NCBI RefSeq assembly: GCF_037392515.1
Contig: NC_090283.1
Coordinates: 30,024,249 to 30,088,248 of the forward strand
Source of the DNA: Haliotis asinina
Lineage: Eukaryota; Mollusca; Gastropoda; Lepetellida; Haliotidae
Length of the DNA: 64,000 bases
Direction: 5' to 3'
The notes under the pieces were generated by a model that worked only from the letters and a program-made list of their open reading frames with translations, ran no database searches and was not told the origin of the DNA. The stretch's first letter is position 1. Each line of letters opens with the position of its first letter. The position numbers and the translations under genes are program-made. Shown in pieces: positions 1-64,000 of this stretch.

Positions 1-3000
1 GCCTTCTGTCGGTATGGTGGCAGTCGCCCATCGTCCCTCCCGTCCATGCAGCGTCTTCGTGGCAGTCGTCACTGCCTCTGGGGGACTTCACGCTCCATTT
101 CTGCCCCCAGGATGATGATGTCCAGGGTCCTGAGAGTAAAGATAATAAAGAGTTTAGTGTTTTAAAGAGTTGATGTTAATAAATATATACCTGCCTTTAT
201 GGGCTTCTGTCGGTATGGTGGCAGTCGCCCATCGTCCCTCCCGTCCATGCAGCGTCTTCGTGGCAGTCGTCACTGCCTCTGGGGGACTTCACGCTCCATT
301 TCTGCCCCCAGGATGATGATGTCCAGGGTCCTAAGTGTAAAGATAATAAAGAGTTTAGTGTTTGAAAGAGTTGATGTTAAGAGATATATACTTGCCTTTA
401 TGGCCTTCTGTCGGTATGGTGGCAGTCGCCCATCGTCCCTCCCGTCCATGCAGCGTCTTCGTGGCAGTCGTCACTGCCTCTGGGGGACTTCACGCTCCAT
501 TTCTGCCCCCAGGATGATGGTGTCCAGGGTCCTGAGAGTAAAGATAATAAAGAGTTTAGTGTTTTAAAGAGTTGATGTTAATAAATATATACTTGCCTTT
601 ATGGGCTTCTGTCGGTATGGTGGCAGTCGCCCATCGTCCCTCCCGTCCATGCAGCGTCTTCGTGGCAGTCGTCACTGCCTCTGGGGGACTTCACGCTCCA
701 TTTCTGCCCCCAGGATGATGATGTCCAGGGTCCTAAGAGTAAAGATAATAAAGAGTTTAGTGTTTTAAAGAGATGATGTTAATAGATATATACTTGCCTT
801 TATGGGCTTCTGTCGGTATGGTGGCAGTCGCCCATCGTCCCTCCCGTCCATGCAGCGTCTTCGTGGCAGTCGTCACTGCCTCTGGGGGACTTCACGCTCC
901 ATTTCTGCCCCCAGGATGATGATGTCCAGGGTCCTGAGAGTAAAGATAATAAAGAGTTTAGTGTTTGAAAGAGTTGATGTTAATAAATATATACTTGCCT
1001 TTATGGGCTTCTGTCGGTATGGTGGCAGTCGCCCATCGTCCCTCCCGTCCATGCAGCGTCTTCGTGGCAGTCGTCACTGCCTCTGGGGGACTTCACGCTC
1101 CATTTCTGCCCCCAGGATGATGATGTCCAGGGTCCTGAGAGTAAAGATAATAAAGAGTTTAGTGTTTTAAAGAGTTGATGTTAATAAATATATACCTGCC
1201 TTTATGGGCTTCTGTCGGTATGGTGGCAGTCGCCCATCGTCCCTCCCGTCCATGCAGCGTCTTCGTGGCAGTCGTCACTGCCTCTGGGGGACTTCACGCT
1301 CCATTTCTGCCCCCAGGATGATGATGTCCAGGGTCCTAAGTGTAAAGATAATAAAGAGTTTAGTGTTTGAAAGAGTTGATGTTAAGAGATATATACTTGC
1401 CTTTATGGGCTTCTGTCGGTATGGTGGCAGTCGCCCATCGTCCCTCCCGTCCATGCAGCGTCTTCGTGGCAGTCGTCACTGCCTCTGGGGGACTTCACGC
1501 TCCATTTCTGCCCCCAGGATGATGATGTCCAGGGTCCTGAGAGTAAAGATAATAAAGAGTTTAGTGTTTGAAAGAGTTGATGTTAATAAATATATACTTG
1601 CCTTTATGGGCTTCTGTCGGTGTGGTTGCAGTCGCCCATCGTCCCTCCCGTCCATGCAGCGTCTTCGTGGCAGTCGTCACTGCCTCTGGGGGACTTCACG
1701 CTCCATTTCTGCCCCCAGGATGATGATGTCCAGGGTCCTGAGAGTAAAGATAATAAAGAGTTTAGTGTTTGAAAGAGTTGATGTTAATAGATATATACTT
1801 GCCTTTATGGACTTCTGTCGGTATGGTGGCAGTCGCCCATCGTCCCTCCCGTCCATGCAGCGTCTTCGTGGCAGTCGTCACTGCCTCTGGGGGACTTCAC
1901 GCTAGTTTTCTGCCCCCAGGATGATGATGTCCAGGTTCCTGAGAGTAAAGGTAATAAAGAGTTTAGTGTTTGAAAGAGTTGATGTTAAGAGATATATACT
2001 TGCCTTTATAGGCTTCTGTCGGTATGGTGTCAGTCGCCCATCGTCCCTCCCGTCCATGCAGCGTCTTCGTGGCAGTCGTCACTGCCTCTGGGGGACTTCA
2101 CGCTCCATTTCTGCCCCCAGGATGATGATGTCCAGGGTCCTGAGAGTAAAGATAATAAAGAGTTTAGTGTTTGAAAGAGTTGATGTTAATAAATATATAC
2201 TTGCCTTTATGGGCTTCTGTCGGTATGGTGGCAGTCGCCCATCGTCCCTCCCGTCCATGCAGCGTCTTCGTGGCAGTCGTCACTGCCTCTGGGGGACATC
2301 ACGCTCCATTTCTGCCCCCAGGATGATGATGTCCAGGGTCCTGAGAGTAAAGATAACAAAGAGTTTAGTGTTTGAAAGAGTTGATGTTAATAGATATATA
2401 CTTGCCTTTATAGGCTTCTGTCGGTATGGTGGCAGTCGCCCATCGTCCCTCCCGTCCATGCAGCGTCTTCGTGGCAGTCGTCACTGCCTCTGGGGGACTT
2501 CACGCTCCATTTCTGCCTCCAGGATGATGATGTCCAGGTTCCTGAGAGTAAAGATAATAAAGAGTTTAGTGTTTGAAAGAGTTGATGTTAATGAATATAT
2601 ACTTGCCTTTATGGGCTTCTGTCGGTATTGTGGCAGTCGCCCATCGTCCCTCCCGTCCATGCAGCGTCTTCGTGTCAGTCGTCACTGCCTCTGGGGGACT
2701 TCACGCTCCATTTCTGCCCCCAGGATGATGATGTCCAGGGTCCTGAGAGTAAAGGTAATAAAGTGTTTTGTTAATAGATATATACTTGCCTTTATGGGCT
2801 TCTGTCGGTATATTTCAGCGTCTTCGTGGCAGTCGTCACTGCCTCTGGGTGACTTCACGCTCCATTTCTGCCCCCGGGATGATGATGTCCAGGGTCCTAC
2901 GTGTAAAGATAATAAAGAGTTTAGTGTTTGAAAGAGTTGATGTTAATAGATATATACTTGCCTTTATTGGCTTCTGTCGGTATGGTGGCAGTCGCCCATC

Positions 3001-6000
3001 GTCCCTCCCGTCCATGCAGCGTCTTCGTGGCAGTCGTCACTGCCTCTGGGGGACTTCACGCTCCATTTCTGCCCCCAGGATGATGATGTCCAGGGTCCTG
3101 AGAGTAAAGATAATAAAGAGTTTAGTGTTTGAAAGAGTTGATGTTAATAGATATATACTTGCCTTTATGGGCTTCTGTCGGTATGGTGGCAGTCGCCCAT
3201 CGTCCCTCCCGTCCATGCAGCGTCTTCGTGGCAGTCGTCACTGCCTCTGGGGGACTTCACGCTCCATTTCTGCCCCCAGGATGATGATGTCCAGGGTCCT
3301 AAGAGTAAAGATAATAAAGAGTTTAGTGTTTTAAAGAGTTGATGTTAAGAGATGTATACTTGCCTTTATGGGCTTCTGTCGGTATGGTGGCAGTCGCCCA
3401 TCGTCCCTCCCGTCCATGCAGCGTCTTCGTGGCAGTCGTCACTGCCTCTGGGGGACTTCACGCTCCATTTCTCCCCCAGGATGATGATGTCCAGGGTCCT
3501 AAGTGTAAAGATAATAAAGAGTATAGTGTTTGAAAGAGTTGATGTTAATAAATATAAACTTGCCTTTATGGGCTTCTGTCGGTATGGTGGCAGTCGCCCA
3601 TCGTCCCTCCCGTCCATGCAGCGTCTTCGTGGCAGTCGTCACTGCCTCTGGGGGACTTCACGCTCCATTTCTGCCCCCAGGATGATGATGTCCAGGGTCC
3701 TGAGAGTAAAGATAATAAAGAGTTTAGTGTTTGAAAGAGTTGATGTTAATAGATATATACTTGCCTTTATGGGCTTCTGTCGGTATGGTGGCAGTCGCCC
3801 ATCGTCCCTCCCGTCCATGCAGCGTCTTCGTGGAAGTCGTCACTGCCTCTGGGGGACTTCACGCTCCATTTCTGCCCCCAGGATGATGGTGTCCAGGGTC
3901 CTGAGAGTAAAGATAATAAAGAGTTTAGTGTTTTAAAGAGTTGATGTTAATAAATATATACTTGCCTTTATGGGCTTCTGTCGGTATGGTGGCAGTCGCC
4001 CATCGTCCCTCCCGTCCATGCAGCGTCTTCGTGGCAGTCGTCACTGCCTCTGGGGGACTTCACGCTCCATTTCTGCCCCCAGGATGATGATGTCCAGGGT
4101 CCTAAGTGTAAAGATAATAAAGAGTTTAGTGTTTGAAAGAGTTGATGTTAAGAGATATATACTTGCCTTTATGGGCTTCTGTCGGTATGGTGGTAGTCGC
4201 CCATCGTCCCTCCCGTCCATGCAGCGTCTTCGTGGCAGTCGTCACTGCCTCTGGGGGACTTCACGCTCCATTTCTGCCCCAGGATGATGATGTCCAGGGT
4301 CCTGAGAGTAAAGATAATAAAGAGTTTAGTGTTTGAAAGAGTTGATGTTAATAGATATATACTTGCCTTTATGGGCTTCTGTCGGTATGGTGGCAGTCGC
4401 CCATCGTCCCTCCCGTCCATGCAGCGTCTTCGTGTCAGTCGTCACTGCCTCTGGGGGACTTCACGCTCCATTTCTGCCCCCAGGATGATGATGTCCAGGG
4501 TCCTAAGAGTAAAGATAATAAAGAGTTTAGTGTTTGAAAGAGATGATGTTAATAGATATATACTTGCCTTTATGGGCTTCTGTCGGTATGGTGGCAGTCA
4601 CCCATCGTCCCTCCCGTCCATGCAGCGTCTTCGTGGCAGTCGTCACTGCCTCTGGGGGACTTCACGCTCCATTTCTGCCCCCAGAATGATGATGTCCAGG
4701 GTCCTGAGAGTAAAGATAATAAAGAGTTTAGTGTTTGAAAGAGTTGATGTTAATAGATATATACTTGCCTTTATGGGCTTCTGTCGGTATGGTGGCAGTC
4801 GCCCATCGTCCCTCCCGTCCATGCAGCGTCTTCGTGGCAGTCGTCACTGCCTCTGGGGGACTTCACGCTCCATTTCTGCCCCCAGGATGATGATGTCCAG
4901 GGTCCTAAGAGTAAAGATAATAAAGAGTTTAGTGTTTTAAAGAGATGATGTTAATAGATATATACTTGCCTTTATGGGCTTCTGTCGGTATGGTGGCAGT
5001 CGCCCATCGTCCCTCCCGTCCATGCAGCGTCTTCGTGGCAGTCGTCACTGCCTCTGGGGGACTTCACGCTCCATTTCTCCCCCAGGATGATGATGTCCAG
5101 GGTCCTAAGTGTAAAGATAATAAAGAGTTTAGTGTTTGAAAGAGTTGATGTTAATAAATATATACTTGCCTTTATGGGCTTCTGTCGGTATGGTGGCAGT
5201 CGCCCATCGTCCCTCCCGTCCATGCAGCGTCTTCGTGGCAGTCGTCACTGCCCCTGGGGGACTTCACGCTCCATTTCTGCCCCCAGGATGATGATGTCCA
5301 GGGTCCTGAGAGTAAAGATAATAAAGAGTTTAGTGTTTGAAAGAGTTGATGTTAATAGATATATACTTGCCTTTATGGGCTTCTGTCGGTATGGTGGCAG
5401 TCGCCCATCGTCCCTCCCGTCCATGCAGCGTCTTCGTGGCAGTCGTCACTGCCTCTGGGGGACTTCACGCTCCATTTCTGCCCCCAGGATGATGGTGTCC
5501 AGGGTCCTGAGAGTAAAGATAATCAAGAGTTTAGTGTTTTAAAGAGTTGATGTTAATAAATATATACTTGCCTTTATGGGCTTCTGTCGGTATGGTGGCA
5601 GTCGCCCATCGTCCCTCCCGTCCATGCAGCGTCTTCGTGGCAGTCGTCACTGCCTCTGGGGGACTTCACGCTCCATTTCTGCCCCCAGGATGATGATGTC
5701 CAGGGTCCTAAGTGTAAAGATAATAAAGAGTTTAGTGTTTGAAAGAGTTGATGTTAAGAGATATATACTTGCCTTTATGGGCTTCTGTCGGTATGGTGGT
5801 AGTCGCCCATCGTCCCTCCCGTCCATGCAGCGTCTTCGTGGCAGTCGTCACTGCCTCTGGGGGACTTCACGCTCCATTTCTGCCCCAGGATGATGATGTC
5901 CAGGGTCCTGAGAGTAAAGATAATAAAGAGTTTAGTGTTTGAAAGAGTTGATGTTAAGAGATATATACTTGCCTTTATGGGCTTCTGTCGGTATGGTGGC

Positions 6001-6954
6001 AGTCGCCCATCGTCCCTCCCGTCCATGCAGCGTCTTCGTGGCAGTCGTCACTGCCCCTGGGGGACTTCACGCTCCATTTCTGCCCCCAGGATGATGATGT
6101 CCAGGGTCCTAAGAGTAAAGATAATAAAGAGTTTAGTGTTTGAAAGAGTTGATGTTAATAGATATATACTTGCCTTTATGGGCTTCTGTCGGTATGGTGG
6201 CAGTCGCCCATCGTCCCTCCCGTCCATGCAGCGTCTTCGTGGCAGTCGTCACTGCCTCTGGGGGACTTCACGCTCCATTTCTGCCCCCAGGATGATGATG
6301 TCCAGGGTCCTGAGAGTAAAGATAATAAAGAGTTTAGTGTTTGAAAGAGTTGATGTTAATAAATATATACTTGCCTTTATGGGCTTCTGTCGGTATGGTG
6401 GCAGTCGCCCATCGTCCCTCCCGTCCATGCAGCGTCTTCGTGGCAGTCGTCACTGCCTCTGGGGGACTTCACGCTCCATTTCTGCCCCCAGGATGATGAT
6501 GTCCAGGGTCCTAAGTGTAAAGATAATAAAGAGTTTAGTGTTTGAAAGAGTTGATGTTAAGAGATATATACTTGCCTTTATGGGCTTCTGTCGGTATGGT
6601 GGTAGTCGCCCATCGTCCCTCCCGTCCATGCAGCGTCTTCGTGGCAGTCGTCACTGCCTCTGGGGGACTTCACGCTCCATTTCTGCCCCAGGATGATGAT
6701 GTCCAGGGTCCTAAGAGTAAAGATAATAAAGAGTTTAGTGTTTGAAAGAGTTGATGTTAAGAGATATATACTTGCCTTTATGGGCTTCTGTCGGTATGGT
6801 GGCAGTCGCCCATCGTCCCTCCCGTCCATTCAGCGTCTTCGTGGCAGTCGTCACTGCCTCTGGGGGACTTCACGCTCCATTTCTGCCCCCAGGATGATGA
6901 TGTCCAGGGTCCTGAGAGTAAAGATAATAAAGAGTTTAGTGTTTGAAAGAGTTG

Positions 6955-8160
6955 ATGTTAATAGATATATACTTGCCTTTATGGACTTCTGTCGGTATGG
7001 TGGCAGTCGCCCATCGTCCCTCCCGTCCATGCAGCGTCTTCGTGGCAGTCGTCACTGCCTCTGGGGGACTTCACGCTCCATTTCTGCCCCCAGGATGATG
7101 ATGTCCAGGGTCCTAAGAGTAAAGATAATAAAGAGTTTAGTGTTTTAAAGAGATGATGTTAATAGATATATACTTGCCTTTATGGGCTTCTGTCGGTATG
7201 GTGGCAGTCGCCCATCGTCCCTCCCATCCATGCAGCGTCTTCGTGGCAGTCGTCACTGCCTCTGGGGGACTTCACGCTCCAATTCTCCCCCAGGATGATG
7301 ATGTCCAGGGTCCTAAGTGTAAAGATAATAAAGAGTTTAGTGTTTGAAAGAGTTGATGTTAATAAATATATACTTGCCTTTATGGGCTTCTGTCGGTATG
7401 GTGGCAGTCGCCCATCGTCCCTCCCGTCCATGCAGCGTCTTCGTGGCAGTCGTCACTGCCTCTGGGGGACTTCACGCTCCATTTCTGCCCCCAGGATGAT
7501 GATGTCCAGGGTCCTGAGAGTAAAGATAATAAAGAGTTTAGTGTTTGAAAGAGTTGATGTTAATAGATATATACTTGCCTTTATGGACTTCTGTCGGTAT
7601 GGTGGCAGTCGCCCATCGTCCCTCCCGTCCATGCAGCGTCTTCGTGGCAGTCGTCACTGCCTCTGGGGGACTTCACGCTCCATTTCTGCCCCCAGGATGA
7701 TGATGTCCAGGGTCCTAAGAGTAAAGATAATAAAGAGTTTAGTGTTTTAAAGAGATGATGTTAATAGATATATACTTGCCTTTATGGGCTTCTGTCGGTA
7801 TGGTGGCAGTCGCCCATCGTCCCTCCCATCCATGCAGCGTCTTCGTGGCAGTCGTCACTGCCTCTGGGGGACTTCACGCTCCAATTCTCCCCCAGGATGA
7901 TGATGTCCAGGGTCCTAAGTGTAAAGATAATAAAGAGTTTAGTGTTTGAAAGAGTTGATGTTAATAAATATATACTTGCCTTTATGGGCTTCTGTCGGTA
8001 TGGTGGCAGTCGCCCATCGTCCCTCCCGTCCATGCAGCGTCTTCGTGGCAGTCGTCACTGCCTCTGGGGGACTTCACGCTCCATTTCTGCCCCCAGGATG
8101 ATGATGTCCAGGGTCCTGAGAGTAAAGATAATAAAGAGTTTAGTGTTTGAAAGAGTTGAT
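6955..8160. repeat. Tandem 602-bp three-monomer duplication inside the satellite
   Basis: Two adjacent 602-bp blocks carry the same private variants: TTTATGGACTTC at about 6980 and 7582, CTCCCATCCATG at about 7223 and 7825, and CCAATTCTCCCCC at about 7279 and 7881. Shared rare variants at a fixed 602-bp spacing point to a very recent duplication of a trimer (603 minus 1 bp), as expected from unequal exchange. Confidence 0.85.
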
Positions 8161-8899
8161 GTTAATAGATATATACTTGCCTTTATGGCCTTCTGTCGGT
8201 ATGGTGGCAGTCGCCCATCGTCCCTCCCGTCCATGCAGCGTCTTCGTGGCAGTCGTCACTGCCTCTGGGGGACTTCACGCTCCATTTCTGCCCCCAGGAT
8301 GATGGTGTCCAGGGTCCTGAGAGTAAAGATAATAAAGAGTTTAGTGTTTTAAAGAGTTGATGTTAATAAATATATACTTGCCTTTATGGGCTTCTGTCGG
8401 TATGGTGGCAGTCGCCCATCGTCCCTCCCGTCCATGCAGCGTCTTCGTGGCAGTCGTCACTGCCTCTGGGGGACTTCACGCTCCATTTCTGCCCCCAGGA
8501 TGATGATGTCCAGGGTCCTAAGTGTAAAGATAATAAAGAGTTTAGTGTTTGAAAGAGTTGATGTTAATAGATATATACTTGCCTTTATGGGCTTCTGTCG
8601 GTATGGTGGTAGTCGCCCATCGTCCCTCCCGTCCATGCAGCGTCTTCGTGGCAGTCGTCACTGCCTCTGGGGGACTTCACGCTCCATTTCTGCCCCAGGA
8701 TGATGATGTCCAGGGTCCTAAGAGTAAAGATAATAAAGAGTTTAGTGTTTAAAAGAGTTGATGTTAATAGATATATACTTGCCTTTATCGGCTTCTGTCG
8801 GTATGGTGGCAGTCGCCCATCGTCCCTCCCGTCCATGCAGCGTCTTCGTGGCAGTCGTCACTGCCTCTGGGGGACTTCACGCTCCATTTCTGCCCCCAG

Positions 8900-11800
8900 G
8901 ATGATGATGTCCAGGGTCCTGAGAGTAAAGATAATAAAGAGTTTAGTGTTTGAAAGAGTTGATGTTAATAGATGTATACTTGCCTTTATGGGCTTCTGTC
9001 GGTATGGTGGCAGTCGCCCATCGTCCCTCCCGTCCATGCAGCGTCTTCGTGGCAGTCGTCACTGCCTCTGGGGGACTTCACGCTCCATTTCTGCCCCCAG
9101 GATGATGATGTCCAGGGTCCTGAGAATAAAGATAACAAAGAGTTTAGTGTTTGAAAGAGTTGATGTTAAGAGATATATACTTGCCTTTATGGGCTTCTGT
9201 CGGTATCGTGGCAGTCGCCCATCGTCCCTCCCGTCCATGCAGCGTCTTCGTGTCAGTCGTCACTGCCTCTGGGGGACTTCACGCTCCATTTCTGCCCCCA
9301 GGATGATGATGTCCAGGGTCCTGAGAGTAAAGGTAATAAAGTGTTTTGTTAATAGATATATACTTGCCTTTATGGGCTTCTGTCGGTATGGTTCAGCGTC
9401 TTCGTGGCAGTCGTCACTGCCTCTGGGGGACTTCACGCTCCATTTCTGCCCCCGGGATGATGATGTCCAGGGTCCTAAGTGTAAAGATTATAAAGAGTTT
9501 AGTGTTTGAAAGAGTTGATGTTAATAGATATATACTTGCCTTTATGGGCTTCTGTCGGTATGGTGGCAGTCGCCCATCGTCCCTCCCGTCCATGCAGCGT
9601 CTTCGTGGCAGTCGTCACTGCCTCTGGGGGACTTCACGCTCCATTTCTGCCCCCAGGATGATGATGTCCAGGGTCCTGAGAGTAAAGATAATAAAGAGTT
9701 TAGTGTTTGAAAGAGTTGATGTTAATAGATGTATACTTGCCTTTATGGGCTTCTGTCGGTATGGTGGCAGTCGACCATCGTCCCTCCCGTCCATGCAGCG
9801 TCTTCGTGGCAGTCGTCACTGCCTCTGGGGGACTTCACGCTCCATTTCTGCCCCCAGGATGATGATGTCCAGGGTCCTAAGAGTAAAGATAATAAAGAGT
9901 TTAGTGTTTTAAAGAGATGATGTTAATAGATATATACTTGCCTTTATGGGCTTCTGTCGGTATGGTGGCAGTCGCCCATCGTCCCTCCCGTCCATGCAGC
10001 GTCTTCGTGGCAGTCGTCACTGCCTCTGGGGGACTTCACGCTCCATTTCTCCCCCAGGATGATGATGTCCAGGGTCCTAAGTGTAAAGATAATAAAGAGT
10101 TTAGTGTTTGAAAGAGTTGATGTTAATAAATATATACTTGCCTTTATGGGCTTCTGTCGGTATGGTGGCAGTCGCCCATCGTCCCTCCCGTCCATGCAGC
10201 GTCTTCGTGGCAGTCGTCACTGCCTCTGGGGGACTTCACGCTCCATTTCTGCCCCCAGGATGATGATGTCCAGGGTCCTGAGAGTAAAGATAATAAAGAG
10301 TTTAGTGTTTGAAAGAGTTGATGTTAATAAATATATACTTGCCTTTATGGCCTTCTGTCGGTATGGTGGCAGTCGCCCATCGTCCCTCCCGTCCATGCAG
10401 CGTCTTCGTGGCAGTCGTCACTGCCTCTGGGGGACTTCACGCTCCATTTCTGCCCCCAGGATGATGGTGTCCAGGGTCCTGAGAGTAAAGATAATAAAGA
10501 GTTTAGTGTTTTAAAGAGTTGATGTTAATAAATATATACCTGCCTTTATGGGCTTCTGTCGGTATGGTGGCAGTCGCCCATCGTCCCTCCCGTCCATGCA
10601 GCGTCTTCGTGGCAGTCGTCACTGCCTCTGGGGGACTTCACGCTCCATTTCTGCCCCCAGGATGATGATGTCCAGGGTCCTGAGAGTAAAGATAATAAAG
10701 AGTTTAGTGTTTGAAAGAGTTGATGTTAATAGATGTATACTTGCCTTTATGGGCTTCTGTCGGTATGGTGGCAGTCGCCCATCGTCCCTCCCGTCCATGC
10801 AGCGTCTTCGTGGCAGTCGTCACTGCCTCTGGGGGACTTCACGCTCCATTTCTGCCCCCAGGATGATGATGTCCAGGGTCCTGAGAATAAAGATAACAAA
10901 GAGTTTAGTGTTTGAAAGAGTTGATGTTAAGAGATATATACTTGCCTTTATGGGCTTCTGTCGGTATCGTGGCAGTCGCCCATCGTCCCTCCCGTCCATG
11001 CAGCGTCTTCGTGTCAGTCGTCACTGCCTCTGGGGGACTTCACGCTCCATTTCTGCCCCCAGGATGATGATGTCCAGGGTCCTGAGAGTAAAGGTAATAA
11101 AGTGTTTTGTTAATAGATATATACTTGCCTTTATGGGCTTCTGTCGGTATGGTTCAGCGTCTTCGTGGCAGTCGTCACTGCCTCTGGGTGACTTCACGCT
11201 CCATTTCTGCCCCCGGGATGATGATGTCCAGGGTCCTAAGTGTAAAGATTATAAAGAGTTTAGTGTTTGAAAGAGTTGATGTTAATAGATATATACTTGC
11301 CTTTATGGGCTTCTGTCGGTATGGTGGCAGTCGCCCATCGTCCCTCCCGTCCATGCAGCGTCTTCGTGGCAGTCGTCACTGCCTCTGGGGGACTTCACGC
11401 TCCATTTCTGCCCCCAGGATGATGATGTCCAGGGTCCTGAGAGTAAAGATAATAAAGAGTTTAGTGTTTGAAAGAGTTGATGTTAATAGATGTATACTTG
11501 CCTTTATGGGCTTCTGTCGGTATGGTGGCAGTCGACCATCGTCCCTCCCGTCCATGCAGCGTCTTCGTGGCAGTCGTCACTGCCTCTGGGGGACTTCACG
11601 CTCCATTTCTGCCCCCAGGATGATGATGTCCAGGGTCCTGAGAATAAAGATAACAAAGAGTTTAGTGTTTGAAAGAGTTGATGTTAAGAGATATATACTT
11701 GCCTTTATGGGCTTCTGTCGGTATCGTGGCAGTCGCCCATCGTCCCTCCCGTCCATGCAGCGTCTTCGTGGCAGTCGTCACTGCCTCTGGGGGACTTCAC

Positions 11801-12831
11801 GCTCCATTTCTGCCCCCAGGATGATGATGTCCAGGGTCCTGAGAGTAAAGGTAATAAAGTGTTTTGTTAATAGATATATACTTGCCTTTATGGGCTTCTG
11901 TCGGTATGGTTCAGCGTCTTCGTGGCAGTCGTCACTGCCTCTGGGTGACTTCACGCTCCATTTCTGCCCCCGGGATGATGATGTCCAGGGTCCTAAGTGT
12001 AAAGATTATAAAGAGTTTAGTGTTTGAAAGAGTTGATGTTAATAGATATATACTTGCCTTTATGGGCTTCTGTCGGTATGGTGGCAGTCGCCCATCGTCC
12101 CTCCCGTCCATGCAGCGTCTTCGTGGCAGTCGTCACTGCCTCTGGGGGACTTCACGCTCCATTTCTGCCCCCAGGATGATGATGTCCAGGGTCCTGAGAG
12201 TAAAGATAATAAAGAGTTTAGTGTTTGAAAGAGTTGATGTTAATAGATGTATACTTGCCTTTATGGGCTTCTGTCGGTATGGTGGCAGTCGACCATCGTC
12301 CCTCCCGTCCATGCAGCGTCTTCGTGGCAGTCGTCACTGCCTCTGGGGGACTTCACGCTCCATTTCTGCCCCCAGGATGATGATGTCCAGGGTCCTAAGA
12401 GTAAAGATAATAAAGAGTTTAGTGTTTTAAAGAGATGATGTTAATAGATATATACTTGCCTTTATGGGCTTCTGTCGGTATGGTGGCAGTCGCCCATCGT
12501 CCCTCCCGTCCATGCAGCGTCTTCGTGGCAGTCGTCACTGCCTCTGGGGGACTTCACGCTCCATTTCTCCCCCAGGATGATGATGTCCAGGGTCCTAAGT
12601 GTAAAGATAATAAAGAGTTTAGTGTTTGAAAGAGTTGATGTTAATAAATATATACTTGCCTTTATGGGCTTCTGTCGGTATGGTGGCAGTCGCCCATCGT
12701 CCCTCCCGTCCATGCAGCGTCTTCGTGGCAGTCGTCACTGCCTCTGGGGGACTTCACGCTCCATTTCTGCCCCCAGGATGATGGTGTCCAGGGTCCTGAG
12801 AGTAAAGATAATAAAGAGTTTAGTGTTTTAA
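8900..12831. repeat. Higher-order repeat blocks built around a short monomer
   Basis: A deleted monomer with two internal losses (AAAGTGTTTTGTTAATAG, then GGTATGGTTCAGCG) lies near 9346, 11107 and 11864, with an older copy near 2768. Spacings are 1761 and 757 bp. The flanking monomers share private variants in the same order: AGATGTATAC, GAGAATAAAGATAAC and GGTATCGTGGC, upstream of each short monomer. Segment 9346-10514 also recurs at offset 2518. These are multi-monomer units spread by unequal crossing over or conversion. Confidence 0.85.
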
Positions 12832-13649
12832 AGAGTTGATGTTAATAAATATATACCTGCCTTTATGGGCTTCTGTCGGTATGGTGGCAGTCGCCCATCG
12901 TCCCTCCCGTCCATGCAGCGTCTTCGTGGCAGTCGTCACTGCCTCTGGGGGACTTCACGCTCCATTTCTGCCCCCAGGATGATGATGTCCAGGGTCCTGA
13001 GAGTAAAGATAATAAAGAGTTTAGTGTTTGAAAGAGTTGATGTTAATAGATGTATACTTGCCTTTATGGGCTTCTGTCGGTATGGTGGCAGTCGCCCATC
13101 GTCCCTCCCGTCCATGCAGCGTCTTCGTGGCAGTCGTCACTGCCTCTGGGGGACTTCACGCTCCATTTCTGCCCCCAGGATGATGATGTCCAGGGTCCTG
13201 AGAATAAAGATAACAAAGAGTTTAGTGTTTGAAAGAGTTGATGTTAAGAGATATATACTTGCCTTTATGGGCTTCTGTCGGTATGGTGGCAGTCGCCCAT
13301 CGTCCCTCCCGTCCATGCAGCGTCTTCGTGGCAGTCGTCACTGCCTCTGGGGGACTTCACGCTCCATTTCTGCCCCCGGGATGATGATGTCCAGGGTCCT
13401 AAGAGTAAAGATAATAAAGAGTTTAGTGTTTGAAAGAGTTGATGTTAATAAATATATACTTGCCTTTATGGGCTTCTGTCGGTATGGTGGCAGTCGCCCA
13501 TCGTCCCTCCCGTCCATGCAGCGTCTTCGTGGCAGTCGTCACTGCCTCTGGGGGACTTCACGCTCCATTTCTGCCCCCAGGATGATGATGTCCAGGTTCC
13601 TGAGAGTAAAGATAATAAAGAGTTTAGTGTTTGAAAGAGTTGATGTTAA

Positions 13650-14117
13650 GAGATGTATACTTGCCTTTATGGGCATCTGTCGGTATGGTGTCAGTCGTCC
13701 ATCGTCCCTACCGTCCATGCAGCATCTTCGTGGCAGTCGTCACTGCCTCTGGGGGACTTCACGCTCCATTTCTGCCCCCACGAGGATGATGACCAGAGTG
13801 TTGAGAATAAAGATAATGAAAAGTTTAGTGTTTGAAAGAGTTGATGTTAATAGATATATACTTGCCTTTATGGGCTTCTGTCGGTATGCTGGCAGTTGCC
13901 CATCGTCCCTCCCGTCCATGCAGTGTCCTCGTGGAAGTCGTCACTGCCTCTGGGGGACTTCACGCTCCATTTCTGCCCCCAGGATGATGATGTCCAGGGT
14001 CCTGAGAGTAAAGATAATAAAGAGTTTAGTGTTTGAAAGAGTTGATGTTAATAGATATATACTTGCCTTTATGAACTTTTGTCGGTATGGTGGCAGTCGC
14101 CCATTGTCCCTCCCGTG
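13650..14117. repeat. Decayed edge monomers of the satellite
   Basis: The last two to three monomers differ from the interior consensus at many sites (GGGCATCTGTCGG, CCTACCGTCC, CCCCCACGAGGATGATGACC, GCTGGCAGTTGCC). The array then stops inside a monomer at CCCTCCCGTG. Interior copies are homogenised and edge copies are not, the usual pattern of a satellite boundary. Confidence 0.85.
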
Positions 14118-14932
14118 TCTCGAAGAAGCAGTGTACTGAAGTTCGAGTAGAAATGGGTGTGGACTGATCAAAACCAAATTCACAATGTGCCAGAGTTCCT
14201 GCGTCTGAAAGAAACGGGTAATGGAATCACATTTTTAACGTATGTAGAATTGTTTAATAACAGTGTGTAAGTGTGGTTTCTGCCGTTTTTAGCATTTTTT
14301 TCAACGGGTCGTCATTGACACTCTTTAGGAATGTAAACAAAGTACTCATGTTCCCTCAATCACAAGCGAGTACTTGCGCGGGTTCGAGGAATATATTTCT
14401 GTAAATGGTAGACATACATAATTCAATCATAAATATCATGGCACTGCACAGACACAATGTAACCATGTTATTTATAACACTTTCAGGATTTACAATTCAT
14501 TTGTATATGATTTACAAATCCCTTTAGATAAATCATATTACCCTTTATACAAAGATCATGCACATAGATACATTACCTCCTCAAAGGGACGCAGGCTGGA
14601 TTAACATACTATATTAATTTATGATAAAGCTTATGGAACACTAGCATGTACAGATTATGTTATACACTTCCAGAAATAATATGCATACATGATATATAAG
14701 ATGCTTCTAACCCCTGTTTACACATACAAAATGTACATTTATATCCTGTGCAATACACTTTGTCTATACCTCTATGAAGCACACAGGTAAGTTGAATAAA
14801 CACTACCATACAACATAATGCATTACTTACTAAAATACTACATTTATAACAAGGCTTAAAATGAAGGTAAGAGTTCCGCCCGTACCCCAGCCCACCCCCA
14901 CACCCCTCCCAAAACATGTAAATTATACACCT
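14118..14932. other. Non-coding sequence, no feature seen
   Basis: This is AT-rich sequence between the satellite edge and the transposase fragment. I see no convincing coding frame, RNA gene or repeat in it. Confidence 0.6.
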
Positions 14933-15145
14933 CTAGTGTCCTCCAGAGTAAATGGAGCCAGTGCCCTCTAGGATTTGAATAAAAATGTCTCTCTCGGCAA
15001 TACAGTGATACATATATTCGGCTAGATGTAGAGCAAAGTATTGTCGCCGAGTGTGTGATGTCGGTAGTTGCCTTTTGATGTACCACCGCCGGTTTTCGAT
15101 CAGGTTTGTACAGGCACCGGTGGTGGGGTTTGGTACTAAATACAA
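14933..15145 (-). mobile_element. Merlin/ISXO2-like transposase, C-terminal fragment
   Basis: A minus-strand frame of 70 codons ends at a stop at 14933. It carries the pattern I associate with the end of the IS1016/ISXO2-like DDE domain of animal Merlin elements: NPTTGACTNLIE, then W-x3-KRQLP, TRRQ and LHLAEYMY. The glutamate of the TNLIE motif would be the third catalytic residue. The usual family pattern is D-x-x-TG-x-x-T-N-x-[IV]-E, W, K-R-x-[LI]-P and LAE-[FY]. Only the C-terminal part is present, and I found no upstream domain or terminal inverted repeats, so this is a dead fragment. The assignment is by motif memory and a profile search would settle it. Confidence 0.6.
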
Positions 15146-16254
15146 ACAATTATTACTGGAAATGGCGGATCATTTGCAAATTATTCGCACGCATATACTC
15201 TACTGCATACACTAACCTTAAAATATTGAATATTACCCCCAAACTTCTAAATCCCCATTAAACGCTTTAACCCCCCAAACATTTATACCATCGCCCCTTT
15301 TTAGAATATTAGATCGGAGAATAAATCCCCGGGACCGCAGTTCTTACTAAAAACAGAGGAGGGTACGGGTGGAACTCTTTCCAAAATGCATAATGTTCAA
15401 TCTTAGATTCCAGATAAAGTAATACATGAACTTACCCTGTGTTCCCTGGCGCAGAACATGTGCTCACCGACAGAAGGGAGAAATAGTCTGCTGATGAGCC
15501 AAACGTTTGAAGTTTGACCTCACATGACTGAAACGATCACGTGACCCCCGAGAACAATAAAACCCCAATCACAGGCCAAGCCCATGACTGCCCAAGTAAC
15601 AATACCCAGGAACCTATATACAATAAAGTGGCTAAACTAACCAAGTACTGGAGTTAACACAGGTATTTAAGGAAATTAAATGTTACATGCTTAGGTTTAA
15701 GTCATGAAATATTTAGGTTTAGGTTATTAATTTACTTCATACAAGTTTAATATGATGATGATTTAAAATCTAACAATATACTACTTACAAACATACTGCT
15801 ACACGAATGCGAAAAGCATATGCTGGATTGTAAAAATAAACCTGTAACAGGATGTCTTGGTCGTCCGTTGCCCTCGGAATTCGTCACGTAGCCCTTGAAA
15901 CCTGGTTGAGAAAGTAAGTGCATGATTTGGAAAGCTATGGGTAGTTTTATGCTGTTTGTGTTTCTCTGTGATCTCTAATGCCTTGCTAATCAGTATCCAT
16001 GCTCTGATAGTAAGACAAGAGCGCGAGGGGAGTGGAACAATGGTGACCAATCAGTCTCCCGTGTACTCCTGAGACATGCTATTGTCAATCAGACAATCAG
16101 TACACCAACTTCATTGTCCGCCAGTCAATATGAACACACTATATGTGAAGAGGAAAATAAGAAAAGGACGTTGTAGATTTGGACGGAAAGTGAACAGTCT
16201 ATGTACCGTCCATGCGACTAACCACGAACGCTTACAAAACAAAACCAGTAATAG
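15146..16254. other. Non-coding sequence, no feature seen
   Basis: I see AT-rich sequence with short chance reading frames on both strands. No domain pattern, RNA gene or long repeat is recognisable. Confidence 0.55.
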
Positions 16255-16616
16255 TTCCAACTGTTTACTCAATGCTGTCTTCTGGAATGTTTTCAAAACA
16301 AAAATCCACAGATATAGCTGACTTGCTTATGGAATATGACATTGATGTTTTATTCTTAACTGAAACTTAGGTCCAAGAGGCAGGGAATGAAGCAATATAT
16401 AGCTGAAATGACACCACCAGGATTCCCTCATGTGCATGTCCCTGGAGAAGGAAGAGGAGATTGAGTCACAAGGACTGTCTTGTTGAGCGAATCGAACCAA
16501 AGGCATCCTTTTCCTCATTTGAAAACTTGGAAGCAACGTTTCATCCTTTGATTATAAGACTTAAGGTTGTCTATATACAGGCCGATACCTTCATCTAAAA
16601 ATACACTTTGTGTTTT
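16255..16616 (+). mobile_element. LINE endonuclease-domain fragment
   Basis: Conceptual translation on the plus strand gives pieces typical of the apurinic endonuclease of non-LTR retrotransposons: LLNAVFWNVFKTK, then DLLMEYDIDVLFLTET, then SFSSFENLEATF and LKVVYI followed by RPIPSSKN. WNV and LTET are the conserved catalytic-core motifs. The pieces lie in more than one frame with internal stops, for example TAG right after the ET of LTET, so the copy is dead. The style is closest to CR1/L2-like LINEs, but the clade is uncertain. The reverse-transcriptase piece at 17690 has the same orientation and may belong to the same or a related element. Confidence 0.65.
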
Positions 16617-17011
16617 GGCGCTGCATCCCACACAAGAACTGTAGATGTTTTACTTGTTTATGTTGCCATATCGTTGATTGATGTTTATGTTTGTGATAAC
16701 AAAGCAAAAGAACCGGACAGGTAACTCTATAAACTTTACGAATCATTTGTCTTGTGGGCTGTGTGGCCCATTCTACAAATAATCACCTTATAATACATAC
16801 CTAGATATCAGAACTGCTCTTGTTATGTTGAAGTGATTCTTTAACGTTCGGTTAAAAATAATAAGGAAGCAGCCACAGATATGGGATCGATTTCCGGAAA
16901 TTCAATATAAAAGCAAATCGCCTTAAATGATTTATACCATGTTTACACATCGGAGAGTAACGCAGTTTATGTCACGTGACTACTGACTAACCCTCCAAAC
17001 TCTGTTTCTAC
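16617..17011. other. Non-coding sequence between LINE and SINE remnants
   Basis: No coding frame or repeat is recognised. This may be decayed LINE sequence, since it lies between endonuclease-like and reverse-transcriptase-like pieces in the same orientation. Confidence 0.45.
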
Positions 17012-17112
17012 ATTTTGGGAGATAGCCTAGTGGTTGGTATAGCGTGTAAAGCCCATTTCTGATGATATTTCTGAATTTGCTTAAAACCCCTGTAAATCCA
17101 TACTCACCTACT
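17012..17112 (+). mobile_element. Truncated tRNA-derived SINE
   Basis: The pieces GATAGCCTAGTGGTTGG, GTAAAGCCCATTTCTG, GATATTTCTGAATTTGCT and CCATACTCACCTAC follow, in order, the head, middle and tail of the SINE seen elsewhere in this window. The B-box segment is missing, so this copy has a large internal deletion. Confidence 0.6.
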
Positions 17113-17414
17113 TCCATCTGTTCAATCATACTGTACGTTTTAAATAACTGGTGATGTTTTTCTAGTCAATACCTTAGTCAGTATTCCTTAGTCAAGTTTA
17201 AAGTTTGAAGGCCGAAAGTTGAGGTTAACACTATTTCTGGTGGGTTTCGGCATTTGAATCCCGAATCTGAGCATTCTGTTCAGAATCCCGACTCTGAAAT
17301 TTATTTTTAGATTCGGAATTCGAATCTGAAGTCAAAGTTGAGGATGAAACATGGAAAAATGTATGTTTGGGTGTTCACGTTCTTAAGGTACCCAGGTTTA
17401 CTAGTGTCATAGAA

Positions 17415-17640
17415 ATACATATACATACATACATACATACATACATACATACATACATACATACATACATACATACATACATACATACATACATACATAC
17501 ATACATACATACATACATACATACATACATACATACATACATACATACATACATACATACATACATACATACATACATACATACATACATACATACATAC
17601 ATACATACATACATACATACATACATACATACATACATAC
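17415..17640. repeat. (ATAC)n microsatellite, about 56 copies
   Basis: An essentially perfect tetranucleotide tract of about 225 bp; open frames through it on both strands are artefacts of its 4-bp period. The length is likely to vary between individuals. Confidence 0.97.
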
Positions 17641-17689
17641 TAATATGCTGGTGTGTCTGTTGTTGACCATATTGTATCCTATTTCTAAT

Positions 17690-18011
17690 GCCATTGTATC
17701 ATTTGAGTGTGTATCAAACACATTTAGTGTTGGTAATGTTCTACCAATTTACAAAGAAAATTGTAAGAGCAAACATGAACCGCGCAGCTACAGGGGTGTC
17801 ACTTTTACCCCTGTTCTCTCAAAACCTTTTGTAAGACTACTGCTTAAAAGAATGGAAACATGGACGAAAGCTGAAACGGCAGCGCTTACGCTAACTGAAA
17901 GTATTGCCAACTATGTCACCACTTTATTGTGCCTTCCTTGATAATGAGACAGCGTTTGACAAAGTCTGGGTAAATGGACTTCTCTATAAGCTTTACAATT
18001 TCGGAATTTGA
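17690..18011 (+). mobile_element. LINE reverse-transcriptase fragment
   Basis: The plus-strand frame ending near 17941 contains VLPIYKEN and SYRGVTFTPVLSKPF, typical of the start of a LINE reverse transcriptase. A frame shift later, 17934-18011 reads FLDNETAFDKVW followed by NGLLYKLYNFGI. This is motif A, with the first catalytic aspartate in the F-L-D context, and the conserved strand after it. The fragment ends at a stop exactly where the 42-bp minisatellite begins. Motifs B to E, including the YxDD box, are absent. The fragment is dead and 5'- and 3'-truncated. Confidence 0.75.
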
Positions 18012-18013
18012 GG

Positions 18014-21000
18014 AAAACTCCTACTCCTGTCACTCCTGTCACTCCTACCTGTATACCTGTATCAACCGTAACTCTCACTACAAACCTCTCATTCCTACCT
18101 CTGTCCACCTTTCCTCCCACTACACACCTGTCACTCATACCTGTATCCAGCGTACCTCCCACTACACACCTGTCACTCCTACCTATATCCACCTCTCCTC
18201 CTACAACACACTCTGTCACTTCTACCTGTGTCTCCCTTTCCTCCTACCACACAGTCACTTCAACCTGTATCTACCTCCCCTACCGCCACACACCTATCAC
18301 TTCTACCTGTATCCACCTCTCCTCGTACTACACAATCTCTTAGTCCTACCTGTGTCGACCTCTCCTCCCGCCACACACCGGTGACATTACCTGTATCCTC
18401 CTCTTCTCCAACTACACACCGGTGACTCCCACCTGTATCCACCTCTCATCCTACTACACACTTCTCAATTGCAAATGTATCCACCTCTCCTCCTACTACA
18501 CTCTCTGTCACTGCTACCTGTGTCTACCTCTCCTCCTGCTACACACCTGCCTTTCACACCTGTATATACCATATACCTCTTCTTCCCACCACCCGACTCT
18601 CACTTCTACCTGTATCCACTACTCCTCCCTCTACACAGTTGTCACTCCAACATGTATCCACCTCCTCCCACTACACACCGGTGACTCCTACCTGTATCCA
18701 CATCTTCTTCCCGCCACACGATTGTCACTTCAACCTGTATTCACCTCTCCTCCCTCTACACAGTTGTCACTCCAACCTGTTTCCACCTTTCCTCCCAGTA
18801 CACACCGGTGACTCCTACGGTATCCACCTCTCCTCCTACTACACACATGTTACTTCCACCTGCATTCACCTCTCCTCCTAATAAACAATCTGTCACTCCT
18901 GCCTGTGTCTACCTCTCCTTCCGCCACACGATTGTCACTTCCACCTGTACCCACCTCTGATCCCTCTACACAGTTGTCAGTCCAACCTGTATCCACCTCT
19001 CCTCCCACCACACACCGGTGACTCCTATCTGTATCCACCTATCCTCCAACTACACACCAGTCAATCCTACCTCTCCTCCCAGTACACGACTGTCACTTCT
19101 ACCTGTATCCACCTCTCCCCGCTCTACATACCTGTCACTACTTTTCCTCACACTACGCACCTGTCACTCATATCTGTATATAGCGTACCTCCCACTACAC
19201 ACCTTTCAATCCTACCTATACCCACCTCTCCTCTTACTACACACTCTGTCACTCCTACCTGTATCCAACACTCCTCTCACTACACACTTGTCACTCCTAC
19301 CTGTATTCACCTCTGCTCCCTCTACACACTCTGTCACTCCTATCTTTATCAACCTCTCCTCCCACTTCATACCTGTCCCTCATACATGTATCTACGTCTA
19401 GTCCTTCTACAAACTCTCACTCCTACCTGTATCCAAGTCTCCTCCCACTACACAGCTGTCTGTATCCACCTCTCCTCCCACTACACAGTTGTCATTCCTA
19501 CAATTATCCATCTCTCCTCCTGCCACACGATTGTCACTTCCATCTGTATCCACCTCTCCTCGCTCTACACAGTTGTCACTGCAACCTGTATCCACCTCTC
19601 CTCATGCTACACCCTGGTGACTCCTACCTGTAATAACCTCTCCTCCCACTACACACCTCTCATTCCTACCTGTATCCACCTCTCCTCCTACTACACACTT
19701 GTCACTTGCACCTGTATCCACCTCTCCTTCTGCTACACATTTTCTTACTCCTACCCGTGTCTACCTCTCCTTCCGCCACACACGTGTCACTTCTACTAGT
19801 ATCCATTTCTAATCCCACTACACACTAGTGACTCCTACCTGTATTAACCTCTCCTCCCACTACACACCGGTGACTTCCACCTGTATATACCTCTCCTCCT
19901 ACTACACACTCTGTCACTCCTACCTGCATTTACCTCTCCACACAACACAAAGTCACTCCAACCTGTATCTAGCTCTCCTTCTGCCACACACCTATCACTT
20001 CTACCTGTATCCACCTCTCCTCCCAGTACATACCTGTCACTTCTAAAGGTATCTACCTCTCCTCCCACTACACACCTGTCACTCCTACCTGTATCTACCT
20101 CTCCTCCCGCCACACGTTTGTCACTTCCACCTGTATCCACCTCTCCTTTCTCTACACAGTTGTCACTCCTACCTACGTCTACCTCTCCTCCCACCACACA
20201 CCTATCACTTCTACCTGTCTCCACCTCTCCTCCCACTACACACCTTTCACTTCTAAGTGTATCCGCCTCTCCTCCCACTACAAACTTGTCACTTCTACCT
20301 GTATCCAACTCTCTTTCTACTACACAATCTGTCACTCATACCTGTGTCTACCTCTCCTCCCGCCACACACCTGTCATTTCTACCAGTATCCACCTCTCCT
20401 CTAACTACACACCGGAGACTCCTACCTGTATCCTCCTCTCCTCCCATTACACACCGGTGACTCCTACCTGTATCCACCTCCAATCCTACTACACACTCTG
20501 TCACTCCTACCTGCATCTACCTCTCCTCCCAACACACAGTCACTCCAACCTGTTTCTACCTCTCCTTCCGCCACACACCTATCACTTCTACCTGTATCCT
20601 CCTTTCCTCCCAGTACATACCTGTCACTTCTAAACGTATCCACCTCTCCTCCCACTACACACCTGTCACTCCTACCTGTATCTACCTCTCCTCCCGCCAC
20701 ACGGCTGTCACTTCTACCTGTATCCACCTCCCCTCCCAGCCACACACCTATCACTTCAACCTGTATCCACCTTTCTGTCTACTACACACCGGTGACTCCT
20801 ACCTGTATCAACCTCCCCTCCCACTACACACCGGTAACTCCTATCTGTATCCACCTCCCCTCCTACTACACACTTGTCACTTGTACCTGTATCCACCTCT
20901 CCTTCTACTACACATTTTCTTACTCCTACCTGTGTCTACCTCTCCTTCCGCCACACACGTGTCACTTCTATTAGTATCCCTCTCTAATCCCACTACACAC

Positions 21001-22340
21001 CGGTGACTCCTACCTGTATATACCTCTCCTCCCACTACACACCGGTGACTTCCACCTGTATCCACCTCTCCTCCTACTACACACTCTGTCACTCCTACCT
21101 GCATTTACCTCTGCACACAACACAAAGTCACTCCAACCTGTATCTACCTCTCCTCCTGCTAAACGTATCCACCTCTCCTCCCACTACACACCTGTCACTC
21201 CTACTTGTATCTACCTCTCCTCCCGCCACACGTTTGTCACTTCTACCTGTATCCACCTCTCCCCCTACTATACACTTGTCACTTGCACCTGTATCCACCT
21301 CTCCTCCTACTACACACTCTGTCACTCCAACACACAGTCACTTCAACCTGCATCTACCTCTGCTCCCACCACACACCTATCACTTCTATCTGTATCCACC
21401 TCTCCTCCTAGTACACACCTTTCACTTCTAAATGTATCCACCTCTCCCCCAACTACACACCTGTCACTTCTACCTGTATCTACCTCTTCTCCCACTACAC
21501 ACCTGTCACTCCTACCTGTATCCACCTCTCATTCCACTACACACGTGACTTCCACCTGTATCTACCTCTCCACCCGCAACACATCTGTCATTCCTACCTG
21601 TGTCTACCTCTCTTCCTACTGCATACCGAACCTCCTACCTCTATCTACGTGTCGTCCTTCTTAAAACCTGTCACTCCTACCTTTATCCATCTCTCAACCC
21701 ACTACACACTTGTCATTCCTACCTGTACCTACCTCTCCTCCAACTACACACCTGTCACTCCTACCTCTACATACCTCTCCTCCAACTACGCACCTGTAAC
21801 GTCTACCTGTGTGCACCTTACCTCCCACTAGACACATATCATTCCTATCTGTGTACACCGTACCTCCCACTACACACCTGTCACTCCTACCTGTAATAAC
21901 CTCTCCTCCCACTACACACCTGTCACTCCTACCTGTATCCACCTCCCCTCCAGCCACACACCTATCACTTCAATCTGTATCCACCTTTCTTTCTTCTACA
22001 CACCGTTGACTCCTACCTGTATCCTCCTCTCCTCCCACTACACACCGTTGACTCCTACCTGTATCAACCTCCACTCCCACTACACACAGGTATCTCCTAC
22101 TTGTATCCACCTCTAATTCTACTACACACTTGTCACTTGCACCTGTATCCACCTCTCCTTCTACTACACAATTAGTCTCCTACTATTACACACCTGTCAC
22201 TCCTACCTGTACCACCTCCCTCCCTACTACACACCTGTCACTCTTACCTTTAGCACGATTGTCTTCTCCCACTACACATCGGTAACTCCCACCTCTATCG
22301 GTAATTCCCTCTCCTGTTACACCCGTCTTCCTGCCACCTT
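18014..22340. repeat. 42-bp pyrimidine-rich minisatellite (copy A, about 100 units)
   Basis: Imperfect tandem units of 42 bp have a consensus close to CACCTGTCACTCCTACCTGT plus ATCCACCTCTCCTCCCACTA plus CA. The plus strand is overwhelmingly C and T. As 42 is three times 14, frames stay open for long stretches and give 14-residue repeats: PVTPTCIHLSSHYT, LSLLPVSTSPPTTH, and GRSDRCVVGGEVDT on the minus strand. Several frames on both strands are open at once and stops break all of them, so I do not call a gene. The tract ends about 450 bp before the start codon of the TRIM copy A pseudogene. A much shorter version lies before copy B. Confidence 0.95.
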
Positions 22341-22461
22341 TCCCTTCACCTGCACTCCCTGCTACTACCCATCCCCCAACCCCCAACTCCCATCCCCCTC
22401 TTATCTAGACCCGACCCATGACAGTTTCACTCCCTATCCCTCTTCATCCTCTTTACCCCTT

Positions 22462-22478
22462 ATGATACAGCGTATCAT
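22462..22478. promoter_or_regulatory. Palindrome upstream of TRIM copy A
   Basis: ATGATACAGCGTATCAT has 7-bp perfect arms around AGC. It is conserved at 38949-38965, at the same place before copy B. It might bind a dimeric factor; this is inferred from symmetry and conservation only. Confidence 0.35.
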
Positions 22479-22785
22479 CCTGATGTATGTCCTTTTAATA
22501 TCTGTATTCAAATTGTAAGATATTGTCTGAGATATTTTTTGATAATTTAATGTTGTTTTCAAGTAGTCACAACGAGTGGTCAGTCGTTATCATGTGATAC
22601 AACGTGACTGCCGGTGTTTTACTGCAATTCTTCTCTGTTCAAATTTGGGTGCGGAATCAGAGACCAGGTAATTCGCGGAGTCATTCTGCCATTCTTGATA
22701 AACTATTCCTATTATTGAATTGAAGATATGTTGTGGAGTGCAATATTCTCGCTAGAATAGAGACAGTGACATTATTTGTTTCAGA

Positions 22786-25700
22786 ATGGACGCCTTCCCC
22801 AAGTGTTCTGTCTGCCAGCAACAATTTACTCTGGAAGACCCTGCCCCCTACCTACTGCCCTCTCTTCATGCTGTGTGTGAAGCATGTGTGACATCTGCAT
22901 CTGCTGGTGTCAGATCATGCTCCACATGTCAGAGACAGGTCAACCGCATAGACACAAACCTCCAGAAGAATGTAGTGAGACAGAGGGAAATACTTTACCT
23001 GACAGCCAAACATAGCCCTATAGAGCTTCTCTGTACACATGAAGATGACGGCAACCAGGCTGTGTGTTGGTGTCAGGGGTGTGAGGAGTTACTCTGTGAA
23101 TACTGCCAGAACATGCGTAATAGTTTTAAAGCTACCAGACGACATGTGGAAAGCATCGTGGACGCAGCACCGGGAATACTAAACCCATCTGCAAACTTCA
23201 CAATCCTTATCCTCTCGATTATTTTAACAAAACTTGCAACATTTTAATCTGTTACAAATGAAGACTTGCCGACCATGCTGAGCACAACGTTGGTGATGTA
23301 GGTGTGGCTGCTAGAGGACGGATAGAACAGTATGAGAAGAGTATGTGTGCATATCATACTTCTCACAAGGCACTTGTGAAGAATATCAGCAAGGTCATAA
23401 ATGACACCAAGAAGACCAGCAGTGATCTGAAAGAGGCCATCCACCACGCTTTCCATTCTCTGAGGACACAGAGAGAAGGAACTGATCATAGAGCTTGAGA
23501 ATCAGACGAAGCAGGCACTGTCAAATCTGCACACCGAGCAGGATACCTCTGAAGGCGAGAGTGAACGATGCAAGTGGATCTCAGACTATATCAAGACCGT
23601 TCTCAGATATGCTTCAGACTTGGACTTTCTCACACTGGAGAGTTCAATACAAGGCACAACGAAGACGCAACTCGGATCACTTCCACCAGAGAGGCACAGG
23701 ACACCTGCAGCCAAATTCAACACGAGGGGACTGGATAAATTGAAATCCGACATCTCTATCTTCAGGTCTCTCAGTGGACATGGCTCAGCATCTGATAAAC
23801 CGACACTTACAGGTGCTTACTTCTTACTTTAAGAAAACGTCTTAATATTTACTGTAATACCGATATAGCTTTGTCAAAAATGAACAAAGTTTGAAACATT
23901 GTTTTACATTTTCCTATTACATAATGCCACCTTAAGATGGCATATGGACGCTGTATTTCGACATTTCCAACAATAATTCGGTGAAACATTAAATCAGTTG
24001 AGGAAACATTTGCTAGTTGTCATGACATAGAAAGCTTGAATAATGAACAGCTGTGGGTTATCTTACAGCCAATTGTACACAGACCCCAGAGGTCCATATA
24101 ATTGACACGAAGAAAGCACACAAGCAGGTAAGTACTTGTTAGTCTGTAGGCATGCGTATATACGTCGCGTTGTTGATTAGGTAAGTACCATCAACACTTT
24201 ACGATGTACGTATAATGTTCGCATGTTCGCAATGTCTGTAAACTGTGCTTGTATATTAGAGCTGAAACATACCAACTGTAAATCTAAGATCGCGACATTG
24301 AATTCTCTCGTTTCAAGGTGAAGCCCCCGGAGGCTGCCAACGATTCAACACCACTACCACAGTTTGGTATGGTTATTTTTCATTACCTTGACAACAATTA
24401 TGAATTTGAAAAGAACAAGACTGTTTACATCTCTCTCTTCTCATGCTATGTTATCACAATAGATACATAGCTATTCTGATATATATCAGAAACACATTCC
24501 CAAACATCCTTATGAATCCAAATATTAACGAATGGTCACAGGTTAACAACATTAGCAAATACATATCCAGGAAATCAGCATTTGGATTTTGTACAACATG
24601 TTATCCTGGTATTGTGATATGTGTACACATAATGGACAAGGATTATTAATACCCGACAGCAGTTACATTTTGTGTTTAATCTTCACTATGAAATAGACCC
24701 TGATGTGTCGTGTAAATGGTGTGCTAAGATGGAGTACCTCCCAAGTCCTGAACATCGAAAATGCTCTTTATTTCTTCATGTCTGTAAGCAGTGTTGGTTT
24801 TGTTCTTTAATCCTGGAAATAGTTTACAGATGCGGAGAGCAAAACCTACAGTCTGGAAACAGGACCAGGGACCACGTTGACATTGCTATGTGAGTAAAGT
24901 CAGTTTCGTCATTGGTGACGTTACACTACTGAAACAGGGTAGGTTACTGGCTCTGCCCTAGCGTGCAACCACGGGGATGTTATAGAGGACTCGGATGAAA
25001 TATTTTCACACTGAGTGCTTTCAGTGTCACTGAAATCCATTATGGGTCCTGTTTTAGTGCCGGACATTTTCTTATCAAAGACATGGGACTGCTTATAATG
25101 TATGTATGTCTTCCATCTTCTGACCACACGATAAGGAATTAAATTTAGACTCATCAAAGCATGGGCTCCTGTGGGAGGGGGGGTGGGGGGGCAGCGAGGA
25201 GCGTCATGTCCAAGGCTAAAGATCCAGGTGTCAGGAAGGTGTCCACCTGTGATCGGCTGTATACACCTTGTGCACAGACTCTTCCAGTTTTCTCACAACC
25301 CCTAGTGTACAATACACAACAATGTGCACTTAAAAGGACCCACCAATACGTTGGTATATGACCAGATGGTGGCCACATGAAACCGTGCAGGTAGAGCAAC
25401 GTGCAGTAAATTTATACAAAGTACTGTTACTATGTGTCCCAATCCACCCAGCTGTAAATGGGTACCTCATATGAATGGGAAAGCCGCAATAACTTGGTGT
25501 GGTTAATAGCCGCAAGAATGGTATGGTCCCCAGGGAGCTGAGACTGATAATCAATTCATGGTCGAAGTTAACTTTTCTTAATAAGGGAGGAACTCTCAAA
25601 CTTAAAGGAATTTCATGTCAGTACTTGGATGCATAAAAATAAATCGGGGGGGGGGGGTGCAACTGAAAAACGCATGTACCAGTTGCATGAATATGTGAGT

Positions 25701-27294
25701 TATATTACTAATAAATAATACTTTGTTTCATTATTTCTGTTAACAGTATTAACGGATTGTTATCTTATTATGTGTATTTATATTGTGTGATTTTGTGAGT
25801 TTTTCCATATATAAAGCAGAGAGACATGATGTTTAGTGAGACATGATCTTCAATTACTTGAATGTCTAATATGTGAAAATGGCTGGCGACAGTGAGAGTC
25901 CTCCCGGCAAAATTGTATATTTTTGAGAAACTTTGTAATAAACTTTGTAAATATATACGAATATGATCAATTTGAAAACTGTCAACTGTTAAAATATTTA
26001 GTGTTGGAATTATCAATAGTGTTGGAATGAGAAATAACCATATTCACTAGTCAATACACAGAACGCGACAACCTGTCCCGCCCAGTGAGTGTGTTCAGAC
26101 TGTGGTCAGTGATTGAAGCGGACGTAGAAGTTACCTGTTGATACAGTGTCTGTTGAACACTCAACGATGTAAAAATATCCTCAAACAACTACCTTGTCGG
26201 TCTTATTGTTCACTAAATTGTATAAGATGAGTTTAGAATACAAACAATGATAGTTTTATCATGATGTGAAGTTTATACAAATGTGTTTTCAGTCGGCAAG
26301 CGTCTATTTCTGACTACAGACAGCGAACCAGCTCAACCAACAATTTCTGACAAAATGTTTTATACAGTGTTTATTTCATAGCCAGTCAGTGTAAAATTGC
26401 ATGAAAAACATTTAGAATACCCACACAAATATTTTCACAACATTATAATATCTATTTATATTGCAGTTATGACACAGTTCTCACTCAGGTGAAAATTGCA
26501 GCTGATATTCAGTGCACTGTTTTGTAAACATTGAAACGAGGTTGACAATAAAATGTCTAATTTGTTGTCTGAAGTCGGGAAATTTGTTAAACTGTAAACA
26601 AAATGTATATTTCCAGGTACTCAACTACAAATGGAAGCTGCTCGAGCCAACAGAGACTGGTGCCACGTAACTACAGACGGTCAACTGGTCAACTCGCCGC
26701 CCGCCACACAACACAGACACAGCGGCAGGTTACGGAAATATCTGGGTACATGTGCCTCCACCTCCATCCCCCTTCCTCCATTCCCCTCTACTGCCACCCC
26801 TGCCCCGCACACAGTACTGGGAGACACACTCTAGGGTGGATGTGGTGGATAGAGGATTGTGGCCTCTTGTCCTGGAGGTGGGTGTGGTGGGGGAGAGTCA
26901 GGTGGACAGTGAGAGGTATGTTTTTCTACAGCACCGCTCCTGGTGTGTCGGTGTATGGAGATGTGACACACACCGGGGGAGTCTCTGTACCAGGGTGTGG
27001 CAGCTGGGGGAGGAGGGGAAGTGTTACAGTAACACAATGTCTGACACACTCGGCACACAGGCCACTCTCCACTATGGCGTTGTGCTGGATGAGGGGATGG
27101 GGAGACTCTCCTTCATCGACATGGACAGAGAGGTTGTTTTAGCCAAAGTGGATGTTGAGTGGAGGGAGTCTCTTCTTCCCGTGTTTCTTGCTGGGCTGCC
27201 AGATGACTACACAGTCAACATGAAGGTGATAAGTGGGGCAGATATCACCATGACTGACACCAAGAAGTCACTTATCTATGACGCCTTGAATTAG
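22786..27294 (+). pseudogene. TRIM-type RING/B-box/coiled-coil/SPRY-like gene, copy A, degraded
   Basis: The exon map equals that of the intact copy B. The RING-to-coiled-coil exon runs 22786-23812, preceded by the acceptor TTTGTTTCAG. Small exons follow at 24069-24127 (59 nt), 24318-24366 (49 nt) and 24830-24889 (60 nt), each with AG and GT borders. The SPRY-like exon starts at 26617 and ends at a stop at 27292-27294. Compared with copy B, this copy has a 7-nt deletion near 23178, a TGA in place of a cysteine codon near 23263, an 11-nt deletion near 23470 and a 5-nt deletion near 26810 that leads to TAG at 26832. A RING zinc ligand is also changed (SLHAVC where copy B has CLHAVC). The small exons remain open and the SPRY-like frame stays readable after the last deletion (YWETHSRV to DALN), so decay looks recent. 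A truncated RING plus first B-box product is possible in principle; I regard it as a pseudogene. Confidence 0.85.
25372..25610 (-). repeat. SINE-like dispersed repeat within an intron of copy A
   Basis: The piece CCACCCAGCTGTAAATGGGT followed by ACC is one I associate with a widespread molluscan SINE-like repeat. A counterpart lies at about 41910-42140 in copy B, so the insertion predates the duplication. Boundaries are approximate. Confidence 0.4.
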
Positions 27295-27299
27295 ACAAT

Positions 27300-28237
27300 A
27301 AAATAAATATGACATTGTGTAAACATGTTAGTGTGATTTATTTATTTAAACTGTCAAATGTAATTGTAGTGATTAAGGCTGACGTATAAGTTGTCTGTGT
27401 ATGTGTTGTTAGGAGGTCAGCTAAATCTGTTGTTTTTCTACTTGACTGGATTCTGTGGGATGTTACAAACATTTTGCATCCACACATGACTATTGTTATG
27501 ATTATTATTCTGCAGTAGTTGACTAGTTTATCATACATTTCATACATGTCTGGGAAATGGCACAACAAATAACTGATTCCACAAGTTCATCAAAAGTTTT
27601 TCAAATCATGAATTTATTAACATATTTAGTTTCTACTCTGTAATGTAAATGTTTTAAATCCCCACATGAACTGTTGTGGTGAAATTATTCTAGTTGTGAA
27701 TCCACACACGTCACATTTGATGTCAGTGAAGAGATGTGGTGAAAGTGATTGAAGCGGACACAGAATGTCCTCGTGTACGTGGCGAGACGCATATTCAGAA
27801 ACACAATCAAGTTCACAGAATCTTTTGTTTCTCTAATTAGCTGGGTTTTGTTGTTAGTAAGAAGTGTTTTAAATCCACACGTGACTAGTTTACAGATTAA
27901 ATAAGTTAGAAATTTCAGACTTCAAGGGGCACAAATCACTGTTTTCTGACCAGATATCTCGCCGTTTGCGGACAAGGGAACAGAAGGTGACAAGAGATTG
28001 TGCTACCATCTGCGAAAACAGCAGAATAAGCTTGTAGCATTATTTTTCAGCATTTCTGAACACTTGATAGTTCTGAACTAGTGGTAAAATCAAAATTATG
28101 TTTTATCTGGGGTACATTGTATCAGTACTATAACTATTCCTTTCTGGGATTCGAACACACACTCTCAGAGATAGAGTCATCCATAAAGAGCGCATGTTAA
28201 CTCATTTCTTTTACTTAAACAGATGTGAAGGTCAATG
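27300..28237. other. 3' flank of TRIM copy A
   Basis: AATAAA lies within about 15 nt after the stop (ACAATAAAATAAATATG), so the ancestral gene had a very short 3' UTR. The rest is AT-rich and matches the flank of copy B. It contains two copies of a short dispersed motif, at 27369 and 27745, and no gene. Confidence 0.6.
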
Positions 28238-28394
28238 GTGAGTGAGTGAGTATGGTTTTAAGCCGCTTTTATCTAAATTCCAGCACTATCATCTCGGGGG
28301 ACACAAGAATTGGCTTTCGCATGTTGCATCCATATGGGGAATCTAACCAGGGTCTTCGGCGTGACGAACGAATGCCTTAACCAATAGGCTACCC
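28238..28394 (-). mobile_element. tRNA-derived SINE
   Basis: Read on the minus strand, it starts GGGTAGCCTATTGG (A-box-like), has GGTTAGATTCC (B-box-like, relative of GGTTCGANNCC), and ends in AAGCGGCTTAAAACCATACT followed by CACTCACTCAC. The same insertion is at 45121-45275, so it entered before the duplication. Confidence 0.8.
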
Positions 28395-28720
28395 AAAAGA
28401 TCACTGGGGGCTCATGAATTACGTGTGTTCTGAAATAATAAGGTTGTAGCTGGACACAGCTGAAAACAACAGAAACTGACTTTAAGTGTTTTACCGTGTA
28501 ATAATGATCGATGTGTAACAGCAATATACAGCAAATATCCACATTTGGAACTGCATAGCGTTATTGTATACTGTTTCTATTAACTGTAACTGAACAAGAT
28601 GCAGTCTTCAATGTTCCCTGCCCTGTTACATTTGTGTAGAAATTTTCAGTGCACATATCCATTTATAACTATGCAGGGTTGGTGCGTAATCCGACATTAT
28701 ATCAGACGATCAAAAACTAG

Positions 28721-28903
28721 AGTGAGTTAGTGAGTCAGTGAGTTTAGTTTTGCTCCCTTTTCGCAATATACCAACAATTTCACGGTGGGGCACACCAGAT
28801 GCTGGTCTCACACATTGTACCCATATAGGGAATCCAGCCTAGTTCTAGATAAGTGACCTAGTGCGCGTGACGAGCGAACACAATAGTCAGTAAACTACCC
28901 CAC
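28721..28903 (-). mobile_element. Second SINE, copy A only
   Basis: This is a diverged copy of the same SINE family in the same orientation: GAGTGAGTTAGTGAGTCAGT at its tail end, CACATTGTACCCATATAGGG in the body, and GTGACGAGCGAACAC near its head. It lies in the extra 1.26 kb that copy B lacks. Confidence 0.7.
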
Positions 28904-29600
28904 CTTCCCTAAAACTAGAAACATATAAAACATATTTCAACTTGTTAAAGCACAACCTAAAACAACCTACCTCAATAACAACATCTCGCCTACTCACCCT
29001 AATTCACACCTAAACACGTAAATGAAATGTTGAAGTTATAACTGCTCACGAAGTTATACACTGTTGTCAGAAATAATACCTAGTTCTATGTAAATGGTCA
29101 CACCCATCAAACTGTGTTATATGGAAGACCTCCAGCTACCAACATTTTCAATAACAACATAGTAGAATCCATGCATCTCTGAGGCTAAACGAGCTGATAA
29201 TTTTTTCTACACCCACACATGTATACAATTAAGAAAATGCATCTGTAAGCTCACAGATCGTGTTCATAGCCACGCCGCCCAACAAACATAAAAAGAAACC
29301 CATAGGCGATTTGTATTGTTATAAATGTATGTATTAACTATTGTGTTCAGACAATTGTCAAAATATGTAACACAAGTGGTGATGACATGATTTTACACAA
29401 TTGCACAAGTAAAAAGTCGATTTTACATGAAAATGTTGATTTTGAAGTAATTTCTTTCAAGGATCAGAAAGGCATCATAAATCACCTTCCAGATGAAACT
29501 GTGCATCAAGGAATATTTACTGTCTGACAATAAAAATCCTGATCATTTACAGAAATTGGCATTCGTATTGAAGGAGTTTCAAGAGATTAAATCACTACGT
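28904..29600. other. Non-coding sequence in the copy-A-specific insertion
   Basis: AT-rich sequence between the SINE and the Tc1-like fragment. No counterpart exists in copy B and no coding frame is recognised. Confidence 0.5.
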
Positions 29601-29986
29601 CACGTCTTGACGCCATTGTTAAAATGCATGATTAAGATTACCAGTCTTTTGTTGCCAGGCGTCTGAATGTTAGTCTAAACAAGATATCATGGCTTGCAGC
29701 CCGTTGCAACCAAGCAGGTATAACAAATGACCGTCCCCATACAGGCAGACCTCGAGTTACAACTGCAGCCCAAGATCGGCACATCCGGGCACTACAGTTG
29801 CGCGGTCGTACTGCCACGGGTGACAGTACAGCAGCCAGGGTATGTGGACTTCAGTGGATATCAGGTCAAACTGTATGGAACACGTTGAAAGAGATTGATC
29901 TGAGAGCCAGGAACCCCGACGTAGGGGTCGTGCTACGTCGTCACCGTCGCGTTCAGTGTCTCCTTTCTCTGACAGTATTCACTTGA
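29601..29986 (+). mobile_element. Tc1-like transposase, N-terminal fragment
   Basis: A single frame is open from about 29651 to a stop at 29984-29986. It contains VARRLNVS (helix-turn-helix), TNDRPHTGRPRVTTAAQDRH with the GRPR hook, ISGQTVWNTL, and RRHRRVQCL. This is the paired-like DNA-binding half of a Tc1-type transposase. The DDE catalytic half is absent. It is opposite in strand to the catalytic-half remnant at 31655-32360, so the two are separate insertions. Confidence 0.85.
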
Positions 29987-29993
29987 CTGTATA

Positions 29994-31654
29994 AACATTA
30001 CCTGTCTTTAAGTAGATGTTATATTCGATGCACTAAAGTCTTTTTGTGGACGGGTTATACATCTTTGAAAGTACAACGTTTCAGCAACAGATTTAGGATT
30101 ATGAGTTTCGTTTTTTTCCTGGATTGTGTATGTACTGGTGAGGTATTAATAAAAGCAAAGTGTTTCTTGTTTACCAAATTCTTTGGAAAGCAAATACCCC
30201 CCTAAAACCCTGACCCATCAACAACTCAACTTCATACAGTACAGCTATTATGATGTCAGCCATGTTCTAGGATATAACCCTACTCTAGTGTATACTGCTT
30301 GCATTTGATGTTCAATTAATTCATTACAGGTGCAGGTAGTTGTAGCATCATGACATTTCTCGTGACAAGGGTAAGTTTTTAATCCAAGATTAGTTTACAA
30401 TTCTAGAGCGTATATTGTGAATTCTTGTCATGTTTCATAATGGCCACAAGGTGGCCAATTGAAAGCAAGTATGGTCTGTTCATCTGTCAACAAACCAGAC
30501 ACAGATAAAAAGATCTTCCAATAATATAATGAGTCAAACTAGAAACTTCTCAATCATATATCAATTAATATACTATCCATCAAAACTTCAGACTCACTTA
30601 CAGAACTGACTATATGTCGTGTATATACATTTGGTTACATCCAAGACGAATTTCTCCAAAAAAATTGGGGAACCAACTGCAAACCATATAGATATAAAAT
30701 GCATTAGGATCATGCATCAAATTGCTGAAAGGCATGTGCAAAATATCTTGGATGTGAACAGCTGTCTTTTGATGTAAAGGTTTGGCTACTGGACAGTCAG
30801 CATTAATGCAAATTATCACTGCTATAGGATATCCAGTCTTGAAAAGTGTGTATCACAACAGAACTGATTTCATTACAGTGAGAAGCAACCAAATCATCCT
30901 CTAAATTATACTATATATTTAATATTATAATTGTCACTGTAATGACACTGTGTTTGGGCATATACAACAAGATCTAATTTACATGTGTGCTTAGACTAGT
31001 CATCATGAGCTTTAAAACTGTATCAGAAATAATTCTGTTACATATAAATACGTTAGGCTACTATATTTTCTTATACTACCCTCACTCATTCTCAGTGAAC
31101 AGTTCTTGAGTACATGATTGTAATATATCAAAATCACAAGATTATTAGAACTATGACACACCGATTCATTGCCATCAAATAGGTCACATAAGTAGGTCGT
31201 TGATTACATAGTATTGTGATCGTTGCATTATGTCTGTTGTCATAGTAACGGGCTTTCACCACTGGTCACCAATGCAAATTTTACACAATTGACAATTTTT
31301 ACTCAGTTTCATGATTTATTGAACTCATGACAATAATCGTTTCAACGGTACGAATTTGTTTAACAGTACATCAGCTCATGTGTAAACAGCACTGTAAACA
31401 GTGTGGACTATTTTACAAAATCTAATTTAGAACAGTTGACTGAGTTAAGTGGCTACATTAACACTAGTGGGTCTGAACCTTTGACGGGTTGTACATACAA
31501 AAGAAAGGACACAAGGCTGTGGTATACAGGTTATCATTTATTTCTTAAGGTTGATGGCATGAACTGAGAATAATCACAATACCAACAATAGGTTCCATGT
31601 GATTACAGACTTCATCAAAGATGAGGCGAAAATAAAATGTCAATTCACAGGAAA
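29994..31654. other. Non-coding part of the duplication
   Basis: No coding frame seen. The stretch from about 30786 to 31265 is present three times in the window, also at about 46427-46890 and 49966-50449, and may be an unclassified repeat or part of the duplicated block. Confidence 0.6.
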
Positions 31655-32360
31655 TTAAATCGGATGTGATGTTCAGTAAATGGCCACCCCGTGCGTTCAC
31701 AACTTCCAAGCACCGCCTCCTGATGCGTGTAAAACATTACTTGGGAGTCGGCGAAATTGTTCCTGCAAAGCAGCACCAAGATCCATCAAATTCCCGGGTT
31801 GGTTCGGGAGAGTACACGGACATGTACTATGTGCATCCCAGTTGGATTGTGATCATTGTATTGAGATCAGGTGACCTTGACGTCCCGTCAAGAACGTTGA
31901 TTCCTGCGTTCTCCTGGTAATTCCTGTTCAAGTTGACTGTGCGGGGTCCGGCATTTTTGCTTTGAAAGTGCACACCTAGACTATGTGCTGCCATAAATGG
32001 AATAAATTCGGGGGCTAGCACCTGGTCACCGTAAACTGCAGCATTAAGATTCCCATACATAACCAGAAGTTGGGAATAGGCAATACAACAGAAAGCACCC
32101 CCAAACCATGGCACTCCGGCCCCAAATCCGTCATCTTCCTGTATAACGTTCATGGTGTCGAAACAGCACTCACAACCTACCATCAGCGAATCTGAAAGTA
32201 TATCTTCATACGCCACTGATGACAACTCGATTCCTGTCTGTCTGAGACCATCGGAGGTGTCGTCGGAACCCACTGCAAAAGCTGACGTCGATGTAATGGC
32301 GTCAAAATGGTTCCAGTATAGTCGTCGAACACAGTGGTTTCAGATGTTTTGTGCCGACAA
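31655..32360 (-). mobile_element. Tc1-like transposase remnant, catalytic half (copy A)
   Basis: On the minus strand, in more than one frame: LTPLHRRQLLQW, then WFGGAF, LLVMYGNLNAAVYGDQVLAP, FIPFMAAHSLGV, NAGPRT (family DNARPHT) and SRSPDLNT (family SPDLNPIE). The homologous copy B remnant at 47133 extends the match. Frames are broken and the second catalytic aspartate is replaced, so the element is dead. Confidence 0.85.
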
Positions 32361-32399
32361 TCGGTCACTAAGCAGCCCATTTCTTGTTTCTGTAGCTAA

Positions 32400-33249
32400 G
32401 GTTGGGTATTGCCACAATTTGACATTCCGACAGATTGTGATATGTGTTGGCATGTGGAAGTGTAACAGATGGTTTAAGGTAATTAAATTACTGTTTCCTT
32501 TCTTTCGGAACAATACCATGCCCTGGCCACTGCAAGGAGCCAGATGTGATTGTACATGAGATCAACTGAAAATGCTTCATAAATTCACTCTGAATATTTG
32601 ACCGCGAGAATATACTTCCGCAGCGGCGTCCGTCAATTTGGTTTCTTTATCCTACGACGATTGTCAGTAACAATCTATCTTTTCACTTATATGGTTTAAA
32701 AGTCATGCAAGTACAATTATATGACCAGTAAAATTCTAAAAACTATTGACGTGTAATATCATAAAGGAAATACAAACGTTCTCGTTATTTTTATCACATC
32801 ACGAAAATTATGCATCGGGTGCACAGTTTCAGGAAAAAGTGTACCGCAATATACCGTATTGTGATGTTGAAATTGCAACATACCCGCTAACTGGTATATT
32901 ACCACCTACCCCTACACGTAGCCTTAAAAAAAACTACTACAAAAATGACGTAATACAATTCGACGACCCTACACCAGTGACATCACACGTGCTCGGCCTG
33001 ACCTTGGCCGATCAGCAGTGGTGCCTGTTTGTTGCAGTTTGTTCACTCACTACACAACTTGTTTAATGTCTTTATACGCAGTCGAGAGGTCATCCGACAA
33101 TGGTTTCACATTTACCTGTATTAGCAGCAGATCACCAACTTCTGTGGTGGTTTGAAAAGCATTCGTAAATTCAATTTTGGTAAGATAAAATACAGCAACA
33201 GACAAATTACCTTTGTATCTGTAAAAAGTGACTTTTTTAAGAAATTTCT
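32400..33249. other. Non-coding part of the duplication
   Basis: The sequence matches 47850-48690 in copy B. Both hold scattered CG-containing sites and AT-rich DNA; no gene is seen. Confidence 0.55.
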
Positions 33250-33412
33250 ACGCTGTGATTTATTCAACTCACTATTTTCAACAAATATGTTCCCCTTGTG
33301 TCTACTGATGTTCGTCCTTTCAGTTGCCCATAAAAAAATGAAAGGACGAACATCAGTAGAGACAAGGGGGAACATATTTGTTGAAAATAGTGAGTTGAAT
33401 AAATCACAGCGT
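33250..33412. repeat. Long inverted repeat, 73/74-bp arms, copy A only
   Basis: Left arm 33250-33322 (ACGCTGTGATTTATTCAACT to CGTCCTTTCA) and right arm 33339-33412 are reverse complements apart from about three differences, with a 16-nt spacer. Copy B has only the right arm (about 48735-48801) and has direct flanking sequence where the left arm would be. The left arm is therefore a local inverted copy made after the duplication. Confidence 0.93.
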
Positions 33413-33430
33413 ACAAATGTCTTAAAAATA

Positions 33431-33551
33431 GAGGAGCGGTGTAGCCCTACGGGTAAATCTTCGGAGGAGACCAGGGTTTGAATCCCCACATGGATACAAT
33501 GTGTGACGCCCATTTCTGGTGTTCCCTGATATTGCTGGAATATTGATAAAA
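33431..33551 (+). mobile_element. tRNA-derived SINE fragment
   Basis: GAGGAGCGGTGTAGCCCTAC begins the match. GGTTTGAATCCC is the B-box-like segment, followed by ACATGGATACAATGTGTGA and GATATTGCTGGAATATTGAT. The 3' tail is missing. The same insertion is at 48818-48940. Confidence 0.8.
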
Positions 33552-33679
33552 TCACGAAATTGATTCGATATTGTTTCCATTCAAATGGCACTTTAGTTTT
33601 GTGCAAACACTACACAGAGTCAATATGTTGGATGGAAATACTGGGAGAACATCAACAGAAAGTATTCAGCTGTGGAAAC

Positions 33680-33815
33680 CATGCATACAGTTATTCAAAT
33701 AGGACACGGAACTGTGCTGATATCTTAATAATAAAATGCACCATGTCATGATGTCAAAATAGTATAACACAATATGTGCTGATACCATAGAAGCAAATCA
33801 TAATGTCCTGATGTC
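33680..33815. repeat. Short-period TGATGTCA-containing repeat (copy A end)
   Basis: There are three to four diverged units of about 30-37 bp, with a core like TGCTGATGTCATAATAGTAA. This is the start of the longer tract at 49090-49810. In copy A it breaks off at 33815 and joins a filamin exon fragment. Confidence 0.7.
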
Positions 33816-34110
33816 ACTGTTGCCTCCTTCAGTCCCCGGCCAGAGAGGATGATCTTGGTGATGTCATGGAAGCCTCCGGTGAGTCAGACAGAGGGTGGCC
33901 CGACCAGTTCAAGTGATTGGTGTGATTGCCTGGATTTCACATGTTCATACTGAAGGATTTTTTTGTGTTCACTAATATTTCGTATTCGATAAAATGAACA
34001 CCTGCAGTGTTGCTATGATTAAAGAAGACATATACTTTTCAAAAATGTAGGGAAACTGTACTTTCCTTGTACGATTGTCAAAAGTGGGAGATTTGTGGGA
34101 CTGAATCAAT
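33816..34110 (-). pseudogene. Filamin exon and intron fragment (host gene fossil)
   Basis: The plus-strand sequence from GCCTCCTTCAGTCCCCGGCC through TCTTGGTGATGTCATGGAAG to GGTGTGATTGCCTGGAT matches the filamin exon at 54064-54243. The match continues about 150 bp into the adjoining intron (TTTTTTTGTGTTCACTAATA here; TTTTTTGTGTTCATTAACAT at 54270). The intron is retained, so this is a DNA-level copy and not a retrocopy. The exon is cut off at its donor-side end, lacks about 27 nt internally, and has an in-frame TGA on the minus strand just inside its acceptor. It cannot encode a filamin repeat. Weak similarity resumes at about 34571-34615 (TAGAAACACAT, GCTAACATACAGCTACACCT), matching the start of the 50-bp intronic minisatellite at 54371. 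Confidence 0.88.
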
Positions 34111-34619
34111 TTTGATAGATTAATAATGGATGTTTTGTGAATGCATCACCACATGGATTTCATTCAAACGAAAGCTGTTCATTCAGTTATCCCCCTTGTT
34201 AGGTGACTTGAGTATGACATGAAAATTTCAGGTTTACAATTTTCAGTCAGTAGTGTGTGATTGAACCCTGAAAACCCTGACCCATCACAGATGCAAGAAA
34301 ATTATCGGAAGAAATGATCTACAGTGATTTATCGACCTTCCTGAAAAACGTCAAGATTCATGATGACACCCCATGCACATGTCGAAGGCTGCCGCATTGT
34401 GCACGTACTTGTCATGCATTGTGTTTGCATGTGGTGATAACGTGAGATGATGCTGCATACACAAGGTGAACGTCATTGTAACGTTCCTCAATGGGTTTCC
34501 TTTCTACCAGACTTCAGTGTCCAGGTTCCCCTGCATTTATGAACAGTATACGATAATTTGTAGCGCACTGTTAGAAACACATATCCATTAAATGCTAACA
34601 TACAGCTACACCTCATGAT

Positions 34620-34882
34620 ATCCAGAAACATTACAGGCAGAGATATGAAGTACACGTGTGTCGTGGATCTGTTGTACATTACAAACGTAAACATGTGTCG
34701 CGTTCCTACTGTGCATTACATACAGAAATGTAAAGTAAATATGCGTCATGGATCTACTGCACACTGTAGACAGAGATCAAAGGGAATTGTGCCTACCCTG
34801 TAGACATAGATCTAAGGAAACATGTTTTATGGATCTATTATACACTCGAAGGAAAACACGTTTCATGAATTTATTGTACATC

Positions 34883-34924
<42 letters not shown>

Positions 34925-35290
34925 AATGAAAACATGTATCATGGATCTGTCGTGCACTGTAGAGAGAGAGATTTAAGGAAAATATATATCATGGTTGTAT
35001 TGTACACTTTAGACAGAGATCTGAAGTAAGTAAGCGTCATGGATCTATTGTAAGCAGTTTAGAGAGAACATAAATCACTGATGTATTATACACCTTCAGT
35101 AGAAGACTATGGCTCAAAACTTCCCGATGTGATGTCAAATTGTATCTCATTTACACAGATGAGAAATTTACAGGAACATGTGTCATGAATCTATTGCCCA
35201 TTGTAGATAGATTAATGGAAAGCAAGACCTTTACATTGTACACTTAATACCGATTGCTAACGAAAACATGTCATGGAATTATCTCTCATA
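34620..35290. repeat. Degenerate tandem repeat with a GA microsatellite
   Basis: Diverged units of about 50-60 bp share a core like CATGGATCTATTGTACAC followed by TGTAGACAGAGATCTAAGG. A run of about 18 GA dinucleotides sits at 34884-34921. Short frames through it are not coding. Confidence 0.7.
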
Positions 35291-36230
35291 CCAGACAGAG
35301 ATTTAAGGAAAGCGCTAGCGTATGCCATGAATCTTTGCACACTGTCAATAACATTCAACAGAAACCATTTTTTCAGCACACGTTTAGACATTTGTTTATG
35401 AAAGGAAATTATGCAATAGACTGTTGTACTTAGATAAAGGAAACCACAGTGGGTATTTCGGCTTACAATAGATAGACCTTCCCACAAAACATGGACCCGT
35501 CACTTTACAGATTCAATATACACTGCCTCTATAGATCGCAGTGTAGAGACAACACATTGATCTACCGTGATACAGCTGTGTGTACAGCTAAATGTAGATC
35601 TCAGTGTCACGTAAAACACATGGACCCGTCATCACAAAGCTGTCTTTGAACCTGTGACCCGGAAATGACATAATAACAAGGAAGCCAAACCTCCAGGTAA
35701 GTGGGCCCTGTACCATCTCGCTATATGTGAGTAAGTTGTCTTGATAGAGATGGTTTAACTTGTAAGTTTGAGAAGTACGTACGAGGACATGGTACAGCAT
35801 ACGTACAAGTTGGTTATTGTTTAAATTTTCACAATCAAACGTTGAGGAAGCATTTAAACCTTATTCTTTTACGCCTACTTCGGACGCCTTTATTTATTGA
35901 GCGTTCACAATACGAACATATCAAACTTACAAAACAAGAATAACAATGCTTAACTGAGTGAAAGTGCAAGATGGCATCAATGTTATTATGTTTAGACAGA
36001 TTCCATATCTTTAAAGATCAACCAGGAAGATACTTGTCATGACGAAACCTCAGTCGACCTTGAAATATACAAAGCTATCGATAACAATTCTTGAAAGTGG
36101 GCGTTACCATAGCCATATACCCGACATGTAGGACAGGCTATGCTTAGAGATCTAACTATGCTAGGAATCAGTGAGAGAAACAAACGTTAAGCGACGGTCT
36201 GTAGTGTTGTGTTAGTGGTGAAAGTGGTAT
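35291..36230. other. Non-coding spacer between duplication copies
   Basis: No gene seen. The stretch 36010-36190 (CAACCAGGAAGATA, ATGTAGGACAGGCTATG, CTAGGAATCAGTGAGAG) is echoed in diverged form at about 37945-38070. Confidence 0.5.
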
Positions 36231-36880
36231 GTGAGGCAAAGAAAGGTAGAGATAGTAGTAGCGGTAGTAGGGGAGGGGTGGGGGTGGGGGTGGGGGGATA
36301 ACTAGTGTGTGGGGTTTAATCAGAATCAGTGAAAGTAGAAGGAGACACAGTGGACATATAATTTGTGCTGTTTGGTTACTCTCGGAGTGGGAGTAGTGTA
36401 TGGTGGGGTTGAGCGTATAGAGACAGATAATAGTGGATAAATTAGTCAGGAAGTACTAATTTAGGAGGCTCAGAGTGTACATTACGCAGGTAGGGTAAGT
36501 ACTGCATAATTGGTTAAAACCAATAGGAAATACGGGTAGGTAAATTGTTTAGGAAGTTCAGGGTGTGGGAGACGCAGATCGAGTAAGTCGTGTATGGTGG
36601 GGATAAAACAATCAGGAGATGGGGTTAATTATTTTGGCAACTCTGGGTGAGGGAGACGTGGGTAAGGTAAGTAGAAAGTAGAGCGTAGTGGGGTAGAACA
36701 AACAGAATCAGAATCGGGTCGATAAGTGATTCAGGAAACTCAGGGTGTGGGACAAATAAGAGATACGGGTGGATAAATTAGTTAGGAGGCTCAGGGTGTG
36801 AGAGTTGCTGATGGGGTAAGTGGTGCATGGTGTTGAGCAGAATAACGAGATTCGGGTGGATGGCGGTCATTGGACATTTC
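36231..36880. repeat. Degenerate G-rich tandem repeat
   Basis: Five or so diverged units carry a core like GGAGGCTCAGGGTGTGGGAG followed by ACGCAGAT and GGGTAAGT (near 36460, 36552, 36635, 36735 and 36795). A G-rich run at 36266-36298 starts the tract. One more unit lies at about 38115-38160, beyond the THAP element. Confidence 0.65.
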
Positions 36881-36883
36881 CTT

Positions 36884-37560
36884 AAAGGTCACATGCAACA
36901 AAAAAATCAAACATAATTAAAACACATTTATCACTTATCCATGACATTTAATATACATTGCTGCTTTATAAGAAACTAATAAATAAAATTATAAGCGTAC
37001 AATCGCGATTCAAAAGTGCAATATTTTGTACTTGGGCTTACTTCCCCCGAAACGAAGCCCCTCGGGAGACCGAACCCAGTCATAGCGGCTGCCTGTGCAC
37101 TCAAGTGTAACGACGACTTCCGATTGGCTGTTTCATTTGCTGATATGCTGAGGGTTCATTGTGTGTACAGAAAGATGATCTGTTTGATTGGCATTTTAGA
37201 AGTATAGCGAGTCACAAGAAAGTAACATTCTTTATGGATAACAACTCCTTTTTGTGTACTTGATGCGCCGTTTCAGTATGGATTCATATACTGTTGTCAA
37301 ACAAAATCATATACACTTAAAGAAGTCGTTATCCATGAAGAATGTATATAGCGATGTTGGGTTTTGAAAATACATGTTCTCTGAATTTGCGCTCGATCCA
37401 ATCAAAAATCATGTCAGTAGAGATGGTAAATTACTGCGTGGCTGGAATCTGTCATTCGTCCAAGTACAAAGCAGGACTTGAAACTGACAAGGGTTTGCAC
37501 CAGTTTCCGTCAGATCCAGTCATCCGAAAGAAATGGATGTAGTTTGTTTGCAACCCACAC
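36884..37560 (+). mobile_element. THAP-domain element fragment with hairpin
   Basis: A plus-strand frame (ATG at 37423, stop at 37540-37542) reads MVNYCVAGICHSSKY and then LHQFPSDPVIRKKWM. This is the start of a THAP zinc finger: C-x4-C, the HxFP motif and KKW. The rest of the C2CH domain, with its later Cys and His, is cut off by the stop. An imperfect 34-bp inverted repeat (37225-37258 and 37312-37345) lies just upstream. The left end TTAAAGGTCACATGCAAC at 36883 could be a terminal repeat next to a TTAA-like site, as in Kolobok elements, but I found no matching right end. It could instead be an exon of a host THAP gene. The element family is unsure; the THAP call is fairly sure. Confidence 0.55.
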
Positions 37561-38235
37561 ATGTCATGTGTATCACACGTGCCTAATTACATAATGTGGC
37601 AGAGACTGGACTCGGGTGCATGAGTCATAAATCAACTTATTTTCTTTATGTCGTATAGTCTGGTAGGTGTTAAGTTCAGATTGCATGTGGTCATTGATTG
37701 AAGCTGTGTACTGCATGTTGTCTTTAGCAGACAGGCAGGCAGACATATAGGTGTGAATAAACCAGACACTGAGCTTTCTCTTAGACAGAGACTGCTTACC
37801 ACAATCAAACCTTATTTTATCGTCACTTCAGAATTCATTCGTTTTAGCCTTTTTGTGCTGAAACACAAGTCCATTTTGCATCGTGAGACCTAAAACATAT
37901 GCTAAGTGACACATATCATAGTCCAAAAGAATGCGTTTCTTCAGGGAGATCAACCAGGAACATATTATTTGTGACGTGACTGCAGTCTGCCCTGTCGTCG
38001 ACTGTTGTGCATGAACGATATGTAGGACTGGCTGTTGTAAAGAGTTAACGACACTAGGGATCACTGAGACAGATCTATTCACTCAGGACTAGATATTCAG
38101 GTGTGTAGATCACTGGAAGGTAGCTCAGGGTGTGGGAGACGCAGATCAAGTAAACGTGTGTTATGCAGTTTGTGAAGTTAGGTAGCTCAAGATGCTTGTT
38201 TTGATGCATTTGAGTGAAGTACAAGCGACATGAGA
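37561..38235. other. Non-coding spacer
   Basis: No gene seen. It contains one echo of a dispersed short motif at about 37692 and a diverged copy of 36010-36190 at 37945-38070. Confidence 0.5.
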
Positions 38236-38239
38236 TCCT

Positions 38240-38830
38240 ATGTCTCTTTTTATCTCTCCATCCTTCCCTCTCCTCGTCTCCCACCTTAACCACAGCGGTT
38301 TCTCCCACATGTACCTATCCTTCCTGTTGAGGTACAGATCTCTCCCTTCTATTACCAAACTTTCTCTCATTCAGGTACGCGCGTCTCCACCTATTCTCCC
38401 AATACACACACGTCACTCCTACCTGTAGCCACCTTTCCTCCCACCACACATCTGTCACTTCTTCCTGTATACACCTCACCTACTACCTCTATATACCTCT
38501 CCTCCAACTACCCACCTGTCACTTTTACCTGCATCTACCTCTCCTCCCACTACACACCTGTCACTCATACCTTTATCTACCTCTCCTCCAACTACACACC
38601 TGTGACTTCTACCTTTATCTACCTCTCCACCCACTACACACCTGTCCCTCCTACCTTTATCCAGCTCTCCTCCAACTACACACCTGTCACTTCTACCTTT
38701 AGCTACCTCTCCACCCACTACACACCTGTCCCTCCTACCTCCTACCTGTATCCAGCTCTCCTCCTACTATACACCTGTCACTCCTACCTGTATCCACCTC
38801 TCTAACTACATAAACGTCCTTCTTATCTGT
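38240..38830. repeat. 42-bp pyrimidine-rich minisatellite (copy B, about 10-12 units)
   Basis: It has the same unit as 18014-22340 (ACTACACACCTGTCACTCCT, ACCTTTATCTACCTCTCCTC). The minus-strand frame again gives the 14-residue repeat around DRCVVGGEVDKGRS. It ends at the same distance before the TRIM gene as in copy A but is about seven times shorter. Its left flank differs from that of copy A, so the duplication junction lies in or near this repeat. Confidence 0.93.
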
Positions 38831-38948
38831 AATTCCCTCTCCTGTTACCCCTTATTTCCTGTCACCCTTCCCTTTACCTGCACTCCCTGCTACTCCCTGA
38901 TCCGACCTATGACAGTTTGACTATCCTTCTCCATCATCTTTACCCCTA

Positions 38949-38965
38949 ATGATACAGCGTATCAT
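38949..38965. promoter_or_regulatory. Palindrome upstream of TRIM copy B
   Basis: This is the same ATGATACAGCGTATCAT as in copy A, about 310 bp before the start codon. The function is inferred only from symmetry and conservation. Confidence 0.35.
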
Positions 38966-39145
38966 CCTGTTGTATGTCCTTTTAATATCTGCATTCTAAC
39001 TGTAAAATATTTGTTTCAAATTCAGTGTTGTTTCCTGCACGTTGTCACAAAGATTGGTCACTCGTTATAATGTGATACAGTGGGACTGGCGGTGTTTTAA
39101 TGCATTTTTTCTCTGTTCAAGTTTGGGTGCGGAATTAGAGACCAG

Positions 39146-39262
39146 GTAATTCGTGGAGTCAGTATACCATTCTTGATAAACTATTCCTATTATTGAATTG
39201 AAGATATGTTATAGACTGCACTATTCTCGCTGGAACAGAGACAGTGACATTATCTGTTTCAG
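39146..39262 (+). other. Probable 5' UTR intron of TRIM copy B
   Basis: Donor GAGACCAG/GTAATT at 39145/39146 and acceptor TATCTGTTTCAG ending at 39262 frame a 117-nt intron that ends one base before ATG. The same pair exists in copy A (22668-22784). An upstream non-coding exon is therefore likely; its start is not determined. Confidence 0.5.
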
Positions 39263-39263
39263 A

Positions 39264-42200
39264 ATGGACGCCTTCCCCAAGTGTTCTGTCTGCCAGCAGC
39301 AGTTTACCTTGAAAGGTCCAGCTCCATACCTACTGCCCTGTCTACACGCCGTTTGTGAGACGTGTCTGACATCTGCAGCTGGTGGTGTGATATCATGCTC
39401 TACATGTCAGAGGGAAGTCCACCTCACAGACATAACCCTCCAGAAGGATGTAGTGAGACAGAAGGAAATATTCCATCTAACAGCCAAACATCGCCCCACA
39501 GAGCTTCTCTGTACACATGAAGATGACGGCAACCAGGCTGTGTGTTGGTGTCAGGAGTGTGAGGAGTTACTCTGTGAATACTGCCAGAACATGCACAACA
39601 GTTTTAAAGCTACCAGACGACATGTTGTGGAAAGCATCGTGGACGCAGCACCGGGAAGCATAAATACTAAACCCATCTGCAAACTTCACAATCCTTATCC
39701 TCTCGAATATTTTGACAAAAGCTGCAACATTTTAATCTGTGCCAAATGCAGACTTGGTGACCATGCTGAGCACGACATTGGTGATGTAGATGTGGCTGCT
39801 GATGCTGCTAGAGGACGAATAGAAGAACATGAGAAGAGCATGTCTGCACATCATACTTCTCACAAAGCACATGTGAAGAATATCAGCAAAGTTATAAATG
39901 ACACAAAGAAGACAAGCAGCGCTCTTAAGGAGGCCATCCACCACACTTTCCATTCTCTGAGGACACAACTCGATCAAAGAGAGAAGGAACTGGTCATCGA
40001 GCTTGAGAATCAGACGAAGCAGGGCCTGTCAAATCTGCACACCGAGCAAGTTACCTCTGAAGGTGAGAGTAAACGAAGCAAGTGGATTTCAGACTATATC
40101 AACACCGTTCTCAAATATGCTTCAAACTCGGACTTTCTCACACTGGAGAGTTCAATACAAGACAACACGAAGACGCAACTTCCACCAGAGAGGCACAGGA
40201 CACCTGCAGCCAAATTCAACACGAGAGGTCTGGATAAACTGAAATCCGACATCTGTGCCTTCGGATCTGTCAATGGACATGTTTCCACATCTGATAAGCA
40301 CACACTTACAGGTGCTTACTTCTTACTTTAAGAAAACGTCTTAATGTTTACAGTAACACCGATAGAACTTTGTCAAACATGAAAAAGTTTGAAACATTTT
40401 CTTATATTTTCCTATTATATAGTGCCCCCGTAAAATGGCTTATGGACGCTGTATGTAGACATTTCCAATAACAATAATTCAGTGAAACATTTAAATCAGT
40501 TGAGGAAGCATTTGCTGGTTATCATGACATAAAAGGCTTGATTAATGAACAGCTGTAGGTTATCTTACAGACAGAGGTACACAGACCCCCGAGTTCCATT
40601 TAATTGACACGAAGGACGCACACAAGCAGGTAAGTACTTGTTAGTCTGTAGGCAAGCGTATATACGTCGCGTTGTTTATTAGGTAAGTAACATCAACACT
40701 TTACGATGTACATATAATGTTCGCATTGTCTGTAAACTGAGCTTGTATATTAGAGCTGAAACATGCCAATGTGAATCTAAGATCGCGACATTGGGTTTTT
40801 TTTTATTTCGTTTCAAGGTGAAGTCCCTGGAGGCTGTCAACGTTTCAACACCACTGCCACAGTTTGGTAAGGTTATTTTTCATTACCTTGAAAACATTTA
40901 TGAAATAGAAAATAACAAAATTAAAAACACTACTGTTTATGTCTCGTTTTTTTCTGATGCTATGTTTCAGAATGGATACATAGCTATTCTGATATATATC
41001 AGAAACACATTCCCAAACATCCTTATGATTTGAATAGAAATATTAACGAATGGTCACAAGTTAACGACACTAGCAAATACATAGCTTGGTAATCAACATT
41101 CGGGTTTTGTACAAGATGTTATCCTGGTATTGTGATATGTGTACACATAATGGACAAGGATCCTTCATATTATAATTACCCGACAGCAGTCACATTTTGT
41201 GCAAAATCTTCACTATTAAATAGACCCAGACGTGTCGTTGAAATGGTATGCTAAGATGGAATACCTCCCAAGTCCTGAACACCTAACTTGCTCTTTATTT
41301 GTTCATGTCTGTAAGTAGTGTTGGTTTTGTTCTTTAATCCTGAAATATTTTACAGATGCGAGGAGTAAAACCTACAGTCTGGAAACAGAAACAAGGACCA
41401 CGTTGACACTGCTGTGTGAGTCACGTCAGTTTCGTGATTGTTCACGTTACACTACTGATGTACGCCCTTCTCAAACGCGATAGGTTACTGGCTCTGTCCT
41501 AGCGTGCAACCACGGGGATGTTGTACAGGACGCTGCTGAAATACTTTCACACTGAGCGCTTTCAGTATCACTGAAATCCATTGGGAGCCCCAATTTTAGT
41601 GTCGGACATTCTCTTATCAAAGACATGGGACTGGTTATAATGCGTGTATGTTTTCCATCGTCGCACTGCATGGTAAGGCATTGGATTTAAACTCATTAAA
41701 GCTTTGGCTCCTGGGGTTTGAGGGTGCGAGGTGTACCATCTCTAAGGATAAAGGTCCAGAGGGGCTTGAGGTGTTGGGAAGTATGGGGTTGGGGGGGTGC
41801 GGGGTATACCATGTGCAAGGATAAAGATACAGAGAGCTTGAGGTGTCAGGAAGGAGTCCACTTGTGACCGGCTGTAACAACCTTGTGCGCAGACTCTTCC
41901 AGTGTTGTCACAACCCCTAGTGTACAGTACACCAACGGCAGTACATTTGTACAAAGTACTGTGACTATGTGTCCCAATCCACCCAGGTGTAAATGGGTAC
42001 CTCATGTGGATGTGAAAACCGGAATAACTTGGTGCACCTAATAACTGCAAGAGTTGTATAATCCCCAGGGAGTTGAGATTGACAATCAAGTCAGGGCCGT
42101 AGTTGCCTTTCCTTAATAAGGTGGCCACTATCAACGTTAAAAGAATCTTATGTCAAAACTTTGATGCATGAAAAAGTAACTTGTTAAATATTCCCCCTTG

Positions 42201-44176
42201 GAGACTATACTTAAAGAGCATTTATGCATGATAAGTTAATATGCATAAATAATGCGTTGCCCATATATAATAAAGAGATTGTATAATTTTGTGTTTTTAA
42301 GCAGGAGTAAACGTTGAAACTGCAAGGTCAGTATTCAGTGGAGGTTATAGCTTTATTTGCATGAGTATTTTTGGAATGAATTTAACAAGCTGATGACGTC
42401 ACTTTCGCCATTCGCAGGTGTAAAAAGTCTCTTTGGCTTTCGTCAGACATGATCTTCGATTACTTAAATGTCAGTTATGTAAAAGTAACTCCAGGGAGTC
42501 CTCCAGGGAAAATTGTATATTGTTGATAAACTTTGTTTCGTCATTTCTGTTAACATTTTGAACGTATTGTTATCTTATTACGTGTATTTATATTGTGTGA
42601 TGATCGATTACCTGTGACAGTCTTTGTCAAAGTAAACAGTGAGATGAGCGCCTTAGCTTATAACAGTAACATGTGCGATGTCCGCTACAGTGGACGTTAT
42701 ACTTAAAGAGAATTTATGCTTCATAAGCCAATATGCCTAAATAATGAGTTTTTCCATATATCAAGCAGATAATACAATTTAGTGTTTTCAAGCCGGAATA
42801 TTATACATATTTGATAAACACTGTAATGAACTGTGTAAATATATACGAATATGATCAATTTGAAATCTGTCAGCTGTTAAAATATTTAGTGTTGGAATTA
42901 TAAACAGTGTTGGAATTATAAATAATCACATTTTCTAGTCAATACATATCACGCGACAACCTGTGTCCCGCCCAGCGAGTGTGTTCAGACTGTGGTCAGT
43001 GATTGAAGCAGACGTAGAAGTTACCTGTTGATACAGTGTCTGTTGAACACTCAACGATGTAAAAATATCGTCAAACAACTACTTTGTAGGTGGTATTTTT
43101 TACTAAATCGTAAAAGAAGAGTTTTGAATACAAACAATGATAGTTTTATCATGATATGAACTTTATACAAATGGGTTTTCAAGGCGGCAAGTGTCTATTT
43201 CTGACTACAGACAGCGAACCAGCTCAACTAACAAATTCTGACAAAATGTTTCATGGAGTGTTTATTTCATTGTCAATCAGTGTAAAAACATTTAGAATAC
43301 CCATACAAATATTTTTACAGCGTTATAATATCTATTTATATCACAGTTATGACACAATTCACACACAGACGAAAATGACAGCCGATATTCAGTGCGCTCT
43401 TTTGTAAACACTGAAACGAGGTTGACAATAAAATGTCTAACTTGTTGTCTGAAGTCGGGAAATTTGTTAAACTGTAAACAAAATGTGTATTTCCAGGTCC
43501 TCAACTACAACTGGACGCTGCTCGAGCCAACACAGACATGTGCCATGTAACTACAGACGGTGAGCTGGTCAACTCGCCACCCGCCATACAACACAGACAC
43601 AGCGGCAGGTTACGGAAATATCAGGGTACATGTGTCACCATCCCCATCCCCCTTCCTCCATCCCCCACTACTGTCGCCCCTGCCTCACACACCACACAGT
43701 ACTGGGAGACACACTCTAGGGTGGGTGTGGTGAGTAGAGGGTGGCCTCTTGTCCTGGAGGTGGGTATGGTGGAGGAGAGTCAGTTGGACAGAAAGATGTA
43801 TGTTTATCTACAGCGCCGCTCCTGGTGTGTCAGTGTAGGGAGCTGTATCACACACCGGGGGAGTCTCTGTACCAGGGTGTGGCCGCAGGGGGAGGAGGGG
43901 AAGTGTTACAGTAACACAATGTCTAACACACTCGGCACACAGGCCACCCTCCACTATGGCGTTGTGCTGGATGTGGGGAGGGGGAGACTCGCCTTCATCG
44001 ACCTGGACAGAGAGGTTGTTTTAGCCAAGGTGGATGTTGAGTGGAGGGAGTCTCTTCTTCCCGTGTTTGCTGCTGGGCTGCCAGATGACTACACAGTCAA
44101 CATGAAGGTGATAAGTGGGGCAGATATCATCATGACTGACACCAAGAAGTCACTTATCTATGACGCCTTGAATTAG
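39264..44176 (+). CDS. TRIM-type protein: RING, two B-boxes, coiled coil, SPRY-like domain (631 aa)
   Basis: Five coding exons: 39264-40311, 40571-40629, 40818-40866, 41356-41415 and 43497-44176. All borders are AG and GT. The joined frame is open throughout and its 1896 nt divide by three, which strongly supports the model. RING at residues 7-48: C7, C10, C26, H28, C31, C34, C45, C48. First B-box about 83-120 (C83, H85, C96, C99, C104, C107, H120). Second B-box 139-170 (C139, H142, D151 in place of the usual Cys, C154, C159, C162, H167, H170). Coiled coil about 175-290. The last exon has a proline-rich stretch (455-467) and then a SPRY-like fold from Y474 (YWETHSRVG, SWCVSVG, HYGVVLDVGRGRLAFIDLDR). 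TRIM proteins are usually RING E3 ubiquitin ligases, and SPRY domains bind targets, often in innate immunity; that role is inferred. If intron 1 were not removed, the frame would stop at 40331 after the coiled coil. Copy A is its dead duplicate. Confidence 0.9.
41910..42140 (-). repeat. SINE-like dispersed repeat in an intron of TRIM copy B
   Basis: Contains CCACCCAGGTGTAAATGGGT followed by ACC. It is the counterpart of the repeat at 25372-25610 and predates the duplication. Confidence 0.4.
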
Positions 44177-44183
44177 ACAGTAA

Positions 44184-44189
44184 AATAAA
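44184..44189 (+). terminator. Polyadenylation signal of TRIM copy B
   Basis: AATAAA lies eight bases after the stop codon, so the 3' UTR would be very short. Copy A has the same arrangement. Confidence 0.6.
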
Positions 44190-45120
44190 CATGACATTGT
44201 GTAAATATGTAAGTGTGATTTATTTATTTAAACTGTCAAATGTAATTGTAGTGATTGAGGCCCACGTATAAGTTGTCTGTCTATGTGTTGTTTGCTGTGT
44301 ACAAGAATGTAACGAGGTCAGCTAAATCTGTTGTTTTTCTACTTGATTGGATTCTGTGGGATGTTACAAACATTTTGCATCCACACATGACTATTGGTAT
44401 GATTAATATTCTGCTGTAGTTGACCAATTTATCATACATTTCATACATGTCTGGAAATGGCACAACAAATAACTGAATCCACAAGTTCATCAAAAGCTGT
44501 TTCAAATCATGAATTTATTACCGTATTTGGTTTCTACTCTGTAATGTAAATGTTTTAAATCCCCACATGAACAGTTGTGATGAAATTGTTGTCGTTGTGA
44601 ATCCACACACGTCACATTTGATGTCAGTGAAGAGATGTGGTGAAAGTGATTGAAGCGGTCACAGAATGTCCTCGTGTAAGTCGCATATTCCGAAACACAA
44701 TCAAGTTCACAGAATCTTTTGTTTCTCTAATTAGCTGGGTTTTGTTGTTAGTAAGACGTGTTTCAAATCCACACATGACTAGTTTACAGATTAAATAAGT
44801 TAGAAATCTCGGACTTCGAGGGGCACAAATCACTGTTTTCTCACCAGGTATCTCGCCGTTTGCAGAAGGTGACAAGAGATAGTGCTGCCATCTGTGAAAA
44901 AGGCGGAAATAAGCTTGTAGCATTATTTTTAAGCATTTCTGAACACTTGATAGTTCTGAACTAGTGGTAAAATCAAAATTATGTTTTATTTGGGGGTACA
45001 TTTTATCAGTACCATACCTATTCCTTTCTGGGATTCGAACCCACAATCTCAGAAAGAGTCATCTATAAAGAGCGCTTGTTAAATCATTTCTTTTACTTAA
45101 ACAGATGTGAAGGTCAATGC
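44190..45120. other. 3' flank of TRIM copy B
   Basis: Matches 27300-28237. It contains two copies of the dispersed GTGATTGAAGC motif (44251, 44646). No gene seen. Confidence 0.55.
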
Positions 45121-45275
45121 TGAGTGAGTGGGTATGGTTTTAAGCCGCTTTTAGCTAAATTCCAGCACTATCACCTCGGGGACACAAGAATTGGCTTTCG
45201 CATGTTGTATCCATGTGGGGAATCAAACCAGGGTCATCGGCGTGACGAACGAACGCCTTAACCACTAGGTCACCC
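45121..45275 (-). mobile_element. tRNA-derived SINE
   Basis: This is the same insertion as 28238-28394: TGAGTGAGTGGGTATGGTTT at the tail and CGTGACGAACGAACGCCTTA near the head. Confidence 0.8.
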
Positions 45276-47132
45276 AAAAGATCACTGGGGGCTCATGAAT
45301 TACGTGTGTTCTGAAATAATAAGTTTGTAGCTGGACACAACTGAAAACAACAGAAACTGACTTTAAGTGTTTTACCGTGTAATAATAATCGACGTGTAAC
45401 AGTTCAAGTCTAAACATACAACAAATATCCACATTTGGAACTGCATAGGACTATTGTATACTGTTTCTTTTAGCTGTAACTGAGCATGATGCAGTCTTCA
45501 ATAATCCCTGCCCTGTTACATTTGTGTAGAAACTTTCAATGCCTATATCCATTTTTAACTCTGCAGGGTTGGTGCGTTGTCTAACATTATATCAGACGAT
45601 CAAAAACTAGAGTGAGTCAGTGAGTCATTACCTTCCTTTAAACTGATATTATATTCGATGCACTAAAGTCTATTTGTGGACGAGTTATACATGTTTTAAA
45701 ATACAACGTTTCAGCAACAGATTTAGGGTTATGAGTTTCGGTTTTTTTTCCTGGATTGTGTATGTGCTGGTGAGGTATTATTAAAAGCAAAGTGTTGCTT
45801 GTTTACCAAATTCTTAGGAAAACACGTACCCCCTGACCCATCAACAACTAAACTTCATACAGTACAACTATTACTACTCTTACGATGTCAGCCATGTTCT
45901 AGGATATAACCCTACTCTAATGTATACGGCTTACATTTGATGCTCAATTAACTCATTACAGGTGCAGTTAGTTGTAGTATCATGACATTTCTCGTGACAA
46001 TGGTAAGTTTTTAATCCAAGATTGGTTTTGCAATTCTAGAGCGTATGTTGTGAATTCTGGTCATGTTTCATAATGTCAACAGGGTGGCCAATTGAAAGCA
46101 AGTAAGGGATGTTCATTTGTCAACAAACCAAAGACAGATAAAAAGATCTTCCAATAATATAATGAGTCAAACTAGAAACTTCTCAATCATATATCAATTA
46201 ATATACTATCCATCAAAACTTTAGAATCACTTATAGAACTGACTATATGTCGTGTACATGTATATACATTTGGTTACATCCAAGACCAATTTCTCCACTA
46301 ACTTTGGGGAACCAACTGCAAACCATATAGATGTGAAATGCATTAGGATCATGCATCAAATTGCTGAAAGGCATGTGCAAATATCTTGGATGTGAGCAGC
46401 TGTATTTTGATGTAAAGGTTTGGCTACTGGACAGTCAACATTAAAGCAAATTATCACTGCTATAGGATATCAGTCTTGAAAAGTGTGTATCACAACAGAA
46501 CTGATTTCATTACAGTGAGAAGCAACCAAATCATACTCTAAATTATACTATATATTTAATATTATAATTGTCAATGTAATGACACAGTGTTTGGGTATAA
46601 AACAACATCTAATTTACATCTAGGCTTAGACTAGTCATCATGAGCTTTAAAACTGTATCAGAAATAAGTCTGTTACATATAAATACTTTGATCTAATATA
46701 TTTTCTTTTACTACCATTTTCACTCATTCTCAGTGAACAGTTCTTGAATACATGATTGTAATATATCAAAATCACAAGATTATTAGAACTATGACACACT
46801 GATTCATTGCCATCAAATAGGTCACATCAGTAGGTCGTTGATTACATAGTATTGTGATCGTTGCATTATGTCTGTTGTCATAGTAACAGGCTACTCAGTT
46901 TCATGATTTATTGAACTCATGACAATAATCGTTTCAACGGTACGAATTGGCTTAACAGTACATCAGCTCATGTGTAAACATTATTTTGAACAGTGTGGAC
47001 TATACAAAATCTAATTTAGAACAGTTGACTGAGTTAAGCGGCTACATTAACACTAGTGGGTCTGAACCTTTCATGGGTTGTACAGAAATCATCAAATAAG
47101 AGGCGAAAATAAAATGTCAAGCCACAGGAAAT
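45276..47132. other. Non-coding part of the duplication
   Basis: Matches copy A without its 1.26-kb insertion; the join is at about 45625-45630 (GTGAGTCATTACC). It includes 46427-46890, the second of three copies of an AT-rich block. No gene seen. Confidence 0.55.
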
Positions 47133-47830
47133 TAAATCTGATGTGATGTTCAGTAAATGGCCACCCCGTGTGTTCACAACTGCCAAGCGCCGCCTCCTGA
47201 TGCCTGTAAAAACATTACTTGGGAGTCGGCGAAATTGTTCCTGCAAAGCAGCACCAACATCCATCAAATCCCCGGGTTGGTTCGGGAGAGTACACGGACA
47301 TGTGCTATGTGCATCCCAGTTGTACTCGATTGTATTGAGATCAGGTGATCTTGACGGCCAGTCAAGAACGTTGATTCCTGCGTTCTCCAGGTAATTCCTC
47401 TTCAAGTTGGTTGTGCGGGGTCCGGCATTGTTGCTTTGCAAGTGCACACCTAGACACTGTGCTGCCATAAATGGAATAATTTTGGGGGCTAGCACCTGGT
47501 CACGGTAAACTGAAGCATTAAGATTCCCATACATAACCAGAAGTTGGTAATAGGCAATCCCACAGAAAGCACCCCCGAACCATGGCACTCCGCCCCCAAA
47601 ACTGTCACCTTCCTGTATAACGTTCATGGCGTCGAAACAGCACTCTCGCCACTGATGACAACTCGATTCCTGTCTGTCTGAGACCATCGGAGGTGTCGAC
47701 GGACCCACTGCAAAAGCTGACGTCGATGTAATGGCGTCAAAATGGTTCCAGTATGGTCGTCGAACACCAGGATGAGCTGTCGGTTTCAGATGTTTTGTGC
47801 CGACAATGGACCACTAAGCAGCCCATTTCT
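47133..47830 (-). mobile_element. Tc1-like transposase remnant, catalytic half (copy B)
   Basis: On the minus strand, one long frame reads GGGVPWFGGAF, YGNLNASVYRDQVLAPKIIP, NAGPRTT, INVLDWPSRSPDLNTIEYNW and RRRRLAVVNTRGGH. These are the DDE-domain signatures of Tc1 transposases up to the usual C-terminal RGGH. The residue equivalent to the second catalytic Asp (DNARPHT in the family) is Asn. Upstream of about 47700 the match (LTPLHRRQLLQW) continues in another frame. The N-terminal DNA-binding half is not seen and the copy is dead. Confidence 0.87.
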
Positions 47831-47849
47831 GCTTCTGTAGCTAAAGTTG

Positions 47850-48817
47850 GGTATTGCCACGATATTCACATTCCGACAGATTGTGATATGTGTTGGCATG
47901 TGGAAGTGTAACAGATGGTTTAAGGTAATTAAAGTACTGTTTCGTTTCTTTCGAAACAATGCCATGCAATGACCACTGCAAGGAGTCAGATGTGATTGTA
48001 CATGAGATCAACTGAAAGTGCTTCCAAATCCACTCTGAAGATTTGAACGCGAGAATATTCTTCCGCAGCGGCGTCCGTCAATTTGGTTTCTTTATCCTAC
48101 GACGACTGCCAGTAACAATCTATCTTTTCATTTATATGGTTTAAAAGTCACGCACGTACAATTATATGACCAAAAACATTCTAAAACCTATTGACGTGTA
48201 ATATTATAAAGGAAATACAAACATTCTCGGTATTTTTACGACATCACGAAAATTACGCATCGGGTGAACAGTTTCAGGAAAGGTGTACCGCAATATACCG
48301 TATTGTGAAGTTGAAACTGCAATATACCCGCTAACTGGTATATTACCGCCTACCCCTACACGTAGCCATCAAAAACAACTTTTACAAAAATGACGTAAAA
48401 CAATTTGACGACCCTACACCTGTGACGTCACACGAGCTCGACCTGACCTTGGCCGATCAGCAGTGGTGCCTGTTTGTTGCAGTTTGTTCACTCACTAGGC
48501 AACTTGTTTAATGTCTTTATATCTGAATATGTCTTTGATGTTCTGTCCAGAGATCATCCTCCAATGGTTTCACATTTTCCTGTACTAACAGCAGATCACC
48601 AGCTTCTGTTTTGTTTTGGAAAACATTCGTAAATTCAGTTTTGGCAAGATAAAATTCGGCAACAGACAATTTACCTTAGGTATCTGTAAAACGGGATTTT
48701 TTCAAGAAACATGCCCATAAGAAAACTGAAAGGACGAACAGCAGTAAAGACAAGGGGGAACATATTTGTTGAGAATAGTGAGCTGAATAAATCACAGCGT
48801 ACAACTTTCTTCAAAAT
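47850..48817. other. Non-coding part of the duplication
   Basis: Matches 32400-33430 in copy A but carries only one arm of the inverted repeat found there. No gene seen. Confidence 0.5.
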
Positions 48818-48940
48818 AGAGGAGCGGTGTAGCCCTATGGGTAAATCGTCAGCGGAGACCCGGGTTTGAATCCCAACATGGATACAATGTGTGACGCCCA
48901 TTTCTGGTGTTCCCTGATATTGCTGGAATATTGATGAAAT
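48818..48940 (+). mobile_element. tRNA-derived SINE fragment
   Basis: This is the same insertion as 33431-33551, with the B-box-like GGTTTGAATCCC and no 3' tail. Confidence 0.8.
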
Positions 48941-49089
48941 GCCGAAATTGATTCGATATTGTTTTCATTCATATGACTCTTGAATTTTGTGCAACCACTG
49001 CACAGAGTCAATATGTTGGATGGAAATACTGGGAGAATACATCAACAGAAAGTGGTTAGCTGTGGAAACCATGCATAAAGTTAATCAAA

Positions 49090-49810
49090 TAGGACATGGA
49101 ACTGTGCTGATGTCTTAATAATAAAACGCACCATGTCATGATGTCAAAATAATAAAATGCAACATGATGTCAAAATAGTAAACACAATAATATTATGTGC
49201 TGATACCATAGAAGCAAATCATAATGTGCTGATGTCATAATAGTAAAACACAATGACTGATGTCATTATAGTAAAACTCAATATTTGCTGATGTCAAAAT
49301 CATTAACTGCAACATGCGATGATGCCATAATAGCAAAATGCAATGTGCGCTGTCATAATAAACACATGCAACATGTGGTAAAACATAATCTGCTGATGTC
49401 ATCATAGCAAAACGCAACAAGTGCTTGTAATATATTCTCTACACAAAGCAAATAGAGCTTGGTCCATACTTTAATTCCAGCTTTGTGACCATTACAACAT
49501 GGCGATACCACATGAGAGAGAGACATTCCAAAGTTAATACCTCCTAAGATCAAAACTCTAAAACGAAATATAATCCTATTACAGTGCTGATTCCATTATA
49601 GTAAAACCCAAAGTGAGCTGATGTTACAATATTAAAACACAACATGTAATGACACCATTATTGCTAAAACCAACATGTGCTGATGCTCTTGAAGTGAAAC
49701 AAAACAGCTGATGTCACTGAAATGAAACGCATGTGCTGATGTCATTATATTGAAGCACACCACAGGCTGACGTTACTGAAGTAAAACACAACATGTGATG
49801 ACGTCAGTAC
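49090..49810. repeat. Short-period TGATGTCA-containing tandem repeat
   Basis: About 15-20 diverged units of roughly 30-37 bp share cores like GTGCTGATGTCATAATAGTA followed by AAACACAA. An unrelated segment interrupts it at about 49425-49560. Copy A holds only its first few units. Confidence 0.8.
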
Positions 49811-49965
49811 AGTTTATTGATTCTGACATACGGCCATACCTAGCATAACATACAACCATTTGTGTCAAGGTTCCATATCACCTATATAATAAAGTATAAT
49901 TAGTCAGCAGTATAATATCAAAGTTAAATGACACAATTATGCTGGTATAACAACCATGGCTACTG

Positions 49966-50449
49966 GACAGTCAGCATTAAAGCAAATTATCACTGTTATA
50001 GGATATCCAGTCTTGAAAAGTGTGTATCACAACAGAACTGATTTCATTACAGTGAGAGGCAACCAAATCATCCTCTAAATTATAATATATATTTAATATT
50101 ATAATTGTCACTGTAATGACACTGTGTTTGGGCATATACAACAAGATCTAATTTACATGTGTGCTTAGACTAGTCATCATGAGCTTTAAAACTGTATCAG
50201 AAATAATTCTGTTACATATAAATACGTTAGGCTACTATATTTTCTTATGCTACTATTTTCGCTCATTCTCAGTGAACAGTTCTTGAGTACATGATTGTAA
50301 TATATCAAAATCACAAGATTATTAGAACTATGACACACTGATTCATTGCCATCAAATATGTCGCATCAGTAGGTCATTGATTACATAGTATTGTGATCGT
50401 TGCATTATGCCTGTTGTCATAGTAACGGGCTGTCACCACTGGTCACCAG
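49966..50449. repeat. Third copy of an AT-rich block
   Basis: The stretch from GCTACTGGACAGTCAGCATT to GTCATAGTAACGGGCTGTCA matches 30786-31265 and 46427-46890. At diagnostic sites it agrees with copy A (ATACGTTAGGCTACTATATT, GGGCATATACAACAAGATCT) and not with copy B. Confidence 0.85.
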
Positions 50450-51307
50450 CTGACATACAATACACAATTAATTTGCTTTGAATAATCACTTGTTAAACCT
50501 TGGGGACATGAAATCAGCATGTAAGACAAGTCTCATATTTGTAACTAGCTTCTGATCAATTTCAACATTGAAATACTCCATCCCCAGCACTGTATATTAC
50601 AGTAATGTGAAATGTCTAACAGAACTGTTCAAGCAGTCTCAAGACATGATGAATGGTAAAGCATATAGAACAGAAAATACCAACGAGTAAATAATGTATA
50701 CAATAATATTGAAACCTTTCCTCCCACCCAGGTATGGGATTTATGTGTGTACGTTTTAATCTCAACTTTGAAGAGTGACATATGTAATATCACATTTGAT
50801 ATCAGCAACACTGTTACATAAGTACATGTACACTAGGACAATATTGTCAGCACTGAAAATAAACAAAATAAATAGAAACATACACTGTAGCGATATCATA
50901 TGCAGTCAGTAAACTGACACATCTATACATCACAGGAGATATGCTGTTATTATGATAATTGTGATTATTATTCACTAGACATGACATTAGAAACAAACAA
51001 GATGTATGAACATGGCGTTGAAGTATAAAAATACAAATATGAAAAAGTTTTGTCATGGAAATACGACATTCAGATCTTGTAACGATGGCATCAAATATTT
51101 GTTTTTACATTTCCCTGACTGACATTCCAATCTGAACATATAAATTGCATAGTCTACTGAAGACATGGTGGTTCCAAACAGTCATATGATAAAATTCTAA
51201 AAAATCACAAAACAATTAAATGCTAAGTTAGATTTCTTAGCTGTTGTTGGTATTATTTTGCTTGTTTTTATTACAATTCATTTCAAACTGAATAGAGTTT
51301 TCAATTT
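50450..51307 (-). other. 3' region of the filamin-family gene
   Basis: AT-rich sequence downstream of the filamin stop codon. A minus-strand AATAAA lies at 51267-51272, only about 35 nt after the stop. It may end the transcript there, or the 3' UTR may run further. No other gene seen. Confidence 0.5.
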
Positions 51308-51558
51308 CTAAAACTCCTCCCTCCACTGACTGTAACCCCGAGAGCTGTGTAGTGTGCTGTTTGGGTAGGATTCTTCTTTCAGGACTTGCTCCAGTTCTTG
51401 CTGAGTGTCCACAATATGCACATGGAAAGGACTGCCTGGCACATCCAAATTGGACCATTTCACGTGGATAATATACAGTCCAGTCTCCGTGGGATCAAAA
51501 CGACAGAGAATTGTTCTATCCTTTTGGCTATCTCTGTACATTTCCACTTGAAATGCCC
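51308..51558 (-). CDS. Terminal coding exon of the filamin-family gene
   Basis: The acceptor ATATTGCAG precedes 51558. The exon encodes the second half of the last Ig repeat (AFQVEMYRDSQ, DPTETGLYIIHVKW, LDVPG), then SPFHVHIVD and a charged, Gln/Glu-rich then Ser-rich tail ending QWREEF at the TAG whose complement is 51308-51310. The tail resembles no part of the repeats. Confidence 0.9.
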
Positions 51559-54500
51559 CTGCAATATGAAAAAACATATAGTAGGAGTGGAAAAACATAA
51601 AACTTAGTTCAGTGAACATTTTTGTCCTGTTTGAAGCATAACATCACCATGTGGTAAGCAGTCGTCTCCCTTTACAGAAAACTTTAAACATGTGTTAAAC
51701 ACTCTGTGTCATTTCCCACTTATTTGGAGTCGACGAGGAAAATACCAAGTTAATAACATTCAGGGGCCAGTATCTGTCTAATCTACCCAACAATACAGTC
51801 GGATCTTTAATATAGCATATACTTCACCATGAATACATAAAACCAAACATTTCTGTCCACAGAGCATTTTCTGTTTGCTCGGTTTGTATAACATGTCAAG
51901 ACAGATTGAAATAGCAGCAGGGTTTGTGCATATATTGTCTCAATAATTAAAAAATAGAAACATAAACCTTTGATATCATCTAATGAAAACCCACTCTCAC
52001 ACAAGGATCTCTGCTATTCTTCAGTCCAAATTCTGACCGAAAATGTACAGTCAATACCTCTGAAGAATTTCAAAGAATGTTAGTTGTTCACTGCCTACGA
52101 GGGGGGCATGGGTTGATGTACCGTCATGTTTGTTTATCTTCCCTTAGTTACATCGCTGTGGTGTAATTTCTCTTCTTAATGTACACAGGCACTACATCTG
52201 AACAATTTGTCAATATTTATTCATTGCAATGTGAGGCAAAACTTTTCATAGCCATCGCCAGATTTTGCAGAACATACAAGAAAAAACAGATTAAGAGCTA
52301 TCGCCTTTCCATCAATGTGCATTCTCAAAGCATTGGTAATTTCTATGCATCGATCTTATCAAATGTTATACAAAATAAAGAAGAACTACCACAAGGTACC
52401 AAATGAGTTACCATTGGTAGCGGGGTACATTGAAATGTACCTCAATTGTATGTGGAGTACACTGAAAATTATAAATGTGTGCTCAGCCAGTCAAACGACG
52501 ACTTTTATGTGGGAGGCAAGATACAGAATTAGATATGGAGTGTGATGAGACAAAGGGTCCATACCTTTGGGCCCTCTGATCCTGACCATCAGCTGACCAG
52601 CGCCAGCACCACGGGTCTCCACAATAAAGCGAGACTGGAAGCATGCTAGAATACCATGCTCAACGCCGGGACCGCTCACACGTACTTTGCTGGCATCTGG
52701 CTGAGCAGATACTCGGAAAACAAAAGGGCTTCCTGAGAACAAATCACAAACATCATTCATGATAAACTGTTACATAAAATACCTAGATCTTACATGGTAC
52801 CTGTAGCAATGTTCACTGGGCAGAAGTAAACTTTGCCAACGTTCCTATATTCCATACTGGATCATGACAGTCTCAATCAAATCCAAGAAGCATTTTCAAA
52901 ATTTATTTCTGATCCTCATGAATTATTATCATTGGAAAGGGTTCTTTGAAATAAAAAGTTTTGAAAGCATATTATAAACATAACACTACTGAAAAGCATC
53001 AATGTGAGATCAATGTAATTGAAAAGCCCTGCTGTGTGAGAGCTCCTGACTAGAGAGAGCACGTACCTAAGACATGCTCTCCACCATATTTGACCTGCAG
53101 TACATGTCTCCCTGCCTCCTGAGCCTTTACTAAGAGACGGAAGGTGCCATCCCTGTTGTCCTCGAGGTCGCAGTAGGCCACCTTGTTAGGACCAGTGCAG
53201 AAAGCTGTTAGTTCACCTGGGAATAGGAATCCGAAGTATACATTAAGTTAAGACTATGGAGTTTTCCAAAGTTCTACGTCAATATGGACGTAATTCTCAT
53301 AAGCATTAAAATGCCCCAAACAAACACATCATACAACACATTTTTCTTCAAAGCAGGTTAGTCAGTTGAGAGTGAAAGTGATTGAAGCAGACATAGAATG
53401 TCCTTGTGTACATGATGAGAAAGATCTTGAATAGTACTTAAAACTGAATTCACTCTTTACCTGGTCCTGCTTTCCGTGTATCAATTCTGATATCAAGGTC
53501 ACGACCTAAAAGACCTCCCTTTAGACCTTCACCCGTTACAGCAACCTTGTTTGGGTAGAAAGCACCAATGACGTTGACCTTGAATGGAGCTCCCTTGACG
53601 TGACGGTCATTCCAGGTGATGTGGAGGAGATATGCTCCTGGGATTACTGGAATATATGTACATCTGTACTTCCCGCCACCAAGAGGCGATATGATGACGT
53701 TGACCTCTGCCCTCACTCCTGTAAGCTGAACCTGAGGTTCACCTGCAAGTAAATAACAATATGTGAAAACATGAATGCACAAGTGTGCATTTATTTTTTT
53801 CCAAATTTTCACCACAGTGCATGGGGACAAATGCAGTCTCCCTTTAACACTATACTATTCCAGTCATTGGGGTGCAGGAACATGTCTGCATGAGGAAAAG
53901 GCATTTCACACGTTGAAGTCTACTGGTAATTAGACCCATGGGTTTAAAAACGTGGTATTTGCTTGTTATTAAGCCCATGAGCCTAAATTAAGGTTTCAAA
54001 TTTTATTGTTTAGAGTGATGTCCCTTTGCAAAAGCACAAGGCAGTCTTGCGCTCTTATAGTACCTCTGCCAGCCTGGGACCCATCAATGAAGAACTCAGC
54101 CTCCTCTCGGACTGTGGCCTCCTTCAGTCCCCGACCAGAAAGGATAATCTTGGTGATGTCATGGAAACCTCCGGTAGCATAGGCAGAGAAAGCAGAGCCG
54201 GACAGAGGGTGACCCGACCAGTTAAGGTGAATGGTGTGATGACCTGAATTACACAAGTTCATATGAAAAGATTTTTTGTGTTCATTAACATTTTGTATCC
54301 CATAATTGAAAACCTGTAGTGTTGTAATGATTACAAAAGATATATGATAAATTGCAGCATACAGTTACCCTAGAAACACATGCCTCTCTATCAGATGCTA
54401 ACATACAGCTACACCTCCCTGCCTCAGAAATGCATCCCCATCAGATGTTAACGTACAGCTACACCTCCCTGCCTCAGAAACGCATCCCCATCAGATGTTA

Positions 54501-57500
54501 ACGTACAGCTACACCTTTGTGCCTCAAAAACGCATCCCCATCAGATGTTAACATACAGCTACACCTCCCTGCCTCAGAAATGCATCCCCATCAGATGTTA
54601 ACATACAGCTACACCTCCCTGCCTCAGAAACAGATCCCCATCAGATGTTAACGTACAGCTACACCTTACTGCCTCAGAAACACATTTCCATCAGATGTTA
54701 ACATACAGCTACACCCCCCTGCCTCAGAAACGCATCCCTATCAGATGCTAACATACAGCTACACCTCAGATCCTAGAAGCACATCTCCATCAGATGTTAA
54801 CGTACAGCTGCCCTCACTGCCTCAGAAACGCATCACCATCAGATGTTAACATACAGCTACACCTCATGGCCTCAAAAACACATCACCATCAGATGCTAAC
54901 ATGTCTACTACAGCTACACCTCACAAATCCCAGAAACACATCCCCATCAAATGTTAACACCCTCACTGCCTCAGAAACACATCTCCATCAGATGTTAACA
55001 TGCAGCTACACCTCATGGCCTCAAAAACACATGTCCATCAGATGCTAACATACAGCTACACTTCATCGAATCCACAAACACATCCCCACCAGATGTAGAT
55101 GAATAACTGGAGATTTGCCCACCTTCTTCTCTGGGGGTGAAGATGACAGTGCTTTTGCCATTGTAGCTATCATCAACAGTGCAAGGCACAATGGAGCCAG
55201 TAGGACCCCGCACCTCCGCTGTTAGCTTGCCTGAAAAACACCATACTTGATGTTTACAAAAACTGCTCACCAAAAATATGCAGCTAGTTGTTTTCATGTT
55301 TACAATATACCACTATCACGTGATTGCTCATAATACCACACAATACATTATGTCCATGGTCAATGAACAAATGTGCACTACATTTTTTCCTAGCTCCTGA
55401 AGTATAGAGTCCAGAAGTATATTTTTTCTCAAGTAAACCTCCTTTCTGAGTCATATACCATATCTCTGGAACATTCTATAGAATAACCCTGGGACATTCT
55501 ACAGAATAACCCTGGAACATTCTACAGAATAACCCTGGTATATTCAATACAATACTCCAAACTTGGCGATGAAAGTAGATGTTCATGTAAAGAATTCTTT
55601 CAACATCAACACTCTAGTGTTAGAAATCAATTGAAAAATGTCGTCAAAGATCAAATTGAAAGTGCAAATGTTTTCCCTCTCTGGATTAGAAATGCATCAG
55701 TCAGACAGTGAATCAGATGCTCTACCTCAAGGCTACTGAACCGATGAAAAATATAGTGTTAAATTATCTGTTTTTACCGTCATAACATAGATTTGACCAC
55801 TTCGGTTACTCTTATGTAGCTTCATTACTTCATTATCCATCATTGACCGTTTATATGACTGACTTTGATAAATTTGTTGTCCTCTTTGATTTACATGACA
55901 GATATAACAAAAATTCAGGGTTGGCTTTTCACTCGTCATCGTGTTTACATTTTCAACCAAAACTTTGGGATCGTGTTACATACTTAACATTTTTACATCA
56001 TACTTCATTCCACTCGGCAGCCATTTACAGCTTTTTGAGCAGACATTTTAAAGATTCGCTATCCTTGGGTCACATCACATTTGGTGACACTAGCTCCAAA
56101 AACAGTACATAATGCTTTATCAACAGAATTTGGAATTTGGTTTACTTTCACATTAACATGTTAATGTTTGATTCAACAGAAGTAAAAGTCCACACATTCT
56201 CAGGTTTTACCCTTAAAAACAACTATTCTGTATCATATCTTACTCACTATCTGTAATGCCAATTCAGAGATGGTATCTACGTAATTTGATGTAAGCTACA
56301 GTTACTGATCACCTGGTCCTGCCTCAGCCGTCTCGAATGGGATGTGCTTCTCCTCCCCGACCACAAGGTGGATACGTTCCTGTGAGTCCATGTAGTGCTG
56401 CCAGCCACCAATCACACGCACCTTGCGGGCATCAACGATGCGAGGGTGGAAAGGACTACCTGAAATGTGCATAATTCACTGAACTCACAGAGGAATGAAA
56501 GGCGGTGGATGGAAACATTAGTGACCGACTTTAAAAAAACAAAGGAGTCTGATTTGTTTGTCACGAATATATTTAATATAGCATGTTAATTTAATATAAG
56601 TAATATATTTATTCCTTCCATGTTGTCAACTACATCTCAAATTGTCAAGGGAGAAATCACAATGACTGCCCTTAATGATGTCAAAATATACTAAAAGTTT
56701 AAAAATAGGTAGAAAAATAAGAAAACTTCGAATATTCAACAACAGATTCATGTATTTAGATACAAAATGGAAAACACTAAGTCTAGAACTAGATGTTAAA
56801 TCAATATATCCACATAGTGAAAACATTACATTTAAACTATTCTTAATTTTAGTTCTAAAGCATGAAAAAAAGAAACACGTCAGCGTGTCAAACTCCACAC
56901 AGAGTAATTCATAAAAATGTCAGCTACTTTTAGATAAGGATATATTAACAAATTTCATTCAAATTACTGTTTTCTGAGAATAGAAAAAGAAAGAAGTGCA
57001 ACGAAATCTATTCTACACAGTTCAATGTGAAGACGAAGGCACATTGAATGGCACAAGGTGAATTACTTAAACAGACATTTTTTCAAAGTGCAGAGAGCTA
57101 AGCTTTGTGACAGCAAGTGCAACAAACATGTTTCGTTACAACAGCTTCACGAGTTATCCCCCTTATCTTCCATTTTATACAGTTCAAGCTCTGCAAAATA
57201 CATACATTCAGAGATTCATCTACCAAAGTACCAAAATCAGTCTCATAACAAATAAAAAGCAAGAAATTCACTTTAAGCATATTTCAAAAACATGCCACTT
57301 CATCAGATCTAACACAGAAAATTTAGTCATCACAATTCTAACTATAACAAATTTATCACGATCATAACAAAAACAGATGAAATCTTCCACCTGTAATAAT
57401 AACATGCCAGCCACCATTATATATTTTATGATTTTTGTTACCATGGATATCCCGACCGTTCCACTTGACAGTAATATCAAACAGCCCCGTCTCCACAGGG

Positions 57501-59613
57501 ACGTAGGTGATGGCAAACCGGCCTCCTGGCTGGGGGTCTATGCTACACTTGGCTATAGAGTTAGGGCCTGAAAGCATTGAGAGCCAGTTGGCATAAGGAG
57601 TTGGTGAGGAGAACGCTAGCTAGAAGTATGTGTCAGTCTAAAGTCATCTAGTCATCATCCTTTGTACAGGAAAGTGTCGCAAACCTTGTGCATTTCCTGC
57701 TTATTTTCACTAAAATTAATGTACTGTAATTTACATCCACAAATAATATTTTGCATCTTGTCTGAAACACATTTTTCAACACTGATTTGGTAACGATGTT
57801 GTAAAAGCACGTTGAGATTTACTTACACATTGACTGCCACCACAAGAATACTCATCAATATAATTTCTGATCATATTTGCCACACCAAGTTATCTGATAG
57901 CTACATCAGTTGGGATTTTAAAACAAAAAAAGATGTAATTGTCTCCTGGTGTTAACTAAGAACCCAAGGATCCATTTGTTTTTTGTGCCTATTTTGCCAA
58001 CATGTGAAACTGATGTAACTACGAGATAGTGTAGTGGCAAATTCAATCAGAACTGACACTATGAGTATATCCATGATAGGCAATCAAAGTGTTAAATGAA
58101 TGAAGGCAGCAGTAAGCTCCCAAATGTACAACACAAGATATGCACAAGTTACGACAACTTATGACAAGATATGACAAGCTATCACATCAGTTTCGCTCCC
58201 CTGCTCATTTCACTGTTTGCACATTGTGACTTGCCTATCAACACAATCATTAACACAACTGCAAACAACCAAATGATTATGAGCAGGGTAATTTGATTAC
58301 ATCTGTACATGATGGTAGACTAAACATCTACAAAGAGACACGCTCGTCTGCAACTAAAGTGAAAATGTATTTTACAATTATTAGCTGAAATAAAATACAA
58401 AAACTGCATATGCAAATCTGGAAAAAACTGTCAAAACTATGTTATCTCTACCTATACATAGCTTATACTTTGTAAGGTAAAGACACTACACCTGAGACAT
58501 AGTGGATAGAAACTATTGGAAATACTGATAGGTTCACGTTCCAACAATCTAACATATCAAACATGAATATCTGTCACATTGTCAAATTACATTTTAGTGT
58601 AAGAATCTCCTGTAATTACACCACTAACCTTCCTGACAGAACATCTGTCACACCGGCAAAAAATACATTTTAGTGTATGAATCTACTGTAATCACCCCAC
58701 TAACCTTCCTGACAGAACATCTGTCACGTACACCGGCAAAAAATACATTTTAGTGTATGAATCTACTGTAATCACCCCACTAACCTTCCTGACAGAACAT
58801 CTGTTACTCTGTGAAATTACATTTTAGTGTATGATTCTCCCACATTCAACCAGACATGAGCCAACATTCATGACAGATTATCTGTTACTCTGTCAAATTA
58901 CATTTCAGTGTAACATATTTCCGGTAAATTCATAGACCAGCACCACTAACCTGCCTAATGTCTGTTTCCTTTGTGAAGTGTACATTTCCGAGTTACATGT
59001 TTTCCAAAACCACTCCACCAAGCTGCCTGTCTGATGTCTATTTCAGTCTGTAGTAATACATTTCTTCAAAGCTCAGAACAAAGGGAGGATAGGATTTCTG
59101 TGGCAGGTGAACTGATACCTCATGAAATATATATGATAAAAATTACTCGCTTATCACTAGGTTGCTGAAGCTTGTGGACACGGATTCTAATATTCTCTAT
59201 ATGGTCCTCGCAGGACAGGTACCTCTGAGTCAATCAATAATGACATGTTTATAGAATGCTCCAGAATCAATGCAACTAGATGTCAGTAAACATTGCAATG
59301 TCAATATGTGAAATGTTTCCCTGGAGATAATCACAACTGTCACTGAGTGTCATACTGTGCAACTGATGAATATTTAAGAGCTTGAAGGCAAACGTTTAAA
59401 GGTTTGTGAGTTACTCATTATGATGAGATCACAACAAAGTCATTTGCTATTTGTGACTTAGGATTTACAATAAATCGGGTTCCGATTACTCCGGCGAATC
59501 TTGAAAACCCTACTGTTTTTAAGCATGGTATAAATAACATAACCGTGTCATTATTTCGGAAACTACTTGTTACATATCTACAACTGTACGCTTGGTATTC
59601 TCATCACTGTCTT

Positions 59614-59647
<34 letters not shown>

Positions 59648-62600
59648 TAGATATTCCTACCTACCTACCCCACCCTACCCTTCCCATGTACTCTGTCCTA
59701 CAGATCCAGAGACAAATACATCCAAGAAATTCTATACAGTCTAGAATATGTGGCAATAGATTTCCAGGAAATAAGGTCTCTCGGTGCCTTTCGTTATATT
59801 TCAAGATTAAATTCATGACTTAACCCTGAAAAGCTGCAGGACTTAAAAGGTCGTTGGTCCTGATCAGAATGTGTAAGGCTTATATTTTAACATGGAAATA
59901 ATACGCTCAGTTACTGGTGATTAAAAAGCTGTCGGCCATGACCTAAAGAAAACAAAAGATGTTGGCCCAAGTGGTTTTCAGTCAGCTTCGGGCATAAGAC
60001 AGAGGAACACTGATTACTTTTCATGGACAGATATTTTTCCGTACTGTTTGTAAATTTCAGAGACTAGATGTTAGTCTGTCACAGATGGTGACACCAGAGA
60101 CCATATAAGGTCTCTGGTGACACCTATCACTTAGTGAATTATTCTTCAGTATTTTACTGTACATGGAATAAGATGGAGCTTAAAATGATACATTATTAAA
60201 GATATCAATGCATGCCCCTGACGCTAACCCTGAAAATAATGCACACTAATGACAAAGAGAGAGAAATACAGGGGTGACTATCTAAAAGCAGACAAGATTC
60301 TGTGATGAAAAATGTCAAAAGCATTGTGAACTGTATTTGACCTAAGTCTGTACATCACCAGAAGCAACACATTGTTAGTAGCACGATCTATATGTGTCTA
60401 TTTCACGTGTCACATCTAGGACCTACAGCAGCTTCACCATCTTACCCTCCACCACTACAACAGATGTTTCGACCGCAGTGACTGATGCCACAGCGGTTTG
60501 TAAATCCCTTTCCTCTTCCATTTTGACGATCATGGATGTCGTTTCGACATCATCCTCAACTTGACTCTTCCGGTACATCTTGTCCCCACCACCCTCAATT
60601 TCAAAGCCATCTTCGTCAACTTCATACTGCCTGATATCCCTATTAACTGCCTCAGTTCTCCTGAAAAGCTCTTCCCTATCATCCCCAGTTTCATTGTAAT
60701 CCTCAGCAACTTGATATTGTCTCACCACATGCTCTTCATTGTAATGAGAATGTACCTCTGTGACGCTCGTTCTCATCACAGATGACTGACTGATGTGCAG
60801 TGCAGATGCTTCCTGTTCTCTACCTGGTAGTACACAAGGAATGTTCTTACACATCATAGACCCAGACTAATAACAAACTTAATGATGAAATATTGCATTT
60901 TGTCATTGGAATCCAAGGAAAGGGGGTATTTTCACATCCCTGATTTACAGTTGTCTTGTGATTGGTGTGACATTGGTACCTTACCATTGTGAATGATTAG
61001 ACTGAAACCAGATCATGGATAGGAAGAACACTGACAAGAAAATGGATAGGAAGAACATTGACCAGAAAATGGATAGGAAGAACACTGACCCAGAACATGG
61101 ATAGGAAGAACACTGACCCAGAACATGGATAGGAAGAACACTGACCCAGAACATGAATAGAAGACAACTGATCCTGAACAGGAACAGTAATTACACTGCT
61201 CTAGAACATAGTAAGGAATCACATTGATGCAGACCATGTGTAGGAATGACATCAGCCCAGAACATGCTCAAGAATCATTTTAAGCAACCCAGAACTTGGA
61301 CAAGAATTACATGAATCAAGATCAAGGACAGGACTGGCTATATCACTTCACACGTCAGCAGTTGCAGCTTCTGTACCAGTAATATCTTGGTCTTATTCTT
61401 GAAACGTTTGTAACTTTGGAATTCTTAACTTTGATTGTGGCAAATGCGTTGAGAATGGACTTAAGAATTTCGTAGGGCTATGAACATTTTGAAAATAGCT
61501 AGCCTGATGCTAGTTGCATGACATATGAACAGAGAAAAGTAACATTTCATAAAACTGCAGCAAGCATTAGTTGCAACAATACTCAGGTACATATCTGAGG
61601 GGAATTACTGTAGCAAGTATCTGAGGGGAATACTGTAGTATCTATCTAAGAGGCAATACTGTTGTGTGTATCTGAGAGACAATATTGTAGAATGTACCTG
61701 AGTCAATACTGTAGAATGTACCTGAGTCAATACTGTAGTATGTACCTGAGTCAATACTGTAGTATGTACCTGAGTCAATACTGTAGTATGTACCTGAGTC
61801 AATACTGTAGAATGTACCTGAGTCAATACTGTAGAATGTACCTGAAAATACTGTAGTATGTACCTGAGTCAATACTGTCGAATGTACCTGAGTCAATACT
61901 GTAGTATGTACCTGAGAGTCAATAATGAAGAATATGTCTGAGAGACAATACATTTGTGTGTATCTGAAAGACAATACTGAAGAGTGTACCTGAGAGCAAA
62001 TATCGAAGTACATACCTGAGAGACAATACTGTAGAATATACGTGAGAGAATACTATAACATGTACCTGAGAGACAATACTGCAGAACGTATGTGAGAGTC
62101 AATACTATAGCAAGTACCTGAGACACAAAACTGTAGAATATATGTGAAAGACAAAACTACAGTAAACTTTCACAAAACAAAAACAACCAAGCAATATTCA
62201 CTACAGTTACACCTCTTGCAACAGACACGAAAAAACCAGTGACACCTGACACGATGACCAAGAATAGTCAGGACTTTAAATCCAAGACCATGCATGAAAA
62301 TGTCATCAGGTTCATCCTTCAACAAGTTTCACACAAAAAACACTCTTCATCTCTCCATCAACACAGCTAGACGTTGTGCTGAAGCAATTGTTTGGCCAGC
62401 ACATGTAAGTCCTGATAATGGGTAGAACACACATCAACATCCACAGTCTGTTGGGATAGAACACTAATCTCTTCTGTAGAAGTGTAGGCTATATGGTAAA
62501 AGTGAAATCCATCACTATCAGTTTCATGACATATACATGAAACACATGGTGTAACGCATTTGTACCTGCAAGGTGTACCGGGAGAGATCATATCAAGAAA

Positions 62601-63701
62601 GTCTGCCTGGGACCCGATTTCTCGAAAAAAACTCAAGTTTTGTACTCAAATCTTTACTTGAGTTTGACAATTTTGACAAGCTCATTTACATTTCTTTGAC
62701 CAAACTCAAAAACTTGACAACTCAAGTAACCTGTCTATCAAACTCAAACTGTCTACTAAGTTTAAACTCAAAATCAATTTCAGTTCATTTTGGGAAACGC
62801 ATTTTCTAGTGTTTTATCAAACTTGAGTAAAAACTCTACCATAAGTCAAAACTCAAACCCAGGTTTGTTTCAAGAAATCAAGGCCAGCTCCCTGTCATAA
62901 ATATGGCTATAAGGATAATAATATATAGTTATATAGGATATAGTTAGCCCAGACATGAATATAGAGCATATTGCCTGAATAATTTGTAAATTCATATTTG
63001 CAAAAGAAGCCAGAAAACTGTGTTTCATATTTTGGCAGAATAAGTATCTCAGGTCCCTTGTGGATAAAAAAGACATGACATCATGATGGAAAATAGTAAT
63101 TCACACATGACAATAAAAGACATCTTCTTATCACAATATAAACAACAAGAACAAAAATATTCAGGCATGAATCAATGTTACTCCAAGGCAGGTTCTTCAG
63201 AAAAAATGCCGACCATTACAGTTGTTATTTCAGGAAAACAGAACAAAAAACAATAAGCAAGCAACCACTGACACCAAATTTTAAAGTCTTCAAGAAAGAA
63301 TATAAATTCTCAGTCCTTGAATAATGGGAAAGAAGGATGAAAATTCATCATCTCAACTGATTTTGTTTTATATTGAAGCACACAGCTGAAGCAAATTTGT
63401 GCTATGAAAGTTTCTTGAAATGATGATATTTCTGTCAAATGATATATATTTCCACATCTTGTGTTTACCGTGTGTAAATACATCAGCACTTTTCATAAAC
63501 CATGACCATTTCCATACAGGTAAAACATGTCACATGACCACTGTTCTGTATACGTACCATCGACTTGTATTGTGGGTTCACCAGTAATCCCTCCAGATTC
63601 CACGAAGAAGGTAGCAGGCTTGTCTTCTTCACCCCGGTACAACCCATCTCCATGGGCCGTAGCCAGAGCTCCCTCCCCGATCTCCTGGGTGAATGGACTT
63701 C
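51308..63701 (-). CDS. FLN: Filamin-family protein, C-terminal part (five Ig-like repeats and tail)
   Basis: Exons in transcript order: 63558-63701, (60446-60823, optional), 57442-57567, 56313-56459, 55123-55230, 54064-54243, 53461-53742, 53067-53216, 52565-52732 and 51308-51558 with the stop. Every junction is AG/GT and phase 1, and the joined frame stays open. Filamin Ig repeats are marked by GSPF/APF starts (GSPFTQEIGEG, SPFHPRIVD, SAFSAYATG, APFKVNVIG, SPFVFRVSA), mid-repeat AGPG or AGRG, and ends such as DITVKWNGRDIHG and YIIHVKWSNLDVPG. Five repeats are covered, then a 35-residue tail (HIVDTQQELEQVLKEE to QWREEF). Filamins cross-link actin and dock receptors and signalling proteins. The actin-binding CH domains and earlier repeats lie beyond the right edge. 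The last repeat is followed by a tail instead of ending there as in vertebrate FLNA. It could be a jitterbug-type paralogue; the exact orthology is not decided here. Confidence 0.92.
54371..55098. repeat. 50-bp intronic minisatellite, about 14 units
   Basis: The unit is CCTCAGAAACGCATCCCCAT followed by CAGATGTTAACATACAGCTA and CACCTCCCTG, exactly 50 bp in the best copies. It lies in the filamin intron between 54243 and 55123 and runs to within 25 bp of the next exon. A single decayed unit lies by the fossil exon at 34571. Confidence 0.95.
55468..55540. repeat. 23-bp repeat, three units
   Basis: GGAACATTCTACAGAATAAC followed by CCT occurs three times in a row within a filamin intron, with one or two differences. 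Confidence 0.9.
58568..58960. repeat. 74-81-bp tandem repeat, five units
   Basis: Units share ACATTTTAGTGTATGAATCT and CACTAACCTTCCTGACAGAA followed by CATCTGT. The marker ATTTTAGTGT (ATTTCAGTGT in the last unit) recurs at 58591, 58667, 58747, 58821 and about 58902. The second and third units are nearly identical and the outer ones are diverged. Confidence 0.9.
59614..59652. repeat. (GACA)n microsatellite
   Basis: Eight or nine GACA units followed by two GATA units, in a filamin intron. Confidence 0.95.
60087..60124. repeat. Perfect 16-bp inverted repeat with a 6-nt loop
   Basis: GGTGACACCAGAGACC, then ATATAA, then GGTCTCTGGTGACACC. It would form a stable hairpin in DNA or in the filamin pre-mRNA. 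It lies about 320 bp from the optional exon, on its 3' side in transcript terms. Confidence 0.95.
60446..60823 (-). CDS. Candidate cassette or alternative terminal exon of the filamin gene (126 codons)
   Basis: The acceptor GTGTACTACCAG and the donor-like GGAGG/GTAAGAT enclose 378 nt, open, starting and ending in phase 1 like every other filamin exon here. The encoded stretch is acidic and polar (REQEASALHISQSS, VAEDYNETGDDREELFRR, YEVDEDGFEIEGGGDK, VEDDVETTSMIVKMEEERDL). It ends in a valine run (VVVVE) and has no filamin repeat motif. If the donor is not used, translation stops after KMVKLL at 60423-60425. Inclusion would place 126 residues in the middle of an Ig repeat, between IQVDG and PNSIAKCS, which join perfectly when the exon is skipped. 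It is therefore probably alternative. It could be a regulated hinge, a short isoform's last exon, or less likely a fortuitous frame. Confidence 0.6.
61012..61185. repeat. 28-bp tandem repeat, about five or six units
   Basis: The core ATAGGAAGAACACTGACCCA followed by GAACATGG is repeated with few changes. More diverged relatives (CAGAACATG, AGGAAT) continue to about 61340. Confidence 0.9.
61582..62160. repeat. 24-bp minisatellite, about 24 units
   Basis: The unit is ACCTGAGTCAATACTGTAGA followed by ATGT, with variants. As 24 divides by three, frames are open on both strands; they encode simple repeats (TQVHSTVL) and are not genes. It lies in the large filamin intron. Confidence 0.95.
62616..62880. 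mobile_element. Probable MITE
   Basis: The ends GATTTCTCGAAA (62616) and TTTCAAGAAATC (62868-62879) are inverted repeats with one mismatch. The interior is rich in ACTCAAGTTT-like motifs in both orientations, and there is no coding frame. The family and target-site duplication are not clear. Confidence 0.6.
62881..63557 (-). other. Filamin intron sequence
   Basis: AT-rich intron next to exon 63558-63701. No further exon or repeat recognised. Confidence 0.5.
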
Positions 63702-64000
63702 CTGTAACACAACGGAACTTTATCAGAAAGATGGTAGAATGGAATAAAATTTGACATGTGACCAAAGTAAATCTCCAGAATGTAATTCAGTTTGGTTCTG
63801 TGTTCCTCATAGTTCATGACCAATGTTTTGAGCGAAAAGTTGTCTCCGCATCAAAGCCACCTGAAAACCACTCAATAAAAAACAAGAGTAACGCCCCTTG
63901 TCTGTGATTACACAAGAGATCAAACAAACAAGAGTCAGTTCACAACATCAAGCGAAGAAGATGGATACAATGAAAGGAGGGGTGGAACTGTAGTGAGCCC
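63702..64000 (-). other. Filamin intron sequence to the window edge
   Basis: Begins at the acceptor GTGTTACAG (minus strand) of exon 63558-63701. The gene continues to the right of the window. Confidence 0.6.

Follow-up and report, generated by a model that had tools for sequence, protein, structure and literature searches.

Filamins cross-link the actin skeleton of the cell. In filamin C, an insert of 82 residues lies inside repeat 20 and is described as serving myotilin binding and Z-disc localization, and it contains Akt and PKC-alpha sites whose phosphorylation lowers FILIP1 binding (PMC7216277, PMC7244511). Hinge 1 of the same protein (exon 32) is a non-Ig segment removed by splicing, and according to a 2020 review every filamin-partner complex known at that date uses the cleft between strands C and D; the review lists the effect of the repeat-20 insert on the R20-R21 domain pair as not known (PMC7216277). 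Across animals, the second rod of canonical filamins is reported to be extremely well conserved between worm, fly and human; FLN-2 and jitterbug are described as divergent filamins, with poorly conserved repeats and long intervening stretches, and the domains of FLN-2 are usually spread over several small exons, a few of which are alternatively spliced in frame (PMC3143143).

Here we analyze 64,000 nucleotides of Haliotis asinina DNA, hereafter the window, in which an open exon, X, would place an insert within a repeat of a filamin gene. We give a probability of about 0.72 to the reading that X is a real coding exon, internal to the gene of a divergent filamin, and that its product would form an acidic, largely disordered loop within a repeat, used for partner binding and phosphorylation in the manner of filamin C. 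The initial annotation of this DNA had treated an in-repeat insert as unusual, since known filamin hinges lie between repeats. The insert described inside repeat 20 of filamin C (PMC7216277) speaks against that objection; human muscle already offers the principle.

The titles and abstract openings surveyed on molluscan and gastropod isoforms, jitterbug and invertebrate inserts, a set with most subscription papers outside it, contain no description of this exon. On molluscan filamin isoforms, Mendez-Lopez et al. 2012 is cited by title in PMC12040844. In the passages surveyed, a study of scallop muscle proteomics mentions filamin and no insert (PMC5963113).

The 3' part of a filamin gene

The minus strand of the window carries the 3' part of a filamin gene, the 5' part of which lies beyond base 64000, where any CH domains would also fall; in canonical filamins two of these make up the N-terminal actin-binding domain. 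We placed ten exons by reading frame, splice dinucleotides and similarity (Table 1), and re-reading the sequence bore out the coordinates, splice dinucleotides, phase and translations first given for X. A polyadenylation-type AATAAA follows the stop codon of the last exon, E10, by 36 bases. The roughly 33-residue tail between the last filamin repeat and this stop (51308-51400, minus strand) lies in E10, which has the lowest codon score of the gene, and for that reason the 3' end may differ from the one mapped here.

Table 1. Exons placed on the filamin gene and the read-through extension of X, with the grounds for placement where given.
Feature	Position	Strand	Content	Basis or remark
E1	63558..63701	-	Split repeat, part one; ends ...PTIQVD/G	Fitting frame open, AG/GT, phase 1; Pfam filamin once joined with E3 and E4
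X (insert exon)	60446..60823	-	378 nt, phase 1-1, acidic, without known domain	Splice sites, frame, codon-position bias
KMVKLL + stop (read-through extension)	60423..60445	-		Applies if the donor after 60446 is unused
E3	57442..57567	-	Split repeat, part two; starts PNSIAKCSID	Frame, splice sites, Pfam and structure matches
E4	56313..56459	-	Split repeat end and Rc start	
E5	55123..55230	-	Rc middle	
E6	54064..54243	-	Rc end and Rd start	
E7	53461..53742	-	Rd end and Re start	
E8	53067..53216	-	Re middle	
E9	52565..52732	-	Re end and Rf start	
E10	51308..51558	-	Rf end, ~33-residue tail and stop codon	AATAAA at 51272

With X skipped, SPFTQ...PTIQVDG-PNSIAKC...NGRDIHGSPF reads as an ordinary filamin repeat. 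As proposed at the outset, E1 and E3 joined directly, together with E4, gave a single Pfam filamin repeat (PF00630; 54.6 bits against a gathering cut-off of 26.9), and the same joined exons matched human filamin structures (best E 3.2e-20). This clean junction is only suggestive as regards X, because any exon inserted into an old intron leaves one. The four repeats claimed downstream of X were recovered individually by Pfam, with Rc, Rd, Re and Rf scoring 46.6, 63.8, 65.0 and 76.2 bits (cut-off 26.9). With X left out the path has eight junctions, all of them phase 1 and within a glycine codon. The same holds for the two junctions of X, and the frame of E1 puts its acceptor in phase 1 as well. 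The matching phase remarked on earlier is real but to be expected, since every mapped boundary of the gene is phase 1.

We compared the five repeats with human FLNA. They share 27-45% identity with FLNA19-21 and 22-39% among themselves. Repeat by repeat, in a comparison confined to FLNA19-21, four of the five scored best on FLNA19, including Rf and Re, whose best matches were thus not on 21 and 20; the split repeat scored marginally best on FLNA21. The last repeat, Rf, was also compared with the terminal dimerization repeat of filamins: its best single-repeat score was 57.9 bits, on FLNA19, followed by 51.0 on the opening repeat of filamin C chain 7ouu and 46.5 on filamin C chain 1v05, which we take to be Ig24. 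With phmmer, Rc-Rd matched FLNA18-19 (96.5 bits for the chain) and Rd-Re-Rf matched FLNA19-20-21 in one ordered stretch at 127.5 bits, but repeat order is not decisive for the type of filamin because Rd-Re-Rf match FLNA3-5 as well (115.8 bits). The repeat content of these FLNA chains is assumed or drawn from PMC3143143. Poorly conserved repeats and one possible intervening stretch liken this gene, by published description, to FLN-2 of C. elegans and jitterbug of Drosophila. Going by those descriptions and the FLNA identities, a divergent filamin of that kind, putatively FLN-2/jitterbug-like, is likelier than a canonical one; the ordered match of Rd-Re-Rf to FLNA19-20-21 would count against it, though not decisively.

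The rest of the window is rich in repeated sequence. Six matching pieces at 81.5-90.0% identity make 21864-33816 and 38396-49237 collinear blocks on the same strand, a segmental duplication. Each block has a plus-strand open frame with a RING-like start, read as RING by eye (22756-23244 and 39180-40328). At the end of the first block a fragment of E6 with its flank recurs (33816-34033 against 54111-54345; 77% identical, with one run of 22 residues the same in protein) and is probably a broken exon copy. On the plus strand, 1-14140 holds repeated motifs in long open frames of up to 435 codons (12832-14136), as in a long tandem array, and 18031-22300 and 38383-38843 are self-similar, with motifs such as HLSSHYTPVT recurring in long open frames. 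A further self-similar stretch (54372-55096) falls in the E5-E6 intron; its unit is probably about 50 bp because open frames on the plus strand recur every 50 bases.

Frame, splice sites and coding signal of exon X

Exon X lies between an AG and a GTAAG in the 6-kb intron that separates E1 from E3. Only one of its six frames is open, without a frameshift or stop over 378 nt, and it is the frame that both neighbors need; stops interrupt both remaining sense frames (5 and 15) and all of the antisense frames (7, 3 and 6). Splice matrices built from the gene's other exons, and rough because these offer few sites, gave the acceptor of X a score of 3.55 (0.87-9.45 for the nine other acceptors, leave-one-out) and its donor a score of 6.21 (3.21-6.63 for the eight other donors). 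Among all such sites of this intron these scores rank 45th of 370 AGs and 24th of 464 GTs. Of the good splice sites claimed for X, it holds that they fall within the range of the gene's own, and they are not outstanding. Many of the top-scoring AG and GT sites in this intron fall in a 24-bp tandem array of 21 copies (61606-62139).

If the donor after position 60446 went unused, X would be an alternative last exon, with the protein ending after KMVKLL and lacking part two of the split repeat as well as Rc to Rf. The frame does close in this way, within 23 nt of the donor, as had been pointed out, and in C. elegans fln-2b is described as ending early at a stop introduced by alternative splicing (PMC3143143). 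The donor is nonetheless among the better ones of the intron by the rank given above, and from 60446 to 57568 (2.9 kb) there is no AATAAA or ATTAAA, only the weaker variants AATACA (60337, 58371), AGTAAA (60158, 57823), AATATA (59886, 59800) and TATAAA (59253). We therefore disfavor the truncated isoform that had been suggested and regard it as very improbable.

Could X be unused, either an open frame that arose by chance or a relic of an exon since lost? Its open length alone is weak evidence to the contrary, because 49 of 2000 order-1 simulated introns contained an open sense stretch of at least 147 codons. When splice sites and phase were added, none of 400 order-2 simulated introns yielded an open exon that was phase 1-1, 378 nt or longer and flanked by splice sites equal to or better than those of X. 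Applied to the real intron for lengths of 300-600 nt, the same criteria returned two stretches, X and a 318-nt candidate exon (61698-62015) that we set aside because it sits in the 24-bp tandem array. As to a derivation of X from a repeated sequence, X lies outside the tandem arrays of its intron, and no second copy of it was found within the 64-kb window.

Codon-position asymmetry sets X apart from the introns most clearly. Its value was 0.0315, whereas 1393 windows from the gene's introns averaged 0.0037 (sd 0.0024) and peaked at 0.0157; 0 of 20000 base shuffles matched X. Four X-length pieces of the gene's other coding sequence gave 0.012-0.018; that X exceeds its neighbors is due in part to an abundance of Glu, Asp and Val codons. 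Between 51000 and 64000, open stretches of 60 codons or more had values above 0.019 only where they overlapped X or lay in tandem arrays. By itself this measure is blind to frame and strand, and overlapping frames of the X DNA are also high on both strands; the frame and strand of X are called from the stops and from the codon score, for which the fitting frame, at 0.084, surpasses the other five (-0.446 to -0.012). The score of 0.084 lies above all 996 intron windows on each strand and below eight of the nine other exons (leave-one-out), E10 alone being lower. The synonymous-only codon score of X was -0.09, and because about 10% of intron windows reach this value, synonymous codon choice gives X no support.

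These measurements bear on both sides of the idea that X is unused. The synonymous score lies inside the intron range, as an idle frame would have it, and the open length is reached in simulation; against this stand a codon-position bias far outside the intron range that fades near both splice sites, the intact fitting frame and the failure of simulated introns to produce a comparable exon. Disuse seems unlikely to us. By its codon-position bias, frame and splice sites, X is very probably a coding exon, as had first been proposed.

The course of the bias along the DNA marks the limits of this signal. In 90-nt sliding windows the asymmetry was 0.02-0.09 in the body of X, against 0.011 in its first window, 0.004-0.017 immediately before the acceptor and 0.005-0.03 past the donor, a drop near both splice sites. 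Values of up to 0.09 return farther upstream, where a T-rich tandem array shows another base pattern. Because the first window of X is at background level, its true 5' boundary could lie further in.

The same region could instead hold an alternative first exon, driven by an internal promoter in the 6-kb intron and giving a protein with an acidic N-terminus followed by part two of the split repeat and by Rc to Rf. The open frame runs on for 14 codons upstream of the acceptor and includes two in-frame ATGs, the first at 60857, and short filamins have precedents: FLN-1C, FLN-2C and FLN-2D of C. elegans are described as lacking the actin-binding domain, FLN-2C and FLN-2D through alternative transcriptional starts (PMC3143143), and Drosophila CherA as comprising the last 8 Ig domains, from a gene with internal transcription starts (PMC5521747). 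Yet the codon-position bias stops short of the ATGs, though it is weak at the start of X too; the boundary of X offers a usable phase-1 acceptor like those of the gene's other exons; and the product would begin with a partial repeat. We consider a first exon here quite unlikely; including X as an internal exon agrees with every boundary.

The predicted insert product and its place in the repeat

Exon X encodes 125 complete residues plus a Gly codon completed at the junction. In keeping with the acidic, non-Ig character ascribed to it, the product has a pI of 4.4 and a net charge of about -18, without Cys, Pro or Trp, and it had no Pfam match at E up to 10, the filamin family included. Its best PDB matches were tRNA-splicing endonucleases at E 0.34-0.42, which we took as chance. 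Among prokaryote contigs, X matched an Arenimonas record; the best segment covers residues 45-121 at 32% identity, with an E of 7e-6 calculated over candidate stretches only. Given the many charged residues of the query and the bacterial source of the record, we likewise put this match down to chance. No relatives turned up in these contigs for a piece of exon E7. A possible internal duplication within X (60447-60821, minus strand; RQYQVAED and RQYEVDED) is suggestive, with a score reached by 8 of 500 shuffles.

By charge and hydropathy the insert as a whole classes as disordered, its mean hydropathy of 0.407 lying below the boundary of 0.465. The remainder of the mapped protein, at 0.464 against a boundary of 0.417, classes as folded. 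The exception within the insert is its C-terminal 35 residues, which lie on the folded side (0.53, boundary 0.475).

X splits a filamin repeat, as had been claimed: with X included, the Pfam filamin family is still detected at 49.4 bits, now as two stretches. Aligned to FLNA21, the insertion point is between AVEG and PSKAEI. FLNA residue 2272 presumably falls within the LAIAVEG stretch. A review places this residue in strand C of repeat 21 (PMC7714767). On that alignment X would enter at the turn after strand C, adjoining the cleft between strands C and D. The initial annotation had expected inclusion of X to break the beta-sandwich; with the junction aligned to the end of strand C, at what appears to be a surface turn, the sandwich need not break.

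The sequence shows the anatomy of X, its coding signal and its composition and, by alignment, its place in the repeat; we infer from these that X is used in mRNA, that its product would be disordered in the protein and that it would affect the binding of partners. X would be spliced in, as a cassette or as a constitutive exon, and would extend the repeat by 126 residues, acidic and largely disordered, at the turn that follows strand C, with four repeats still to come before the C-terminus. The halves of the split repeat would still be able to pair, so that the insert would act as a loop and not as a break. Lying beside the CD ligand cleft, this loop may serve as a binding and phosphorylation segment that changes which partners this region of the rod holds, on the model of the repeat-20 insert of filamin C. 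By analogy with that insert, a partner-binding loop regulated by phosphorylation is the most likely role for X.

A more specific version is a long shot: the insert could be a splicing-controlled lid, in which strand-prone segments such as ETTSMIVKM or AVETSVVVVE act as a tethered pseudo-ligand in the repeat's own CD cleft, a cleft within their reach given that the insert would start at the turn following strand C. If so, inclusion of X would shut the site to partners until force or phosphorylation frees it, and an invertebrate filamin would have gained an in-repeat regulator independently of filamin C.

Likeness to and difference from filamin C

As a phase-symmetric loop exon after strand C, X would amount to a natural experiment on how a filamin repeat tolerates and uses an insert, and it would suggest that in-repeat inserts arose more than once among filamins. 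In filamin C the insert presumably sits ahead of strand C and has many basic residues. Like hinge 1 of filamin C, X would encode a filamin segment outside the Ig fold; unlike X, hinge 1 sits between repeats 15 and 16 and not in a repeat. The repeat-20 insert would share with X a long segment within a repeat near the C-terminus, followed by four repeats (R21-R24 in filamin C). The two differ in length, 126 residues for X against 82, and in that X is strongly acidic, forms a phase 1-1 exon of its own and, by alignment, would enter after strand C.
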